Assembly (NCBI RefSeq): GCF_000502875.1
Contig: NZ_AYWX01000002.1
Span: 294,725 to 358,724 of the forward strand
Length of the DNA: 64,000 nucleotides
Direction of reading: 5' to 3'
Source of the DNA: Mesorhizobium sp. L2C084A000
Lineage (GTDB): Bacteria > Pseudomonadota > Alphaproteobacteria > Rhizobiales > Rhizobiaceae
Shown here: positions 1-64,000 of the stretch, piece after piece
Numbering within the stretch: the first letter of the stretch is position 1
Layout: each line of letters begins with the position of its first letter
The notes under the pieces: generated by a model
Seen by the model: the letters and a program-made list of their open reading frames with translations, nothing else
The model's database searches: none
Told to the model about the DNA's origin: nothing
Translations under genes and position numbers: made by a program

Positions 1-2
1 TG

Positions 3-230
3 GCTGACAACGGCCGCTATCTCGGCACCGCCAACGTCAATTTCAAATTCGACAAACGCAAGCGCCTCTGGGACCGCGTGCAGGGCAAGGTGGGCGGCCC
101 TGTGCCGAAAGGCCTGAAGAGAGACAAGGCGGAATGGCTGAAGCCGGGTCTTGTCGGCCGCGTGAAGTTCCTGAAAGGTGAGGAGCAACTACGCCACGCG
201 AAGCTGCTCGATTACCGGGAGGAGGAATAA
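3..230 (+). CDS. ATP-dependent DNA ligase, C-terminal OB-fold fragment (5' end outside window)
   Basis: Only the last 75 codons are present; the reading frame is open to the left edge. The segment carries the basic LWDRVQGKVG stretch and the ending VGRVKFLKGEEQLRHAKLLD, typical of the OB-fold domain that closes LigD/LigC-type ATP-dependent DNA ligases, where the conserved block around KPGLVGRV is ligase motif VI-like. The product would seal nicks or double-strand breaks, in rhizobia usually together with Ku. Its stop shares one base with the next start (TAATG), so the two genes are probably co-transcribed. A second, nearly complete ligase-polymerase is encoded at 6607-8379. The catalytic lysine domain lies outside the window, so the exact subfamily cannot be told. 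Confidence 0.75.
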   Translation, partial: ADNGRYLGTANVNFKFDKRKRLWDRVQGKVGGPVPKGLKRDKAEWLKPGLVGRVKFLKGEEQLRHAKLLDYREEE

Positions 231-457
231 TGGCGGTCGCCAAGAAAGATCAGGAGCGCATCACCTATGCCTGGATGTATGGCTCCCAAGCGCGCAAGGA
301 CGGTAAGGAGCGCTCAGTGCCGGAGTATTGGGAAGAACAGGCCGACGCTTGGCTGCAGGGTTTTGATGACCATCCTTTGGCCGACGCCGGCAAGGTCAAG
401 CCTGTCAGTGAGCAGATGGAAGCGGAAGTCGATGAGGCCGGCGTCAGCGAGCATTAG
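230..457 (+). CDS. Small hypothetical protein translationally coupled to DNA ligase
   Basis: A 75-residue acidic, soluble protein with no signal peptide or membrane segment. The start overlaps the stop of the upstream ligase gene by one base (TAATG), and a GGAGGAGGAA Shine-Dalgarno run lies just before it, which supports real translation. The sequence contains the segment VPEYWEEQADAWLQGFDD, rich in Trp and acidic residues. I do not recognise the family. Its coupling to a ligase suggests a link to DNA repair, but that is inference from position only. The 3' end overlaps the convergent gene at 454-708 by four bases. Confidence 0.6.
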   Translation: MAVAKKDQERITYAWMYGSQARKDGKERSVPEYWEEQADAWLQGFDDHPLADAGKVKPVSEQMEAEVDEAGVSEH

Positions 458-708
458 AGCGGCTTGCCGGCGCGCATCATGGCCCGCGCAATCGCGAGCT
501 GCGTTTCCGTCCTGGCGTTCTCTTTCTGCGTCATGTTGTCGGCGGCGATGAGCCGTTTCAATGCCCGCAATATCTCGCCCCGCGTCCATCCCGCCTCTAT
601 CATGCAATCGACAATCGCCTGAAATCCGGGCTCCATTGCCTCCTGGCAGTCAATTGCCCGGTCCTGATATTCGTCCTGTCTCCTGGGTGGATTGATCATG
701 CGCTGCAT
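454..708 (-). CDS. Small hypothetical protein
   Basis: An 84-residue soluble protein predicted to be largely alpha-helical, with the segment AIVDCMIEAGWTRGEILRAL resembling a small helical bundle. There is no signal peptide or recognisable motif. It lies 2 bp downstream of the gene at 711-944 on the same strand, so the two probably form a short operon, and it converges on the gene at 230-457 with a four-base overlap. An alternative ATG lies three codons inside. Function unknown. Confidence 0.5.
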   Translation of the reverse strand: MQRMINPPRRQDEYQDRAIDCQEAMEPGFQAIVDCMIEAGWTRGEILRALKRLIAADNMTQKENARTETQLAIARAMMRAGKPL

Positions 709-710
709 TC

Positions 711-944
711 TCAGTTGGCGGGGCCTTTGGGCATCGTCTCGGACGTAGTTCCGTCGAGAAGATCGAGAAACGAGTGCATCGCCTTCACCATCATCCGCGC
801 ACCGTTTTCGTTTAATGTGAAGGATCGCTTCCCCTCATCAGTCAACAGCCCGACCAGGCAGACCTTGGGATTGTCGCGGTCGTCGATATCGATTGTGACG
901 CCCGATACCCCTGGCAGCATCACGTCCTTTTGCTTCTTAGGCAT
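711..944 (-). CDS. Small hypothetical protein
   Basis: A 77-residue protein beginning MPKKQKDVMLPGVSG, with alternating charged and hydrophobic residues (VTIDIDDRDNPKVCLVGLL) that suggest beta strands followed by a helix (ENGARMMVKAMHSFLDLL). An in-frame GTG lies immediately before the chosen ATG. It is the first gene of a likely two-gene operon with 454-708 and is divergent from the SRAP gene that starts at 1025, so the 80-bp gap between them should hold both promoters. No known family recognised. Confidence 0.5.
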   Translation of the reverse strand: MPKKQKDVMLPGVSGVTIDIDDRDNPKVCLVGLLTDEGKRSFTLNENGARMMVKAMHSFLDLLDGTTSETMPKGPAN

Positions 945-1024
945 CACTACGACAGCCTTGACTCGTTCTCACTCTGTTCCCATTTTGGGCAGGCCTCGAT
1001 CCTTGTCAATGAGACGACCCTAAA

Positions 1025-1744
1025 ATGTGTGGACGCGTTTTCGTAAAATCGACAATCCCGGACATGGTGCGGCGCTTCGAGTTCGCGCACCCCGGCGACA
1101 TCGAGCGCTTGGGCAACGGGTTCCCGATCTGGAACGGTGCGCCCAGCCTGACCTATCCAATCATTAGCCGCGAAGAGCTTTCCACGAGCATGGCCGGTTT
1201 CGTTTCTGCGAAGTGGGGACTTGTTCCCGGCTGGGCGCGCGATGGCGGCGGCCGTCCGCCGCCTGTCAATGCGCGCTACGAGACCATTGCCAGCAATGGC
1301 ATGTTCCGAAAGGCATATGCCGCGCGCCGCTGCCTGGTGCCTGTCGACGGCTATTTCGAATGGCAAAAGCTCGACCCTTCGGGCAAGAAAAAACAGGCTT
1401 ACGCTATCGCCATGAAGGATGACGATCCTTTTGCCATGGCTGGAATCTGGGAAGAATATGCCGACAAGGCGACCGGCGAGTTGATCCGGACCTTCGCTGT
1501 CGCCACCTGCGAGCCAAATACGTTGATGGCGACGATCCATGATCGCATGCCGGTTATTCTGGCGCCGGCCGATTACATGCGCTGGCTCGGGCCGGAAACA
1601 GATCCTCGCGACCTCATGAAGCCCTATCCATCCGACCTCATGAAGATGTGGCCGATCGACAGCAAGGTCGGGAAACCAAGCAACAACACGCCCGACATCA
1701 TCGACGAGATCGGTTTGGGGCCGACCGATTTGTTCGACGTCTAG
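1025..1744 (+). CDS. SOS response-associated peptidase (SRAP/YedK/HMCES family)
   Basis: A 239-residue protein of the SRAP family, which forms a thiazolidine DNA-protein crosslink with abasic sites in single-stranded DNA and shields them. The catalytic cysteine is residue 2 (MCGRV), exposed after Met removal. Other family signatures are the NARYET segment, the glutamate in GYFEWQ, and the histidine in IHDRMPVIL. Length is normal for the family. The protein is cytosolic. It lies in a region with DNA ligases and exonuclease III, which fits an accessory DNA-repair set. Its last codons overlap by four bases the convergent small gene at 1741-1929. Family assignment is strong. Confidence 0.93.
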   Translation: MCGRVFVKSTIPDMVRRFEFAHPGDIERLGNGFPIWNGAPSLTYPIISREELSTSMAGFVSAKWGLVPGWARDGGGRPPPVNARYETIASNGMFRKAYAARRCLVPVDGYFEWQKLDPSGKKKQAYAIAMKDDDPFAMAGIWEEYADKATGELIRTFAVATCEPNTLMATIHDRMPVILAPADYMRWLGPETDPRDLMKPYPSDLMKMWPIDSKVGKPSNNTPDIIDEIGLGPTDLFDV

Positions 1745-1929
1745 AGATACTGATCGCCGTCGCCGCGGTGCTCATAGCAGAACCAATGTGATTCCCTGCG
1801 CGGCCGGGCAAAGCCCCAGCCGGCGACCTTGCCACAACCGTTACGCTCACATGTGTGGCCAAGCACCTTCACGTGGTCGCGCTGTGCCGGCGTCATGCCT
1901 TCGGCTAGTCTCGCTGGTTCGTCGCTCAT
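1741..1929 (-). CDS. Small hypothetical protein with Cys/His pairs
   Basis: A 62-residue protein with two Cys residues close together (CERNGC) and a later His, Cys, His series (HWFCYEH), the spacing expected of a small zinc-binding fold. It contains a glycine/tryptophan segment KVAGWGFARP. No signal peptide. It is convergent with the SRAP gene, overlapping its stop by four bases. The same neighbourhood holds two more Cys-rich small proteins on the other strand. Family not recognised; zinc binding is inferred from residue spacing only. Confidence 0.5.
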   Translation of the reverse strand: MSDEPARLAEGMTPAQRDHVKVLGHTCERNGCGKVAGWGFARPRRESHWFCYEHRGDGDQYL

Positions 1930-1988
1930 GGCAGAAAGATTCCACAGTCAGACTTGACGGGCAAGGAAAATGTTCCTTTTCTGTTCTC

Positions 1989-2282
1989 ATGGCACACGAA
2001 CCGATCGACACGCTGGGCAAAGCGACCCGGCACAACATGCTTGTGAAAGCGGAATGCAGCTGCGGCAATGTCCGCTACTGCCGATCGGCCGACCTGATGA
2101 TGGTCTACGGCGGCGGCGTCGATCCGCAGACGCTGAAGTTCAATTGCAGCCGGTGCCAACCTCAGATCAAGATCACGCTGCTGGAGGTGCATCCAGAGCA
2201 CTTGCCGAAGCGTCTGCTGATCCACAAACCGATGAAGATCGACGGCAAGATCACCTGGCATACCGAGCGCTTCAAAGGATGA
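1989..2282 (+). CDS. Small hypothetical protein with zinc-ribbon-like cysteines
   Basis: A 97-residue basic protein starting MAHEPIDTLGKA. Two cysteine pairs (CSCGNVRYC near residue 25 and CSRC near residue 53) resemble a zinc ribbon. The reading frame extends farther upstream, but this ATG is the first that removes low-complexity, non-protein-like sequence; no strong Shine-Dalgarno is visible. Its stop overlaps the next start as ATGA, so the two are translationally coupled. The ending ITWHTERFKG recalls small rhizobial proteins of unknown role. Function not assigned. Confidence 0.5.
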   Translation: MAHEPIDTLGKATRHNMLVKAECSCGNVRYCRSADLMMVYGGGVDPQTLKFNCSRCQPQIKITLLEVHPEHLPKRLLIHKPMKIDGKITWHTERFKG

Positions 2283-2566
2283 CGAAGACCCTCGCCGATA
2301 CGTTGGCCGCGCGCGAATGCCTCTATGTAAATTGCGGGCATGCTATGTGCTGCAAGTCCATCAAGCTCGACATCCATGCGCTGATAGATCGCCTCGGGCC
2401 AGATCACGGATCGATGCACTGGGACCTGGTCGGGCTTTTTGGCTGCTCGGATTGCAAGGCTGCGGGTCGCGACCATCGACCGGTGTTCTTCACATGTATT
2501 CCCGATTACGAGGGTCAGCAACGGAAGCGCAATCGCGAATGGGAGCCGACTTTCGATGGTGAGTAA
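2279..2566 (+). CDS. Small Cys/His-rich hypothetical protein
   Basis: A 95-residue protein with several Cys and His residues (CLYVNCGHAMCC, GCSDC, DHRP, FTCIPDY), again suggesting metal binding. The start overlaps the stop of the preceding gene by four bases (ATGA), strong evidence that both are translated from one message. No membrane segment or signal peptide. No family recognised. Together with the upstream gene and the Cys-rich gene on the opposite strand it forms a small cluster of putative zinc proteins beside the SRAP gene. Confidence 0.5.
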   Translation: MTKTLADTLAARECLYVNCGHAMCCKSIKLDIHALIDRLGPDHGSMHWDLVGLFGCSDCKAAGRDHRPVFFTCIPDYEGQQRKRNREWEPTFDGE

Positions 2567-2888
2567 CAGGTAGCCGCGCGGCAGGGCATGGGAGCGTACC
2601 GGCAGCATGTGGAGTTGTTGGGCTGTGCGGCGCTGGCCAAGCAGACATCAGGTCCGCCGCCTAACACACACATGGCCATTCTTCCAGGCGCAGTTAAGGT
2701 GTGGTCCCGGAAGCCAAGGCCTGTGTGTGCGTCCGTCGGCCATTCCCTACGGTTGGGTAGAGTCATTGTGCTTGGCAATTTTCTCCAAGAGCTTACGTGA
2801 GGCTTCGAGGATAAGGCGTGTTACGGCGACTCGTCGGCAGGCTAGCCGCTGTGCTGGTCGGATAGCTTCGTCATGGCTATTTAGTGGT
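2567..2888. other. Gene-free stretch
   Basis: About 320 bases between a Cys-rich small gene and the 3' end of a Crp/Fnr gene. I see no convincing gene. On the minus strand a stop-free frame reads through RLILEASRKLLEKIAKHND just before 2747, which looks protein-like but has no usable start, so it may be a decayed gene end. Confidence 0.4.
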
Positions 2889-3611
2889 TTACGTCCGGCA
2901 TGCGATGGTCTTAACGAGCAGTACGTATTCGGCCTCTGGCTTGCCGTAGGTGCCATTTGAGCAGGCCGCAAGGCCGCTGCGGTCCCTAATACGCACTTCG
3001 CCCCGCCGAGAATAGATGAGCCCGCGTCCTTCCAGCATTTGAAGCCCAACGGTAACTCCTGGCCGTCTTGCTCCAAGCATGACGGCGAGAAACTCATGGG
3101 TGATCGCAAGGCGTTCGCCGTGGATCCGATCGTCACACATCAGAAGCCAACGCGCCAAACGCTCTTCAAGGTTTGATTTGGCGTTGATCAGGGCCGTATA
3201 GCTGGTCTGAATGTGGAAGTAGTGGACATAGCGTAACAGGAACAGGCGCAATGTTGGGCTGTTCGCAAGAGCATCCTTGAAGGGCTCGGTTCCGATCCGG
3301 AAAGCGCTACCGGGCGACTGAACGTAACATTCATGCGGGGCATAGTCAGCGCCCATCACGAGCGCGGCACCGGTCATTCCCTCAAAACCGACAAGTCCAA
3401 CCTCGGCCTCCTTGCCTGAAGCCGTCGCGACCACAGAAGCGATGCCGTCCTCCAGGAAGTAAACCGTCTCGATCTCTGAATCGGCTTTCTCTAAGGTCAT
3501 CTTCAGCTTGAGGGCACACGGCTCAAGATGTGGCTGCAAAAGCGCCAGGTCACCAGGGTTAAGCCGACGCAGCAATTCGTTTTTATAGGAATCGTTCTGT
3601 GGATTGGTCAT
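2889..3611 (-). CDS. Crp/Fnr family transcriptional regulator
   Basis: A 240-residue cytosolic regulator. Residues about 20-120 form a cyclic-nucleotide-binding-type beta roll (VYFLEDGIASVV, GFEGMTG), followed by a long dimerisation helix (LEERLARWLLMCDDR) and a C-terminal winged helix-turn-helix (LAITHEFLAVMLGARRPGVT). No Fnr-type N-terminal cysteine cluster is present, so it is not an oxygen-sensing Fnr. The HTH segment RRPGVTVGLQMLEGRGLI is typical of rhizobial Crp/Fnr regulators of unknown signal. The gene stands alone with gene-poor DNA on both sides, so its targets cannot be guessed from context. Confidence 0.9.
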   Translation of the reverse strand: MTNPQNDSYKNELLRRLNPGDLALLQPHLEPCALKLKMTLEKADSEIETVYFLEDGIASVVATASGKEAEVGLVGFEGMTGAALVMGADYAPHECYVQSPGSAFRIGTEPFKDALANSPTLRLFLLRYVHYFHIQTSYTALINAKSNLEERLARWLLMCDDRIHGERLAITHEFLAVMLGARRPGVTVGLQMLEGRGLIYSRRGEVRIRDRSGLAACSNGTYGKPEAEYVLLVKTIACRT

Positions 3612-3860
3612 AGCTCAATCCCACTTGGGGCAAGAGCTTTCCAATCTCCTTGCCGTCCGCGCCCGTAAACACGTGCAGACGATTTGGCGAACTTACGCCC
3701 TCTGGCGCGCGATTGACAGTGAAATGCAAACTGATGCACGGCGTCCCCTCAGCCGCGGAATTACAAAACAGGGTGTACAAATTTAAAGGGTTGGAATCGT
3801 ACAGAACTCTGCTTCGTACGAATCCAACAATTTGCGATAGCGGCCAACGAGCCGGCTTGA
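3612..3860. other. Non-coding spacer before autotransporter remnant
   Basis: Upstream region of the Crp/Fnr gene. It contains no convincing coding sequence. Together with the pseudogene remnant to its right and the spacer at 4032-4172 it makes about 560 bases without an intact gene. Confidence 0.4.
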
Positions 3861-4031
3861 TGTGCACCGGGAAGGAAGCAACTCTGGGGCGGCCTCGGTT
3901 TTGGCGGCACGATCAACTGGGCCGACGACAGGTTCTCGGCTTTCGGCGAAGCCATCGCCCGGACGGGCCTCAAAGACTTCGGTGACAGTCATGTACTGAC
4001 CGGCTCGCTCGGCTTGCGGGTCAAGTGGTGA
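3861..4031 (+). pseudogene. Remnant of an autotransporter outer-membrane beta-barrel (C-terminal end only)
   Basis: The frame reads LWGGLGFGGTINWADD, then FSAFGEAIARTGLKDFGDS and ends GSLGLRVKW before TGA. Alternating hydrophobic residues, a tyrosine-free but aromatic-rich strand pattern and a terminal aromatic residue (W) are the hallmark of the last strands of a type V autotransporter barrel. An in-frame TGA at 3858-3860 and the lack of any start or passenger domain show that only the last 56 codons remain. It is therefore a gene end left by deletion or insertion, not a working gene. Confidence 0.6.
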
Positions 4032-4172
4032 GTTGCTTGGCTCTTACAAGCTGATGTAGATCATCGTTGAGCGTCGGCTGTTTGGAGTTGCAGAGCTGAA
4101 GCTGCCATTCAGCTTCCGGCCCCAATGCTGCCGAGGAGCAATGCGCCTCTGAGGTGACCAGGAGTGAAGAAG

Positions 4173-5615
4173 CTATGCCAAACCCGCACGACGGGCGCCT
4201 TCTCTGATTGCAGCAGTGGCGACAGGATTGGTAACCGGATAGGTTCTGATGAACACCTCAGCCGTGAAATTCGGGAACTCGTCCTTCAGTCGCGAATTGA
4301 TCCTGGCGACCTGAGGCGTTTCATTGAGCATCGCATGAGCCATTGCCACAAACAGAAGTGTGGCGGGCGAATCTGGCGCAGATTGACGTAGCGCGACCAG
4401 GGATTCACGGTAAAAGCCTAGAACGTAGCTGCATCGGGCAAGCATTCCATAATACCAAGGAACATAAGGATTTAGCCGGACCGCTCGCTTGGCCAGTTCG
4501 TAGCCACGCTTCGGGTCGCTACCAACAAGAGCAAGGCTACCCGCAAGAAAGGCAAGTGAGTCCGCGTCATTTGGAGCAGCCACCGACACTCGGTCATGTT
4601 CTTCGACAGCAGCTTCGACATCGCCCTGCAATGCCCGAAGATCGGCAAGCATTATGCGGGCGTAAATGTCGGCCGGATCGAGCGCCAGCGCTTGCTTGAC
4701 ACATTTGCTCCAGCTCTCGATCGAGCCGGAAAGGTTGTCGGTAAACCCGTTGATGGCTTCCACAGCATGCGCAAGTGCCAGCGCGGTCCAAGCTCTTGCT
4801 AGACCCGGGTCGAGTTCGATCGCACGCGCCAGTAGCCGTATCGCCTCCTTGTTCGACTCACGGGTGAAAAGGTGCTTCTGCTCAAGCCCAAGCAGATAGC
4901 AGTCATAGGCCTGCAAACTTGCTGGAGCCTTCCGACGAGCAGCATCGCGTCGCAGATTGGCGAGCTGACCGTGGCAAGTTGCAAGGACATTGATGACGTT
5001 TTCGGTCACGCTGTCCAGCATCGCAAACAGGTTGTTCGCGGAACGATCGTAACGCATCGTCCAGACATCGACCCCTGTGTGGGCGTCGACGAGTTGGACG
5101 CGGATGCGCACCCGCTGCCCGTCCACTTGAAAACTTCCCTCGATCACATAGTCGGCATTCAACTCTCGTCCGAGAGCTCGCACGTCAACACGCCGTCCCT
5201 TGTAGGAAAGCATTGTTTGGCGGGCGATCACCGCAAGGTCCCGGTAGCGAGAGAGATCAACTATGAGGTCCGCCGACAAACCATCAGCGATACGAGTCCA
5301 GCGTTCTTCTCCGCTTAGATTGTCGAACGGGAGAACTGCGAGGACCGGCGGACCCGGCTCGTCGGTCGAAAGACTTCCGGGTGGTGCATGGCTGCGGTCC
5401 TGCTGGCGGTGATCGGCAAGTAACCCAGCAAGCGCCACTTTACTGCGAACATCGAGCTTCCGATAAATGGCCGAAAGATGGGTCCGAACGGTGGTAGGCG
5501 CTATGAAGAGTGTTTCGCCAATTTCGCGATAAGTCATTCCCTCCGCAAACTTTGCCGCGACCATCAACTCCCGATCCGATAAGCCGGCGAGAGGATTGCC
5601 TACGGGGCGAAGCAT
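4173..5615 (-). CDS. LuxR-type HTH protein with TolB-like and TPR domains
   Basis: A 480-residue cytosolic protein. Residues about 8-70 are a LuxR/GerE helix-turn-helix (GLSDRELMVAAKFAEGMTYR then TTVRTHLSAIYRKL). Residues about 90-215 are the TolB/FlgO-like domain often linked to class III cyclases (VLAVLPFDNLSGEE, GLSADLIVDLSRY, VDVRALGRELNADYVIEG). The rest, to residue 480, is TPR-like helical repeats (LLARAIELDPGLARAWTALA). The module order is the same as in the cyclase at 21521-23257, with an HTH in place of the catalytic domain. It probably controls transcription in response to a protein partner or ligand bound by the TolB/TPR part. The signal and targets are unknown. Confidence 0.85.
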   Translation of the reverse strand: MLRPVGNPLAGLSDRELMVAAKFAEGMTYREIGETLFIAPTTVRTHLSAIYRKLDVRSKVALAGLLADHRQQDRSHAPPGSLSTDEPGPPVLAVLPFDNLSGEERWTRIADGLSADLIVDLSRYRDLAVIARQTMLSYKGRRVDVRALGRELNADYVIEGSFQVDGQRVRIRVQLVDAHTGVDVWTMRYDRSANNLFAMLDSVTENVINVLATCHGQLANLRRDAARRKAPASLQAYDCYLLGLEQKHLFTRESNKEAIRLLARAIELDPGLARAWTALALAHAVEAINGFTDNLSGSIESWSKCVKQALALDPADIYARIMLADLRALQGDVEAAVEEHDRVSVAAPNDADSLAFLAGSLALVGSDPKRGYELAKRAVRLNPYVPWYYGMLARCSYVLGFYRESLVALRQSAPDSPATLLFVAMAHAMLNETPQVARINSRLKDEFPNFTAEVFIRTYPVTNPVATAAIREGARRAGLA

Positions 5616-5807
5616 CGTTCCATTTTCCTTGCTGCCGACCTGTGGCCAGAACCCGATGGCCTTACATCAGGATGAAAATACTACAGATGCGATATCGAAA
5701 ACACTGCATTTGCACGATTCCATGCGACGGGTCAGCATCCTAGTCTCTGCAGGTGGGCAGGTTAGGTTGCTTGGCAGGCCTGGTCGATTTAGAACACGGA
5801 GGGCTCC

Positions 5808-6182
5808 ATGACAAAGTTGCCTGTCTTGACCGTACTACTGGTGCTTTTGGTGTCGGCGGGGCCATGCTTGTCCGAAGGTACCCAAACCGACAGCAAACTG
5901 ACTTCGGAAGAAACGGTGAAAGCTGCCAGCGCTGAACTGTATTCCGACATTCTCGTGCGAGCATGCAGGAACGGATGGCGGTATCCGCGCAGCTACATTG
6001 AAAACGGATTCAGGCGCCACCTGGCGGAGCTGAAACTGCAGCTTGTCGATCAGGGTTACACTGTCGTACCCGACATGACCGCGAATGATCCGCAGGTCCA
6101 AAGAACGATATCGAGGACCAAACGCCGTCTGGTTGGCTCGCGCCAATTCAGCTGTTCCCACCCATACTGGCGCGATGAATGA
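5808..6182 (+). CDS. Small secreted hypothetical protein
   Basis: A 124-residue protein with a clear signal peptide (MTKLPVLTVLLVLLVSAGPC) and likely export to the periplasm. The mature part has a Cys (VRACRNGW) that could pair with a later Cys (QFSCSHPYW) and a tyrosine-rich centre (YPRSYIENGFRRHL). A GGAGGG Shine-Dalgarno precedes the ATG. It is divergent from the LuxR/TolB/TPR regulator at 4173-5615, making it a candidate target of that protein, which is inference from position. No family recognised. Confidence 0.6.
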   Translation: MTKLPVLTVLLVLLVSAGPCLSEGTQTDSKLTSEETVKAASAELYSDILVRACRNGWRYPRSYIENGFRRHLAELKLQLVDQGYTVVPDMTANDPQVQRTISRTKRRLVGSRQFSCSHPYWRDE

Positions 6183-6606
6183 CTCCAACGCGACGGTGTG
6201 CAATCTGATAGCCTGATTTCCGGCGGTTCTCCCCAGGTTGGAAGGATGGCGTTGACGAATGGCAGGTTGTTATTCCGGGAGGAGTGACACTCCTCCTGGG
6301 GCTGTAAACAACTTCATGGAATGACCGCTCTTCGGCTGCGTGGCTCCGCAAGCTGCCGATCCGCTCCCGGCCCAAAAGCCGAGCTAGCCTCAGTTGGCCC
6401 TTAGTAGGCGAGTGATAGCCCAATTTTCCTGCAACGAAGACCCGCTAGGCCCGCTGACCGACGAAGAAAGTGCGATTTCTCCTGTCGTTGATCTCCCTTG
6501 CAGCCGGCTGGCCCAGGATTGCCGGTGCAAGCAGTCGAACATACTATTTCGCTAAAACCTGGAACCTATTGGTGCACTGAGCCTTGAGTCGCGGTTCGGA
6601 GGGTGC
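6183..6606. other. Gene-free stretch upstream of ligD
   Basis: About 420 bases with no convincing gene. It contains the hairpin at 6275-6299 and, at its right end, the Shine-Dalgarno sequence of ligD. No other structure stands out. Confidence 0.4.
6275..6299 (+). terminator. Strong hairpin without U-tract, possible terminator
   Basis: The arms GGAGGAGT (6278-6285) and ACTCCTCC (6289-6296) pair perfectly around a GAC loop, and the stem extends by a G-T and two C-G pairs to eleven base pairs. It lies about 90 bases past the small secreted-protein gene. No run of T follows, so it may be a factor-dependent terminator or an RNA stabiliser. Confidence 0.4.
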
Positions 6607-8379
6607 ATGAGTAAGGCAGCAAACGGGCTCTCTTTCGTCGAGTTTCAGTCGCCGACTCTGGTCGCAACGGCGCCCGAGGGCAGCGAATGGATTCACGAGA
6701 TCAAGTACGATGGCTACCGCACTGAGCTGATCATGCAGCGTGGCAAAGCACGGGCCTTCACGCGCCGTGGCTACGACTGGTCGCATCGATACCGCCGGAT
6801 AGTTGAAGCAGCGGCGGGCTTGCCGGTGAGGACCGCGATCATCGATGGGGAGGCTGTCGTTCTCGGCGACACCGGCCTTCCGGATTACCAAGCCCTGGAA
6901 AGAGAGTTGGGCAATCCAGATTCCGCGAGACTCATCTTTTATGCGTTCGACCTGCTGCACCTTAACGGGCGCGATCTTCGGCAACTGCCATTGGTGAAGC
7001 GCAAGGCAGCCCTGGAGAGGCTACTGGAGAACACCGCGCCGACACTGACCTATGCCGAACATCTGGAGGTAAGCGGCAAGGATGTGTTTCAACATGCCTG
7101 CCGGATGGGGTTGGAGGGGATCGTATCCAAGCGCGTCGATGCGACCTACGGCTCGGGGGTTCAGACCAGTTGGTTGAAGGTAAAGTGCATCAAGAGCGAC
7201 ACCTTCCCTATCGTGGCTTTCGTAGAGAAACTCGGTGCTCACCCGCGCCGCATTGCATCGCTTTATATCGGGCGCCGCGAGGGCAACCGACTGCTCTATG
7301 CCGGGAAGGCTCGCAGCGGGTACACCTTGAGCGCTGCGAAACTTGTGCGAGAGCGGCTTGACCCGCTGATCATCAGCAAGTCGCCTTTGTCAGAGCCGAT
7401 TGTGAAGCCGAAAGCGACTTGGGTGAAACCACACGTGCTGGCCGAGGTCCAGTTCAGCGGCGTCACCGATCGCGGGGTGCTGCGCGAGGCAGTGTTCAAG
7501 GGTTTGCGCGAAGACCTCGTGCCAATCCCGGCCAAGCCTCAAGCGCCATCAAAGCGACGCGGGCCAACCCGGAAACATGGCGTTCCCAGTGAAAACATCC
7601 TGCAACTGCTGCCAGACGCTGTCTCGCCCTCCAAGGACGAGCTTGCGCGTTACTGGGAGAGGGTTGCGGATCATGCCCTGGTTCATCTCGGCCACAGACC
7701 GCTGAAGCTGGTCCGCCATGCTCATGGCGCGACCTTCTATCACAAAGGCGCACTGCCGCAGATCCCGGCGGCAGTGCATCAATTGCGGCTGCAGAAGCGC
7801 GAGGGTGGCGAAGGTGTGCGCGTGTGGGTGGACGACCTTGCCGGTTTGCTGGGACTGGTCGAGATGGATGCGGTAGAGCTGCATCCCTGGAACGCCACCG
7901 TCGACGATATCGAACATGCCGACCGTATTGTTCTGGACCTTGACCCCGGCGAGGGCGTGGAGTGGGAGCAAGTCATCGAGGCCGCACTGGCGCTCCGCGA
8001 CATCCTGGAAGCGGAAGGGCTGGAGAGCTGGCCGAAGGTTACTGGCGGCAAAGGCATTCACCTGATGGTCCCGCTGGAGAGCAAGATCACGCACGACAGC
8101 GGCCGCCTCTTGGCCAGGTCCTTCGCCAATCGGCTCGCTGAAGCGCATCCGGACCGCTATCTACTTTCGGCCTCGCCGTCGGCTCGAACAGGCCGCATCT
8201 TCATTGATTACCTCCGCAATGGTCGGGGCAGCACTGCGGTGGGCGCCTTCTCGCCACGGGCGCGCCGCGGTTTTCCAATCGCCCATCCGGTGACCTGGAG
8301 CCAGGTTGAGGCAGCCATCCGTCCAGATGCCTTCACGATCGACCGTCCGTTCAGGGCGGCCCTCAGAAAAGCTGCGTGA
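6607..8379 (+). CDS. ligD: LigD-type DNA ligase-polymerase lacking the phosphoesterase domain
   Basis: A 590-residue non-homologous end-joining enzyme. Residues about 1-300 are the ATP-dependent ligase, with the nucleotidyl-accepting lysine in motif I at K33 (EIKYDGYR), EGIVSKR, and the OB-fold (LYIGRREGNRLLYAGKARSG). Residues about 325-590 are the primase-like polymerase with the metal site in VLDLDPGEG, the TGGKGIHLMVPL segment and RIFIDYLRNGRG. The third LigD domain, the 3'-phosphoesterase, is missing at both ends, so this is the two-domain Lig-Pol form. The start follows a CGGAGG Shine-Dalgarno. It converges on exonuclease III. Ku, its usual partner, is not in the window but may lie left of it, next to the ligase end at 3-230. 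Confidence 0.93.
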   Translation: MSKAANGLSFVEFQSPTLVATAPEGSEWIHEIKYDGYRTELIMQRGKARAFTRRGYDWSHRYRRIVEAAAGLPVRTAIIDGEAVVLGDTGLPDYQALERELGNPDSARLIFYAFDLLHLNGRDLRQLPLVKRKAALERLLENTAPTLTYAEHLEVSGKDVFQHACRMGLEGIVSKRVDATYGSGVQTSWLKVKCIKSDTFPIVAFVEKLGAHPRRIASLYIGRREGNRLLYAGKARSGYTLSAAKLVRERLDPLIISKSPLSEPIVKPKATWVKPHVLAEVQFSGVTDRGVLREAVFKGLREDLVPIPAKPQAPSKRRGPTRKHGVPSENILQLLPDAVSPSKDELARYWERVADHALVHLGHRPLKLVRHAHGATFYHKGALPQIPAAVHQLRLQKREGGEGVRVWVDDLAGLLGLVEMDAVELHPWNATVDDIEHADRIVLDLDPGEGVEWEQVIEAALALRDILEAEGLESWPKVTGGKGIHLMVPLESKITHDSGRLLARSFANRLAEAHPDRYLLSASPSARTGRIFIDYLRNGRGSTAVGAFSPRARRGFPIAHPVTWSQVEAAIRPDAFTIDRPFRAALRKAA

Positions 8380-8429
8380 GCGCAAACGCCGGAAATGAAG
8401 AGTGCTCGCCGGAGACATCCCGAATGAGA

Positions 8430-9227
8430 TCACGTCGTGTCTTTGCCGGACCGGCCGAGTTCTATCCAGGCTGGCGCATGATCACTCGGCTTTTCCCAAC
8501 CGCGCACGTCAGCGTCAACGCCGGCGTCACACAACCTGTCCGAAAGGGATGGGCTGACCAGAAGATGATCCATCCTCAGGCCGGAACTTCGATCATAGCG
8601 ACCCTGGTAGGAGAAGTTCCAATAGGTGTAGACGCCTTTCTCCGGGTGGATGCGGCGGACGCCATCGGTCCAGCCGCCATCAAGCATTTCGGCATAGGCT
8701 TGCCGGCTCTCCGGAAAGTAGACTGCATCGCCTAACCAACGTTGCGGCACCACGGCATCGATCGGGGTGGGCACGACATTGTAGTCGCCGCAGAGAATGC
8801 TTGGGACGCCTTCCCTGAGCAGCAGCTTGCCGTAGCTGATCAGGCGGTCGAACCAGCGCAGCTTATACTCGAATTTCGGGCCAGGAGCGGGATTGCCGTT
8901 GGGCAGGTAGAGGCAGCCGACGACGATCCCATCCACCTCAGCCTCAATATATCGGCTGTGCGTGTCGTCAGGATCGCCCGGGAGCCCACGACGGCGCTCC
9001 AACGGCTCTTTTCCACGAGCGAGTATGGCTACGCCGTTGTAGGACTTTTGCCCGTGCCAGATTGCGCCGTAGCCGGCGTCCCTGATGGCTTCGGCGGGGA
9101 ATTTCTCATCCGAGGTCTTCAATTCCTGAAGGCACACGACGTCATAGTCGGTCTGACCCAGCCACTTGATGAGCACAGGCAGGCGGCCGTTCACACCGTT
9201 GACGTTGAATGTTGCGATGCGGGTCAT
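8430..9227 (-). CDS. xthA: Exodeoxyribonuclease III (AP endonuclease, Xth family)
   Basis: A 265-residue enzyme of the exonuclease-endonuclease-phosphatase fold that cuts DNA 5' of abasic sites and removes 3'-blocking groups. The start at MTRIATFNVNGVNGR is preceded by GGAGAG; the frame is open farther upstream but that part is not family-like. Catalytic signatures are CLQELKT, the NGVAIL segment, GDYNVVPTPID, RMDHLL and the terminal SDHAP. Length is normal. It lies convergent with ligD, 50 bases apart, and in the same accessory region as the SRAP gene, fitting an abasic-site/end-joining repair group. Confidence 0.93.
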   Translation of the reverse strand: MTRIATFNVNGVNGRLPVLIKWLGQTDYDVVCLQELKTSDEKFPAEAIRDAGYGAIWHGQKSYNGVAILARGKEPLERRRGLPGDPDDTHSRYIEAEVDGIVVGCLYLPNGNPAPGPKFEYKLRWFDRLISYGKLLLREGVPSILCGDYNVVPTPIDAVVPQRWLGDAVYFPESRQAYAEMLDGGWTDGVRRIHPEKGVYTYWNFSYQGRYDRSSGLRMDHLLVSPSLSDRLCDAGVDADVRGWEKPSDHAPAWIELGRSGKDTT

Positions 9228-9778
9228 CAGGAGCTCTCTCCAAAACTCTTCACGCGGTATCAAGGTGAATGGCTCAGCAGTTGATCCCTCACTACGCTGC
9301 ACAGGAAGACCGCATGCCGTCGGACCCTCTGCCATCAGATTTCGACATCGTTGATCCTCTCGGCTCCTTTTAACCGCCGAGCGTGGGGAAAGTTCAAGAT
9401 GACAGCGATAGGATGAGTCCGGCCGAACTCGAGCGAAACTCTCAGGCAGGTGCGATGCGGCCCTCGACTGACTGAATGTCTGAAATGCGCCTCGAAGCCG
9501 ACATCAAGAGTCGGCGTGCCGAACGTCCTGTCTGGCAGAGAGCGAACAGGCAGCTTACGGTATGATGATCCTCAGACGGGGCCGTTCGCGGCCCCTAAAC
9601 TCGCGTTGAAAATCCTTGGCGCGCCATTGCAGTAGTGATGTCACCGCCTCCCGCAGTTTCATTGGTGGCGCAATCGTAAGGCCAAACGTCCAAAGAACTG
9701 CGCCTTGGGCAAATAGCCAAGGTCACTTATCAAAACTGATGGTTATGATAAATTCGCTCTCTCTGGGCGGAGTTTGGC
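9228..9778. other. Gene-free stretch upstream of xthA and fasciclin gene
   Basis: About 550 bases between two divergent genes. Apart from the UUCG-looped hairpin at 9578-9595 and the Shine-Dalgarno GGCGGAG before the fasciclin gene, I see no gene or repeat. Confidence 0.4.
9578..9595. other. GC-rich hairpin with TTCG tetraloop
   Basis: GGGGCCG and CGGCCCC pair perfectly over seven base pairs around a TTCG loop. UUCG is an unusually stable RNA tetraloop, though here it is closed by G-C rather than C-G. No T-run follows on either strand, so a simple terminator is unlikely. It may belong to a small RNA or a leader. Confidence 0.35.
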
Positions 9779-10948
9779 ATGAAGCGTCGACTGATTTTTG
9801 CAGTGTGCATCCTGATAAGTCAGGTGGCGGTCGGAAACGCCCAGACGGTTGAGACGGCGGTAGCACGCGCCCAGACGACTTCCGACAACAATATCATCCA
9901 GAATGCCGCTCTTTCCAAGGACTACACCACCCTTATAGCAGCTGTGAAAGCGGCCGGGCTGGTTGAGACGTTGGAGGGTAAAGGCCCGTTTACTGTTCTC
10001 GCGCCGACAGACGCCGCATTTGCAAGATTGCAGCAAGGTGCAGTGCAGGTTCTTCTTGCGCCCGAAGCTAAAAACGAACTCTCCAAAATCCTAAAGTGTC
10101 ATGTGATTTCCGGAGATCTGAGTACCGACGCGATCCTCGCTGAGATAGCCGCGAACAACGGAGCCTACTCGGTCGACACAATCGGGGGATGCTCTCTCAC
10201 TTTTCGGGCGGCAGGAAGCAATATTTCTGTAACGGACCAATTTGGCGACATTGCCAGTCTCGTTGCCAGCGACGTGAAACAGACGAACGGCTTGGTCTAC
10301 GCGGTCGACAAAGTACTTTCGCCCGGCGCTCCAGACACCTCTCACGAAATTCACGCCTCTAGGATCTTTGCCGGACCGAACGAATATCCACCCACTAATT
10401 TCGCGGCTTATGGGATTCTGGCATTCAAATCGAAAGTTACCATCTACGACCAGGAACGGCAAAAGATGCTGTGCGAGGCGTTTGTGAATGCCGTCCTGCC
10501 GTCGTCGTCGCTCGTCGTCCCTACAGCGGCCCAAATGGTAACGGTATGGCCGATGGACAGCGCCGAGCATGCAAAGGCCGCAACCAACGCGAACATAACC
10601 AGGACCTGCGACGAAGCCCTTCAGGATTATGGACTGGCTGTTTCGCAAAAGGCAGTCCGCGATGCAGTTGCAAGCGGCGTTGCTGTCGACGGCGACGGGC
10701 CTTTTCTGATTGCGTGGGCACCGCCGACGCAAATCGGAAAGCCTGGTGCTGTGGTTCTTAAAGCCGACCTTTCAACAGTGACCGAATACAAGATGGCAAG
10801 TGACATCATGCACCGGTGGGTAGTGGAAATTGAAAACAGGCCCGAGCTTTGGAGATCGGGAACGTTCGATAGAAGCTTGATCGCAACAGCTCGCGAGTGG
10901 GCGGATCACTACGGGTCCCTGATCTTTTCAGTCGTCGGTGTAAAGTGA
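9779..10948 (+). CDS. Secreted fasciclin-domain protein with an unassigned C-terminal domain
   Basis: A 389-residue exported protein. A signal peptide covers about residues 1-22 (FAVCILISQVAVGNAQ). Residues about 40-190 are a fasciclin/FAS1 domain with FTVLAPTDAAFARL and ending TNGLVYAVDKVLSP; FAS1 domains mediate adhesion or ligand contacts outside the cell. Residues about 195-389 form a second domain I cannot name (FAGPNEYPPTNFAAYGILAF, VTVWPMDSAEHAKAA, EWADHYGSLIFSVVG), so the architecture is a fusion. The gene overlaps the next one by four bases (GTGA) and probably forms an operon with it. The start follows GGCGGAG. Confidence 0.8.
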   Translation: MKRRLIFAVCILISQVAVGNAQTVETAVARAQTTSDNNIIQNAALSKDYTTLIAAVKAAGLVETLEGKGPFTVLAPTDAAFARLQQGAVQVLLAPEAKNELSKILKCHVISGDLSTDAILAEIAANNGAYSVDTIGGCSLTFRAAGSNISVTDQFGDIASLVASDVKQTNGLVYAVDKVLSPGAPDTSHEIHASRIFAGPNEYPPTNFAAYGILAFKSKVTIYDQERQKMLCEAFVNAVLPSSSLVVPTAAQMVTVWPMDSAEHAKAATNANITRTCDEALQDYGLAVSQKAVRDAVASGVAVDGDGPFLIAWAPPTQIGKPGAVVLKADLSTVTEYKMASDIMHRWVVEIENRPELWRSGTFDRSLIATAREWADHYGSLIFSVVGVK

Positions 10949-11154
10949 CGCCCTTCCTAGATTTCATAGCCGGGTTCGGTGTGTCCGGAGTGGTGGGATT
11001 GGTGCTTGGGCTCATTGCGATGACGATCATTGCGCCAAACACCACTGGTGGAGCGTTGCTAATCATTTTTGTTGGGATAGCAGTGGGGATTATTTTCGGC
11101 GCGATTTACCGCTCATTTAGACCAGCTAAGACGCCACCCGAAACGAAACAGTGA
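10945..11154 (+). CDS. Small membrane protein with two transmembrane segments
   Basis: A 69-residue protein starting at a GTG that overlaps the TGA of the fasciclin gene (GTGA), so the two are translationally coupled. It is almost entirely two hydrophobic helices (GVVGLVLGLIAMTIIAP and LLIIFVGIAVGIIFGAIY) joined by a glycine-rich turn, then a short basic tail. It probably resides in the inner membrane. The coupling suggests that it works with the secreted fasciclin protein. No family recognised. A short hairpin followed by a T-run lies about 50 bases downstream. Confidence 0.7.
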   Translation: MTPFLDFIAGFGVSGVVGLVLGLIAMTIIAPNTTGGALLIIFVGIAVGIIFGAIYRSFRPAKTPPETKQ

Positions 11155-11203
11155 AATTTGCTGAGTACACGAAACGCGCTGGACTAAAAAAAAGATATTG
11201 AAT

Positions 11204-11228
11204 AAAAAAGCCGCCGAAGCGGGTTTTT
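11204..11228 (+). terminator. Rho-independent terminator after the fasciclin operon
   Basis: An A-rich run leads into CCGC, a CGAA loop and GCGG, followed by G and five T residues. The stem is short but the position, 50 bases past the last gene of the operon, supports a terminator role. Confidence 0.6.
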
Positions 11229-11416
11229 CGTTATCAAATACTAGCCAAAAGCGCGGGGCCGAGGATCATTACCTCCGGCGGCCTGTCTGGAGGCAAAGCG
11301 CGGGAATATTCGAGGCCGCCCAGAGCGATCTGCAGGGCATTTGCTGATCCAGCAGAGCCGGGAGATCGGACTGAAGGCACGGATATTTGATGTGATTCTG
11401 TACCTCTTCTCAAGCA

Positions 11417-11457
11417 GCGTTCTGACGGTCGCTGGCGCAGACAGACCGTCAGAACGC
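11417..11457. promoter_or_regulatory. 14-bp perfect inverted repeat upstream of wspA
   Basis: GCGTTCTGACGGTC (11417-11430) is followed 13 bases later by its exact complement GACCGTCAGAACGC (11444-11457). It lies about 405 bases before the wspA start in otherwise featureless DNA. It could be an operator for a dimeric regulator, or a stable RNA hairpin. No T-run follows on the plus strand. Confidence 0.5.
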
Positions 11458-11862
11458 CGATCATCACGATGTACGCTTTTGGACGCGGCAAATGTCGACC
11501 TTCTGGCCGAAATGAGGCGCATTGCAGACTGGCGACTCTGGGCCGCAAGCGGGAGGTCGGCTTTCGGGCATCGAGCTGACCTAAGCAGTCATTCAACTCA
11601 TGGCCACAAGTAGCTCATACACGCTCCTCTTGACGCGGCGTGCCACCCTAGCCGATGTCGGGCTGATGTGCGTGGACGGCAGGACGTCCTTGACCACCGC
11701 TTCTGGCGCCGCCGATTGGCGAGCCGCCTCTCCATCATTTGCGATGGAACGGAAAAGAAACCATTCAGCATCAGACTGCCGCTTTTCGACGCACCTTTTC
11801 GAATACGTCGGAACGAGCGCTTGTCGCGCAGCCCACGATGCCCCCATTGGTGAACCGGTTCC

Positions 11863-13500
11863 ATGAAGAGTCTGACAATACGCCACCGCATCCTCGTCAG
11901 TTTCGCTGCCGTTCTGGTGGTCATGTCCGTGATAGCCGTCATGGCGTACGCCTGGTTTCTTCAGGCGGGCCAGGAGGCGACTGAGGTCGAGAAGGGCATC
12001 CTACCGGACCTTTATCACAGCACCGAGATCATGACGGGCCAGATGGCGGCCCATAGTCTGCTTCAGGAATTTGCCCTTCAGGAAAACCCGTCGGACAGAA
12101 GCACGCTTGAAAGCGCGATCACGACCAATCGCGACCAAGTGCAGCGATCGATGGACGACTATGAGGCAACAATCGTCTCCGACATCGACAAGCAGAATTA
12201 TGCACTCGTCAAAGAACTCGCCAACCAATTCCGTCTGGCTGAAACTGCTGTGCTGGACACAAGCCGGGCTGCCTTGTCGAAAGGTGAAACTCCCAATGAA
12301 AGCCCGGCCCTCAAGAACACCGTAGAGCCGATTTTTGTAAAATTGCAGTCCGCTCTGCAGGCCATGGTTGAGGATCATAGAGGCGAGGCAAACAGTGCGA
12401 CCCAGCGGATCAGCTCGATCGTTAGAACGGCCGAAGTCGGTTTGAGTGTTGGCTTGTTGGTAGCCCTCGGGCTAGCCCTTCTTTTGGGTTACCAGCTGTT
12501 TCGCGCCATTACAGGTCCGCTCACCCGTTTGGTCAACGCGGTTCAATTGATGCGGCAAGGCGACTTCAGCGAACGCCTCGATCTGATGCGCCGAGACGAA
12601 TTCAGTGTGCTTGCCGACGGCTTCAACGCAATGGCGGACGATCTCACAACCCTCATTGGTCAGGTTCAAAGGTCCAGCATACAGGTCGGCACGTCGATAA
12701 CTGAGATCGCCGCCACCTCCAAGCAACAGCAGGCAACTGCGACTGAAATCGCAGCGACCACAACAGAAATCCGCGCGACAGCCAAGGAAATCTCCGCCAC
12801 ATCAAACGAGCTGGTCCGCACGATGAACGAGGTCTCCACAGTTGCCGAACAAACGGCTGCCGTCGCCGGCGGAGGTCAAGCCGGGCTGACCCGTATGGAA
12901 GAAACCATGCAGCAAGTCATGGAAGCGGCCGGCGCGATCAATTCCAAACTCGCGATCTTGAGTGAGAAAGCCGGCAGCATCAATCAGGTGGTGACGACCA
13001 TCACAAAAGTCGCCGATCAGACGAATCTGTTGTCGCTCAACGCTTCCATCGAGGCTGAGAAGGCAGGCCAATATGGCCGGGGTTTTGCAGTTGTAGCGAC
13101 GGAAATCCGAAGGCTCGCGGACCAGACGGCTGTCTCCACCTACGATATTGAGCAGATGGTCAAGGACATCCAGTCGGCAGTCGCGGCCGGGGTGATGGGC
13201 ATGGACAAGTTTTCCGAGCAGGTCCGCCGGGGTATGCAGGAAATCCAGCAGGTCGGCGGGCAACTCTTCGATATCATTCAGCAGGTTCAGGGGCTGGTGC
13301 CACGTTTCGAAGTCGCCAATGAAGGCATGCAAGCACAGGCGACCGGCGCGGGGCAGATCAGCGACACGCTAACCCAGCTAAGCGAGGCAGCTCAGCAAAC
13401 AGTCGAATCCCTTCAGCAATCGACGCTCGCGATCGACGAGCTCAATCAAGTCTCAGGCGGCATGCGAAGTAGCATTTCGAGGTTCAAGCTGCGAGCATAG
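11863..13500 (+). CDS. wspA: WspA: methyl-accepting chemotaxis receptor of the Wsp system
   Basis: A 545-residue inner-membrane receptor. A transmembrane helix at about 11-32 ([20 protein letters not shown]), a periplasmic helical domain to about 185, a second helix at about 190-212 ([19 protein letters not shown]), a HAMP domain to about 265 and a long signalling coiled coil. The hairpin tip reads [20 protein letters not shown] then [18 protein letters not shown], the form seen in Pseudomonas WspA. The gene heads a seven-gene operon in the exact order wspABCDEFR. Glutamine-rich stretches ([11 protein letters not shown]) are probable methylation regions for WspC/WspF. It should sense a surface- or envelope-related signal and drive WspE. 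The Shine-Dalgarno is weak. Confidence 0.93.
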
Positions 13501-13523
13501 CGAGTCGGCAGTAGGAGGTGACA

Positions 13524-13991
13524 ATGCTATTCCTCGCCTTCAGCATGGGTCCGGATCGCTACTTGATCGATGTCCACCAAATTGAAGAGGTGCTGCCCTA
13601 TTTCGATGTGAAAGTTCTTCCGGGTGCGCCAACTGGTGTGGTGGGTTTGGTCAGCTATAACGGAATACCCATCCCTCTGATCGATGTTACCCATCTTGCG
13701 CTTGGCCGGCCATCGGAGCGCCTATTGAGCACCCGGATCGTTGTGACGCGCTATCCGGCGCATGATGGCGAGCAACGCCTGCTGGGGCTGATCGCGGAAC
13801 GGGTGACGGATACGCTCGAGCGACACCCTGCCGATTTCGCGCCGTTCGGACTTGAACAAGGAACCCCGCCCTATCTTGGGCCGGTGGCTTCCGATGGTTC
13901 GGAGATCATTCAGTCGGTCAAAGTGGAAGCGCTGCTTTCGGAAGAGATTCGTACCGCTTTGCTCCGCCAGGCCGCAATAGGTGATCAATGA
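13524..13991 (+). CDS. wspB: WspB: CheW-like adaptor
   Basis: A 155-residue CheW-domain protein that couples the WspA receptor to the WspE kinase. The ATG is chosen because TAGGAGGT sits at the right distance; an upstream in-frame GTG lies inside that Shine-Dalgarno and is unlikely. Signatures include FSMGPDRYLIDVHQIEEVLP and GLVSYNGIPIPLIDVTHLAL. It starts 23 bases after wspA and its stop overlaps wspC as ATGA. The second adaptor, WspD, is encoded after wspC. Confidence 0.9.
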   Translation: MLFLAFSMGPDRYLIDVHQIEEVLPYFDVKVLPGAPTGVVGLVSYNGIPIPLIDVTHLALGRPSERLLSTRIVVTRYPAHDGEQRLLGLIAERVTDTLERHPADFAPFGLEQGTPPYLGPVASDGSEIIQSVKVEALLSEEIRTALLRQAAIGDQ

Positions 13992-15226
13992 CCGGCGCAA
14001 TAGAAAAGCTCCTGATGGAAACCATCGGACTGGACAGTGCCAGTGTTGGTCCGACAGTGGTTCGTCAGGCGGTCAGAGACCGGATGGAAGCATGCCGGAT
14101 AACCAACCCTCAGGCCTATAGGGAACACTTGACCGTTTCCTCGCAGGAGCTGCAGGAGCTGATCAATGCGGTGGTGATCCCAGAGACCTGGTTCTTTCGC
14201 GACCGAGAAGCGTTCACGATGCTGGCGCGGCATGCGCGCGTGCACAAGCCTGCTCAGCCGATAAGAGTCCTGAGCCTGCCATGTTCAACCGGCGAAGAGG
14301 CTTATTCGGTCGCCATGGCGATGTTCGATGCCGGCTTTGAGGCGCACGAGTTCAAGATCGATGGCGTGGACGTCAGCAGTCGCAATATCGCCACGGCTGA
14401 ACGCGCCATCTATGGGCGCAATTCGTTTCGCGGGAGCCATCTCGAATTTAAAGATCGCTATTTCGAAGCGGCTGAGGGCGGGTTGCGGCCTATTGCTGGG
14501 GTGCTGAAACAGGTTCGGTTCAGGGTAGGAAACCTGTTCGGCTCTCGCGCTTTCGGGCAAGAGGTGTATGACATCCTGCTTTGCCGCAATTTGCTGATCT
14601 ACTTCAATCGAGAGCTGCAGGATCGCGCATTGAGCTGCCTGAAGGACCTGCTGGCCAAGGACGGACTTCTTCTGGTCGGTCCGGCGGAAGCAGCTCTTCC
14701 AAGGTTGCATGGCTTTATTTCCGCTGAATGGCCATTGGCCTTTGCCTTTCTGAAATCGGAGGCCGTCAAGACCACGGCGCCGAAAGTTCCGGCCGCCGTC
14801 CCGGTGCGGGCGCCAAGCCCGAAGGTCAACAAGAGCGAGCCTCTTCTTCCGTTCCGACCGACAATTGGCAATGAAGGCCGTAGGCAGGCTCCGACCAAGC
14901 CGCTTGCACAGGCCTCGGAAAGCCTCATCGCGGTTGAACGGATCGCCAATGCAGGACGGGTAAAGGAGGCACAGGAGGTCGCCCTGGCGCATCTCAAGGA
15001 ATTCGGTCCTTCCGCGGAAATCTTCTACCTGCTGGGCCTCGTCCAAGATGCGGATGGTTCTGCACCCGAAGCCGCGCGAAGTTATCGCAAGGCGCTCTAT
15101 CTCGCACCAAATCATCGAGAAGCTCTCGTCCATCTGGCCTTGCTGCTTAGCAAGCAAGGCGACCATAACGGCGCCGAGGCGCTGGCCGGCCGGCTGGGTC
15201 GGGTCCAGAAAAGGAGCGGCGGCTGA
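13988..15226 (+). CDS. wspC: WspC: CheR-type receptor methyltransferase with TPR tail
   Basis: A 412-residue cytosolic enzyme that methylates receptor glutamates with S-adenosylmethionine. The N-terminal CheR domain (to about residue 260) shows PETWFFRDREAF, the SAM-binding RVLSLPCSTGEEAYSVAM and the YDILLCRNLLIYFNR segment. A proline/lysine-rich linker leads into TPR-like repeats (SYRKALYLAPNHREALVHLA) at about 310-400. A CheR fused to TPR is characteristic of WspC. The gene is coupled on both sides, by ATGA with wspB and by TGATG with wspD. It should act against WspF in adaptation. Confidence 0.92.
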   Translation: MTGAIEKLLMETIGLDSASVGPTVVRQAVRDRMEACRITNPQAYREHLTVSSQELQELINAVVIPETWFFRDREAFTMLARHARVHKPAQPIRVLSLPCSTGEEAYSVAMAMFDAGFEAHEFKIDGVDVSSRNIATAERAIYGRNSFRGSHLEFKDRYFEAAEGGLRPIAGVLKQVRFRVGNLFGSRAFGQEVYDILLCRNLLIYFNRELQDRALSCLKDLLAKDGLLLVGPAEAALPRLHGFISAEWPLAFAFLKSEAVKTTAPKVPAAVPVRAPSPKVNKSEPLLPFRPTIGNEGRRQAPTKPLAQASESLIAVERIANAGRVKEAQEVALAHLKEFGPSAEIFYLLGLVQDADGSAPEAARSYRKALYLAPNHREALVHLALLLSKQGDHNGAEALAGRLGRVQKRSGG

Positions 15227-15930
15227 TGGCGGCTTCGACAAAGATCGCTCAGCCGGTGGAGGAGATTGCAATCGACGACTGCTGGCGGCAAATAGGCGTA
15301 CGGGGCGACAAGTCATGTCCGCTACTGGAGCAGCATCTCCACTGCCGGAATTGCCCGACCTACAAGAAGATTGCACGACGCCTTCTTGACCGTGCAGCGC
15401 CCTCGGCATACCGCGGCGAATGGCATGATAACGCTGATCGTGCAGGGATCCATTCGACAGACAGCGACGCGCTGCAGACGGCCGTTCTCTTCCGTTTGGG
15501 GGACGAATGGCTTGCACTGCCGGTCGGTATTTTTCATGAAGTGGCTGAATCTCGTCGCGTTCATTCACTTCCACACCGCAGGAACAGTGCACTGCTCGGT
15601 ATTGCGAATGTCCGTGGTGAATTGCTCATTTGCCTGTCCCTGGCCGAATTGCTCGGGATAGACGAGCGCAAGGAGGGGGAACAAGGCACACGCACCAAGG
15701 TATTTCGCCGCCTAGTCGTGGTAGGCGAGCACGACAAGCGGGTTGCTTTTACGGTTGACGAGATCCACGGCTTACATCGGTACCAAGAACGCGACACTCT
15801 CGATGTTCCGGCCACGATTGGCAAGGCAGTGTCGGCCGCTACAGTTGCCGTGCTGCCGTGGCAGGGACGAGCCGTTGGCTGTCTCGATCCACGACAACTG
15901 CTCACGATGCTTGACCGGAGCATCGCATGA
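15226..15930 (+). CDS. wspD: WspD: CheW-like adaptor with cysteine-rich N terminus
   Basis: A 234-residue second adaptor. Residues about 15-50 contain a conserved cysteine set (DDCWRQIGVRGDKSCPLL and HCRNCPTYK) that could bind a metal or a cofactor; the CheW domain occupies about 85-230 (FRLGDEWLALPVGIFHEVAE, LGIANVRGELLICLSLAELL). This split is that of WspD in Pseudomonas. The start shares one base with the wspC stop (TGATG) and its stop overlaps wspE (ATGA). It probably links WspA and WspE in the same array as WspB. The role of the cysteines is not established here. Confidence 0.9.
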   Translation: MAASTKIAQPVEEIAIDDCWRQIGVRGDKSCPLLEQHLHCRNCPTYKKIARRLLDRAAPSAYRGEWHDNADRAGIHSTDSDALQTAVLFRLGDEWLALPVGIFHEVAESRRVHSLPHRRNSALLGIANVRGELLICLSLAELLGIDERKEGEQGTRTKVFRRLVVVGEHDKRVAFTVDEIHGLHRYQERDTLDVPATIGKAVSAATVAVLPWQGRAVGCLDPRQLLTMLDRSIA

Positions 15931-18200
15931 CAGATGGAGACTTCAGCCAGGTTTCGATGCTCACCCTCTTCCAGGCCGAACTGGAGACGCAGTCACAGGC
16001 TCTAACCTCTGGGCTTCTGGCACTCGAACGCGATCCTATCGCCCCCGACGCCCTGGAAGCATGCATGCGTGCCGCGCATTCCCTGAAAGGAGCTGCCCGC
16101 ATCATCGACTTGATGCCTGCGGTCAAAGTTGCAAATGCGATGGAAGACTGTCTGGTCGCAGCGCAACGTGGGCATCTGAGGGTGCGACGGGAGCATATAG
16201 ATGCGCTTCTGCAGGGCTCTGACCTTTTGAAATTGATCGCATCGGGATCATCGAGCGAGAGTGCCAACTCAGAAGTAGAAAGCTTTCTCGCGAAGTTCGA
16301 GGAATTGTCCCTCCCCGAGGCAAAGCCCGGGACCCAAGATTCTGCAGCTGATTTCGCAACTCCAGACCATGCCCAGGAGCAACTGGCGACGACCTCTTCA
16401 GCGAACGTCCTAGTTGCGGCGGTACCGCAAGCGCACGGCAGCATCGGCTCTGATAGAATGGTCCGGGTGACGGCAGACAGCCTGAACCGATTGCTCGGGT
16501 TGGCTGGCGAGTCGCTGATGGAAGCTCGGCGGCTCAGGCCATTCGCTGATGGGCTGCTACGGCTGAAGCGACTTCAATCGGACCTCGCAAGTGCGTTCGA
16601 CAATCTTCATGCAGTGCTGCCGCCGGTTTTAAACCATGCGGCGGTGATGGAGGCGCTGGCTGAGGCGCAGCGAAAGCTTCGGTTAAACCAAGCGTTCCTG
16701 GCGGAGCGTCTCGATGAATTGGATTCAGTTGATCGGAAAGCGACCGATCTTGCCAACAGGTTGTACGACGAAACGTTGGCGAGCCGGATGCGGCCTTTTG
16801 AGGACGGCGTGCGACACTATGCGAGAACGATCCGCGACCTCGGTCGTACCCTTGGCAAGCGGGTGCGACTGGAGATTGTAGGCGGCTCGACCGGCATCGA
16901 CCGCGATATTCTCGAGCAGCTTGATGCCCCTTTGGGGCATCTCCTGCGCAACGCTGTAGACCATGGGCTTGAACCGCCTGAGGAGCGCATCGCGATGGGG
17001 AAACCCGAAGAGGGGCTCATCAGGCTCGAAGCGAGGCATAATGCCGGGCTGCTGCAGATAGCCGTGGTGGACGACGGCAGGGGGGTCGAGCTCTCGAAGC
17101 TGCGCGAGACCGTCGTCGCCCGGCAACTTGCAACCAGGGAAAGTGCTGACACACTCAGCGAAACCGAATTGCTCGCATTCCTGTTTCTGCCAGGCTTTTC
17201 GATGAAAGCGGGCCTTACCGACGTCTCCGGTCGCGGTGTGGGGCTTGATGCAGTGCAAGCCATGACGAAGGAAGTCCGGGGAGTCGCAAGCGTCTCCTCA
17301 GAATTTGGGCACGGAACCCGATTTCAACTGCAATTGCCGCTGACGTTGTCGGTCCTGCGCACGCTGCTCGTCGATGTTGATGGGGAGCCCTATGCTTTTC
17401 CACTCGCTGCCATTTCCAAGACTTTGAAACTGCAGCGGACGCAGATCAATCTCCTGCAGGGCCGGCCACATTTTCGATTGAATGATCGACAGATCGGGCT
17501 GGTCACCGCGCGCGAGGTGCTGGATCGAGGTGAGCCCGGATCGGAACCGAACGAACTCTCGGTCGTCGTCGTGGATGCGGGTCGGGGCGATGCGTACGGC
17601 CTGATCGTCGACCGTTTTCTCGGGGAACGCGAGTTGGTGATCAGACCTCTGGACCCACGGTTTGCCAAGATCAAGGACATCAGCGCAGCAGCCCTGATGG
17701 AAGACGGTTCGCCTGTTCTGATCTTCGACGTCGACGATCTGATCCGATCGGTGGAGAAGCTTGCATCATCCAGCGGACTTCGAACTCTTCGGCGCGCCGC
17801 AGGCGGTCCCGAAGCGAGCAGGCGCAAGCGCGTGCTCGTGATTGACGATTCACTGACGGTTCGCGAACTCCAGCGCAAGATGCTGGGCAATTACGGTTAT
17901 GAGGTCGAAGTTGCGGTCGACGGTATGGACGGGTGGAATGCCGTCCGGTCTGGTCCTTTCGATCTCGTCGTCACCGACATCGACATGCCTCGTATGGATG
18001 GCATCGAGCTGGTGAGTTCGATCAGAAAGGACGCTCATCTTAAGAACACACCCATCATGATCGTTTCATACAAGGATCGGGAAGAAGATCGCGCGCGCGG
18101 GCTCGACGCAGGTGCGGACTATTATCTGACCAAGAGTAGCTTTCAGGACGAGGCGCTGATCCATGCCGTCGTGGACATGATTGGCGAGGCGGTTGAATGA
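15927..18200 (+). CDS. wspE: WspE: hybrid CheA histidine kinase with receiver domain
   Basis: A 757-residue kinase. An HPt domain with the phospho-accepting histidine H51 (AAHSLKGAARII), a dimerisation region at about 245-300, an HATPase domain with LLRNAVDHGLEPPEER and the G-rich VVDDGRGVELSKL and SGRGVGLDAVQAM boxes, a CheW-like P5 domain (VLRTLLVDVDGEPYAFPL) and a C-terminal receiver (VLVIDDSLTVRELQRKM, TDIDMPRMDG). This CheA-REC form is that of WspE, which passes phosphate to WspR and WspF. It overlaps wspD by ATGA; wspF starts 22 bases after its stop. Confidence 0.94.
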   Translation: MTDGDFSQVSMLTLFQAELETQSQALTSGLLALERDPIAPDALEACMRAAHSLKGAARIIDLMPAVKVANAMEDCLVAAQRGHLRVRREHIDALLQGSDLLKLIASGSSSESANSEVESFLAKFEELSLPEAKPGTQDSAADFATPDHAQEQLATTSSANVLVAAVPQAHGSIGSDRMVRVTADSLNRLLGLAGESLMEARRLRPFADGLLRLKRLQSDLASAFDNLHAVLPPVLNHAAVMEALAEAQRKLRLNQAFLAERLDELDSVDRKATDLANRLYDETLASRMRPFEDGVRHYARTIRDLGRTLGKRVRLEIVGGSTGIDRDILEQLDAPLGHLLRNAVDHGLEPPEERIAMGKPEEGLIRLEARHNAGLLQIAVVDDGRGVELSKLRETVVARQLATRESADTLSETELLAFLFLPGFSMKAGLTDVSGRGVGLDAVQAMTKEVRGVASVSSEFGHGTRFQLQLPLTLSVLRTLLVDVDGEPYAFPLAAISKTLKLQRTQINLLQGRPHFRLNDRQIGLVTAREVLDRGEPGSEPNELSVVVVDAGRGDAYGLIVDRFLGERELVIRPLDPRFAKIKDISAAALMEDGSPVLIFDVDDLIRSVEKLASSSGLRTLRRAAGGPEASRRKRVLVIDDSLTVRELQRKMLGNYGYEVEVAVDGMDGWNAVRSGPFDLVVTDIDMPRMDGIELVSSIRKDAHLKNTPIMIVSYKDREEDRARGLDAGADYYLTKSSFQDEALIHAVVDMIGEAVE

Positions 18201-18222
18201 GAACGAGATGGGAAGCCAGCGA

Positions 18223-19242
18223 ATGAGAATCGGCGTGGTCAACGACATGCCCATGGCGGTTGAACTTCTGCGTCGACTGGTCCTGTCGACCGGCGAACAT
18301 CAGGTCGCGTGGATCGCGACCAATGGGCGAGAGGCGGTCGAGGTCTGCAGACGTGATCTGCCGGATCTCATACTCATGGATCTAGCGATGCCAGAGATGG
18401 ACGGCGTGGAAGCGACCCGCAGAATCATGGCGGAAACCCCGTGCTCAATCTTGCTGGTGACCGCTAGTATCGAAGCCAACCTCGCCGGCGTCTACGAAGC
18501 AATGGGTCATGGCGCGCTTGACGCAGTCGATATTCCCTCAGTGGGCATCGAAGGTAACGTGTCCTCGCAATCCGCCCGGCTTTTGACGAACAAGATAGGG
18601 ACGATCGGCAAGCTGATTGGTGATGCGCCGACCCAGGCAAAAAGGCGGATGTCACGTGCGGCTGAGCCGACACCTCGACGCCTGATTGCAATCGGTGCCT
18701 CCGCGGGCGGGCCGGCTGCCGTTGCCGCAGTCCTGAGTTCGTTTCCCGTTGACTTTGGCGGCGCGATTGTACTCGTCCAGCATCTCGATGCTCAGTTCGT
18801 TCCAGGCCTCGTTGATTGGCTGGGGCAGCATACGCCTCTCCCGATCAGTCCGGCGCGGGAAAGGGATAGTCCTCAAGCCGGCACCGTTCTCGTTGCCAGT
18901 TCTGCGGATCATCTGGTTTTCAAGTCAGCTCGGCAACTTGGCTATACGCCCAGCCCCAAGGACAATGTTTATCGGCCGTCCGTAGATGTGTTCTTCGAAA
19001 GTGCGGCGCAATGGTGGCCCGGCTCGGTGACTGGTGTTCTGCTCACAGGCATGGGCAGGGATGGTGCGCGCGGGCTGAGACAGCTCCGCGACAAGGGGCA
19101 TCTCACAATCGCGCAGGATAAAGCAACCAGTGCCGTCTATGGCATGCCGAAGGCCGCCGCCGACATCGGCGCGGCTGTTGATATTCTTCCTTTGAGTGCT
19201 ATCGGCTCACGTATAATCGAAGCCTGCGAGCGCTCCACGTGA
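18223..19242 (+). CDS. wspF: WspF: CheB-type receptor methylesterase/response regulator
   Basis: A 339-residue protein. An N-terminal receiver has acidic residues (GVVNDMP) and phospho-acceptor D53 (LILMDLAMPEMDG). The C-terminal methylesterase has the serine nucleophile in IGASAGGPAAVAAVLS, the histidine region VQHLDAQFVPG and the TGMGRDGARGL segment. Phosphorylated by WspE, it removes methyl groups from WspA; loss of wspF locks the system on in Pseudomonas. The start at MRIGVVND is preferred; an in-frame ATG at 18208 would add five residues. It is followed by wspR after 13 bases. Confidence 0.93.
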   Translation: MRIGVVNDMPMAVELLRRLVLSTGEHQVAWIATNGREAVEVCRRDLPDLILMDLAMPEMDGVEATRRIMAETPCSILLVTASIEANLAGVYEAMGHGALDAVDIPSVGIEGNVSSQSARLLTNKIGTIGKLIGDAPTQAKRRMSRAAEPTPRRLIAIGASAGGPAAVAAVLSSFPVDFGGAIVLVQHLDAQFVPGLVDWLGQHTPLPISPARERDSPQAGTVLVASSADHLVFKSARQLGYTPSPKDNVYRPSVDVFFESAAQWWPGSVTGVLLTGMGRDGARGLRQLRDKGHLTIAQDKATSAVYGMPKAAADIGAAVDILPLSAIGSRIIEACERST

Positions 19243-19255
19243 AAGGGCCCGTCCG

Positions 19256-20260
19256 ATGACGCAAGAACCAGAGCTGGTCCCGCCACTCGCAGATAATTAT
19301 TCATCCATGGTTCTGCTCATCGATGATCAGATCATGGTTTGCGAGGCGGTCAGGCGCGCTCTAGCCACCGCGCCCGATATTTCCTTACACTTCTGCACCG
19401 ACCCATTGAGAGCGATGGCGGTCGCGGATGAGGTAAAGCCAACGGTTATTCTGCAGGATCTCGTCATGCCCGGGGTCGATGGGCTGCATCTGGTGCGAGA
19501 ATACAGGAAGCATGGGTCGACACGCGCGGTCCCAGTCATTGTGCTGTCGAGCAAGGAAGATCCAGCCACCAAGGGCGAGGCGTTCGCTGCGGGAGCGAAC
19601 GACTATCTCGTCAAACTGCCGGACCGTATCGAGCTGATTGCACGTATTCGATATCACACGCGGGCCTATCTGGATCACGTCCAGCGAGACGCGGCGTACC
19701 GAGCGCTAAGGGAAAGCCAGCGACAGCTGATCAGTGCAAATCTCGAGCTTGAACGTCTGACGCGGATCGATGGCCTGACGGGTCTAGGCAACAGGCGCTA
19801 TTTTGACGAATATCTGGCGGCTGAATGGAAGCGCGCTTTTCGCGCACAGTCCCCATTGTCGCTGTTGATGATCGATGCAGACAACTTCAAACGATACAAC
19901 GATACCTATGGCCATATGGCCGGCGACGAGGTGCTCAAGCAAATCGCCCGCGTAATCCAGAGTGGTTCCGGCCGCTCCACCGATCTCGCTGCGCGGTACG
20001 GAGGCGAAGAGTTCGTCATCGTGCTGGTCGACACTTTACTGGAACAATCCAGCGCGATCGCAGAGCGGCTCGTCCAGAGCGTGCGGGAATTGAACATACC
20101 CCACGGCCCGGATCGCGTGACCATCAGCGTTGGCGCCGCAACAGCGGTGCCCACCGAGAACGAGACGCCAAACGATTTCGTCAATGCCGCCGATTTGGCT
20201 CTGTTTCGTGCCAAATCGGAAGGACGAGATCGTGTTGCGCTTCATATGTCCCGCAGCTAG
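19256..20260 (+). CDS. wspR: WspR: receiver-GGDEF diguanylate cyclase
   Basis: A 334-residue response regulator that makes c-di-GMP. The receiver has phospho-acceptor D68 (ILQDLVMPGVDGL) and the GANDYLVKLPDRIELIARIR end. A coiled linker (YRALRESQRQLISANLELE) leads to the GGDEF domain with active-site GGEEF at 249-253 and an intact inhibitory RxxD site at 240-243 (RSTD), so product feedback is expected. Similarity to Pseudomonas WspR is visible along the whole length. As the last gene of the operon it gives the output, which in known Wsp systems favours biofilm over swimming. Confidence 0.94.
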   Translation: MTQEPELVPPLADNYSSMVLLIDDQIMVCEAVRRALATAPDISLHFCTDPLRAMAVADEVKPTVILQDLVMPGVDGLHLVREYRKHGSTRAVPVIVLSSKEDPATKGEAFAAGANDYLVKLPDRIELIARIRYHTRAYLDHVQRDAAYRALRESQRQLISANLELERLTRIDGLTGLGNRRYFDEYLAAEWKRAFRAQSPLSLLMIDADNFKRYNDTYGHMAGDEVLKQIARVIQSGSGRSTDLAARYGGEEFVIVLVDTLLEQSSAIAERLVQSVRELNIPHGPDRVTISVGAATAVPTENETPNDFVNAADLALFRAKSEGRDRVALHMSRS

Positions 20261-20622
20261 AGAAGCTCAATGCACCTCCGAAGAGCGGGTGTGTAATTTG
20301 AGGCTAAGATGGGGCGTGAGAGCGGCACTCGGTTGAAGATAGGAGCCGGACAACGGGCTTGAAGACTGGTTGGGCAAACGTTGGGAATGACAGCGACAGC
20401 GAGCTGGCCAGGTTCCGCTCCCTCCTCCTTATCATTGCGCCGCTTAAAACCCCAGGGTTGATTGCCGTGTGAAGCACTGGCGCGGCGAGGAAAACTTGCG
20501 GCGCGCTTCGCTGCAGAATTCCGGGAGGAGAAGGCTGAGCGTGTTCCACAGGTCTATTAACTCCAGCAGGCGGAACCTTGCGAGCCTCGAAGCCTTCTTC
20601 CTGTTAGCTAAGGAGGAAACCA
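20261..20622. other. Gene-free stretch after wspR
   Basis: About 360 bases between wspR and the YidB-like gene. No gene, strong terminator or repeat is visible. The right end carries TAAGGAGGAA, the ribosome binding site of the next gene. Confidence 0.4.
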
Positions 20623-21081
20623 ATGGCAAATCTGGGAAGACTGGCTGTCGCGATGCTTGGCATTCTTGCTTACCAAAATCGCGATAAGATCGGTGACTTG
20701 ATCCGCGGCGCGGGAAATCGAGATCCAAACAACACACAAGGCGGGCTCTTGGATCAGCTGTCCAAGGGCGTCTCCGGGACCGCGTTTGGGGACATCCTCG
20801 ACCGCTTCAGAAATGCAGGAGCGGGATCGAAGGTCGATTCGTGGGTTAGTACCGGACCCAACGAACCGATCGACCCGAAGGACGTGGAGACGGCAATTGA
20901 CGAGGACACTCTCACTGCGCTTTCGATGCAAACTGGTCTGTCGCGCGATGAGTTGATTGCCCGGATCACTAAAGACTTGCCCGAGGCGGTCGACAAGCTG
21001 ACGCCAAGGGGCGAACTGCCAGCAGCGACCGATGAGATCGCACTCCTAGATCAGGTGCCGCCACGCACTCCAGAGCGGTAA
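20623..21081 (+). CDS. YidB family protein (DUF937)
   Basis: A 152-residue protein with an excellent Shine-Dalgarno (AAGGAGGAA). The N-terminal half is a glycine/asparagine-rich linker (LGILAYQNRDKIGDLIRG, GGLLDQLSKGV); the C-terminal half is the YidB-like helical domain (GSKVDSWVSTGPNEPIDP, ETAIDEDTLTALSMQTGLSR, RDELIARITKDLPEAVDKLT). No signal peptide. The molecular function of this family is unknown. The gene stands alone between wspR and the cyclase gene. Confidence 0.85.
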   Translation: MANLGRLAVAMLGILAYQNRDKIGDLIRGAGNRDPNNTQGGLLDQLSKGVSGTAFGDILDRFRNAGAGSKVDSWVSTGPNEPIDPKDVETAIDEDTLTALSMQTGLSRDELIARITKDLPEAVDKLTPRGELPAATDEIALLDQVPPRTPER

Positions 21082-21520
21082 ACGGGGGATTACATCGACC
21101 GTTAAATTGGCCGCGCCGCAATCCGGAGCGCATGACTGAACGGGCGGGCCACGGCCTGCCGTTGGGCGCCGCGAAGGAAAGAGTGGTGAAAGGGGGCGAT
21201 CTTCTCTTTGGACTGGTTGTGATGAGGCGGGACCCTGGCACAGGTCGGCGTTGAGTTCCACTCTGCATTTTATTCAACATGACCCTAAATTGATTGGTCC
21301 ACCCGGTTCCGAAACGACACAATGCGGGCTCGGCTGAGGCCCCTCCGTCTTTGAGGTATCGTCCTCGCGACCGCGTAAACAAGAAAGTGAATGATCGACC
21401 GACGTGACGCGATCACCCCATGTAGCGGCTTGCCGATCGAGCTTCAAAGTCAGCCTGATAGACTTTTGAAATAGACGTCATACAATCCCATTTTTCTGCT
21501 TTCAATGAAAGCAAAGCGAA
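21082..21520. other. Gene-free stretch upstream of the cyclase gene
   Basis: About 440 bases with no supportable gene and no clear repeat. It should contain the promoter of the nucleotide cyclase gene. Confidence 0.4.
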
Positions 21521-23257
21521 ATGGCCGAAGAACGCGCCCAACGCCGTCTTGCCGCCATATTGGCCGCCGACGTGGTGGGCTACAGCCGACTTCTGGACCT
21601 GGACGAGCAAGGAACATTGAACGCGTTAAAGAGGAGGCGGAAGGAGATCCTGGAACCACTGGTCCGCGACCGTCACGGCCGTGTCGTAAAAGTGATGGGT
21701 GATGGCGTCCTAGTCGAGTTCGGAAGCGCAGTGAACGCGGTGTCATGCGCCGTCGAACTCCAGAAGCGGATGATGGCCGCGAACGAGGGTTTGGCGTTCG
21801 ACCGACAAATCAACCTGCATATCGGCATCAATCTGGGCGATGTCGTTGTCGAGGACGGCGATCTGTTCGGCGATGGCGTTGTTGTCGCAGTGCGGCTTCA
21901 GGCAATGGCCGGGGCCGGAGATATCTGCGTCTCCGGCAGCGTCTACGATCAAGTCAAGCGAAAGCTTGAATGCGACTTCGACGAACTCGGTCCGCAAGCG
22001 ATCAAGAACGTTGCCGAACCGGTATCCGTTTACCGGATTCGGTTATCGGCCTCATCTGAAAGTGGCGGACCGGCAGAGAAAGCGCCGCTGCCGCTCCCCG
22101 GCAAGCCCTCCATCGCCGTCCTTCCCTTTACGAACATGAGCAACGATCCGGAGCAGGAGGCTTTTGTCGACGGCCTCACCGAAGACCTGATCACGGATCT
22201 GTCGAGGAACAGCGAGTTGTTTGTCATCGCCAGCAACTCGGCTTTTGCATACAAGGGCAGGCATATGGATGTGCGTCGCATCGCGCGAGAACTGGGAGTG
22301 CGCCATCTTCTTGAGGGTAGTGCACGGCGGGCAGCTGGACGGGTGCGTATCAACGCTCAATTGATCGATGCGATCGGGGGCGACCACCTTTGGGCCGAAA
22401 GATTCGACCGAAGCCTTGAAGATATCTTCGCTGTTCAGGACGAGGTGACCGGCAAGATTGTCGAGGCTCTGGTGGGCCGTCTGACCGCCGCGCCGGGGCG
22501 CAACAGACCGAAGAACCTGGAGGCCTATGATTTATGTGTGCGTGCACGGGCCTTGGGCCTGCAAACGGCACTCACCGCGAAAGAAGCCATTTTCCTGCTG
22601 AACCGGGCAATTGCGCTCGATCCGGAATATGCGGAGGCGCATCGTTGGCTGGCACTCAACCTCTGGCTGGGCTGGGAGTTCTGGGACGAACCGATGGACC
22701 CCAATCGCACAAGTGCGCTTGCCGAAGCACAGCAGGCGGTCGAACTCGACCCGAATGACGCTGGGAACCGATGGGTATTGGGCGTTATACTAGGACATGA
22801 GGGTCGCTGGGCGGAATCGGATGCCGAATTCGCCGCCGCCCACAAGCTGGATCCCAACCACGCCGACGCATGGGCAATGCAAGCTGAACTGACGACGGAA
22901 AACGGCCGGCCTGCCGAAGCCATAGAGCAGGTGCGCAAGGCGCTGCGGCTCAACCCTCACCCGCCCGGTTGGTACTACTGGATGTTGGGCCAGGCTCAGT
23001 ATGCCATCGGCGACTACGAATCCGCGGTTCAAACGTTGCGGAGACCCGAAACTTATCGCACGACTTCACGACGCCTGCTTGCAGCAAGCCTTGCGCAACT
23101 TGGCCGTTTGGAGGAGGCGCGCTGGGAGGCGGAAATGTTCATGATAAGCAATCCGCACTTCACAATCAGGCATTGGTCAGCTTCGCAGCCTTTCCCGGCC
23201 GAGGACGTCCGACGGCATATCGTGGAAGGCTATCGCATGGCGGGGCTGCCAGAATGA
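21521..23257 (+). CDS. Class III adenylate/guanylate cyclase with TolB-like and TPR domains
   Basis: A 578-residue cytosolic protein. Residues about 5-180 are a class III cyclase, with metal-binding aspartates in AAILAADVVGYSRL and VKVMGDGVLVEFGS. Residues about 195-330 are the TolB/FlgO-like domain (IAVLPFTNMSNDPEQEAFVD, GLTEDLITDLSRNSELF, MDVRRIARELGVRHLLEG). Residues about 345-560 are TPR-like repeats (LLNRAIALDPEYAEAHRWLA). It probably makes cAMP under control of the C-terminal half. The same TolB/TPR module is fused to an HTH at 4173-5615 on the other side of the wsp operon. No membrane segment. The substrate cannot be told from sequence alone. Confidence 0.9.
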   Translation: MAEERAQRRLAAILAADVVGYSRLLDLDEQGTLNALKRRRKEILEPLVRDRHGRVVKVMGDGVLVEFGSAVNAVSCAVELQKRMMAANEGLAFDRQINLHIGINLGDVVVEDGDLFGDGVVVAVRLQAMAGAGDICVSGSVYDQVKRKLECDFDELGPQAIKNVAEPVSVYRIRLSASSESGGPAEKAPLPLPGKPSIAVLPFTNMSNDPEQEAFVDGLTEDLITDLSRNSELFVIASNSAFAYKGRHMDVRRIARELGVRHLLEGSARRAAGRVRINAQLIDAIGGDHLWAERFDRSLEDIFAVQDEVTGKIVEALVGRLTAAPGRNRPKNLEAYDLCVRARALGLQTALTAKEAIFLLNRAIALDPEYAEAHRWLALNLWLGWEFWDEPMDPNRTSALAEAQQAVELDPNDAGNRWVLGVILGHEGRWAESDAEFAAAHKLDPNHADAWAMQAELTTENGRPAEAIEQVRKALRLNPHPPGWYYWMLGQAQYAIGDYESAVQTLRRPETYRTTSRRLLAASLAQLGRLEEARWEAEMFMISNPHFTIRHWSASQPFPAEDVRRHIVEGYRMAGLPE

Positions 23258-23368
23258 CTGTCACGGCTATGCCGTCGGGGCCGCAGTGGATAGCGTCTCG
23301 AGGCTGCCGCAGCAGCGAATATTTGGTCTCTTCTGCCGGAACGAAATTCGTCAAATCGAGACTTGAAC

Positions 23369-23905
23369 ATGGCAAGTGAAGACTTTCGGCACCGGAAAGC
23401 ACAACGGGAGGATCTCCCGGCCCTGATTACGCTCATGGACGCGGCGATCTCTGAACTCCAGAAGCCCTTTCTAGATGACGCTCAGATCCAATCCAGCCGG
23501 GCCATCATGGGGCTGGATACACAACTTGTCGACGACGGCACTTACTTCCTCGTGGAGCACAACGGCGTTTTGGCAGGTTGCGGCGGTTGGAGCCGGCGCG
23601 CAACGATGTATGGTGGAGATCAGTCGCCTGGACGTGATGCAGCGCTGCTTGATCCTGCCAAGGACGCAGCACGCATCAGAGCCATGTACACCCATCCGGA
23701 CTTTGTCCGGCGGGGGGTCGGCCACTTGATCCTTGCGCTTTGTGAGCGTGCCGCCAAGGCCGAGGGCTTCGCCCGTGCTGAGCTGGCAGCTACCGCGGCC
23801 GGAGAGCCACTGTATCGCGCCTGCGGGTACCAATCCGTCAAGAAATTCTTCGACGAGCGTGGCGGGGCTCCGGTTCCTATCCTGCTTATGAGCAAGACGC
23901 TCTGA
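23369..23905 (+). CDS. GNAT family N-acetyltransferase
   Basis: A 178-residue acyltransferase starting MASEDFRHRKAQREDL; a TTG six bases earlier is a weaker start. The acetyl-CoA-binding motif A reads MYTHPDFVRRGVGHLILAL, followed by AEGFARAELAATAAGEPLYR and the typical CGYQSVKKF ending. Length is normal. The substrate is unknown. It lies 110 bases after the cyclase gene on the same strand. Confidence 0.9.
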   Translation: MASEDFRHRKAQREDLPALITLMDAAISELQKPFLDDAQIQSSRAIMGLDTQLVDDGTYFLVEHNGVLAGCGGWSRRATMYGGDQSPGRDAALLDPAKDAARIRAMYTHPDFVRRGVGHLILALCERAAKAEGFARAELAATAAGEPLYRACGYQSVKKFFDERGGAPVPILLMSKTL

Positions 23906-24124
23906 CCTCCGGCTTACAGGGCAGTCGCACGCAGTTGGCGGCGCTCGCCGGCACGGAATGCTCACCTATACTTCCGCCCCATGGTCCGCTTTTGGTGAAT
24001 GGACGGGACCGTACGAATGACTGCCATTGGGCGCAAAGCCGCCGTTCGGCTTCCACTATGCCCAGATCGCATGCCGTCACGTTCGGACGCTCAGTCAAAG
24101 CGAACGAGATCTAATCCTGAAGAA

Positions 24125-25111
24125 TCAGCCGGCCGGGATTACCGGCGCAGCCGGATCGTGAGGTCCGGGAACATGGCCGGCAGGAACCACTGCCGCCGCG
24201 CCTAAAACGTGCTTCTCTTGATCATCAAAGAAAATGTGGGCCCCGAGCGCCTTCAGGATGGGTGCTTTCTCACGGCTGCCTACGAAGTGCGCCTCGTCAG
24301 CTGGTGTTCCCCACGCTCTCAGCGTCCGAATTACGCGCTCATGCGCAGGGGCGTTCCGGGCAGTGACAAGTGCGATGCGGACCTTACTCACGTTGCCCTC
24401 ATTAAGGAAAACTCGGCGCAATGCCGATAACTTGTGAAGAAAATTGCCAAACGGGCCGCGCGCCATCGGATTGCTCGCGTTCGCGGTCTCATGCGCAAGG
24501 AAAGCCTCCAGGCCCTTTTCTTTGTAGATTGCGTCGGACTCGGGGCCAAACACTACAGCATCGCCGTCGAACGCGACCCGGACCTCGCCCTGGGGTGTTT
24601 CGGCACGATCCTTGGGCGCCAAGCCAAGCCGAGCAGCGGCTGCTCCGCCGTCCACCGCTCCTTTTACATCCGTGTCCGCGTTTGAGAGAAATAGGTCAAT
24701 GCCCCAAGCAGGAACAAAAGGAGCGAGTGACCGCCCGCTAGTAAAACTGCCTGTCTTGACGACAAGCCCATAATGATCGATCGACTTGAACGCTCGGAGA
24801 GAGAGGTCGGGCGAGTTCTGGGACAGAAGGATCACTTCAACATACGGAGCAGCCTCAGGATCGTTCAGCGCGAGTAACCGCTCGACTACCTCAAAGCCAG
24901 CACCCCTGCGGAGGATCACGTCCTCGCGTTCGAGTTGCATGGCCGCATACGACTTGACGCCGTAGTTCTCGAATACGCGATGTTCCTCCTCCAGATCAAA
25001 AAGAGCGCGCGTAGAGATTCCGATGCGGAGAGGGCTGGCCCTTAGCGTAGACCCTGGATCGCCATTCCCCTTGTCATCTTCGGCTGTAAGAGAGGCTTCC
25101 GCGATTTCCAT
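24125..25111 (-). CDS. Cytosolic 5'-nucleotidase (NT5C1-like family)
   Basis: A 328-residue protein resembling cytosolic 5'-nucleotidase I, which dephosphorylates nucleoside monophosphates, in particular AMP. Family-like segments are IGISTRALFDLEEEHRVFEN, LSQNSPDLSLRAFKSIDHYG, the FTSGRS stretch, the aspartate-rich DLFLSNADTDVK and VAFDGDAVVFGPESD, and FFDDQEKHVLGAA near the end. A GGAGGAAGG Shine-Dalgarno precedes the ATG. Such genes are usually carried as accessory genes. No neighbour suggests a pathway. Confidence 0.85.
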   Translation of the reverse strand: MEIAEASLTAEDDKGNGDPGSTLRASPLRIGISTRALFDLEEEHRVFENYGVKSYAAMQLEREDVILRRGAGFEVVERLLALNDPEAAPYVEVILLSQNSPDLSLRAFKSIDHYGLVVKTGSFTSGRSLAPFVPAWGIDLFLSNADTDVKGAVDGGAAAARLGLAPKDRAETPQGEVRVAFDGDAVVFGPESDAIYKEKGLEAFLAHETANASNPMARGPFGNFLHKLSALRRVFLNEGNVSKVRIALVTARNAPAHERVIRTLRAWGTPADEAHFVGSREKAPILKALGAHIFFDDQEKHVLGAAAVVPAGHVPGPHDPAAPVIPAG

Positions 25112-25477
25112 TTGCCCTTCCTCCGATATTAAGACAGCCTAGGCAATGCCCTTTCTATATTTGACTTATTTCCGAAGAATTGAAGATCTGCGGTTCATTG
25201 CGGATCGCTGTCATTTCATCGCGATTTCCTAACTTTTCAAATGCCAGATGGACTTGGGAGCATCGACACGTCGTGGGAAGGTCCACTGGTGTGGTCTAAG
25301 CCCTCGAAGGCAGCGATATTCGACTGGACTTCATACGGCAACGAAGCATTGGTGTTGCCAGCGCAGCAGAAGAACAATGGATTAACAACGAGCAGAATCT
25401 CCAGCCCGCCAAGACAGCGGGCTTCGGTCAGTACAAGCGCCGGAATGGTCCGGGCTTCTAACTGATGGAGATTTGAA
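25112..25477. other. Gene-free divergent region before the recombinase operon
   Basis: About 365 bases between the 5'-nucleotidase and DUF3489 genes. It holds the stem-loop at 25403-25423 and the ribosome binding site GGAG before the DUF3489 gene. An open frame at 25241-25465 lacks protein-like features. Confidence 0.4.
25403..25423 (+). other. Stem-loop in the leader of the recombinase operon
   Basis: AGCCCGC and GCGGGCT pair perfectly over seven base pairs around a seven-base loop, 55 bases before the DUF3489 start. It could be a leader hairpin that limits expression of the operon; no T-run follows. Confidence 0.35.
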
Positions 25478-25852
25478 ATGTCTATCTTTAACAACACCAC
25501 TATGAAGGCCGACAATGCGGAAGCCGCCGATACGGCACCCAGCGTCGACGACAGCACCCCAACCCGGAAGCCGCGCGAGAAGTCCGTGGTGACCGTCGCG
25601 GTGACGGTCAAGAAGGCAAAGGACGAAGCGCCCGCAGCGCCTACCAAAACCGACATCGTCCTCAAGAAGCTGAAGTCGGCCAAAGGCGCTACAATCCAAA
25701 CCCTGATGGATGCGACGGGATGGCAGGCGCATTCGGTGCGGGGTTTCCTCTCCGGTACCGTCAAGAAGAAGCTTGGCCACGAACTGCTCAGCGACACCGG
25801 CAAGGACGGACAAAGGCGGTACCGCATTGCCGAGGCGAAGACCGCCGGTTGA
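25478..25852 (+). CDS. DUF3489 domain-containing protein
   Basis: A 124-residue basic protein. The N terminus is low-complexity, rich in Ala, Lys and Pro; residues about 55-118 are the DUF3489 domain, a small winged-helix-like fold (TKTDIVLKKLKSAKGATIQT, DATGWQAHSVRGFLSGTVKK, GQRRYRIA). Proteins of this family usually precede a DUF2924 gene and a serine recombinase in alphaproteobacteria, as here. DNA binding is likely from the fold but not shown. It starts with a good GGAG site and is followed after five bases by the DUF2924 gene. Confidence 0.88.
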   Translation: MSIFNNTTMKADNAEAADTAPSVDDSTPTRKPREKSVVTVAVTVKKAKDEAPAAPTKTDIVLKKLKSAKGATIQTLMDATGWQAHSVRGFLSGTVKKKLGHELLSDTGKDGQRRYRIAEAKTAG

Positions 25853-25857
25853 CCTAG

Positions 25858-26364
25858 ATGCGCAAAAGACAGGATCTGGATAGTGAGATCGCCGGGATTG
25901 GCGGTCTCACGCGTGATGAACTCACGGCAGCATGGAAAAAGGCCTATGGCTGCCCGCCGCCCAAAGGGGTCAAACGTGGGTTGCTTGAACGGTCGGCCGC
26001 CTGGCATCTCCAGGCCAAGCGATTGGGTGGTTTACCTTCGACCGTCAAGAAAACACTCGGAGCAGGCAACGCGCGCCAGTCCAACGTAAAGGCTGTCCAA
26101 CCGAGCAATACTGGACCGGATCGCGAGGACGGTGTTCCGTCGGTCCGAGCAGCGTCATCGGATAAGGCACTAACGTCGCCGCCACGATCCCTTCCGCCAA
26201 GAATCGGCTCCCGTCTGGTGCGGGAATGGAATGGCCGGATGCACGTTATCGAAGTGGTCTATGACGGCTTCGTGCTCGATGGCAAGACGTACGGATCGCT
26301 GTCGGCTGTCGCCCGCCGCATTACCGGCGCCCATTGGTCTGGCCCGAGGTTCTTTGGCCTATGA
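25858..26364 (+). CDS. DUF2924 domain-containing protein
   Basis: A 168-residue basic protein. The N-terminal part has GLTRDELTAAWKKAYGCPPP and a helix that continues SAAWHLQAKRLGG; the C-terminal part is the conserved RLVREWNGRMHVIEVVYDGF then GKTYGSLSAVARRITGAHW. This family almost always lies directly before a large serine recombinase; here its stop overlaps the recombinase start (ATGA). It may help the recombinase as a DNA-binding factor, which is inference from context. Confidence 0.88.
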   Translation: MRKRQDLDSEIAGIGGLTRDELTAAWKKAYGCPPPKGVKRGLLERSAAWHLQAKRLGGLPSTVKKTLGAGNARQSNVKAVQPSNTGPDREDGVPSVRAASSDKALTSPPRSLPPRIGSRLVREWNGRMHVIEVVYDGFVLDGKTYGSLSAVARRITGAHWSGPRFFGL

Positions 26365-28049
26365 CAGCAATCCCTCGCCTCAACTGCGCGATCTACACTC
26401 GCAAATCGACCGAAGAGGGATTGGAGCAGGAATTCAATTCGCTCGATGCCCAGCGCGAAGCGTGCGCGGCCTTCATCGCATCGCAGGTCGGTCTTGGCTG
26501 GAAGTTGATGCCAAGCCACTACGATGACGGCGGGATTTCGGGCGGCACGATGGAGCGCCCTGCCCTGCAGCGTCTCCTACAGGACATCCGGGACAAAGAG
26601 GTCGATGTGGTGGTCGTCTACAAGATCGACCGCCTCACCCGTTCGCTGATGGATTTTTGCAAGATCGTCGAGATCTTCGATGCCAGCTCCGTCTCGTTTG
26701 TCTCGGTCACGCAGCAGTTCAACACCACAACCTCAATGGGCAGGCTCACGCTCAACGTGCTCTTGTCCTTCGCCCAGTTCGAGCGAGAGGTTACAGCAGA
26801 GCGTATCCGCGACAAGATCGCGGCCTCGAAGAAGAAAGGCATGTGGATGGGTGGCGTGGTGCCCCTGGGCTATCGTGTCGAGTACCGCAAGCTGGTGATT
26901 GACGAAACCGAGGCACAAACAGTCAGACACCTGTTCGCCCGCTATCTCACCCTGAGGTCAGTGCGCGACCTTGTCGATGAGGCTGCGAGCGACGGGGTTT
27001 CCACACGATCGCGACACCTCATAGACGGATCAGTTGCAGTTACCATGCCGTTTGGTCGCGGCAACCTCTACCACCTGCTTTCGAACCCGGTCTACGTCGG
27101 CAAGATCAGGCACAAGGATCAGGTCTACGATGGAGAGCACAAGCCAATTGTCACGTCTGCCACGTTCGACGAGGCCCAGGCACTACTTGCCTCTCAGGCG
27201 CCGCGGCGGCGAAGCGAGTCCAATGTCACGCAAGCCCATTTGCTCACCGGTCTGCTCTTTGATGAAGCGGGCGAGAAATTGCGATCGGTTCATGCCAATA
27301 AGCAAGGTGTTCGCTACCGATACTATGTCTCAAAGCAGTTCGTCGATGAGCGCAGGAAAGGTTCCGAGGGCTGGCGTCTTCCGGCACCCGCACTTGAGTC
27401 AGTTGTTGAGCATCGCCTCAATCGGATTCTCAGTGATCAAGCCCAACTGTCTGATTGGATTCGGCAATGGGCAGACTCTGGCGAAATCCAGGCAGCGATG
27501 CGGCGAGTTGACGAGATGCGGTCGTGTTGGGCTTCAGGCACTACGGATGCGAAGCGATCTCTCCTCCAAAAGATCGTTCACAGGATCACCCTCAAGCTTG
27601 GTTTATTGACCATCGAACTGGATCGCCGCTCGCTATCGGAATTGCTTCTCGACCGAAAGCTGCCACCCAACGATAGCGCCCAAGTAACTTCCATCGAATG
27701 TCCAATCGGAATGAAGCGTCGCGGCGTCGAAACGCGGATCGTGCTTACCAACGGATCCAATATCAACCGGGCACCCGATGCCGCCTTGATCAACCTTCTG
27801 CGCCGCGCCCACCTATATCTCGGCCAACTTACAGACGGAGTCGGTCGCAGCCTTACCGACGTTGCCATGCTCAACGGCACCGATACATCCGAGGTCAGCC
27901 GCCTATTGCCCTTCGCTTTCCTCGTTCCAAAAATTGCGGCCAACATCGTTGCAGGTGATCAACCTGTTGAACTAACGGCGCACCGGCTGTCCCGATTGTC
28001 GGACCTCCCCCTTACTTGGACTGACCAGGCTGCACTCCTGGGCTTCTAA
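26361..28049 (+). CDS. Large serine recombinase
   Basis: A 562-residue site-specific recombinase. The N-terminal resolvase/invertase catalytic domain starts CAIYTRKSTEEGLEQEF with the nucleophile Ser16, continues through YDDGGISGGTMERPALQRLL and VYKIDRLTRSL. A recombinase domain (about 160-290, LYHLLSNPVYVGKIRHKDQV) and a zinc-ribbon-like region follow, although the usual four cysteines are not obvious. The rest is a coiled/helical tail. The start is fixed by ATGA overlap with DUF2924. It probably integrates or excises a mobile element; the gene ends 213 bases from a tRNA 3' end, which may mark the element border. Confidence 0.93.
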   Translation: MTAIPRLNCAIYTRKSTEEGLEQEFNSLDAQREACAAFIASQVGLGWKLMPSHYDDGGISGGTMERPALQRLLQDIRDKEVDVVVVYKIDRLTRSLMDFCKIVEIFDASSVSFVSVTQQFNTTTSMGRLTLNVLLSFAQFEREVTAERIRDKIAASKKKGMWMGGVVPLGYRVEYRKLVIDETEAQTVRHLFARYLTLRSVRDLVDEAASDGVSTRSRHLIDGSVAVTMPFGRGNLYHLLSNPVYVGKIRHKDQVYDGEHKPIVTSATFDEAQALLASQAPRRRSESNVTQAHLLTGLLFDEAGEKLRSVHANKQGVRYRYYVSKQFVDERRKGSEGWRLPAPALESVVEHRLNRILSDQAQLSDWIRQWADSGEIQAAMRRVDEMRSCWASGTTDAKRSLLQKIVHRITLKLGLLTIELDRRSLSELLLDRKLPPNDSAQVTSIECPIGMKRRGVETRIVLTNGSNINRAPDAALINLLRRAHLYLGQLTDGVGRSLTDVAMLNGTDTSEVSRLLPFAFLVPKIAANIVAGDQPVELTAHRLSRLSDLPLTWTDQAALLGF

Positions 28050-28262
28050 CCATCCGGCGAGCATCTCGCTGACCAGTCGACCATCGCTTTGGCAAACACT
28101 TGGCTACGGAATTCGCCCGACAGAGACGGACGACTTAAAAGTCGGGTGTTTTGCGTTTACCGCGGCGTCTCAGCCAAGTGTTGCCCACTACTCGGCGCTA
28201 ACCCACGGAAATGTCGGAGGTATTCTGAGACGGTCGAAACCCCGAAAAACGAGGGGACTGGA

Positions 28263-28338
28263 TGGTGGGCCCGGAGGGACTCGAACCCCCAACCAAGCGG
28301 TTATGAGCCGCCGGCTCTAACCATTGAGCTACAGGCCC
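28263..28338 (-). tRNA. tRNA-Ile (CAU anticodon, lysidine-type)
   Basis: The minus strand folds into a complete cloverleaf: acceptor GGGCCTG paired with CGGGCCC (one G-T), a D-arm AGCTCAATGGTTAGAGC, anticodon loop CTCATAA, and the T-arm with GGTTCGAGTCC. The encoded 3' CCA occupies 28263-28265. The CAU anticodon with the CGGCTCATAACCGCTTGG arm, as in E. coli ileX/Y, identifies the minor isoleucine tRNA that reads AUA after lysidine modification, not tRNA-Met. Its 3' end faces the recombinase gene, which suits an integration site. Confidence 0.93.
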
Positions 28339-28473
28339 CACGCGGGCTGGATTAATGTTTTTCGCATCGCGGCACAAGGCTTTCCCTACGGGCTTCCGCA
28401 GATCGCCCAAATCAACCCATAATCGCGCTCTACGCGACCCCTTGCGACTTGATCGCAGACCAAGGAGATTTTC

Positions 28474-29184
28474 ATGACCAGACATCTTTTGCCTCTCGCG
28501 CTCGCCGCTGCAATCGCTTTTCCGGCGATGGCTGGAGCCGCCGATCTGCCGACGCCGCCCCGCATCATCGTGTCGGGCGAAGGCGAAGCAACCGTAGCCC
28601 CCGATCTGGCGGTCCTGACGCTGAGCGTCATGCGCGAGGCCAAGACCGCGCGCGCCGCGCTCGATGCCAACAATGACGCCATGGCCGCCGTGATCGCGGC
28701 GATGAAGTCCGCCGGCATCAAGGACCGCGATCTGCAGACCGCTGGCATCCAGATCAACCCGCGCTACAACTACACCAACAAGCCGGACGGCAGCCAGGAA
28801 GCCGAACTCGTCGCCTATCAGGTGACCAACACGCTTTCGGTGCGGGTGCGCGACGTCGACAAGACAGGCGAGGTCCTCGACAAGGCGGTGTCGCTGGGCG
28901 TCAACCAGGGCGGCGGCATTGCCTTCACCAACGACAACCCGGCAGCCACGGTCACCGAGGCGCGAAAGAAGGCGGTCGCCGACGCCATGGCCAAGGCCAA
29001 GACGCTGGCCGAAGCCGCCGGCGTCAGCCTCGGCCGGGTGCTCGAGATCACAGACCAGAACATCAGGCCGGCGCCGATGCCGATCAATGCCAAAGCCTTC
29101 GATGCCGCGGCCGGCGCGGCTCCGGTACAAGCCGGTGAGAACGCCTACAATGTGCAGGTCACCGTCACCTTCGAACTGAAATAA
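28474..29184 (+). CDS. SIMPL domain-containing periplasmic protein (DUF541)
   Basis: A 236-residue exported protein with signal peptide (LLPLALAAAIAFPAMAGA) and an AAGGAG Shine-Dalgarno. The SIMPL domain shows PRIIVSGEGEATVAPDLAVL, then RDLQTAGIQINPRYNY and VADAMAKAKTLAEAAGVSLG. Homologues such as E. coli YggE are periplasmic proteins linked to oxidative stress. A strong terminator follows at 29246-29280. The gene is the first of the GC-rich section right of the tRNA. Confidence 0.92.
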   Translation: MTRHLLPLALAAAIAFPAMAGAADLPTPPRIIVSGEGEATVAPDLAVLTLSVMREAKTARAALDANNDAMAAVIAAMKSAGIKDRDLQTAGIQINPRYNYTNKPDGSQEAELVAYQVTNTLSVRVRDVDKTGEVLDKAVSLGVNQGGGIAFTNDNPAATVTEARKKAVADAMAKAKTLAEAAGVSLGRVLEITDQNIRPAPMPINAKAFDAAAGAAPVQAGENAYNVQVTVTFELK

Positions 29185-29245
29185 TCGGCTCTGACGGTCC
29201 GTAGCTGAGCCTAGCCACGGCAATCATCAGCCAATAGCGTGCATG

Positions 29246-29280
29246 AAAAACCCCGCAGGATTGCTCCCGCGGGGTTTTTT
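29246..29280 (+). terminator. Rho-independent terminator after the SIMPL gene
   Basis: AAAAACCCCGC pairs with GCGGGGTTTTT around a short loop, followed by T residues. A textbook terminator about 60 bases after the stop codon. Confidence 0.9.
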
Positions 29281-29317
29281 CGAGCCACACCCTTCAAACG
29301 GAAAGGGGCTCGGCTAG

Positions 29318-29406
29318 TCCCGGCTGATCTTCGTAGGAGATCATGCTGCCAGACCGACCTTCACTGAAGGTCGTGTCTCCCGGCTGATCCTCGCAGACGA
29401 TCATGC
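29318..29406. repeat. Two 29-bp direct repeats 60 bp apart around a perfect hairpin
   Basis: TCCCGGCTGATC opens both copies (29318-29346 and 29378-29406), which match at 25 of 29 positions. Between them GACCTTC-ACT-GAAGGTC (29356-29372) forms a perfect 7-bp hairpin. Each repeat also has short GATC inverted ends. The arrangement suggests a structured RNA or a protein-binding site. Confidence 0.55.
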
Positions 29407-29430
29407 CTCTATGATCCGCCAAAGCCGGCC

Positions 29431-29787
29431 TTAGCGATAGATGACGGGGCAGCCGCGCTCATTGGCGAACACGACGACGACGCGGTCGCCGTCCTGGCGG
29501 CCCATCACCTTCACCGTACGACGGCTGACGTCGACGATGCGGGCACGGCGCAGACCCATGCGTTCGGCCTTGTCGAGGGCGCGGTCCGGCGAGCAGCCAC
29601 GGCGCCAGTCGCCACGGCGCTCGTCACGGCGATGGCGATAACCGTCGTCACCGGTATAGACGCCGAAACGCGGGTCGTTGTTGTTGCCGAAGCCGAGGTA
29701 AAGGCTGTCGGCGTGAGCGGGAACAGCCGCCAGCGTGCCGAGACCGACCAGGGCCGAAAGGGCTGCCGTCTTGATCGTGTTGAACAT
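29431..29787 (-). CDS. Secreted basic hypothetical protein
   Basis: A 118-residue protein with signal peptide (ALSALVGLGTLAAVPAHA) and an AGGAGAG Shine-Dalgarno. The mature part begins DSLYLGFGNNNDPRFGVYTG, has an Arg-rich centre (GYRHRRDERRGDWRR), a Cys that could pair with the one near the end (RGCSPD, ERGCPVIYR) and a conserved-looking helix (ALDKAERMGLRRARIVDV). Proteins of this kind are common in rhizobia as small periplasmic proteins of unknown function. It converges on the SIMPL gene, with repeats between them. Confidence 0.75.
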   Translation of the reverse strand: MFNTIKTAALSALVGLGTLAAVPAHADSLYLGFGNNNDPRFGVYTGDDGYRHRRDERRGDWRRGCSPDRALDKAERMGLRRARIVDVSRRTVKVMGRQDGDRVVVVFANERGCPVIYR

Positions 29788-30040
29788 CGTCTTCTCTCCT
29801 TTTGCGGGCCTTCGCCCCTTGTGAACCGATGAGGGGGAGAATGCGCTTGCCTGTCTGAACTCTTTACGAACCTGCCGTTCATCTCCGGTTCATATGGCGG
29901 GAAGAAGGAAAGTTCCGGCCATTTGCCGTCGTCCCCAGCCCTTGGTGAAGGCCAGAACGTCTGACTCGACGCCCCGGTTCCAACCCCGCTGATTGGCCGA
30001 ATGCATTCGAACGGGAGGCTCCTGCTCACCGTCGCTGGTC

Positions 30041-30487
30041 CTACGGCTCCTCGTCCAGCACATAGTCAAAATAGTCTTCCGGCTCGGCAAGATCGGTTTC
30101 GCTCGCCTTGACCCGGCCGCGCATCGAGATGCCGGCTTCATGCACGGTCTCGGCGCTGCCCGACACCAGCCGGTGCCACCAGTAGAGGTCGCGGCCTTCG
30201 GCCACCAGCCGATAGGCACAGGTGCTGGGCAGCCAGCTGATGGTTCGCACATTCTGCGGCGTCAGCCCGACGCAGTCGGGAACGCGCGCCAGCCGATTGG
30301 CATAGTCCGAACAGCGGCAGGTCTCGGCGTCGAACAGCCGACAGCCGACGCTGGTCCAGTAGATCTCGCCAGTGTCCTCGTCCTCAAGCTTTGACAGGCA
30401 GCATTTGCCGCAGCCGTCGCACAGTGATTCCCACTCGGCCGGGCTCATCGCCTCCAGCGCCTTGGTTTTCCAGAATGGCGTTTCCAT
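30041..30487 (-). CDS. YcgN family cysteine-cluster protein (UPF0260)
   Basis: A 148-residue cytosolic protein beginning [20 protein letters not shown]. The family cysteine cluster reads [20 protein letters not shown], followed by [18 protein letters not shown] and [19 protein letters not shown]. These cysteines probably bind a metal or iron-sulphur cluster; the function is unknown. The frame extends upstream, but this ATG matches the family N terminus. It is divergent from the OmpA-like gene at 30684. Confidence 0.92.
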
Positions 30488-30683
30488 TTCCGGGATGTGG
30501 CCCCAGCCGCGGGCAAGGTCAAGCGCGGCAATGGTCGCAATGCGGCTATCGCCAGGTGAATGACATGAAGTTGCCTTCAAAAGGTCGGTCAATCGCCCCG
30601 TACGGCCTCTATCCGTGCCAGACTGGAACCAATCGGCACAAGATCGGTTTCGGCAAGGATGGGACCCCACAAGGAGAATTTCG

Positions 30684-32666
30684 ATGAAACGCCAACCACG
30701 GATTCTGGCAGGCACGGCACTTGGCCTGTTGATGGCATCCGCGCCGTTGGGCGCGTTCCCGCTTCAGGGAAGTGTCGCGTCCGGCCTTGCCCAGCGCACG
30801 GCAGCCCCATTCATCCTGGCGCAAGCAGCATGCGCCGAAGGCGAAGCGGCCGAAGCCTGCGCACAAAAGCAGCAGGCGGAACCCGAACAGAAGCGCGAAC
30901 GCAAGAAGGCCGAGCCTGAACAGCAGGCCGCGCCTGCCCAGAGCGAGCAGCCCGCCGAGGAGCAGCAGCCACGCCGGAAGAAGCGCGACCAGCAGCAGCA
31001 GACCGAGCAGGCGCCGGCCGAACAGGCAGCACCCGCCGAGGAACAGCAGCCGCGCAGGAAGAAGCGCGACCAGCAGCAGCAGACCGAGCAGGCGCCGGCC
31101 GAACAGGCCGCTCCAGCCGAGGAACAGCAGCCGCGCAGGAAGAAACGCGACCAGCAGCAAACCGAGCAGGCGCCGGCCGGCCAGGCGGAACCGGCCAACG
31201 ACAATCAGCCCGGCGAGCAGGCCAAGCCGCGCAAGAAGAACAGGCAGGACCAGCAGGCCCAACCTGAAGTCGCCCCGGCACCGAAGGAGGCTCCCGCTGG
31301 AGAGGCGACGGCCCCTGCCGGCGAACAGCCCGCGGCCCAGGGCGAGCAGCCCCAGGACACGACGAAGAAGCGTGTCAGGAAACCTGTTGGCGAGCAGCCG
31401 GCCACAGCCGAGCAGCCAGCCACCGGCGAACAACCGGCCAATGGTCAGACGGCAGCACCGGTACAGGGCGAAAACCCGGTGCAAGGCGAAGCACCGGCCG
31501 ATCCAAACGCCGCTCCCATCCTGGACAGCCAGAAGGACGCCGAGCGCAGAGGCGGCCGCAAGCAGGGCGACAAGATCGTCCCCCAGGATGGCGAGCAGCA
31601 GAATGGCGGGCAAAATGCCCAGCAAGGTGGCGATCAGGGCCGCAAGCCGGTGGCTGCTCCCATCGACCAAGGCCCGCCCCCCACCGACGACAGGGCCGCA
31701 CAGCAGGAGATCAAGCCCGAGAAGATCGCGCCGGTGACCGAGGAAAAGGGCACACGCGTAGAGCGTGCACCCGATGAGAACGCCCGCGACCGCCGGCGTC
31801 CGAAAGGCGTCGACGTCGTCAGGGAACTCGGCGACCGCGTCATCCTGCAGTTCAACAACCAGACGTTCGTCGAGAGCAATGACGCCCCGCGCATGACCCG
31901 CGGCGCCAGGAACGTCTATTATGAGGATCTCTCGGGCAATCGCACCCGGGAAATCGTCGAGCGTGACAACGGTGTCCAGATCGTCACCATCCGCAACCGC
32001 TATGGCGACGTCATCCAGCGTTCGCGCATTGCGCCGGATGGACGCGAATATGTGCTGAGCTATGTCGATGAGCGGCACTATGAGGACGACAGCGACTGGC
32101 GCGATCCCGGCGATGATCTGCCGCCGATGCGGCTGACAATCCCGCGCGAGGAATACATTCTGGACTCCGAGGATGTCGAAGATCCGGACGACTACTACAC
32201 CTTCCTCGAACAGCCACCGGTGGAGAAGGTCCAGCGCCTCTACTCGATCGACGAGGTCAAACGTTCGGCCCGCGTGCGCGACATCGCACGGCGCGTCGAT
32301 CTCGACACGCTCAACTTCGAATTCGGCTCGGCCTCGATCTCCGACACCGAGGTGCAGAAGCTCGAGGGCGTCGCCACCGCAATGGAGAAGTTGTTGAAGA
32401 AGAACCCGGCCGAGACCTTCCTGATCGAAGGTCACACCGACGCCGTCGGCTCGCCTGAAGCCAACCTCGCCCTGTCAGATCGCCGCGCGGAATCGGTGGC
32501 GGAGGCGCTGACCAACGCCTTCGGCATCCCGCCGGAGAACCTGACGACACAGGGCTATGGCGAGGAGTATCTGAAGGTCAATACGTCGGCGCCGAACCGC
32601 GAGAACCGGCGCGTTGGCATTCGCCGCATCACGTCGCTGGTGGCACCGGTCGCCAGCAACAATTAG
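30684..32666 (+). CDS. OmpA family protein with long repeat-rich disordered region
   Basis: A 660-residue envelope protein. Signal peptide at about 1-35 ([20 protein letters not shown]) after an AAGGAG site. Residues about 45-340 are a Gln/Glu/Pro/Ala-rich disordered region with basic clusters ([12 protein letters not shown]) in tandem 27-residue repeats. Residues about 370-520 contain a charged domain ([20 protein letters not shown]). The C-terminal OmpA/peptidoglycan-binding domain has [20 protein letters not shown] and ends [12 protein letters not shown]. It probably anchors the outer membrane to peptidoglycan, with the disordered part spanning the periplasm. A hairpin follows the stop. 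Confidence 0.9.
30957..31190 (+). repeat. 81-bp tandem repeat within the OmpA-like gene (about 2.9 copies)
   Basis: Copies at 30957-31037 and 31038-31118 encode the 27-residue unit beginning [20 protein letters not shown]; a third, one Gln shorter, runs from 31119 to about 31190. The high DNA identity between copies points to recent duplication, so the copy number may vary between strains. Confidence 0.85.
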
Positions 32667-32689
32667 GTCATGATTTCAAAACCATGACC
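32666..32689 (+). other. Hairpin directly after the OmpA-like gene
   Basis: GGTCATG and CATGACC pair perfectly over seven base pairs with a ten-base loop, starting at the last base of the stop codon. No T-run follows; it may protect the mRNA end or be a repeated palindrome. Confidence 0.45.
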
Positions 32690-32971
32690 TGGTTTGCGGA
32701 ATCGGCACGAGAAGCATCCATCCCCGGCACTGCCGGGGGTGGATCAACGCGCCGGGTTCAACAAGAATTGTTCGGGGATTAGACACGGCTCATTGAATCG
32801 CGGGCGCAGCCACCCCAGATTCGGCGCTGGGCGTTCCCTGCCCCGTCCCGACTCCAGCGGGACGCATTAAGCCCCGCCGGACGTTGTTTGGCGGGGTTTT
32901 TTGTGTTGCAAACGGTGGCGACCTGGCCGAATACGGCCATTGTCCGAGAGATAACCAGCCGGAATCATTCT
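32667..32971. other. Intergenic region with hairpin and terminator
   Basis: About 300 bases between the OmpA-like and YqhA genes. It contains the hairpin at 32666-32689 and the terminator at 32869-32902. No gene is visible. Confidence 0.5.
32869..32902 (+). terminator. Rho-independent terminator
   Basis: CCCCGCC pairs with GGCGGGG around an eleven-base loop, followed by six T residues. It lies between the OmpA-like and YqhA genes, and ends transcription of the former. Confidence 0.88.
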
Positions 32972-33487
32972 ATGAAGCGTCTCGAACTCGCCATCGAATC
33001 GATCATCCTCGCGTCGCGCTGGCTGCTCGTCGTTTTCTATATAGGCCTGGCCCTTGCATTGGCCGTCTATGCGCTGTCCTTCGGCAAGAAGCTTTATGAG
33101 TTCATTACCCTGGCGTTCACGCTCGGTGACACCGACACTATCCTCAAGATGCTCGGCCTGATCGATGCCGCGCTGGTTGCCTCGCTGGTGGTGATGGTCA
33201 TCATCTCGGGCTACGAGAACTTCGTCAGCCGCTTCGACGACCAGGAGGGTGGCGTGCACTGGCTGGGCACCATCGATGTCGGTTCGCTGAAGGTCAAGGT
33301 TGCCTCGACCATCGTCGCCATCTCGTCCATCCACCTTTTGCAGGTGTTTTTGAACTCGTCGACCTACACGACCGACCAGTTGATGTGGCTGACCATCATC
33401 CACCTCGCCTTCGTCGTCTCGGCCCTCATGCTCGCCTATATCGACCGGCTGATGGGCCTCAGCAAAGGCAAGAAGGATGAGGCGTAA
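32972..33487 (+). CDS. YqhA family inner-membrane protein (UPF0114)
   Basis: A 171-residue membrane protein starting MKRLELAIESIILASRWLLV. Four hydrophobic helices can be seen at about 10-38, 60-85 (LKMLGLIDAALVASLVVMVI), 105-125 and 135-158. The signatures SRWLLVVFYIGL and GYENFVSRFD are typical of the family. Function unknown. The chosen ATG matches the family start; the upstream frame is not protein-like. It is convergent with the SDR gene. Confidence 0.9.
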   Translation: MKRLELAIESIILASRWLLVVFYIGLALALAVYALSFGKKLYEFITLAFTLGDTDTILKMLGLIDAALVASLVVMVIISGYENFVSRFDDQEGGVHWLGTIDVGSLKVKVASTIVAISSIHLLQVFLNSSTYTTDQLMWLTIIHLAFVVSALMLAYIDRLMGLSKGKKDEA

Positions 33488-33611
33488 GCAAGCGCCTGCC
33501 GGACCTTGAATCATCCCGGCAGGGTTGGCGCCCTATGCTTTGTTTGCGCGAGGCTTTGCCGTGGCTCAGCCACGGCGGATGGCTTAGCTCGACGCTCACA
33601 ATAACGCGGAT

Positions 33612-34478
<867 letters not shown>

Positions 34479-34630
34479 TTTTCCTCCGCCTGCATTGTCT
34501 CGCTGCGCGATCCTTGCCTGTGAGGGCCTCGGACATCAAGAGCTTGCTGCGGGAGGCCACGGTGACGTTGCGGAGGCTGTCGTTGGCCAGCACTACAAAC
34601 CTATTGGATTTATCGCCGCCTGGGTAATAT

Positions 34631-34659
34631 ATTCTATATGGATAGGTATGATATAGAAT
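34631..34659. promoter_or_regulatory. Operator-like inverted repeat overlapping the vapB start
   Basis: ATTCTATAT (34631-34639) and ATATAGAAT (34651-34659) form a perfect inverted repeat with an 11-base spacer. The right arm runs into the vapB ATG. AT-rich palindromes of this kind are the usual sites for VapB autoregulation. No Shine-Dalgarno is visible between it and the start. Confidence 0.65.
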
Positions 34660-34924
34660 GGCGCTATCGATCAAGAATCTGGAAGTCGAGCAACTGGCGC
34701 GCGAACTTGCCCGCCGCCGGCGCGTCTCGGTGACGGAGGCCATCCGCCAAAGTCTCGAGCGCGAGGTTGCACGCGAGCGGCTGGTGCCGCGCGACGAAGC
34801 CAGCGACCTGTTTCAGCGGTTGATGGCGATCTCCGACAGCGCCGGAAAAATCCCCAAACGCGAAAATGCGATGACCGACGACGAAATCCTTGGATACGAC
34901 GAGTTCGGAATCCCGACGAAATGA
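34658..34924 (+). CDS. vapB: VapB-type antitoxin (type II toxin-antitoxin)
   Basis: An 88-residue antitoxin. The N-terminal part is a ribbon-helix-helix-like DNA-binding fold (ALSIKNLEVEQLARELARRR, VSVTEAIRQSLEREVARERL); the acidic C-terminal part should wrap the toxin (DDEILGYDEFGIPTK). Its stop overlaps vapC by ATGA. An inverted repeat covers the start codon, consistent with autorepression. The lack of a Shine-Dalgarno suggests leaderless translation. Confidence 0.9.
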   Translation: MALSIKNLEVEQLARELARRRRVSVTEAIRQSLEREVARERLVPRDEASDLFQRLMAISDSAGKIPKRENAMTDDEILGYDEFGIPTK

Positions 34925-35310
34925 TCATCGATTCCTCGGCCCTGGTCGCCATTCTGCGCGCCGAGCCAGGTCACGAACGTTTCGTGCTGGCGATCACGCA
35001 GGCCAAGAGACGCCTGCTGGCCGCGCCAACTTTTCTTGAAACGACGATGGTTCTTGCCGGCGGCAAGCAAGATGAAATCCTGGATCGCCTCGACAGCTTC
35101 CTACACACCGCCTCGATCGAGACCGTCGCCCTCACCGCCGATCATGCAGCTGTCGCCCGTCAAGCCTTCCTGCGCTACGGCAAGGGTCGGCACCCGGCGG
35201 CGCTGAACTTCGGTGACTGCATCGCCTACGCCACGGCGCGGCTCGAGGCCATGCCGCTCCTGTTCAAGGGTGATGATTTCCACCTCACCGATATCGAGGC
35301 GGCGGTGTGA
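34921..35310 (+). CDS. vapC: VapC-type PIN-domain ribonuclease toxin
   Basis: A 129-residue PIN-domain RNase that would cut tRNA or rRNA when not bound by VapB. The acidic active-site residues are visible: D4 (MIIDSSALVAIL), the Glu in PTFLETTMV, the Asp in NFGDCIAYATA and the Asp in FKGDDFHL. Length is typical. Coupled to vapB by ATGA. It converges on the LuxR gene with only six bases between. Confidence 0.93.
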   Translation: MIIDSSALVAILRAEPGHERFVLAITQAKRRLLAAPTFLETTMVLAGGKQDEILDRLDSFLHTASIETVALTADHAAVARQAFLRYGKGRHPAALNFGDCIAYATARLEAMPLLFKGDDFHLTDIEAAV

Positions 35311-35316
35311 TCGGGA

Positions 35317-35952
35317 TCAGACCAGCACCAGCCCTTGGCGCATCGCAATGGCAATCGCATCTGTGCGGTTGGCGGCACCGAGCTTGATCAGGATTGCGGC
35401 GACATGAAACTTCGCGGTGTGCACCGAAATGTTGAGCCGCCGCGCGATCACCTTGTTTGGAGCGCCCTCGGCCAGCAGCGCCAACACTTCCGCCTCACGC
35501 GGCGACAGCGAAGGCCGGGCGGCATGCTCGTCGGAGGCTTCCTCCTCGAACGGCTCGCCATCGCCGGCACGGAAATCCTCATGGCGTCCGCTTCCGCGCT
35601 CGCCCGAGACGCAATAGCCGGCCGCGGCCAGCCGCGCCGCCGCGGCGATCAACAAATCGTCCGCGCCAGCGGACATCACGGCCAGCACCTCACCGACGGG
35701 CCACTCGCCGCCAGCGCGTCCGGTCAGCAGCACCCGTGGAATGAGGGCCGGCACGCCATCACCAATGCTGTCGTCAACGATGGCGACGTCGGCTCTTCCA
35801 CCGCCAGCCACGACCGGCAGCAGGTCATAGCTCGCGGCCAGCGAGGCCGCCAGGCGCTCGGCGCGTGACGCATCGCCAAGCGCAATCAGCACCACCAGCC
35901 GCCGCGAGACGGCACCGTCATGCATGATCCGGTCGCTGGTGAGCGTGTCCAT
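35317..35952 (-). CDS. LuxR family regulator with degenerate receiver-like N terminus
   Basis: A 211-residue regulator. The first 120 residues resemble a response-regulator fold (RRLVVLIALGDASRAERL, DVAIVDDSIGDGVPALIPRV) but lack the usual phospho-acceptor context, so it is a pseudo-receiver. The C-terminal LuxR HTH is intact (LSPREAEVLALLAEGAPNK, NISVHTAKFHVAAILIKL). The start at MDTLTSDRIM has a GAGAGG site, eight bases after the stop of the pseudoprotease gene, so the two form an operon. It may be controlled by protein binding instead of phosphorylation. Confidence 0.85.
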   Translation of the reverse strand: MDTLTSDRIMHDGAVSRRLVVLIALGDASRAERLAASLAASYDLLPVVAGGGRADVAIVDDSIGDGVPALIPRVLLTGRAGGEWPVGEVLAVMSAGADDLLIAAAARLAAAGYCVSGERGSGRHEDFRAGDGEPFEEEASDEHAARPSLSPREAEVLALLAEGAPNKVIARRLNISVHTAKFHVAAILIKLGAANRTDAIAIAMRQGLVLV

Positions 35953-35960
35953 GGATCCTC

Positions 35961-36833
35961 TCAGCTCAGCGGCTTTTCGCCGATTGTCAGCGCGACATCG
36001 CGCTGTTCGCCGCCGCGCACGACACCGAGCGTCACCGAAGCGCCGGCACTGTCGGGTCCGAGCCTGCGGATCAGGTCCCGCGGGCCGTGCACCGCCTCGC
36101 CGTTCCACGCCACGATGATATCGCCAAGAGAGAGACCGGCGGCCTTCGCGGGACCATCGTCATCGAGACTCATCACCATCGCGCCGTGCGCGTCGCGGTC
36201 GCGTACCGGATGCAGGCCGGCGCCGAGATAGCCGCGCGCGACATGGCCCTTTTCGCGCAAGGTCGCGACCGCCCGCTCGATCGTCTCGTAAGGCATGATC
36301 AGCGCCCGGTGGCGCGGTCCGAACAACAGCATGCCGATCAGCGCACCCTTGGCGTCGAGAACCGGGCCGCCCTCGAAACGGCCGCCCGCGCCGACGGCAA
36401 GATTGATGCGCCGGTCGATGGTGCCGCCGCGCATCGAGCGCCAGGCCGGGCCGACTTCGCCCACCGAGCCTGAAACAGCCAAAGCGGAACCGTCACTGCT
36501 GCCGATGGCAATGGCGATGTTGCCCGGCCGCACCGCATCGGCCTTGGCCAACGGCGCGGCGCTGACGGCCTCCGCCGGCTTCAGCAGGGCAACACCGGTA
36601 GAAGGGTCGCGGCCAACCAGCTCGGCCTTCACCGTTTCCCCCGAAGCCAACACCAGTTCGATCTCCTCGCCGGCCTCGACAGCCTCTTCAGCGGTGACGA
36701 AATAGCCGTCGCGCCAGTGGAAGGCGCTTGCCGTGCGGTGATGATGCGTGGCGAAGCCAGCCGTTGCCGGCGCGGCCTTGGCGGCGAGATCGGCGACGGC
36801 TTGCGAAAACGCGCTCAGATTGAAATCGCTCAT
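35961..36833 (-). CDS. Trypsin-like pseudoprotease with PDZ domain
   Basis: A 290-residue protein with the S1C (DegP-like) fold and a C-terminal PDZ domain (LGAGLHPVRDRDAHGAMVMS, AAGLSLGDIIVAWNGEAVHG). Aligned with the active neighbour at 37002-37952, all three catalytic residues are replaced: His by E50 (VTAEEAV), Asp by G80 (STGVALL) and Ser by E154 (RFEGGPV). It therefore cannot be a serine protease. No signal peptide, so it is cytosolic. An AGGAGA site precedes the ATG. It is divergent from the active protease and forms an operon with the LuxR gene. A regulatory or scaffold role is likely. Confidence 0.88.
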   Translation of the reverse strand: MSDFNLSAFSQAVADLAAKAAPATAGFATHHHRTASAFHWRDGYFVTAEEAVEAGEEIELVLASGETVKAELVGRDPSTGVALLKPAEAVSAAPLAKADAVRPGNIAIAIGSSDGSALAVSGSVGEVGPAWRSMRGGTIDRRINLAVGAGGRFEGGPVLDAKGALIGMLLFGPRHRALIMPYETIERAVATLREKGHVARGYLGAGLHPVRDRDAHGAMVMSLDDDGPAKAAGLSLGDIIVAWNGEAVHGPRDLIRRLGPDSAGASVTLGVVRGGEQRDVALTIGEKPLS

Positions 36834-37001
36834 AATGGTCTCCTGGGTTCATCCATGCCCCAGATATCGCTCGACAGCGCGTCCGCGGGTACTCGCCTGA
36901 CGGCTAGTTGCCGGTTTGACTGGCCATCTGGTCAGGTCGCTGCGGTTCCAGCCGCTCCGCACATATAGTCACGATCAAGCCTGAACACACGGAGCCCTCC
37001 C

Positions 37002-37952
37002 ATGGCCCTCGCCGTCGCCAAATTCCAAACCGATGATACGCTGCTCGACGCCTATTCGACGACGGTTGCCGACGCCGTCGACCGCATCGGTCCGGCCGTC
37101 TGCCGCATCGAGCGCGTTGGCGGTCAGGGCGGCCATGGCTCCGGCTTCGTCATCGCGCCGGACGGGCTGGTCGTCACCAATTTCCACGTCGTCGGCGACG
37201 CCAGGACGGTGCGCGTGTCGATGCCGGACGGTGCCTCCCGCGAAGGCCGCGTGCTTGGCCGCGATCCCGACACCGACATCGCGCTGGTGCGCGCCGACGG
37301 CAGCTTTGCCGACATCGCACCGCTGGGCGATTCCAAGCGGCTGCGGCGCGGCCAGATCGCCATTGCAATCGGCAACCCGCTCGGTTTCGAATGGACCGTC
37401 ACCTCCGGCGTCGTCTCCGCGCTCGGCCGCTCGATGCGCGCCTCCACCGGCCGGCTGATCGACGACGTTATCCAGACCGACGCAGCGCTCAATCCCGGCA
37501 ATTCCGGCGGACCGCTGGTGTCGTCGGCCGGCGAGGTCATCGGCGTCAACACCGCCATGATCCATGGCGCGCAAGGCATCGCCTTCGCGGTTGCCTCCAA
37601 CACCGCCAATTTCGTCATTTCGGAGATCATCCGCTTCGGCCGCGTGCGCCGCGCCTTCATCGGCGTCTCGGCCGACACCGTCAATCTGCCGCGACGCGCT
37701 GCCCTGTTGTCGCAAGTCTCGACCAGCACGGCGGTTCGCCTGCGCAGCGTCGAGAAGGACGGCCCGGCGGCCAAGGCCGGCTTGAAGGAGGGCGACATCA
37801 TCGCCGCAATAGACGGCCGCCCGGTCACCGGCGTCGACGACCTGGTGCGCGTGCTCGACGCCGAGCGCATCGGCCGCGAGACACAATGCACCGTGGTGCG
37901 CCGCACCGGCGTCAGCCAGGTGACGGTGACGCCGGTGGCAAGGGCGGGCTGA
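37002..37952 (+). CDS. Trypsin-like serine protease with PDZ domain (S1C, DegP/HtrA-like)
   Basis: A 316-residue protease with an intact triad: H62 (VVTNFHVVGD), D92 (DPDTDIALV) and S168 (ALNPGNSGGPL). The PDZ domain lies at about 225-310 (LRSVEKDGPAAKAGLKEGDI). There is no signal peptide (MALAVAKFQTDDTLLDAY), unusual for DegP/HtrA proteins, so it probably acts in the cytosol. A GGAG site precedes the ATG. It is divergent from a pseudoprotease with the same domain order. Confidence 0.93.
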   Translation: MALAVAKFQTDDTLLDAYSTTVADAVDRIGPAVCRIERVGGQGGHGSGFVIAPDGLVVTNFHVVGDARTVRVSMPDGASREGRVLGRDPDTDIALVRADGSFADIAPLGDSKRLRRGQIAIAIGNPLGFEWTVTSGVVSALGRSMRASTGRLIDDVIQTDAALNPGNSGGPLVSSAGEVIGVNTAMIHGAQGIAFAVASNTANFVISEIIRFGRVRRAFIGVSADTVNLPRRAALLSQVSTSTAVRLRSVEKDGPAAKAGLKEGDIIAAIDGRPVTGVDDLVRVLDAERIGRETQCTVVRRTGVSQVTVTPVARAG

Positions 37953-37958
37953 GGACGG

Positions 37959-38384
37959 TCACCGTTCCGCAGCCCCCTCGGCGTACTGCGCCAGAAACGC
38001 CTCGCTCGGCGGAATCGGCTTGATGACGTCGATCAGCACGCCATTGGGGTCTTTGGTGATGAAATGGCGCTGGCCGAAGGGCTCGTCGCGCAAGGATTGG
38101 AGGATCGGCAGGCCGGCGGCAAGGATCCGCTCATAGACCGCGTCCGGGTCGCGAACCTCGAAATTGATCAGCAGGCCCGATGTGCGGCCCCGCCCCTCCT
38201 TCGGGATGGTCTCGTGGTCGCCCTGGACGATGCCGAGATTGACGCGTTTGTTGTCCACCGATTGCAGATGCACATACCAGTCGCTTTCAAACAGCGGCTG
38301 GAAGCCGAAATGCTCGACATAGAACGCCGTCGTGCCGGCGACGTCGCCGGTCATCAGCACCGGGTAATAGCTCGTCGTCTTCAT
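37959..38384 (-). CDS. VOC family protein (glyoxalase/bleomycin-resistance fold)
   Basis: A 141-residue metal-dependent-type VOC protein starting [20 protein letters not shown], with paired beta-alpha-beta-beta-beta units ([20 protein letters not shown] and [20 protein letters not shown]). The His/Glu metal ligands may be partly present. The substrate is unknown. It is divergent from a TetR regulator, with two operator copies in the gap next to its start, so it is the likely TetR target. Start chosen by GGAGAAGG. Confidence 0.9.
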
Positions 38385-38400
38385 CTTTCCTTCTCCCGTC

Positions 38401-38451
38401 AATTAACATACAGTCTGCATGTAAATTGAATTAACATACAGGCTGCATGTA
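38401..38451. promoter_or_regulatory. Two 23-bp operator repeats between VOC and TetR genes
   Basis: AATTAACATACAG opens both copies (38401-38423 and 38429-38451), which differ at one base. Each contains the palindrome ACATACAG-N-CTGCATGT with one mismatch between arms. Centres are 28 bp apart, and the right copy ends on the first base of the TetR start codon. Confidence 0.8.
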
Positions 38452-39071
38452 TGCAACGCGATTCCGCGCGCCGTTCCAACCGTGACCGTACCGAGGCGAC
38501 GCGCGCCGACCTGATTGCCGCGGCGCGAAAGCTGTTTACGGAAAAATCCTATGCCGAGACCGGCACGCCGGAGATCGCCGCTGCCGCCGGCGTCACGCGC
38601 GGCGCGCTTTACCATCACTTCGCCGACAAGCAGGCGCTGTTTGCCGCCGTGGTCGACCAGGAGGCGGCAGCGGTCGCCGAGGAGATCGAGCGCGCCTCGG
38701 CGCCATCACTCAATGCCCGCGACGCACTGATTGCCGGTTCCGACGCCTATCTCACCGCCATGCGCACGCCAGGCCGCACGCGCCTGCTGCTGCTCGACGG
38801 CCCGGCCGTGCTTGGCCGCGCCGCCATGGACGCGATCGACAACCGCCATGGCAACCGCTCGCTGCGCGAAGGGCTGGTCGCGGCGATGCGGGCGCAAACG
38901 ATGACGAGATTGCCGGCCGACGCGCTGACCGCACTGCTCGGCTCCGCCTTCGATCGTGCCGCCCTGGCCATCGAGGCCGGTGCGTCAGCTCAGGACTACC
39001 GCGCGGTGCTCATAGCACTGATCGATGGCCTGTCTCTTCCTCAGGCACCTCGCCCGGTTCGAACTCGTTGA
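38451..39071 (+). CDS. TetR family transcriptional regulator
   Basis: A 206-residue repressor. The N-terminal HTH (TRADLIAAARKLFTEKSYAE, then TPEIAAAAGVTRGALYHHF) is canonical; the C-terminal ligand-binding part is helical (AYLTAMRTPGRTRLLLLDG). Two operator copies precede it, one touching the start codon, so it should repress both itself and the divergent VOC gene. No Shine-Dalgarno is possible within the operator, suggesting leaderless translation. Its 3' end overlaps the convergent LysR gene by about 60 bases. Confidence 0.93.
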   Translation: MQRDSARRSNRDRTEATRADLIAAARKLFTEKSYAETGTPEIAAAAGVTRGALYHHFADKQALFAAVVDQEAAAVAEEIERASAPSLNARDALIAGSDAYLTAMRTPGRTRLLLLDGPAVLGRAAMDAIDNRHGNRSLREGLVAAMRAQTMTRLPADALTALLGSAFDRAALAIEAGASAQDYRAVLIALIDGLSLPQAPRPVRTR

Positions 39072-39960
39072 AGCAGCCGAGCTGGCGCTTGAACTGGTCG
39101 ATCAGCCAGGCGGCCGCTGGCTTCGGGCTGCGATCGTTGCGGTGCATGGCAAACAGCGGCGAACTCACCTCCCTGAAGGATTCGAGGTCGATTTCGACCA
39201 GCCGGCCACTCGCCAGGTCGTCTGCTATCAGCCAGCGCGGCAGCCCGCCCCAGCCCAGCCCCTCGCGCATCAGCATATGCTTGGTGCGCACATCCGTCAG
39301 CCGCCAGGTACGGTAGGCGAAGACTCCGAAGTCGCGCCCCTTGGTACGCTCCGACTGGTCGGTGACGACAAGCTGCGTGTGTTCGCGCGCATCCTCGATC
39401 GCCACCGGCTTCGGCAGCAGGGCCAGCGGATGGCTGGGCGCGGCGGCCAGCACGATCGACATGAAGCCGATGCGCGCGAGATGCACATCGACATCGCCCA
39501 GCAGGCCGCCAATGCCAAGGTCGGCCTGCCCGCTGACGACATGATCGGGGATCAGGCCGAGCGTGCCGATATGCAGGCGCAGCATCACGGTCGGAAACTG
39601 CACCTCGAATGCCTTCAACACCCGCACCAGCACCGGCGACGGCAGCGCCGCATCGACCGACAGCGCGACTTCGGCCTCGAGCCCCTGGTGGTGGCCGTCG
39701 ACGCGGGAGCGGATGCGCTGCAGCACGCCGATCATGCGCCGCGCATCCTCCAGCATCGCCCGGCCGATCTCGGTCAATTGCGGCTCGCGCGTGCCCTCGC
39801 GCTCGAACAGTTTCAGCCCCAGCTGCGCCTCGAGATTGGCGATGCCGTAGCTGATCACGGACTGTGCCCGGTTGAGCTTGCGGCCGGCGGCCGAGAAGCT
39901 GCCGGCTTCGGCGACTGTCACAAAGATCTGAAGTTGATCGAGCGTCGGGTTGGGCTGCAT
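39010..39960 (-). CDS. LysR family transcriptional regulator
   Basis: A 316-residue regulator with an N-terminal HTH (LDQLQIFVTVAEAGSFSAAG, RAQSVISYGIANLEAQLGLK) and a periplasmic-binding-like effector domain. It is divergent from the azoreductase at 40072, with an ATC-N9-GAT site in the gap, so it is the likely activator of that gene. The 3' end overlaps the tetR gene by about 60 bases in convergent orientation. Confidence 0.92.
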   Translation of the reverse strand: MQPNPTLDQLQIFVTVAEAGSFSAAGRKLNRAQSVISYGIANLEAQLGLKLFEREGTREPQLTEIGRAMLEDARRMIGVLQRIRSRVDGHHQGLEAEVALSVDAALPSPVLVRVLKAFEVQFPTVMLRLHIGTLGLIPDHVVSGQADLGIGGLLGDVDVHLARIGFMSIVLAAAPSHPLALLPKPVAIEDAREHTQLVVTDQSERTKGRDFGVFAYRTWRLTDVRTKHMLMREGLGWGGLPRWLIADDLASGRLVEIDLESFREVSSPLFAMHRNDRSPKPAAAWLIDQFKRQLGCFNEFEPGEVPEEETGHRSVL

Positions 39961-39966
39961 CGATAT

Positions 39967-39981
39967 ATCTAACTTATAGAT
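39967..39981. promoter_or_regulatory. LysR-type binding site (ATC-N9-GAT)
   Basis: ATC and GAT flank nine bases within the sequence ATCTAACTTATAGAT, which also contains the inverted repeat ATCTA/TAGAT. It lies seven bases from the lysR start and about 90 bases before the azoreductase gene. Confidence 0.6.
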
Positions 39982-40071
39982 GGATCGTATAGAAAATATA
40001 CCAGTTTATTGAATGGATCGAAAGCCCCATATCTGGTGGGACAAATCATTCCAACCGCTGGAGAGCCCAAA

Positions 40072-40707
40072 ATGTCCATTCTTCTTGTCACCTCAAGCCC
40101 GCGGGGCGCCGCCTCGCATTCGACCCGCATCGCTACCGAATTCGCTGAAAAGCTCGTCGCCGCCGATCCGTCGAACACGCTCGTCGTGCGCGACCTCGTC
40201 GCCAACCCGCTGCCGCATATCGATGCCGACTACGCCAGCGGCATCTACGTGCCGGCGGAAGCCCGCACTGCGCGCCAGGCTGAAGTCGTCGGCGTCTCCG
40301 ATGTGGTGCTCGACGAGCTGTTTGCCGCCGACACAGTGATCCTGGCCACAGGCTTCATCAACTTCAACATCTCCTCGACACTGAAGTCCTGGGTCGATCA
40401 CATCTCTCGTTCCGGCAAGAGCTTTGCCTATGGCGAGAACGGCCCCAAGGGTCTCGTCACCGGCAAGAAGGTCTATATCGTGCTGGCTTCGGGCGGCATC
40501 TACTCCGAAGGTGCGGCCGTGCAGTTCGATCACGCCATTCCCTACCTGCGCGGCGTGCTCGGCTTCCTCGGCATGACCGACGTCGATGTCATCCGCATCG
40601 AAGGCGTCGGCATGGGTCCTGACGCGGTGACCGCAGCGCTCGCCAAGGCGACCGCCAAGGTCGATGCCGTGGTGGCCGCCAGCCAGGGTGTCGCGGCTGC
40701 CGCGTAA
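40072..40707 (+). CDS. azoR: FMN-dependent NADH-azoreductase
   Basis: A 211-residue flavodoxin-fold reductase that reduces azo compounds and quinones. The FMN-binding region SSPRGAASHSTRIATEFAEK, the GFINFNISSTLKSWVDHISR segment and the end of the fold (VYIVLASGGIYSEGA) are typical of AzoR. Start chosen by GGAGAG. It is divergent from a LysR regulator with a LysR site between. Cytosolic. Confidence 0.93.
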   Translation: MSILLVTSSPRGAASHSTRIATEFAEKLVAADPSNTLVVRDLVANPLPHIDADYASGIYVPAEARTARQAEVVGVSDVVLDELFAADTVILATGFINFNISSTLKSWVDHISRSGKSFAYGENGPKGLVTGKKVYIVLASGGIYSEGAAVQFDHAIPYLRGVLGFLGMTDVDVIRIEGVGMGPDAVTAALAKATAKVDAVVAASQGVAAAA

Positions 40708-40762
40708 AGAGCCAAAATTTGTCCGCTTCGAAAGGCAGGCGTGCGCGCCTGCCTTTTTCGTT

Positions 40763-41062
40763 CTAGCCGATGAGGTGCCTCAGCAGACCAGCGGCGCTGA
40801 CTCCGATCAGCACGGTCGGCAGCATGGAAAGCCGCGTGGCGGCTACCAGAGTAACAGCCAGCGCCAGAATATCCGCCGGGGACTTCGACACGAAGGCCGG
40901 TGCGATGACAGAGATCAGCACGCAACCAGGCGCGGCTCCCATGACCGCCGTGGCACGCGCGCTGAGTGTGCGGTTGCGCAGCACGACATAGCCGCCGATG
41001 CGCGTCAGGTAAGTGACGCCGGCCATCAGCACGATGGTGAGAAAGGTCATTGCGTCGATCAT
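40763..41062 (-). CDS. azlD: AzlD-type branched-chain amino acid export subunit
   Basis: A 99-residue membrane protein with three or four hydrophobic helices (MTFLTIVLMAGVTYLTRIGG, VMGAAPGCVLISVIAPAFV). It is the small partner of AzlC and forms an exporter for branched-chain amino acids or analogues. Its start overlaps the azlC stop by four bases. The likely regulator is the divergent Lrp gene. Confidence 0.92.
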   Translation of the reverse strand: MIDAMTFLTIVLMAGVTYLTRIGGYVVLRNRTLSARATAVMGAAPGCVLISVIAPAFVSKSPADILALAVTLVAATRLSMLPTVLIGVSAAGLLRHLIG

Positions 41063-41793
41063 GCATCACCCGCCATCAGCCAAGCCGCGACCAGCCCCGA
41101 TACCGCGCCGGCGGCGACATACCAGGCGCCGGGAACGAAGAGATAGACCAGTGCTGCCACGATCAGGCTGACCAGCCAGGGCCGCGCCGCCGCCATACCC
41201 GTCCACATGCCGCGCATCAGCACCAGGAAGACGGCCGGGAACGCCATGTCAAAACCATAGGTCCCGACGTCGCCGAGCATCGGACTGAGCAAGGCACCCA
41301 GCGTGGTGAAGGACACCCAGGCGAGATACATCGCCAGCGCCGCGCCCATATAGTAGCGCGGGCTGAAGGCCGGCGTGATGCCGGCGGCAGCGCGCTGTTT
41401 GGCATCGGCCAGGCCCAGCGCCCAGCTTTCATCGCACATAAAGAAAAGCGCCGGAAACACCTTGCGTCGTGGCAGGTGGCGCAGGAATGGCGCCAGTGCC
41501 GCACCCATCAGCAGGTGACGGCTGTTGACCAGGAAGGTGATGGCGACGATGAGCACGACGTGCGGCGGCGACGTCCACAACTGGATCGCCGCGAATTCCG
41601 AGCCGCCGGCGAAGTTCAGCCCTGTCATGGCAGACAGTTCGACCGTGCTTAAGCCTTTCTGCGTGGCCTGGGCGCCAAGCACCAGCGCATAGGGGATGGT
41701 GCCGAACAGCACCGGCGCGCAGGACGCCACGCCACGGCGGAACTCGGATCCCGAACCATTGCCCGCCGCCTCGACTGCCTGTGAAATGCTCAT
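41059..41793 (-). CDS. azlC: AzlC-type branched-chain amino acid exporter
   Basis: A 244-residue membrane protein of the AzlC/YgaZ family. Signatures are FRRGVASCAPVLFGTIPYAL, the SAMTGLNFAGGSEFAAIQLW segment and FLVNSRHLLMGAAL. The start at MSISQAVEAA follows GGGGAGACGC; the upstream frame is not family-like. It is coupled to azlD and divergent from an Lrp regulator, a common arrangement. Confidence 0.93.
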   Translation of the reverse strand: MSISQAVEAAGNGSGSEFRRGVASCAPVLFGTIPYALVLGAQATQKGLSTVELSAMTGLNFAGGSEFAAIQLWTSPPHVVLIVAITFLVNSRHLLMGAALAPFLRHLPRRKVFPALFFMCDESWALGLADAKQRAAAGITPAFSPRYYMGAALAMYLAWVSFTTLGALLSPMLGDVGTYGFDMAFPAVFLVLMRGMWTGMAAARPWLVSLIVAALVYLFVPGAWYVAAGAVSGLVAAWLMAGDA

Positions 41794-41966
41794 GCGTCTC
41801 CCCTGGCGCGCCTCGCGGCCGCCGCTCCCGGGTTGCTTCTGGACTCTTGTGATGTCGGCCGCAAACATAGCGGCACCGGCTCACAATTTGGTTGCGAAGA
41901 TTGTTGTGTTTCATCAGAATTTGGCATTTGGCGCTACAAAGCCATAAATAGATGGAATCCAGAGCC

Positions 41967-42425
41967 ATGAAACTTGATGAGATCGACAAGCGGATCCTGC
42001 GGGCGCTGCAGCGCGACGGCCGCATGGCCAACAACGATCTGGCCAATGAGGTCGGGCTGTCGCCATCGCCTTGCCTGCGTCGCGTGAAGCTGCTGGAGGA
42101 GGCCGGTGTCATCGACCGCTACGTCGCCGTGCTCAACCCCGCCAGCATCGGCAAGGGCCTGACCTTCTTCACCCGCATCTGGTTGAAAACGCAGGACGAG
42201 GACACGATCGAGCATTTCGCCACCGAAGTCGCCAAGCTGCCGCAGGTGATGGAGTGCTACCTGATGCTCGGCGATTGCGACGCCATGGTGCGTGTGGTGG
42301 CGGCCGGCATCGACGATTACCGCCGCTTCCAGTCGGAGCATCTGAGCCGCATCAAGGGCGTGCAGAACGTCAAGACCGACGTCCCCAGCCAGACGATCAA
42401 ATACACGTCGGAACTGCCGATCTGA
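41967..42425 (+). CDS. Lrp/AsnC family transcriptional regulator
   Basis: A 152-residue regulator. The HTH (LDEIDKRILRALQRDGRMAN, LSPSPCLRRVKLLEEAGVID) and the RAM ligand-binding domain (VMECYLMLGDCDAMVRVVA) are canonical. The ATG at MKLDEIDKR is preferred; one at 41952 would add five residues. It is divergent from azlCD and probably controls them in response to an amino acid; the AT-rich gap contains TTTGG-type motifs that would suit Lrp. Confidence 0.93.
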   Translation: MKLDEIDKRILRALQRDGRMANNDLANEVGLSPSPCLRRVKLLEEAGVIDRYVAVLNPASIGKGLTFFTRIWLKTQDEDTIEHFATEVAKLPQVMECYLMLGDCDAMVRVVAAGIDDYRRFQSEHLSRIKGVQNVKTDVPSQTIKYTSELPI

Positions 42426-42551
42426 GCTACTGAAAACGGCGTCACGTCAAACTGGATAAAAAATGCAACCGGATTGTAGGATCGAACCCGGTGCCGGCGT
42501 CCTTCGGGTGCAAGCAGCGCGCAGCGCTGCCCTTAGGCATGGGAGATTTGA

Positions 42552-43754
42552 ATGAGCCTTTCCTATCGTTGGGTCATCGTCGCCGCTGGCGCGCTGATGT
42601 CCTGCGTCGCCATCGGGACGATGTTTTCGCTGGCGATCTTTCTCGAGCCGATGGCGGTCGACACCAACTGGTCGCGCGCCGGCATTTCGAGCGCCATGAC
42701 GCTCAACTTCCTGGTGATGGGCCTTGGTGGCTTCGCCTGGGGCGCGATATCGGACCGTTTTGGCGCCCGCATCGTCGTGATGATCGGCGCGGTGCTGCTC
42801 GGGCTGGCGCTGGTGCTGGCCAGCCGCGCCGGTTCGCTGCTGAGCTTCCAGGTCACCTATGGCGTGCTGGTCGGTCTCGCGGCAAGCGCCTTTTTCGCGC
42901 CGATGATCGCGCTGACCACAGGCTGGTTCGACACCAACCGCAGCCTTGCCGTCTCACTGGTCTCGGCCGGCATGGGCGTGGCGCCGATGACGATCTCGCC
43001 CCTCGCCCGCTGGCTGATCTCCGCCTATGATTGGCGCACCGCCATGTTCGACATCGGCATTACCGCCTGGGTGCTGCTGTTGCCGGCGGTGCTGCTGGTG
43101 CGCCAGCCGCCGAAGCCCGTCTTAGTCGACCCCGGCTCCGCGCCGGTTGCCGAAGGTGCCGGCCTGACGGTCGGCCAGGCGCTGCGCTCGCCGCAATTCA
43201 TCGTGCTGGGGCTGACCTTCTTTGCCTGCTGCGCGGCGCATTCCGGGCCGATCTTCCACATGGTCAGCTATGCCATGCTGTGCGGCGTCGCCCCCATGGC
43301 AGCGGTCTCGATCTACAGTGTCGAAGGCCTGGCAGGCCTCGGCGGCCGGCTCTTCTACGGCGTGCTGGCCGACAGGCTGGGCGTCAAGCCGGTGCTGATC
43401 GCGGGCCTGGCGATCCAGGCGATCGTCATTGCCGCCTATCTGTCGATCAGCCAGCTTGAGCAGTTCTACATGCTGGCCGTTATCTTCGGTGCCACCTATG
43501 GCGGTGTCATGCCGCTCTATGCGGTGCTGGCGCGCGAATATTTCGGCCAGCGCATCCTCGGCACCGTGTTCGGCGCCGCCACCATGCTGTCCAGCCTCGG
43601 CATGGCGCTGGGACCGCTTGCCGGCGGCATGGTGTTCGACGCCTACGCCAACTATTCCTGGCTGTTCATCGGCTCGGCTCTTATCGGGCTCGGCGCGGTC
43701 GGCATCGCCATCGCGTTCCCGCCACTGCCGCGCAGGGAGTTGCAGCCGGCTTAG
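42552..43754 (+). CDS. MFS transporter
   Basis: A 400-residue inner-membrane transporter with twelve hydrophobic helices. The loop 2-3 motif is GAISDRFGARIVVMIG; the second half repeats as GVLADRLGVKPVLIAG. The start has GGGAGA. The form with FLEPMAVDTNWSRAGIS resembles MFS carriers of the monocarboxylate/oxalate-formate type, but the substrate is not certain. No adjacent catabolic genes. Confidence 0.9.
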   Translation: MSLSYRWVIVAAGALMSCVAIGTMFSLAIFLEPMAVDTNWSRAGISSAMTLNFLVMGLGGFAWGAISDRFGARIVVMIGAVLLGLALVLASRAGSLLSFQVTYGVLVGLAASAFFAPMIALTTGWFDTNRSLAVSLVSAGMGVAPMTISPLARWLISAYDWRTAMFDIGITAWVLLLPAVLLVRQPPKPVLVDPGSAPVAEGAGLTVGQALRSPQFIVLGLTFFACCAAHSGPIFHMVSYAMLCGVAPMAAVSIYSVEGLAGLGGRLFYGVLADRLGVKPVLIAGLAIQAIVIAAYLSISQLEQFYMLAVIFGATYGGVMPLYAVLAREYFGQRILGTVFGAATMLSSLGMALGPLAGGMVFDAYANYSWLFIGSALIGLGAVGIAIAFPPLPRRELQPA

Positions 43755-43940
43755 CCCGGGTCGATTTCCCAAACCTTGCTGGCCAGGCGCGCAATCAGCC
43801 TCGCCCGTTCGGTTCGCCACGGATCCTGTCCCCTGTTTCATCCGTTCCCCCCCTTGCGCGGGGCAGTCCACGGACAACATTTGCTCCGTGGGATCTCGAC
43901 TGAGCTCGCGCATCCAGTCCACGCCAGAGAGGACACCCTG

Positions 43941-44462
43941 ATGGCGGAACATCCGAGTGGAAGCGAAAGCAACAGAATTGCCGCAAGCGCTGTTGCCGAC
44001 GACGATCCGCGTCTTGCATTCATTTATCAGGAGGCGGTGAGAGGTCTCACGCAACAGCAGACCCTTGTGGAGAACATGAGCACCCGCGCCGGCAGCCTTG
44101 TCTTTGCCACCGCATTCGCAAACTCATTGCGCGGCGGTGCGGCCCTTTCCAATGGGCTTGGGCTCTGGGACTGGACCGCGGTGGCCCTGCTGTTCGGCAT
44201 CGGCGGGTTGATCGTCTTCATGCTTTGGCCCTACCACCAATATACATTCCGCTTCGATCCGGAAGAGCTGCTTGATCAATATGTCGACGGCGACAGGCCG
44301 ACGACGATGTCGGCCATGCGCCGCGCGCTTGCCCTTCGCATCAAGGCGGACATGGCCGGCAACTGGCGAATTATCCAGCGGCTGCGGGTGGCGCTGCAGA
44401 TTGCGCTGCTGTTTCTGCTGCTCGACATCCTGGCCTGGCTTTTGGCGATCGCAGGCATTTGA
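43941..44462 (+). CDS. Hypothetical membrane protein with two or three transmembrane segments
   Basis: A 173-residue protein with a soluble N terminus (RLAFIYQEAVRGLTQQQTLV, then ENMSTRAGSLVFATAFANSL), a hydrophobic pair at about 65-110 (WDWTAVALLFGIGGLIVFML) and one at about 152-172 (IALLFLLLDILAWLLAIAGI). AGAGGACA precedes the ATG. The arrangement is like the membrane domain of some cyclic-nucleotide-gated effector proteins, but I cannot claim homology. It follows the MFS gene at 190 bases on the same strand. Confidence 0.65.
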   Translation: MAEHPSGSESNRIAASAVADDDPRLAFIYQEAVRGLTQQQTLVENMSTRAGSLVFATAFANSLRGGAALSNGLGLWDWTAVALLFGIGGLIVFMLWPYHQYTFRFDPEELLDQYVDGDRPTTMSAMRRALALRIKADMAGNWRIIQRLRVALQIALLFLLLDILAWLLAIAGI

Positions 44463-44578
44463 GCCGAAGGCGCGTGGCTCCGCCACGGCCAGGCTTGAAT
44501 GGCAGGCAACGGTCGATGGATCGAAAAGCTCTCTTGAGCATTTAAGCTTTGGCTAATAGTAGCCCCAGGAGAGAACCA

Positions 44579-44842
44579 ATGAAAAAGACGCTGCTCATTT
44601 TGAGCCTGCTCATTCCGCTCTCGGCGTGCTCCCGTACCGAACAAGGCGCCGCCGTCGGCGGCTTGGGTGGCGCGGCCGTAGGCGCCGCGGTGGCCGGAGA
44701 CCCTGTGGAAGGGGCGGTTGTTGGCGGTGCGGTTGGTGCGATAGCAGGGGCCATCATCGGCCACGCCAGCGAAGCCGGCCAGTGCAGATATCGCGATCGG
44801 TACGGCCGGGTTTACGTCGCGCGGTGCCCGAACGGCTACTGA
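44579..44842 (+). CDS. Small glycine-zipper lipoprotein
   Basis: An 87-residue protein with a lipoprotein signal (LLILSLLIPLSAC, Cys17 as lipobox) and a glycine-zipper helix (GAAVGGLGGAAVGAAVAG, GAVVGGAVGAIAGAIIGH) of the kind found in outer-membrane lipoproteins. The C terminus has Cys, Arg and Tyr (CRYRDRYGRVYVARCPNGY). CCAGGAGAG precedes the ATG. A strong hairpin follows the stop. Function unknown. Confidence 0.85.
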   Translation: MKKTLLILSLLIPLSACSRTEQGAAVGGLGGAAVGAAVAGDPVEGAVVGGAVGAIAGAIIGHASEAGQCRYRDRYGRVYVARCPNGY

Positions 44843-44846
44843 TCTC

Positions 44847-44874
44847 AACGCGTGATCTCCTTCGATCACGCGTT
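44847..44874 (+). terminator. Strong hairpin after the glycine-zipper lipoprotein
   Basis: AACGCGTGATC and GATCACGCGTT pair perfectly over 11 base pairs with a six-base loop, directly after the stop codon. Only a short T-run follows, so termination efficiency may be modest. Confidence 0.6.
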
Positions 44875-44891
44875 TGCTGGGGGTTAATCGA

Positions 44892-45515
44892 ATGGCCTAT
44901 CGGATCAAAAAGCTGCTGGGTTTCTTGTGTGCCGTTATCGGCGTTGCCGCGGTGAATGCCGGGGCTTCGGCCGCGCCGGTTGAAGCAAAGACGGTTGCCG
45001 ATCACTTCTCATCGGTGAAATCCATGTCAGGGGATTTCGTGCAATCAGGCCCGAAAGCGGAAAGAAAACACGGCAGGTTTTTTCTCCAACGCCCAGGCAA
45101 GATCCGGTTCAACTATGCAGGCCAATCTGGGGTCAGCGTGATCGCGGATGGCAAATCCCTGGTGGTTTATAACAGGAGACTGAAGACATCGCGGCTTTAT
45201 GCTCTCTCGAAGACGCCGCTTAAGCTGCTGCTCGACAACAAGGTCGACTTCTCCGGCAGTCGCGTCAAAAGCATCAGAGAAGACGGCGCTCAAGTAACCG
45301 TCAAGCTGGCCGACAGATCGGCTTTCGGCAATTCGAACATCTCCATGGTGTTCGACAGAAAATCGCTCGATCTGCGCAGATGGAGCCTCACCGACGAGAA
45401 GGGACTTACCACGACGGTGACCATCTCAAATGTGAGGCAAGGCGTTCGCGCTCCCGAGGGCACCTTCGTTATCGATTATGCGGCAAACCGTGAATTCAAC
45501 ACCACAACGAAATAG
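44892..45515 (+). CDS. LolA-like outer-membrane lipoprotein carrier protein
   Basis: A 207-residue periplasmic protein with signal peptide (LGFLCAVIGVAAVNAGASAA). The mature part has the LolA-like signature (VADHFSSVKSMSGDFVQSGP, RFFLQRPGKIRFNY, VVYNRRLKTSRLYALSKTPL). LolA carries lipoproteins from inner to outer membrane. Whether this is the main LolA is uncertain; genomes often carry more than one relative. It follows a lipoprotein gene. Confidence 0.88.
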   Translation: MAYRIKKLLGFLCAVIGVAAVNAGASAAPVEAKTVADHFSSVKSMSGDFVQSGPKAERKHGRFFLQRPGKIRFNYAGQSGVSVIADGKSLVVYNRRLKTSRLYALSKTPLKLLLDNKVDFSGSRVKSIREDGAQVTVKLADRSAFGNSNISMVFDRKSLDLRRWSLTDEKGLTTTVTISNVRQGVRAPEGTFVIDYAANREFNTTTK

Positions 45516-45608
45516 CCGAAACCGCAGCCATAATCACAGCGCCGGAACCAATAGGATCAGCGGCGGTTTAGTCCATGAAGGGACCGGAACCGCAAAGGAC
45601 GCGGCACA

Positions 45609-45818
45609 ATGATTGAAATTCACAGCATCGAAGCGGCCAACGCCAGACTGCGCATAAGGAGAGCCGAGCGCTCTCTGAAGCGCGCGAATGACTTGCTGGA
45701 CGAGGAAGGCGGCGTCGCTCTTAACTTGGCATTGTGCGGCCGGATAAGGGCCGCGAGAAGGCATCTGATCGAGGCCAGGACCCGCCTGATGACGATTGAT
45801 CCCACCAGGACGAGTTGA
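45609..45818 (+). CDS. Small hypothetical protein
   Basis: A 69-residue basic helical protein (EAANARLRIRRAERSLKRAN then DLLDEEGGVALNLALCGRIR), with no signal peptide. An AAAGGACG stretch upstream is a poor to moderate ribosome site. The codon pattern is consistent with coding. Function unknown. Confidence 0.5.
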   Translation: MIEIHSIEAANARLRIRRAERSLKRANDLLDEEGGVALNLALCGRIRAARRHLIEARTRLMTIDPTRTS

Positions 45819-45906
45819 TCGCCGGCGGTCGTACGTCAACCCGGACCGAGAGGTCCATCGTGGCGCAAAGGCCCGCATGGTTAGGCAGTGACCTGCTGGC
45901 GGTGAT

Positions 45907-46206
45907 CTACCCAAAAATCCGGTCGCCCTGCTCGTCGACCAGTTGGATGCCCTTCTTGATCGAGATGTCGACGGCGTCGTCGAGCCCGGCGAAGCGGTCG
46001 GCGCGGATGAATTTGTGTTCCTTCACCACGCCGTCGATCTCCTTGGAGACGACGCCGCACGTCTGGTACTGGCCATCCGCCTTGTAGGGCGTGGCGCTGA
46101 TCAGGAAGCCCTTGTGCTCGACCTACTTGGCCGGCGCTGCGCTCGTTGGCCCAGCCGTTTCGGCTCCGCTGGCGCCACCGCCGAAAAGACGCTTCAGAAA
46201 AGACAT
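45907..46206 (-). pseudogene. HlyU family transcriptional regulator gene with in-frame nonsense codon
   Basis: The minus strand reads MSFLKRLFGGGASGAETAGP, then a TAG at 46123-46125 after codon 27, then continues in the same frame VEHKGFLISATPYKADGQYQ, TCGVVSKEIDGVVKEHKFIR, and ends DEQGDRIFG with a second stop at 45907-45909. Both parts match one HlyU-type protein. A single GAG to TAG change would explain it. Unless the stop is suppressed, the gene is broken; a sequencing error is possible. There is no frameshift. Confidence 0.8.
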
Positions 46207-46318
46207 CGGGCTTCCTCCAACAGCATTCATCCCGCACCATGTAGAGTGACGCGGGATGAATTTCACTATCGGTCCTTGGCCCAGCGGGCAAGGGCTGCGT
46301 CCGGTCGGCTGGACGAGC

Positions 46319-47020
46319 TTACTTGTGCGACAGCGCTTCCAGGGCCTCGGCGGCGGCTTCGAGGATGGCGATCGCCTCGGCCTGCTTGTCGGCCGGGGCG
46401 TCGACGAAGTCACCCAGAGCCGCGCGCAGCCGGTGGCGGACTGCGCGGAATTCGTCCCGCGCTTCCGAACGATCCCCGCGGCCACCCCGGCCGCCACGAC
46501 GCCCGCCCTCTTCGCTCTCGTCGTTCCAGCCGAACCAGTCGCGCGCCTTGGCCATTTTGCGGCCGAAGCGCTCGAGATGGTCGAGCACGCCATCGATCAT
46601 CTCGCGGTTGTCGGCGAGATGCGCCTGGCCAGCTTCGGTGATCGAAAACACCTTCTTGTTGCCGTCGGCGGCGGAGGCGGCATAGCCGGCCTCTTCCAGG
46701 AAGGTCAGCGTCGGGTAGACCACGCCCGGGCTCGGGCTGTAGATGCCGCTGGTGCGCTCTTCCAAGGCCTTGATGATGTCGTAGCCGTGGCGCGGGGCCT
46801 CGGCCAGCAGCGACAGCGTGATCAGCTTGAGGTCGCCGTCGGCCAGCATGCGCCCGGCGCGGAACATGTCGCCCGGGCCGCCCCGCCCGCCACCGCGACC
46901 GCCGTGCCCGAACGGGCCAAAACCGCCGCCCCCTCTGCCACCAAATTTGCCGCCGAATTTGCCGGCCATGTGCATGAACATGCGCTCGCCGAAATGATTG
47001 TTCCCAAAATGTTTGTGCAT
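46319..47020 (-). CDS. PadR family regulator with His/Gly-rich N terminus (YqjI/NfeR-like)
   Basis: A 233-residue repressor. The first 55 residues are rich in His, Phe and Gly (MHKHFGNNHFGERMFMHMAG, then GFGPFGHGGRGGGRGGPG), which could bind metal. The PadR winged helix follows (LKLITLSLLAEAPRHGYDII, SPSPGVVYPTLTFLEEAG), then a helical tail. The arrangement is that of E. coli YqjI, a metal-responsive repressor of an iron-reduction gene. AAGGAG precedes the ATG. Two operator repeats lie upstream, so it should autoregulate. The metal and other targets are inferred. Confidence 0.9.
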   Translation of the reverse strand: MHKHFGNNHFGERMFMHMAGKFGGKFGGRGGGGFGPFGHGGRGGGRGGPGDMFRAGRMLADGDLKLITLSLLAEAPRHGYDIIKALEERTSGIYSPSPGVVYPTLTFLEEAGYAASAADGNKKVFSITEAGQAHLADNREMIDGVLDHLERFGRKMAKARDWFGWNDESEEGGRRGGRGGRGDRSEARDEFRAVRHRLRAALGDFVDAPADKQAEAIAILEAAAEALEALSHK

Positions 47021-47037
47021 TGATTGCTCCTTGAGTT

Positions 47038-47105
47038 GTATCTTACGATATATCTTAATTATGCGAGCCAATCGGGAGAGTCAAGATATATCTTACGATG
47101 TATCT
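47038..47105. promoter_or_regulatory. Two operator-like repeats upstream of the PadR gene
   Basis: GTATCTTACGATATATCT (47038-47055) and ATATCTTACGATGTATCT (47088-47105) match at 16 of 18 positions and are imperfect palindromes of the TATC..GATA type. They are 50 bp apart. Such sites are typical for PadR repressors. Confidence 0.65.
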
Positions 47106-47291
47106 GAATGCGGCGCCAGAGGCTTGCTTTCACCGGAACGTACCGCTAGAAGGCCCGCGAGCGCCTCGGCTGCTCCGTAAGCGTCTGACGTCAAGCAACG
47201 CATCCAACCCCGGTCTTTCCGGGCAATTTTGCCGGTCACCGGCGAATGGATGCCAAAAGCGACGGACCGGATACTTCAGGGAACTCTCAAA

Positions 47292-47549
47292 ATGACTGCA
47301 AGACATCAGCGCAGGAAGCTGCCTGCGCGCTATGCCGCTGTTCTTAGCCCGCTGGTGCTGTCGCTGTTGATGACCTTCATCGTCTCGTTCATCTCGACGT
47401 TGAAAAGCCTTGGCTTCCACCCCGAGCTGCCGTCCATCTGGCTGACCGCCTGGGGGCTGTCCTGGCTGGTGGCGTTTCCGACGCTGCTGCTGGTGCTGCC
47501 GGTGGTACGCCGCATCGTCGGCGCGCTCTGCGAGCCGGCCAGCCGATAA
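47292..47549 (+). CDS. DUF2798 domain-containing small membrane protein
   Basis: An 85-residue inner-membrane protein with two helices (AVLSPLVLSLLMTFIVSFIS and SWLVAFPTLLLVLPVVRRIV). The start MTARHQRRKLPARY has no strong ribosome site, but the family N terminus (RKLPARY) fits well. It faces the PadR gene divergently with 270 bases between. Family function unknown. Confidence 0.85.
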   Translation: MTARHQRRKLPARYAAVLSPLVLSLLMTFIVSFISTLKSLGFHPELPSIWLTAWGLSWLVAFPTLLLVLPVVRRIVGALCEPASR

Positions 47550-47560
47550 CTCGCACGAAA

Positions 47561-47589
47561 AAAGGTCCGGAGATGTCCTCCGGACCTTT
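47561..47589. terminator. Bidirectional terminator hairpin
   Basis: AAAGGTCCGGAG and CTCCGGACCTTT pair perfectly over 12 base pairs around a five-base loop, between two convergent genes. A/T ends on both sides allow termination of either strand. Confidence 0.8.
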
Positions 47590-47616
47590 GCGCTTCTGGT
47601 CATTAATCACGAAGCG

Positions 47617-47985
47617 CTACCAGCGACCCTTGCGCCGGTTCCAGGCATAGAGAAGGTCGGCGAAACGATCATAGGCAAAGCGTGTCAGCGGCAAGACAAC
47701 CGGATTGCCGAACACCATCGCCAGCCAGCCCTCGCCCGGCGTGACCTTCCACACGGCGATGGCAACGTCGGCGCCGACCAGCAGCCTGCCCGCCACGTCG
47801 GTGGCGTGCAGCCGGCGGCGGATATCCTCAAGCGACGCGCCATGCCCGGCAAGCGCTGCCGGTTCAAAATTGATGTCTCGGAACTCGATCCGCCCGGCCT
47901 TGACCGCTTCGATCAGCCGCCGCTTCTGCCTGCTTATGCCGGCATCGCAGACCGGGCAGCGCGTGTTGTACCAGACGGTCAGCAT
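47617..47985 (-). CDS. DCC family thiol-disulfide oxidoreductase-like protein (DUF393)
   Basis: A 122-residue protein beginning MLTVWYNTRCPVCDAGI, with a CxxC pair (C10, C13) in a thioredoxin-like start. The middle has the family helix (SLEDIRRRLHATDVAG) and the end is LLYAWNRRKGRW. It directly follows the DMT permease gene (TAA then ATG), so both are one operon. The redox partner is unknown. Confidence 0.88.
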   Translation of the reverse strand: MLTVWYNTRCPVCDAGISRQKRRLIEAVKAGRIEFRDINFEPAALAGHGASLEDIRRRLHATDVAGRLLVGADVAIAVWKVTPGEGWLAMVFGNPVVLPLTRFAYDRFADLLYAWNRRKGRW

Positions 47986-49050
47986 TTATCCGTGGCCATG
48001 CCTGTGGTGCAGGTCGGGATAATGCGGATGCCGGTGTCGCATTGGGGCATGCCGGTGCCAATGAGAATGCGGCTCGCTTACCGGCCCGTCATGATGGTGC
48101 TGGTGGTGTTCGTCATGCACATGGCTGTGCTCATGCTCCAGTTCCTCATGGTCGTGCTCATGCTCATGGCGCTCCGACAGATGCAGCCACAGGCCAACAC
48201 CCATCAGAAGTCCGGCGGCCGCAAGCTTGAGCGTGACGGCGTCACCCAGGATGGCGATTGCCAGCAGCGCGCCGATGAAGGGAGCGAGCGAGTAATAGGC
48301 CCCTGTCCGGGCGGTACCCAGATGACGCAGCGCCACGATGAACATCACCAGGCTGACCCCAATGCCGAAGAAACCGACTGCCGCGGTCGCTGCAATGACC
48401 GACCCCGGGGGAAACAAAGCACCGCCGGCAAGCGCCAGCCCGACATTGACGACACCCGCCACCAGCCCTTTGAGCATGGCGATCACCACCGGGTCGGTGG
48501 CGGAGATCCTGCGCGTGAAATTGTTGTCGATCCCCCAGGCCAGACAAGCCCCCGCCACCAGCAGGGCGCCACGGTTGAAGGCGACGCCCTCACCTTGCCA
48601 CGACAGAAGAACGGCGCCCGCCAGAATGGCGAACGCGCCGAAAAGCAGGCGCCGGTCGACATTCTCGCGATAGACGAGCCAGGCGATCGCCATCGTCGCC
48701 AGCCCTTCCAGGTTGAGCAGCAGCGCCGAACTGGACGCCGTGTTGAGGGTCAAGCCGAACATCAGCAGCACCGGCGCGATGATGCCGCCCATGCCGATCG
48801 CCAGCGCCAGCCAGGGAATATCCCCAGCGGTCAGTTGCGCCTCCCCGGCCGCGGCCTGCCTGCCCCGAAGCAGGCGGTACAGAGCCAGCCCGAGACCGGC
48901 ACCGAGATAGAGCAGCCCGGCCAGCATGAAGGGATTGACGCCATTGAGCAGCAGCTTGCTGAGCGGCGGCGTCGCCCCGAACAGGACGGCCGAGCCAAGC
49001 GCGAGTGGCACGCCGGGCCACAGATGCGAATGGGAATGCGGTTCGGACAT
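47986..49050 (-). CDS. DMT (EamA) family permease with histidine-rich C-terminal tail
   Basis: A 354-residue membrane protein with ten hydrophobic helices in two EamA halves (MLAGLLYLGAGLGLALYRLL; AYYSLAPFIGALLAIAILG). A long tail of about 65 residues is packed with His, Glu and Asp (HEHEHDHEELEHEHSHVHDE, HHQHHHDG), and the N terminus also has His (MSEPHSHSHLW). Such tails usually bind divalent metals, so metal sensing or transport is plausible, but the substrate is not shown by sequence. It is in an operon with a DCC-type thiol protein. Confidence 0.9.
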   Translation of the reverse strand: MSEPHSHSHLWPGVPLALGSAVLFGATPPLSKLLLNGVNPFMLAGLLYLGAGLGLALYRLLRGRQAAAGEAQLTAGDIPWLALAIGMGGIIAPVLLMFGLTLNTASSSALLLNLEGLATMAIAWLVYRENVDRRLLFGAFAILAGAVLLSWQGEGVAFNRGALLVAGACLAWGIDNNFTRRISATDPVVIAMLKGLVAGVVNVGLALAGGALFPPGSVIAATAAVGFFGIGVSLVMFIVALRHLGTARTGAYYSLAPFIGALLAIAILGDAVTLKLAAAGLLMGVGLWLHLSERHEHEHDHEELEHEHSHVHDEHHQHHHDGPVSEPHSHWHRHAPMRHRHPHYPDLHHRHGHG

Positions 49051-49076
49051 GACCTCACCCTATCATGGCAAGTGTG

Positions 49077-49346
49077 TCACTTGCGGCGCATGGCCGCCTT
49101 TGGCCCGATGCACTTGTTGTCGCGAAACAGCGCCCACTCCTCGCAAAGGCGTCCATTGGGCAAGCCGCAGAATCCATATTCATTACCGGCCTTGTCCTTC
49201 CTGATCACCAGGCGCCCGCCGATCTCGCCACAATGGACTGATGCCGGATTGGCCATGCCGACCGGTTTTTGCGCACTGGCGCCGACGGAAAACGGCAGCG
49301 ACGACAAAGCGGCAAAGCTGGCGACCAATATCGAAACCTTCTTCAT
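49077..49346 (-). CDS. DUF333 domain-containing secreted protein
   Basis: An 89-residue protein with signal peptide (ILVASFAALSSLPFSVGASA). The mature domain shows MANPASVHCGEIGGRLVIRK, EYGFCGLPNGRLCEEWALFR and a Cys near the end, the DUF333 pattern with conserved cysteines. Such domains occur in small exported proteins, some labelled putative hemolysin, a label I do not endorse. Function unknown. Confidence 0.88.
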   Translation of the reverse strand: MKKVSILVASFAALSSLPFSVGASAQKPVGMANPASVHCGEIGGRLVIRKDKAGNEYGFCGLPNGRLCEEWALFRDNKCIGPKAAMRRK

Positions 49347-49452
49347 CGCGATCTCCCCGGCCGCATTCTATCACGGCGAAGCGCCCCGTCTTGCGGCAAA
49401 GCGCCACCAGGCCGGCACCAACCAGCGACTTCGAGAAACCCTGCCGATTCCT

Positions 49453-49746
49453 TCACCCGAGCGAGGTGATGATCTCGCGGTAGGCTAATTCGGGAAAGGC
49501 CTTCAGCGTCCGCGTCCTGACATTGCCCGCTGCCGCCAGCATCAGCGAGAAGCGCGCCAGCACCGCGTCGTCGGGGGCTTCGACCACAGCCACCATATCG
49601 TATTCGCCCATGGTCAGGTAGAACGCCTTGAACGATCCGCCCATGTCTCCCAGTTGCTTCCTGGCGGCGTCGAGCCGCTTCGGTGACTCGCGTACGTTCC
49701 TGGCACCCTGCTCCGTCCAGTTCATCAGCACGATGTAGCTTGTCAT
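49453..49746 (-). CDS. GYD domain-containing protein
   Basis: A 97-residue cytosolic protein of the GYD family, with MTSYIVLMNWTEQGARNVRE, AFYLTMGEYDMVAVVEAPDD and RTRTLKAFPELAYREII. The usual GYD triplet reads GEYD here. The start at MTSYIV has GGAGG; the longer frame is not family-like. Function unknown. It lies downstream of rpoD on the same strand, but a terminator separates them. Confidence 0.9.
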   Translation of the reverse strand: MTSYIVLMNWTEQGARNVRESPKRLDAARKQLGDMGGSFKAFYLTMGEYDMVAVVEAPDDAVLARFSLMLAAAGNVRTRTLKAFPELAYREIITSLG

Positions 49747-49880
49747 GGCACACCTCCCTCCGGGGCCACGGAGCACGGCGGCTTCGCCGGGGCGGGCATC
49801 CGGGTTGTCGCCCAGAAAATGCATCCGACACGGAAATTATCCTCCTGAAGGGCCTGCAGCGCAAGAGTGCGTCCCGCAAC

Positions 49881-49905
49881 AAAAAAGGGCGCCATCGGCG
49901 CCCTT
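49881..49905 (-). terminator. Rho-independent terminator of rpoD
   Basis: GGGCGCC and GGCGCCC pair around ATC, followed on the minus strand by a run of six T. It lies 23 bases after the rpoD stop. Confidence 0.9.
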
Positions 49906-49927
49906 GAACTCTTTGCATCGGTAAGTC

Positions 49928-51949
49928 TCAGCTATCCAGGAAGCTGCGCAGCTTGCGCGACCTGCTCGGGTGCTTGAGCTTGCGCAGCGCCTTGGCTTCG
50001 ATCTGACGAATGCGCTCGCGGGTAACAGAGAACTGCTGGCCGACTTCTTCCAGCGTGTGGTCGGTGTTCATGCCGATACCGAAGCGCATTCTGAGCACGC
50101 GCTCCTCGCGCGGCGTCAGCGAGGCCAGCACGCGCGTGGTGGTCTCGCGCAGATTGGCCTGGATCGCCGCGTCGATCGGCAGGATCGCCATCTTGTCCTC
50201 GATGAAATCGCCCAGATGCGAATCCTCCTCGTCGCCGACCGGCGTTTCGAGCGAGATCGGCTCCTTGGCGATCTTCAAGACCTTGCGCACCTTTTCGAGC
50301 GGCATGGCAAGCTTTTCGGCCAGTTCTTCCGGCGTCGGCTCGCGGCCGATCTCGTGCAGCATCTGGCGCGAGGTGCGCACGATCTTGTTGATCGTCTCGA
50401 TCATGTGCACCGGAATGCGGATGGTACGCGCCTGATCGGCGATCGAACGCGTGATCGCCTGTCGGATCCACCATGTCGCGTAGGTCGAGAACTTGTAGCC
50501 GCGGCGGTATTCGAACTTATCGACCGCCTTCATCAGGCCGATATTGCCTTCCTGGATCAGGTCGAGGAACTGCAGGCCGCGATTGGTGTACTTCTTGGCG
50601 ATGGAGATGACGAGGCGCAGGTTGGCCTCGACCATTTCCTTCTTGGCGATCGCCGCTTCGCGCTCGCCCTTCTGCACCTGATTGACGATCTTGCGGAATT
50701 CCAGGATCGAGATCGCCGTTTCGGTGGCGAGGTTCTGGATCTCGGCGCGCAGGTCCTTGATCGCATCCTTCTCGTTCTTGGTGAATTCCTTCCAGCCGCG
50801 CGATGTCAGATTGCCGATCGAGCGCGTCCAGTTCGGGTCGAGCTCGGAACCCTGATATTCCTTCAGGAACTCTTCGCGGCGCACGCCGTAGCTTTCGGCC
50901 AGCCTGAGCAGCTTGCCTTCGTTCTGCACCAGGCGCTTGTTGATGTCGTAGAGCTGCTCGACCAGCGCCTCGATGCGCGCCGTGTTGAGCGACAGCGACT
51001 TCACCGCCTTGATCAGCTGGTCCTTGAGCTCCTTCAGCCGGCGGTCCTGGCTGGGCGACAGCGTGCCCGCAGCGGCGAGCCTGTTCTCGACCTGCTGGTC
51101 CTGCAGCTTGCGCAGCTTTTTGTAGGTGTCGGCGATAACGTCGAGCGTCTCCATCACCTGCGGGCGGAGTTCGGCTTCCATCGCGGCCAGCGACAGGCTC
51201 GCTTCGTCCTCGTCTTCGTCGTCGTCATCCGTCAGCCCACGCGTATCGGCGCCGACATTGGTGATGTCGTCTTCGTCGTCGCGCGAACGGCGCGGCTTGT
51301 CCTCGACCTTGGCTTCCTCGACGCGCTCGACCACCGGCGCCTGCTTGGCCTCGGGGCCGGCATAGGTGGCTTCGAGATCGATGATCTCGCGCAGCAGGAT
51401 CTTGGATTCGTTGAGTTCGTCGCGCCAGATGATGATGGCCTGGAAGGTCAGCGGGCTTTCGCACAGACCCGCGATCATCGTCTCGCGGCCGGCCTCGATG
51501 CGCTTGGCGATGGCAATTTCGCCCTCGCGCGACAAAAGCTCCACCGAGCCCATCTCGCGCAGATACATGCGCACCGGATCGTCGGTGCGATCGGTCGGTT
51601 CTTTCTTGGTGGTGGTGGCGGCGACCGCGGTGCCGGTCTGCTCAGCCAACTCGTTGGCGTCTTCCTCGGCATCGGCCGCGGTGTCGGTGGCCTCGGGCTC
51701 CTCGCCCTGCTCGTCGTCCTCGACCACGTTGATGCCCATGTCGGACAGCATCGCCATCGTGTCCTCGATCTGCTCGGAGGTCACTTCCTCTGAGGGCAGC
51801 ACCGAATTCAGCTCGTCCATGGTGACATAGCCGCGCTTCTTGGCGGCCTTGATCATCTTCTTGACAGCATCATCGGAAAGGTCGAGCAGAGGGCCATCGG
51901 TGGCGCCTTCGCGTTCGGTTTCGACCTCTTCCTTTTCCTTTGTCGCCAT
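49928..51949 (-). CDS. rpoD: RNA polymerase primary sigma factor RpoD
   Basis: A 673-residue housekeeping sigma-70. The N-terminal region 1.1 is acidic ([20 protein letters not shown]), region 1.2 has [20 protein letters not shown], the non-conserved insert is long and acidic, region 2 has [20 protein letters not shown] then [16 protein letters not shown], and region 4 ends with the HTH ([20 protein letters not shown]). Length and organisation are those of alphaproteobacterial RpoD. It follows dnaG with a 420-base gap that holds a large hairpin. Confidence 0.98.
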
Positions 51950-52372
51950 AGTCTTTATCTTCTCCTAGCGGCCGAACTTCAAAGCCGCGTAAGCTGTCGG
52001 ACCAGTCAAATCGGATGCGCTCGCTTATGAAACGCGCTTCACCGGGCCAGTAACTGCATCAACTCGTTTCGTTTGGTGTATGTCGTTGCCCAAATCGGGT
52101 TTCCCCTTTTGGGCGACATGCATTAAGTCCAGATTAACCCTGATATCTGTGGCAGGCGGGCTGCCTGTCCAGTGACCAGTACCTCACATCGCTTGTTTTC
52201 CCGTGACGCGGGTTCGGGTTAACGTTTCGAATCGTCCTGATTCCGCCAATCTGCCAGAAGGTCAAGCGCCTCTCGCATGATTCGCATGAAAAAAGCGAAT
52301 CAATTACCCGACTTAGCCCGTTACGCGCCATTTGGACGCGCAACGACGCTTTCTCAATTCACTCGCTTCCAA
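51950..52372. other. dnaG-rpoD intergenic region
   Basis: About 420 bases on the minus-strand transcript between dnaG and rpoD. It holds the hairpin at 52081-52118 and the inverted repeat GATTCGC/GCGAATC at 52279-52301. A separate rpoD promoter is likely here, but I could not fix its elements. No gene is visible. Confidence 0.5.
52081..52118 (-). other. Large hairpin between dnaG and rpoD
   Basis: GCCCAAA and TTTGGGC pair, extended by TGTC/GACA beyond a three-base bulge, with an inner GGG-TTT-CCC hairpin. It lies about 130 bases before rpoD. No T-run follows in the direction of transcription. In E. coli this spacer contains an RNA-processing site, so this may be similar. Confidence 0.45.
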
Positions 52373-54307
52373 CTAAGCTCGCCCAGCCCTGCCCGAGGAG
52401 ACGCCAAACCCTTCGATCAGCGCTTCCGTAGCCTGCACATCCTGAAATTGCGCCTGAATTTCGATCAGATGCCGATAGTTTTCGTCTGTGGGATCGGTGG
52501 CGAGCGCCGCTTCCGCCTGTTTCAGCTCCTTATGTAAGGTGCGCGCGCTGCGCTGCAAGTGCAGCGCCTGGCTGAAAGCATCGCGGGCATCTTCAAGGGC
52601 GGCGGTCTCCAGCGCCGGCCATTGCCGCATCCGCCGGATCAGCCCGACGGCCCGCTCCCAGATCTCGGCGCAGCCGGCGCGTTCGATCGTCGCAATCACC
52701 GCCTGCCGGTCATTGGCCATGTCGTGCGCCATCGCGTCGAGAATCGCTCCATGCAGCCGCCTCAGATCGGAGTTGGCGAGATCGAGGAACTCGATATGAG
52801 CGAAATTCTCGTCGATCAGCGCCGGATGGTTGACCAATGCGACGATGATCGTCGCCTCGCGCACCGACATCCCTTCGCCGCCGCGTTTGACCAAAGCCGA
52901 CTGGCCGAGGCTTTCGGTGATCGCCATGCGGCCGCTGCCGGCCTTGGCGAACTGCCCGCCGGGCGCGGCCGTCTTGCCTTGGCCCTGTTTCCAGTCTTGC
53001 CGATTTTGCCTGGTGCCGCGCTGCGAGCCGAAGAAGCTCAGCACACGCTCGCGCATCTCCTGCTGGTAGTGGTAGCGCAGGCTTTCGTCGCGGATGCGGC
53101 TGGTCAGTTCGCGCAGCGTCTTCTCGAGCTCGGCCCGCCGCTCCGGCGTATCGAAGACGCCGCCCGCCGTCTCACGCATCCATAAAAGGTCGACCAGCGG
53201 CCGCGCCTCGGCCAGAACGCGACGAAACGCATCCGGTCCTTCGGCCTTGACCAGATCATCGGGATCCTTGCCTTCCGGCAGCAGCGCGAAGCGCGCCGAG
53301 CGCCCGGCCTGCACAGACGGCAGCGCCATGTCGGCGGCCCGCCACGCTGCCTTCAGCCCGGCCTTGTCGCCGTCGAAGCACAGCATCGGCTCCGGCGCCA
53401 TGCGCCAGAGCAGTTCGAGCTGGTTCTCGGTAAGCGCGGTGCCGAGCGGCGCCACGACGTTCTCGAAGCCGGCCTGCGCCAGTGCGATGACGTCCATATA
53501 GCCTTCGACGGCGATGACCGTGCCGCCCTTGGCCAATGCCTTGCGCGCGCGGGCGAAATTATAGAGCACATTGCCCTTGTGGAAGAGCTCGGTGTCAGGC
53601 GAGTTCATGTATTTGGCCAGCGCATCGGGCTGCAGCGCGCGGCCGCCAAAGGCGATGATCTTCCCCCTGGAATCCGGGATCGGGAACATGATGCGGTCAC
53701 GGAACCAGTCATAGGAAACCGGAATGTCGTCGCCGTGGCGCACCAGTCCGCAAGCCTCGATATCGGCCTTCGGCACACCCTTGGCGGCGAGATGCTCCTT
53801 CAGCGCATTGCGGCTGTCGGGCGCAAAACCGAGCCGGAACGATTGCTGCGTCGCCGGCGTCAGCCCGCGGTCTCTGAGATAGGCGCGGGCTTTGGCGCCT
53901 TCCGGCCCCTGCAGCCGTTCCTGGAAGAAGGCGGTCGCCATCTCCATGACGTCGGTCAGGCTGGCGCGTTCCTTTTCGCGCCGCTCCTCCTGCGCATCGC
54001 GAACCGGCATCGGCACGCCGGCCATATCGGCGATCTTTTCGACCGCTTCGGGAAAGCTCATCCCGTCGAGTTCGGTGAGGAACTTGAAATGATCGCCCGA
54101 AACCGCACAGCCGAAACAATGGTAGCGGCCCTTTTTATCCTCGCAGTGGAAGGATGGGCTCTTCTCGCCGTGGAACGGACAACAGGCCCAATAGTCGCCG
54201 CGCGGTGCGTTGGTTTTCTTCCTGTCCCACGCGACGCGCTGGCCGATAACCGATGAAATCGGCACGCGGTCGCGTATCTCGTCGAGGAAGGCGGGTGGAA
54301 AGCGCAT
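52373..54307 (-). CDS. dnaG: DNA primase DnaG
   Basis: A 644-residue primase that makes RNA primers at the replication fork. The CHC2 zinc finger is seen in CPFHGEKSPSFHCEDKKGRY then HCFGCAVSGD; the TOPRIM core has TVIAVEGYMDVIALAQAGF and CFDGDKAGLKAAWRA; the C-terminal DnaB-binding part is helical (AEAALATDPTDENYRHLIEI). Start at MRFPPAFLDEI, usual for the family. It is followed by rpoD. Confidence 0.97.
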   Translation of the reverse strand: MRFPPAFLDEIRDRVPISSVIGQRVAWDRKKTNAPRGDYWACCPFHGEKSPSFHCEDKKGRYHCFGCAVSGDHFKFLTELDGMSFPEAVEKIADMAGVPMPVRDAQEERREKERASLTDVMEMATAFFQERLQGPEGAKARAYLRDRGLTPATQQSFRLGFAPDSRNALKEHLAAKGVPKADIEACGLVRHGDDIPVSYDWFRDRIMFPIPDSRGKIIAFGGRALQPDALAKYMNSPDTELFHKGNVLYNFARARKALAKGGTVIAVEGYMDVIALAQAGFENVVAPLGTALTENQLELLWRMAPEPMLCFDGDKAGLKAAWRAADMALPSVQAGRSARFALLPEGKDPDDLVKAEGPDAFRRVLAEARPLVDLLWMRETAGGVFDTPERRAELEKTLRELTSRIRDESLRYHYQQEMRERVLSFFGSQRGTRQNRQDWKQGQGKTAAPGGQFAKAGSGRMAITESLGQSALVKRGGEGMSVREATIIVALVNHPALIDENFAHIEFLDLANSDLRRLHGAILDAMAHDMANDRQAVIATIERAGCAEIWERAVGLIRRMRQWPALETAALEDARDAFSQALHLQRSARTLHKELKQAEAALATDPTDENYRHLIEIQAQFQDVQATEALIEGFGVSSGRAGRA

Positions 54308-54390
54308 CGGGGAACTCGTTTCCCGATTATATAATCATACCCGCGAAATCCGACGACCCTTAATGCGGGCCATACCCGGTTTCCACAGGC

Positions 54391-54421
54391 AAAAGAGGCG
54401 GCCGTTGCGGGCCGCCTCTTT
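54391..54421. terminator. Terminator hairpin between dnaG and the RcnB-like gene
   Basis: AAAGAGGCGGCC and GGCCGCCTCTTT pair perfectly over 12 base pairs with a six-base loop. On the minus strand it ends the RcnB-like gene, about 20 bases past its stop. Confidence 0.82.
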
Positions 54422-54443
54422 CCAATATCCGCCTGGGGACCGA

Positions 54444-54824
54444 TTAATGCGCGGCAAGCGCGCCGAAAATGACGCCGGAGAGCACACCGACCAACACATA
54501 GTCGTTGCCGACGCGGATCCATTCCTGGCCGCGACCGGGACGATGCAGGCCGTAGCGGCCATAGTCGCGGATCGGCTGGTGCTGTCTCCAGCCTGAATAT
54601 TTATGGCCGTTGCGCCAGTTGTTGCGCTTCACGATGACCTTCTTATGGATGACGCGCTTCTGGACGAAGCGCTTCTTGACATCCCTGTTGGTGGGCTTTT
54701 GCCAGTCGACCTGGCTGTAATTCGACTGCGGAGCGTTCGGTGCATTCAGCGGTGCGGCTTGGCCGGTGAGCGACGTAGCGGCCAGCATCGAGAAAGCGAG
54801 TGCGGAAAGGACAATGCGTTTCAA
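54444..54824 (-). CDS. RcnB-like periplasmic protein
   Basis: A 126-residue exported protein with signal peptide (IVLSALAFSMLAATSLTGQA). The mature part is rich in Lys, Arg, Trp and Tyr (KRFVQKRVIHKKVIVKRNNW, RDYGRYGLHRPGRGQEWIRV) and ends with a hydrophobic segment (VLVGVLSGVIFGALAAH), the pattern of RcnB-like proteins, in E. coli linked to nickel/cobalt balance. The metal link here is by family only. An inverted repeat at 54893-54910 lies upstream. Confidence 0.82.
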   Translation of the reverse strand: MKRIVLSALAFSMLAATSLTGQAAPLNAPNAPQSNYSQVDWQKPTNRDVKKRFVQKRVIHKKVIVKRNNWRNGHKYSGWRQHQPIRDYGRYGLHRPGRGQEWIRVGNDYVLVGVLSGVIFGALAAH

Positions 54825-55211
54825 AAGAAGTCTCCTTGGTTGTCGATGCCAGAGGAATAGCGGGCCACCGATGAACCGAAGCTGAACGCCTGCATTACAA
54901 TTGTGTAATGATTTCCTTTATTTACCCAATAGAGCTGAACATAATCGCAAAGGCAGGAGCCGGTCGCGCTGCTAACTCTGCCTATCCGTTGCTTCGAGCC
55001 CGCCCCGCAATGCAACCATTTGCGCGTCCGTCCATTTTCCGACACCGCCCGTCGCGCTGCAACGGCCCTTGAAATCGACAAGATTTTATTATCCGGCTAA
55101 AATATTCGAGTTATTATAAGTCACCGCCATGAACATGATTCGTACCCTCGTTTTCCCTTCTGATCGCCACGCCAAACAGGACGCGCATCCTGTTTGCATG
55201 CGGGGGGCGAA
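54825..55211. other. Divergent intergenic region
   Basis: About 390 bases between the RcnB-like and Na/Pi genes. It holds the inverted repeat at 54893-54910 and an AT-rich stretch near 55085-55120 that may carry the promoter of the transporter gene. No gene is visible. Confidence 0.45.
54893..54910. promoter_or_regulatory. Inverted repeat upstream of the RcnB-like gene
   Basis: CATTACA-ATTG-TGTAATG is a perfect 7-bp inverted repeat with a 4-bp spacer, 69 bases upstream of the RcnB-like start. The size suits an operator for a dimeric regulator, identity unknown. Confidence 0.5.
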
Positions 55212-56876
55212 ATGAGCGGGTCCGTCGTCCTTCTGCATCTGGCCGGCGCCGTGGCGCTGATGCTGTTTGCCACCCGCATGGTGAAGACCGGCGTTGAACG
55301 CGCCTATGGCGACGTGCTGCGCCACCGCCTGCGCGCCACCATGCGCAATCCGATCATGGCGGTGCTGGCCGGCACCGGCCTTGCCATCGCCCTGCAGAGT
55401 TCCACAGCCGTCACGCTGCTGGTCGGCTCCTTCGCCGGCTCTGGCATCGTCTCGGGCGCCGCGGGCCAATTGGCAGTGCGCGGCGCCGAGATCGGCTCTG
55501 CGCTGGTGGTCAAGCTGCTGACCTTCGACCTCACCTTGCTGGTGCCGCTGTGCCTGATCACCGGCACGGTCATGTTCATGGCCACCGAGCGGCGCGACTG
55601 GCGCCAGACCGGCCGCATTCTGGTCGGCATCGGCCTTTTGATCCTGTCGCTGGAGATGATCGGCCAGGCGTCTGAGCCGCTGCGCAACAGCCAGCTCATG
55701 CCGGTCATCATCAACTACTTCTCGACCGATTCCATCACCGCCTATCTGCTGGCGGCGCTGATCACCTGGCTGTTCCAATCGAGCATCGCGGCGGTGCTGT
55801 TGATGGCGACGCTGGCAGGCCGCGGCCTGATCACGCCCGAACTCGGCGTCGTTCTCATCCTTGGCGTCAACCTCGGCTCCTCGATCATCGCGCCGATGCT
55901 GACCCGCTCGTCGAGCCCCGAAGTGCGCGTCGTGCCGATCGGCAACCTCCTGATGCGCGGGCTTGGCTCGCTTGTCATGCTGATCCTGGTCATGATCTTC
56001 AGGCCGCACTTCGCCTTTCTCGGTTCGACGGCGGCGGACCAGATCGTCAATGCCCACATCCTGTTCAACGTGCTGATCCTGCTCGCCGGCCTGCCGCTGG
56101 CAGGGTTCGTCTACCGCGCTTCGGAGAAGATCGTCGCACTTGGCACCAAGCCGGTGCCGGCCGCCTCGCTTGACGTCGTCGAACTGTCCGCGCTCAACGA
56201 AAGCGCGCTCGACGTGCCGAGCCAGGCGCTGGCCAATGCCACCCGCGAGGTGGTGCGGGTCTGCGAGACGATCGAGATCATGCTCAAGCGCATCATCGAA
56301 CTCTATGAAAGTGCCGATGCCGACAAGATCAAGGCGCTGGCCGCACTCGACGACCGCGTCGACCGCAAGCACGCCGCGATCAAGCTCTACCTCGCCAAGT
56401 TGACCAGGAACCCGCTGACCGAGGACGAAGCGCTGCGCTGCCAGGAACTGATCGGCGCCTGCGTCAAGCTCGAGCAGGTCGGCGACATCATCGTGCGCAA
56501 CATGCTGGTGCATGTGAAGAAGAAATTCGAGCGCGGGTTGGAATTCACCGACGAGGGCTGGGCCGAGCTGTGCGCCTTCCATGGCTCGGTGCTGGCCAAT
56601 GCGCGGCTTGCCTTCAATGTGCTGGTGTCGCGCGATCCCGAGACTGCCCGCCAGTTGGTGCTGGAAAAGGACCAGCTGCGTGACCGCGAGAAGGAAACCA
56701 GCGCCAGCCATTTCGTGCGGCTGCGCGACGGCACCGCCAAAAGCGTCGAGACCAGTTCGATTCATCTCGATACCATCCGCGACCTGAAGCAGATCAATTC
56801 GCTGCTGGCCTCGATGGCTTATCCGGTGCTCGAAGAGCGCGGTCTGCTCACTGGGTCGCGGTTGAAGGCGAGCTGA
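55212..56876 (+). CDS. Na/Pi cotransporter family protein with PhoU-like domain
   Basis: A 554-residue membrane protein. The N-terminal two thirds contain repeated Na/Pi-cotransporter helices with the QSS motif (IALQSSTAVTLLVGSFAGSG; LFQSSIAAVLLMATLAG). Residues about 340-545 are a soluble helical PhoU-like domain (IIELYESADADKIKALAALD). It should import phosphate with sodium. Start at MSGSVVLLHLAG after GGGGGGCGA. A long hairpin follows the stop. Confidence 0.92.
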   Translation: MSGSVVLLHLAGAVALMLFATRMVKTGVERAYGDVLRHRLRATMRNPIMAVLAGTGLAIALQSSTAVTLLVGSFAGSGIVSGAAGQLAVRGAEIGSALVVKLLTFDLTLLVPLCLITGTVMFMATERRDWRQTGRILVGIGLLILSLEMIGQASEPLRNSQLMPVIINYFSTDSITAYLLAALITWLFQSSIAAVLLMATLAGRGLITPELGVVLILGVNLGSSIIAPMLTRSSSPEVRVVPIGNLLMRGLGSLVMLILVMIFRPHFAFLGSTAADQIVNAHILFNVLILLAGLPLAGFVYRASEKIVALGTKPVPAASLDVVELSALNESALDVPSQALANATREVVRVCETIEIMLKRIIELYESADADKIKALAALDDRVDRKHAAIKLYLAKLTRNPLTEDEALRCQELIGACVKLEQVGDIIVRNMLVHVKKKFERGLEFTDEGWAELCAFHGSVLANARLAFNVLVSRDPETARQLVLEKDQLRDREKETSASHFVRLRDGTAKSVETSSIHLDTIRDLKQINSLLASMAYPVLEERGLLTGSRLKAS

Positions 56877-56883
56877 GAAGCAG

Positions 56884-56912
56884 CCAATCTCCCCCACAAG
56901 GAGGGAGATTGG
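56884..56912. repeat. Palindromic intergenic element after the Na/Pi gene
   Basis: CCAATCTCCC and GGGAGATTGG form a perfect 10-bp inverted repeat with a nine-base loop, eight bases after the stop. I recall similar CCAATCTCCC palindromes between genes in Mesorhizobium, so it may be a repeated element; it also may end transcription. Confidence 0.5.
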
Positions 56913-57020
56913 CGCTTCACCGCCTCGCTCACTGAAGAAAACCTAAACTCGCGACAAAAATTTCTTCATTGCCCGCAAAGCCCATCCGTGGTTTGAGGCC
57001 GTTCCAGCTAAGGCCTTGCC

Positions 57021-58205
57021 ATGTCGCTTCCGCTTATAGCCCTGTTCATTGCCGCTTTTGCCTTCGGCACCACCGAATTCGTGATTGCCGGCGTGCTGCC
57101 GCAGGTGGCGCAAGGTCTTGGCGTTTCGGTCCCCTCGGCCGGCTACCTCGTCTCCGGCTATGCCGGCGGCATCGCCATCGGCGGCCCGCTGCTGGCGCTC
57201 GCCACCAAGTCGCTGTCACGCAAAAGCCTGCTGCTCGGCCTCGCCATCGCCTTCACCATCGGCCAGGCGGCTTGCGCGCTGGCGCCCGACTTCACCTCGA
57301 TGCTACTGTTGCGCATTGCCGTGGCGGTCGCGCATGGCGCCTATTTCGGCGTCGCCATGGTCGTCGCCGTCGGTCTCGTGCGCGAGGACCAGCGCGGCAT
57401 GGCTGTCGCCGTCATCCTGTCCGGCCTCACCGTCTCCAACGTCATCGGCGTGCCGGCCGGCACCGCGATCGGCAACATCTGGGGCTGGCGTGCCACCTTC
57501 TGGGTGATGTGCGCGCTCGGCGTGGCGGCAACGCTTGCCATGGCAGCCCTGTTGCCGCGCACCACCGGATCGTCGGTCAGGCCCGCCGGTTTTGCCCGCG
57601 AGGTCCGTGTGCTGGCCCGCCAGCAGGTCTGGACCTCGCTGATCCTGATGTTGATGCTGATGATCGGCCAGTTCGGCCTGTTCACCTACATCACCCCGAC
57701 ACTGCTGGAGGTCACCGGGCTCGACGAGAACCTGGTGCCGTGGGTGCTGCTGCTCAACGGCGTCGGTGCCACCCTGGGAGTCTTCCTCGGCGGCAAGCTC
57801 TCCGACTGGAAGCTAATGCCGTCATTGATCACCATGCTGGCCCTGCAGGCGGTGACGCTGGCCGTCATCTACGCCGTCAGCCCCTATCCCCTGCCGATGG
57901 TTGTGGCGATCGTCGTCTGGGGCGGCCTCAACTTCGCCATCGGCACACCGATCCAGACCCGCATCCTGGCCTGGACGGCGGACGCCTCGAACCTCGCCTC
58001 GTCGCTCATTCCGTCCGGCTTCAATGTCGGCATCGCGCTGGCCGCGTCGTTGGGCGCCGCGATGCTGAACAGCGGCTATGGCTACCGTAGCCTGCCGCTG
58101 CTGGGCGCCATCGCCATGCTGGTCGCCGTCGCGGTCGCACTGGCATCTTATGTCTGGGAAGGGCGCAGCAACGCCACGCCGCCGCTGACGGCTCCGGCGG
58201 AATAG
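57021..58205 (+). CDS. MFS efflux transporter (AraJ-like, DHA1 type)
   Basis: A 394-residue inner-membrane transporter with twelve hydrophobic helices. The N terminus has the DHA1 signature FAFGTTEFVIAGVLPQVAQG and GYLVSGYAGGIAIGGPLLA; the middle has VSNVIGVPAGTAIGNIWGWR (motif C type). It likely exports sugars, drugs or arabinose-like compounds; the substrate is not clear. No regulator is adjacent. Confidence 0.9.
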   Translation: MSLPLIALFIAAFAFGTTEFVIAGVLPQVAQGLGVSVPSAGYLVSGYAGGIAIGGPLLALATKSLSRKSLLLGLAIAFTIGQAACALAPDFTSMLLLRIAVAVAHGAYFGVAMVVAVGLVREDQRGMAVAVILSGLTVSNVIGVPAGTAIGNIWGWRATFWVMCALGVAATLAMAALLPRTTGSSVRPAGFAREVRVLARQQVWTSLILMLMLMIGQFGLFTYITPTLLEVTGLDENLVPWVLLLNGVGATLGVFLGGKLSDWKLMPSLITMLALQAVTLAVIYAVSPYPLPMVVAIVVWGGLNFAIGTPIQTRILAWTADASNLASSLIPSGFNVGIALAASLGAAMLNSGYGYRSLPLLGAIAMLVAVAVALASYVWEGRSNATPPLTAPAE

Positions 58206-58208
58206 ACC

Positions 58209-58257
58209 ACGATCCGGAAAAGTGGCCGCCGGTTTTCCGAAAAGATCGGATCAACCA
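58209..58257. repeat. Rhizobial palindromic intergenic element
   Basis: CGGAAAA (58215-58221) and TTTTCCG (58233-58239) form an inverted repeat inside GATC-bounded sequence, right after the MFS gene. Sequences of this kind are scattered between genes in Mesorhizobium and relatives. It lies between convergent genes and may act as terminator. Confidence 0.5.
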
Positions 58258-58264
58258 AAACACT

Positions 58265-60439
58265 TCACCCGCGCCAGCGCAGCAGGCGCATGGCGTTGGC
58301 GGTGACCAGCACGGTGGCGCCGGTGTCGGCCAGGATCGCCGGCCACAGGCCGGTGATGCCTAGAATGGTGGTGACCAGGAACACCGCTTTCAGCCCGAGC
58401 GCCACACTGATGTTTTGGCTGATATTGGCCATCACCGCCCGCGACAGCCTCACCATCCGCACGACGTCCGTGATGCGGCCATGCAGGATTGCCGCATCCG
58501 AGGTCTCCAGCGCTACATCGGTGCCGCCGCCCATGGCGATACCGATGTCGGCGGCGGCGAGCGCCGGTGCGTCGTTGATGCCATCGCCGACCTTGGCGAC
58601 CTTCAGCCCTTCGCGCTGCAATTCGCCGATGATGCGCTGCTTGTCCTGAGGCAACAGCTCCGCCCGCGCCTCGATGCCGAGCGAAGCGGCAATGGCTTGC
58701 GCCGTGCGGCGATTGTCGCCGGTCAGCATGATCGTGCGGATGCCTTCGGCCTTCAGCGCCGCAATGCCGACCGCCGCATCCGGTCGCGGCTCGTCACGCA
58801 TGGCGATCAGCCCTGCCACCACGCCGTCGGCGACCAGCACCGAGACGGTCTTGCCCTGCCCGTTGAGGCTGTCGACGGCAAGGCGCTGCACTTGCGTCAT
58901 GTCGGCGCGTTCGCCCGCCGCCGGACCGGAGCCGAGGAAGACGGCGACGCCACCGACGCTGCCCTCGACACCTTTGCCCGAGATCGCCTTCGCCGCCAGA
59001 GCCGGCGGCACCGGCGCACCATCAGCCTTGGCCCTGTCGAGGATCGCCATGGCCAGCGGATGGCTGGAACCCTGCTCGAGCGCTGCCGCCAGCGCCAGCA
59101 CGGTGCGTTCATCGCGGCCATAGGCCATGATGTCGGTCACCACGGGCCTGCCCGCGGTCAGCGTGCCTGTCTTGTCGAAGGCCACCGCCGTGATCCGGCC
59201 AAACCCTTCCAGCACCGCACCACCTTTCATCAACAGGCCACGCCGCGCGCCGGTCGCAAGGCCAGCGGCGATTGCTGCCGGCGTCGAGATGACGAGCGCG
59301 CAGGGGCAACCGATCAGCAGGATCGCCAGGCCCTTGTAGATCCATTCGTTCCAGTCGCCGCCAATGAGCAGCGGCGGCAACAGCGCAACCAGCGCGCCGA
59401 CCGCCAGCACCGCCGGGGTGTAGTATCTTGAGAAGCGGTCGATGAAGCGTTCAGTCGGCGCCTTGGCTTCCTGCGCCTCCTCCACAAGCCGCACGACCCG
59501 AGCGATGGTGTTGTCAGACGCGGCAGCCGTCACGCGAACCCTGAGCACGCCGTCGGTGCTGACGGTACCGGCGAAGACGGGCTCTCCAGTGCCCTTGCGC
59601 TTGGGCGTGCTCTCGCCGGTCACCGGCGCCTCGTCGATTTCGCTCGACCCCTCGATGATCTCGCCATCGGCCGGAATGCGGTCGCCCGGCCGCACCAGGA
59701 TGATGTCGCCGACGCCGAGCTGTTCGGCAGGAACTTCCGATGTGCCGCTCGCGCGTTCGACCAAGGCCGTCTTCGGCACCAGATCGGCAAGTCCCTGGAT
59801 GCTCGCCCGCGCCCGGCCGGCTGCGACACCTTCCAGAAGTTCACCGATCAGGAACAGCACCACCACGGCGGCGGCTTCTTCCGTAGCCCCGATCATCACG
59901 GCGCCTATCGCCGCGATGGTCATCAGCATCTCGATCGAGAACGGCGTGCCGGCCAATGCCGCCATCAGCGCTCGCCGTGCGATCGGCACCAGGCCGACCA
60001 GCAGGGCGGCAAGGAAGACCCAGCGCTCGGCCGCAGGAAGAAGATGGCCGATGCCGTAGGCGGCGAGAAGCGCTGCCGCGCAGGCCAGCGTCAGCACAGC
60101 ACGGCGGGAGCGCCACCACGCCTGCCCCGGCGCCGCATCGCTGTGATCATGATCAGCATGATCATGATCCTTGGCCACTGAAGCACGCCCATCGGCCCCG
60201 CCTTCCGCCTTGACGATGCCGTAGCCCAGCCGCGCCACCTGCCGCAGCACCTTGTCGTCGTTGAGCCAACCGCTGTGGCTGACCGTCATGCTGGCGCCGG
60301 TCACCGAAACCGAGACATCGGCGACGCCGTCGAGACGACGCACCGCCGTATCGATCTTGGCCGCGCAGGAGGCGCAGTCCATGCCGCCGATCTTGAACCG
60401 TGTCTGCCCGATCGTTTCCTGCTTGAGCGGCGTCGTCAT
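58265..60439 (-). CDS. Heavy-metal P1B-type ATPase (Zn/Cd/Pb type)
   Basis: A 724-residue metal-exporting ATPase. One heavy-metal domain with GMDCASC at residues 19-25; a His/Asp-rich linker (DHDHADHDHSD); the ion site GCPCALVIS; the phosphorylation motif FDKTGTLTAG; the HP motif SSHPLA; and the hinge GDGINDAPALA. The CPC site and the linker fit the ZntA/CadA group. The start at MTTPLKQET is chosen by context of the promoter; longer frames are not family-like. It is divergent from a MerR regulator, with a 19-bp-spaced promoter. Confidence 0.93.
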   Translation of the reverse strand: MTTPLKQETIGQTRFKIGGMDCASCAAKIDTAVRRLDGVADVSVSVTGASMTVSHSGWLNDDKVLRQVARLGYGIVKAEGGADGRASVAKDHDHADHDHSDAAPGQAWWRSRRAVLTLACAAALLAAYGIGHLLPAAERWVFLAALLVGLVPIARRALMAALAGTPFSIEMLMTIAAIGAVMIGATEEAAAVVVLFLIGELLEGVAAGRARASIQGLADLVPKTALVERASGTSEVPAEQLGVGDIILVRPGDRIPADGEIIEGSSEIDEAPVTGESTPKRKGTGEPVFAGTVSTDGVLRVRVTAAASDNTIARVVRLVEEAQEAKAPTERFIDRFSRYYTPAVLAVGALVALLPPLLIGGDWNEWIYKGLAILLIGCPCALVISTPAAIAAGLATGARRGLLMKGGAVLEGFGRITAVAFDKTGTLTAGRPVVTDIMAYGRDERTVLALAAALEQGSSHPLAMAILDRAKADGAPVPPALAAKAISGKGVEGSVGGVAVFLGSGPAAGERADMTQVQRLAVDSLNGQGKTVSVLVADGVVAGLIAMRDEPRPDAAVGIAALKAEGIRTIMLTGDNRRTAQAIAASLGIEARAELLPQDKQRIIGELQREGLKVAKVGDGINDAPALAAADIGIAMGGGTDVALETSDAAILHGRITDVVRMVRLSRAVMANISQNISVALGLKAVFLVTTILGITGLWPAILADTGATVLVTANAMRLLRWRG

Positions 60440-60503
60440 CACATTACCTGCCTGTCTTGCCCGCGCGGCGTCGCCGCATGGGTCTTGAATGCTGATGTCA
60501 GGC

Positions 60504-60534
60504 ACTATAATTGCTCTAGTCACTAGAGCTTCAA
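60504..60534 (-). promoter_or_regulatory. MerR-type promoter with 19-bp spacer for the P-type ATPase
   Basis: On the minus strand -35 TTGAAG (60529-60534) and -10 TATAGT (60504-60509) are 19 bp apart. Between them the palindrome GCTCTAG-TCA-CTAGAGC (60513-60529) is the MerR operator. The long spacer is the known form that MerR proteins untwist to start transcription. Confidence 0.88.
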
Positions 60535-60545
60535 GGGAAAATTTC

Positions 60546-60962
60546 ATGTTTTCGATCGGTGATCTCTCGCGTCGCACCGGGGTCAAGGTGCCGACAATCC
60601 GCTATTATGAGCAGATGGGCCTTGTCGCCGCGCCCGAGCGTTCGGAAGGCAACCAGCGCCGCTATTCCAGGCAGGAGCTGGAGCGGTTGGCCTTCATCCG
60701 CCACGCCCGCGACCTCGGCTTCGCCGTCGACGACATCCGCTCCCTGATCGACTTGAGCGGCCACCCCGAGCAGCCCTGCGGCCACGCCGACAAGATCGCC
60801 GAGGAGCAACTGATCTCGGTGCGGGAAAAGATTGCCCAGTTGAAGCGACTCGAGGCCGAGCTCGAACGCATCGCCACGTGCTGCAATGGCCAGACGGTCG
60901 GCGACTGCTACGTCATCCGCGCGCTGTCGGATCATGCGCTGTGCGCCGATGAGCATGGTTGA
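60546..60962 (+). CDS. MerR family metal-responsive regulator (ZntR/CadR-like)
   Basis: A 138-residue activator. The HTH (FSIGDLSRRTGVKVPTIRYY, EQMGLVAAPERSEGNQRRY) and dimer helix (AEEQLISVREKIAQLKRLEA) are canonical. Metal ligands appear as PCGHAD, TCCNGQTVGDCYVI and a terminal Cys/His (HALCADEHG), as in ZntR/PbrR-type proteins. It is divergent from the ATPase gene, with the operator between, so it should activate that gene with Zn, Cd or Pb. Confidence 0.92.
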   Translation: MFSIGDLSRRTGVKVPTIRYYEQMGLVAAPERSEGNQRRYSRQELERLAFIRHARDLGFAVDDIRSLIDLSGHPEQPCGHADKIAEEQLISVREKIAQLKRLEAELERIATCCNGQTVGDCYVIRALSDHALCADEHG

Positions 60963-60970
60963 GACACATC

Positions 60971-61527
60971 CTACAGCTCGATCCGGAACCGCAAGCTTTC
61001 CGCCCCGCCATAGGCGGCGTCCTCGAAGAAGCGTTCGACGAGCTTGCCGCCATGGCCAGGATCACCTTGTGCGAGGCCGGATTGCCCGGCTTGGCGGTGA
61101 TATCGACGTGAGCCAGGCCGACCGCCCTCGCCTCGTCCAGCATCAGCCGCAGCGCCTCGGTGGCGTAGCCGCGCCGCCGCTTCCACGGCACCACCGAATA
61201 GCCGATATGGCCGAGCACATGCGGCGGCAGTCCCGCCGTGCCCTTCTGCCAGCGAAAGCCGATCGAGCCCGACGCCTCGCCATCCCAGATCCAGCGGCGG
61301 AAGCCCGGCAGGCGCGGCACTTTTTTGCCGTCGGGCAAGCTGATCGGGCCGCCCTTGGCCTGGGGATTGTCGAGGTCGGCAAGAAAGGCCACGGGATCCT
61401 TTTCGATGGCCGCGAGCTGCTCGCGCGTCGCTTCCATCAGCCGCACATTGTCCGGTGACCAGCCGCGCTCGAGCGCCACCTTGTAGGATGGCAGATGTTC
61501 AAGCGCGGGTTTGACGATTTCGATCAT
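60971..61527 (-). pseudogene. GNAT acetyltransferase gene with a -1 frameshift
   Basis: The first part, from MIEIVKPALEHLPSYKVALE to GNPASHKVILAM, is a normal GNAT protein with the motif YSVVPWKRRRGYATEALRLM. Near 61052 one base is missing: relatives read VILANGG, here CTGGCCATGGCG gives VILAMAA and runs on out of frame to 60913. One frame over, GGKLVERFFEDAAYGGAESL then RFRIEL-stop at 60971 gives the proper end. A real 1-base deletion or a sequencing error would both explain this. Confidence 0.8.
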
Positions 61528-61708
61528 GGTGCATCGGCGGAGACGCTACGCCGATAAATAGCAGCATTGCCCGGCAAGGCACGGTCCACCAAGGAGCAGC
61601 CTCTTACGACAAGGCCGCGTTTCCATCGCTGGAAACGCGGCCCCGATCTTATGTCCTTGGGAGGACTGGAGCTCCGGCGCAGGCGCGCGGGAGTACCCTT
61701 ATGCGAAG

Positions 61709-64000
<2,292 letters not shown>

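Follow-up and report, generated by a model that had tools for sequence, protein, structure and literature searches.

Large serine integrases such as those of TP901-1, A118, phiC31 and Bxb1 combine a Resolvase with a Recombinase domain, act on a short core with symmetric arms and target protein genes; a zinc-ribbon domain is common, but not universal, among large serine recombinases. Insertion at the 3' end of a tRNA gene, with the tRNA left whole, the integrase placed beside it and elements stacked in tandem, is the pattern of Islander-type tyrosine islands, and one account describes tyrosine integrases as the only ones known to target tDNAs (PMC4383910). Other accounts present serine integrases at tRNA or tmRNA genes as rare, naming phiRSM1 (tRNA-Ser), mycobacterial AICEs (tRNA-Leu) and the Dehalococcoides ssrA islands DsiB (PMC3218068, PMC3146451). 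As these sources put it, serine integration at tRNA genes is thus either unknown or rare, and the habit is usually credited to tyrosine integrases. That leading survey of tRNA-gene islands, by its own description, was confined to tyrosine integrases and tRNA fragments (PMC4383910); islands of the family described here, whose core is 6 bp, would escape it or be given wrong borders.

Here we analysed a window of 64,000 nucleotides (the whole stretch of DNA under study), in which a three-gene operon very probably constitutes the integration module of a 66.2-kb island, its serine recombinase being predicted to cross over in the end of a tRNA acceptor stem (Table 1). A sequence-only reading had placed genes for a DUF3489 protein, a DUF2924 protein and a serine recombinase next to a tRNA 3' end, and Pfam, ARAGORN and Rfam RF00005 bear this out: the tRNA 3' end faces the recombinase, whose stop codon lies exactly 213 bp away. 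The recombinase frame spans 26334-28049, with an ATG inside it at 26361. ARAGORN labels the target tRNA-Met(cat), and from its loop we take it to be a lysidine-type tRNA-Ile(CAU). The shift in base composition also holds (GC 0.582 in the island versus 0.630 in the 5.9 kb to its right), and GC lies below that of the right flank in 11 of 11 delimited islands. The left side had been called gene-poor as well, which the ORF count does not support: 70 ORFs of at least 90 aa, many with Pfam matches, were called between the island's left end and the tRNA, which the last of them crosses. In contrast to the TP901-1, A118, phiC31 and Bxb1 integrases, the present one sits at a tRNA 3' end, carries an extra C-terminal ParB-like HTH module and is linked to DUF2924 and DUF3489. 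By their descriptions, phiRSM1, the mycobacterial AICEs and DsiB resemble it in having a serine recombinase at a tRNA-like gene; each of them is reported at one target, whereas the present family occurs at many, and DsiB further differs in its 20-bp repeat and T-loop insertion.

Table 1. Features of the integration module and its target, in window coordinates.
Feature	Position	Strand	Support
DUF3489 protein, 124 aa	25478..25852	+	Pfam 4.4e-24
DUF2924 protein, 168 aa	25858..26364	+	Pfam 3.7e-35
Large serine recombinase, 562 aa, YTRKS motif	26361..28049	+	Pfam Resolvase 2.4e-39, Recombinase 2e-13
Element right-end motif GACTGGA, abutting the tRNA 3' end	28256..28262	+	GACT offset count
tRNA(CAU) gene, the target	28263..28338	-	ARAGORN and Rfam RF00005
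attR core TGGTGG, last six tRNA nucleotides (CCACCA)	28263..28268	+	Same letters at left end, C2:256806-256811
Right 28.3 kb of the 66.2-kb island	1..28268	.	Left end located and conserved, empty site, lower GC

The protein is a large serine recombinase by its Pfam domain order, with PF00239 (Resolvase) at 19-171 followed by PF07508 (Recombinase) at 191-286, and its catalytic domain resembles those of serine integrases, matching that of the TP901-1 integrase (4.9e-25). Y-T-R-K-S and D-R-L-T-R, which we take to be the catalytic serine and arginine motifs, are invariant in six aligned long recombinases. Pfam gave no zinc-ribbon match in the recombinase, which contains only five scattered cysteines. 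The structure model of its C-terminal module (pLDDT 92) matches ParB, Noc, Spo0J and SopB structures; the module is typical of the tRNA-linked clade, is lacking in short relatives and is likely an extra DNA-reading part. It is an imperfect marker, since one protein (L199) has the module by profile, yet falls in the short clade without tRNA. The large serine recombinase of Wolbachia phage WO shares 33% identity over 98-99% of the protein, and is described as having a DUF2924 neighbour (PMC11376236).

That the DNA left of the tRNA is an integrated element, with its other border left of the window, agrees with the comparison of genomes, which at the level of sequence establishes both ends, the empty site and the core. 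The left end lies at G000:C2:256806; because this is 37.9 kb beyond the window's left edge, the island measures 66.2 kb, of which G000:C2:256806-294724 falls outside the window. The homology shared with right ends of tyrosine-integrase elements breaks off there, exactly at TGGTGG, and homology to the left ends of other serine elements begins with the same letters. The tyrosine-element right ends that are homologous to the left of this point have a phage integrase in the four relatives scanned (G014, G056, G057 and G038). The same left end follows unlike flanks at eight further places in the genus, reading TGGTGG in seven and CGGTGG in one. When joined, the island's outer flanks align end to end and unbroken with G014, which lacks the island (96.5%), and likewise with G056 (94.5%) and four further genomes, so that the comparison with relatives that had been suggested did reveal the empty site. 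An alignment running across 28050-28262 in a genome lacking the recombinase operon had been named as evidence against an island, and one genome, G050, shows it (90% over 28078-28700, without a close recombinase); we read it as a decayed copy because the element's right-end sequence is kept there. With its ends defined, an empty site and the tRNA whole, the element is a tRNA-targeting genomic island. It departs from the Islander definition, which calls for a tyrosine integrase and, at the opposite end, a fragment of the tDNA: here a serine recombinase is present and, in place of a longer tRNA fragment, serine element and tRNA have only 6 bp in common, the TGGTGG block at the CCA end.

No long copy of the tRNA 3' end occurs in the window (own-genome search with an 18-mer, up to three mismatches), as the sequence-only reading had stated. 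It had also expected a direct repeat further left, and a 16-bp copy does exist, but it belongs to a different element. All 16 tRNA-end letters recur at one other place in the genome, C2:216579, 106 kb left of the tRNA, which we first took as the left border and then dropped once a broken tyrosine integrase, the right end of a stacked element and, at C2:256806, the left end of the serine element had come to light. The repeat thereby came close to mis-bounding the island. Read at face value, it would bound a 106-kb element integrated by a tyrosine recombinase, with the serine recombinase as cargo beside the border. This would account for the exact copy and for the tyrosine integrase fragment inside (C2:256353-256589), and the homology of recombinase right ends located away from this tRNA does stop at the 16-bp block. 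However, the fragment belongs to the right end of a separate element. This element terminates at C2:256806, in a sequence that abuts the same tRNA in G014 and G056 (93%, ~306 bp), beside a phage integrase gene. From C2:256806 on, the sequence corresponds to the left end that the serine elements of G097 and G059 have at the same tRNA and that recurs in G020, G033 and others; many other tRNAs, too, have a member of this recombinase family beside them. We consider the 106-kb reading very improbable; the 16-bp repeat belongs to an older tyrosine-integrase element. Among 23 islands searched, tRNA 3'-end repeats of at least 12 bp were found in two and rejected as borders: that of L108 is part of a tRNA-Ser-like sequence, and that of L152 is a 43-bp repeat 64 kb away, with the serine left end at 36.9 kb.

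Recombinases of this family are widespread, with at least 575 relatives in genomes, and lie beside many different tRNA genes, a clade-wide link that sequence comparison establishes. Of 83 long recombinases in genomes, 65 have a neighbouring tRNA no more than 500 bp away, which in every case faces them with its 3' end; these tRNAs cover 11 isotypes, compared with 0 of 15 short relatives having such a neighbour (a set that leaves out L107, L112 and L124, which are broken or cut-off long recombinases); six rows of unclear type, two of them with a tRNA, and eight long rows with too little downstream sequence were excluded. In the GTDB set alone, 55 of 71 long recombinases are tRNA-adjacent, 55 of 55 facing, and none of 80 had a tRNA in the upstream sequence searched. 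This set counts L107 (frame broken) as adjacent and L111 (seemingly two recombinase frames) as not, the reverse of another tally, from which L049 was excluded as no catalytic domain was found. The 18 genomic long recombinases with no tRNA within 500 bp count against our explanation; only three of them have a neighbour that could account for this, two being followed by another serine element and one by a tRNA-Gln fragment. Viral contigs also count against it, with a facing tRNA in only 8 of 49 long recombinases and one more within 500 bp that is not facing. As tRNA-bearing and tRNA-less rows are intermixed in the tree (34 changes versus 50.5 when shuffled), we claim no single origin or loss.

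The adjacency could also be an incidental by-product, if islands of all kinds collect at tRNA hotspots and the recombinase itself integrates elsewhere by its own rules. The hotspot exists: among genus genomes, 12 were selected because they have the recombinase or remnants of it, and each of the 12 has at least three matches to the 15-letter tRNA end, one mismatch allowed, behind many unlike sequences. Roughly one long recombinase in five, moreover, lacks a nearby tRNA. Against this stand the fixed orientation of the neighbouring tRNAs, their absence from the short relatives with DUF2924, a right-end motif that touches the CCA end across isotypes, and left-end cores that match each island's own tRNA (a search that itself required at least 5 of 6 letters). 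We strongly disfavour this by-product reading and give it scarcely any probability.

Integration by the serine recombinase at the tRNA is further consistent with a rule for the element ends, GACTG-like / TGGYnn / N6-CAGTC-N4-GCGAACC-RGTCTC, whose arm motif recurs in the sequences compared. After removal of four near-copies, 70 loci with differing tRNAs were compared; 21 have GACT at the right-end offset, versus zero to two at each of the 35 other offsets counted. The rule located left ends in 11 of 24 islands, with sizes of 15.6-66.2 kb; that none was found in the other 13 within the stretch searched counts against it. Learned on tRNA(CAU), it identified left ends at Arg, Ser, Gln, Thr and Phe tRNAs in 8 of 21 further islands, scoring 15-18 of 18, while 1 of 23 opposite-strand controls reached 16, which weakens it. 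The identity run between the ends is exactly 6 in 10 of the 11 delimited islands. Such a rule allows islands of this kind to be delimited in genomes.

In the mechanism we propose, the large serine recombinase would join the circular element to the chromosome at the tRNA gene, the crossover falling in the last two acceptor-stem positions (predicted dinucleotide 71-72, here GG at 28267-28268). Recombination through a 2-bp crossover would fit the 6-bp core and the symmetric arms, which have GACTG on one side and CAGTC on the other. With TGGT beside GACTGGA, the element's right end would supply the last four tRNA nucleotides (ACCA), so the tRNA would stay whole. The ParB-like HTH module may help to read the DNA, and DUF3489 or DUF2924 perhaps switches the reaction to excision; we infer both excision and present mobility. 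The circle junction (attP) is predicted to be GACTGGA TGGTGG TGCAGGCAGTC, and the attP-attB pairs that the end rule predicts, located at conserved tRNA sites, might be of use as tools for integration. With evenly balanced confidence, we extend this to a clade-wide serine integrase system specialised on the tRNA CCA end, in which a six-letter address (last two acceptor-stem letters, discriminator and CCA) would contain a switchable central dinucleotide code (GG, GA, TG and GC were seen) and be read with help from the fused ParB-like domain, one scaffold having moved among at least 12 isotypes in Alpha- and Betaproteobacteria and phages. The end rule also makes it possible to test how serine recombinases find different tRNAs, and whether the fused ParB-like domain or DUF2924 and DUF3489 direct them.

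The suggested cooperation of the two small proteins with the recombinase stands as far as gene linkage goes: DUF3489 neighbours 66 of 75 long recombinases and 0 of 14 short ones, and DUF2924 74 of 75 and 14 of 14 (the short counts omitting broken or cut-off long rows). The DUF3489 model (pLDDT 89) has three helices and a beta hairpin, and its best Foldseek matches (E 0.014 or worse, none at 0.001) are largely what we take to be winged-helix proteins. It is thus predicted from the model to be a winged helix-turn-helix DNA-binding protein, and is a candidate directionality or accessory factor. A role for it in determining tRNA choice is not supported, as it does not track tRNA adjacency within long recombinases. 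DUF2924 is described as partly matching the RAMA DNA-binding domain (PMC11342252), and both are likely DNA-binding partners of the recombinase.

The element might be a prophage or phage satellite instead of a plain genomic island, which we regard as possible, if somewhat doubtful. Among its genes are those for a ParB-methylase, a small conserved protein and a large terminase. A ParB-DNA-methylase protein is present in 10 of the 11 delimited islands, its 148-aa neighbour in 9 and a large terminase cluster in 5, with PHROGs matches for the terminase (5.9e-104) and methylase (2.1e-135), and relatives of the recombinase occur on viral contigs. However, a Pfam scan of 40 of the 70 ORFs, and of the operon with its three neighbours, yielded neither portal, capsid or tail genes nor the relaxase expected of an ICE or IME and the type IV secretion genes expected of an ICE. 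The 15.6-kb island L127, moreover, falls outside the methylase, neighbour and terminase clusters alike. As the question bears on transfer and not on integration, a prophage or satellite would be compatible with serine integration at the tRNA. On 10 of 58 viral contigs, the first 900 bp after the recombinase contain attP-like end-motif sites, with 10 end-motif matches in the 95 kb downstream versus 2 in 313 kb of upstream control. A first viral scan restricted to TGG had given four matches scoring at least 13 on each strand and seemed uninformative; without this restriction, five opposite-strand matches turned out to be attP-like sites that lie inverted in related contigs.

The island border at this tRNA was defined from the operon outwards, with gene assignments from Pfam (Table). 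A distance of 213 bp separates the recombinase stop codon from the 3' end of tRNA(CAU), and GC content is 0.582 in the island vs 0.630 to the right of the tRNA. The sequence-only reading had taken the operon beside the tRNA 3' end for an island border; this proved correct, and the finding goes further than it had stated. In most relatives that have no close recombinase, the right flank is matched from the tRNA 3' end on (28262 or 28263), while relatives with the recombinase at this tRNA show continuous homology across recombinase, tRNA and further right. Since many unlike sequences abut the tRNA 3' end in the 29 genus loci inspected, these comparisons identify the site as an integration hotspot.

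Features of the recombinase operon and the adjoining tRNA gene
Feature	Position in window	Assigned by	Remark
DUF3489 gene	25478-25852	Pfam	
DUF2924 gene	25858-26364	Pfam	
Large serine recombinase gene	26361-28049	Pfam	
tRNA(CAU) gene	28263-28338		Strand opposite to operon

The left border was sought on the same contig (C2) of this 6.65-Mb genome of 77 contigs (G000), in which the window spans C2:294725-358724. At C2:216579, 106.4 kb left of the tRNA and on the same strand, 16 bp of the tRNA 3' end recur exactly; this candidate was rejected as left border, as a serine-type left end was found at C2:256806. There, ~217 bp right of a C-terminal tyrosine integrase fragment (PF00589; C2:256353-256589), ends a sequence that abuts this tRNA directly in the relatives G014 and G056 (93% similarity over about 306 bp). 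The counterpart in these two genomes adjoins a phage integrase gene, and the integrase was found in four of nine relatives scanned (G014, G056, G057 and G038). The G014/G056-type similarity breaks off exactly at TGGTGG, the reverse complement of the last six tRNA letters, where similarity to the left ends of G097 and G059 starts. The next 191 bases match in 12 of 144 genus genomes, including this one, and at 12 places outside it. At eight of these places the left end is preserved in full behind differing flanks (TGGTGG in seven, CGGTGG in one); of the other four, three carry TGGTGA (one read by eye from a printed line) and one does not. TGGTGA equals the six-letter tRNA-Arg(CCT) end in locus L091. 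Because the flank-type similarity stops at TGGTGG and the left end is kept elsewhere in the genus, the island is placed by sequence comparison at C2:256806-322992 (66.2 kb). Its counterparts measure 64.4 kb in G097 and 63.1 kb in G059.

An empty site in relatives without the island, which the earlier reading had named as a check, was found. The joined flanks (306 bp up to and including the left core plus the 400 bp that follow the right core) align unbroken from end to end with G014 (96.5%, 3 gaps) and end to end with G056, G057, G038, G033 and G021 (85-94%). By these alignments, the site in the six genomes lacks the serine element, though not every kind of element.

To describe the element ends, we compared the 60 bp before the tRNA in 74 loci at many tRNAs, reduced to 70 after four near-copies were dropped. 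GACT stands seven bases ahead of the CCA end in 21 of the 70 and in at most two at each of 35 other offsets; counted singly, position -7 is G in 47, -6 is A in 49, -4 is T in 50 and -3 is G in 48 of the 70. The genus left ends consist, in order, of TGGTGG, six free positions, CAGTC, four further bases, GCGAACC, R and GTCTC. GACTG is the reverse complement of CAGTC, and the pair is centred at core letters 5 and 6. Serine recombinases follow a 2-bp crossover rule, and the symmetry would fit the requirement of such an enzyme.

An exact pattern, made up of the six tRNA letters of the respective island, any six bases and CAGTC, occurred in 9 of 24 islands with 10 hits in total, and seven other spacings together gave 7 hits. 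A scored search of 23 islands located left ends in 10, with scores of 15-18 of 18 and the next-best site at 11 or less once the second, tandem left end of L091 is set aside; it was written after the exact-pattern hits were known, which makes the exact-pattern search the cleaner test. The opposite-strand control stayed at or below 12 in 22 of 23 islands. It reached 16 upstream of L159 (G450:C2), where a left-end motif carries that locus's own tRNA-Gln core, perhaps an inverted or second element. With G000, left ends were thus located in 11 of 24 islands, three at the tRNA used for learning the rule and eight among 21 further islands, at tRNA-Arg, Ser, Gln, Thr and Phe. The block common to island end and tRNA has a length of exactly 6 bp in 10 of the 11 and of 10 bp in one, a figure to be read knowing that the left-end searches themselves required five or six of the core letters.

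A query alignment of six recombinases matched at least 575 GTDB relatives, of which the best 80 were kept; among these, the nearest recombinase with a named source comes from a Mesorhizobium (89%). A tRNA lies within 500 bp downstream in 55 of the 71 with enough sequence, its 3' end facing the recombinase in all 55, and no tRNA occurs in the available upstream part of any of the 80. After addition of 30 class-wide and five genus loci, long recombinases, which carry a C-terminal ParB-like module, had a tRNA within 500 bp in 65 of 83 cases (facing in 65 of 65), covering 11 isotypes and 20 anticodons; eight genus loci raise the isotypes to 12. None of 15 short recombinases without the module lies near a tRNA (Fisher's p 5.7e-9 for long vs short, although the rows are related), and two of six rows of unclear type do. 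On the tree, one 16-row clade (SH-aLRT 97) takes in all ten short class-set rows, two viral ones, three of unclear type and L199, in which the module is present by profile; none of the 16 is near a tRNA. The sisters of this clade, L211 and L214, are of unclear type and have a tRNA. Of the 18 long rows that lack a tRNA nearby, a further serine element comes next in two and a tRNA-Gln fragment in one. As judged from these sequences, the island has defined ends, and its serine recombinase belongs to a widespread family located at the 3' ends of tRNA genes, where the core is 6 bp long. Short relatives linked to DUF2924, without the ParB-like module or a near tRNA, were seen at L045-L048 and L187-L197, and L111 holds two recombinase frames, the second adjoining tRNA-Gln.

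The link is weaker on viral contigs, where a facing tRNA lies within 500 bp of only 8 of 49 long recombinases and one more has a non-facing tRNA; such contigs presumably often lack a bacterial flank. An end-motif site lies downstream in 10 of 58 viral contigs with at least 300 bp there (10 hits in 95 kb downstream vs 2 in 313 kb upstream), and in 4 of 103 genomic loci (4 hits in 177 kb vs 2 in 382 kb). In 7 of the 10 viral sites the core is likewise preceded by GACT at a distance of seven bases, so that these seven read as putative whole attP sites. Five attP-like sites on related viral contigs (L384, L397, L403, L414 and L423; core TGGCGG) are inverted relative to the recombinase gene.

DUF2924 is encoded upstream of 74 of 75 long and 14 of 14 short recombinases and of 62 of 62 long ones on viral contigs; the corresponding figures for DUF3489 are 66 of 75, 0 of 14 and 29 of 62. 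Presence of DUF3489 did not track tRNA adjacency among long recombinases (with vs without: viral, 4/20 vs 4/21; GTDB, 42/53 vs 4/4; class, 6/8 vs 2/3). The DUF3489 protein is predicted by its structural elements to be a winged helix (model pLDDT 89), and its profile search of solved structures gave MecI as best, weak match (0.0047). As RdfS, according to the consulted part of PMC11963761, is a winged-helix directionality factor of a Mesorhizobium tyrosine system, the DUF3489 protein is by analogy a candidate directionality factor. DUF2924 partly matches the RAMA DNA-binding domain, as an excerpt of PMC11342252 describes it; one genome (G446, the record of L148) contains 16 DUF2924 matches. The C-terminal module of the recombinase (pLDDT 92) matches ParB, Noc, Spo0J and SopB in structure with probability near 1, E of 0.05 or worse and low TM, the latter because only part aligns.

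Among the genes shared by the delimited islands, that of the recombinase is present in all 11, a ParB-DNA-methylase gene in 10, its neighbour encoding 148 aa in 9 and a large terminase cluster in 5. A Pfam scan of 40 of the 70 ORFs called from the island left end on showed transporters, an amidohydrolase, chemotaxis genes, a LigD-type ligase, regulators and a terminase, and no relaxase, type IV secretion, portal, capsid or tail genes among those 40. The LigD-type ligase-polymerase gene occupies 6607-8379 of the window.

In the accessible portions of earlier work, Islander treats tDNA targeting as known only for tyrosine integrases (PMC4383910), an actinobacterial element survey calls serine integration into tRNA genes rare, with phiRSM1 and mycobacterial elements as examples (PMC3218068), and Dehalococcoides islands have a serine recombinase at ssrA (PMC3146451). 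Six cases in PMC8627217, whose sites are absent from the available text, may include members of the present family. The word 'tRNA' is absent from the main text of a large recombinase survey (PMC10083194). Three papers matched DUF2924 and one DUF3489, and the titles or abstract openings among the open-access matches listed do not describe this family.

Stacked elements were also observed. Left of the island, an older element (C2:187069-216594; L221, L222 and L085) begins after a mutated core, TGGTAGGCCCGGAAGG, itself preceded by a serine-type right end, ACTGGA; its own right end, GACGATAA, stands at the exact 16-bp core, and it carries acyl-CoA dehydrogenase- and CoA-transferase-like genes (named by eye). 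Between it and the serine island lies a 40-kb element whose tyrosine integrase is broken (C2:216579-256806; L085, L084 and L082). An array in another genome (G064:C165:94681-110064; L067 and L068) has two serine-recombinase right ends 15.4 kb apart, each followed by a 16-bp tRNA-end block and the left end of another element. Upstream of L091 (G435:C51), two serine-type left ends lie 41.4 and 61.5 kb from tRNA-Arg, each preceded by a serine-type right end, so that serine elements stand in tandem at this tRNA.
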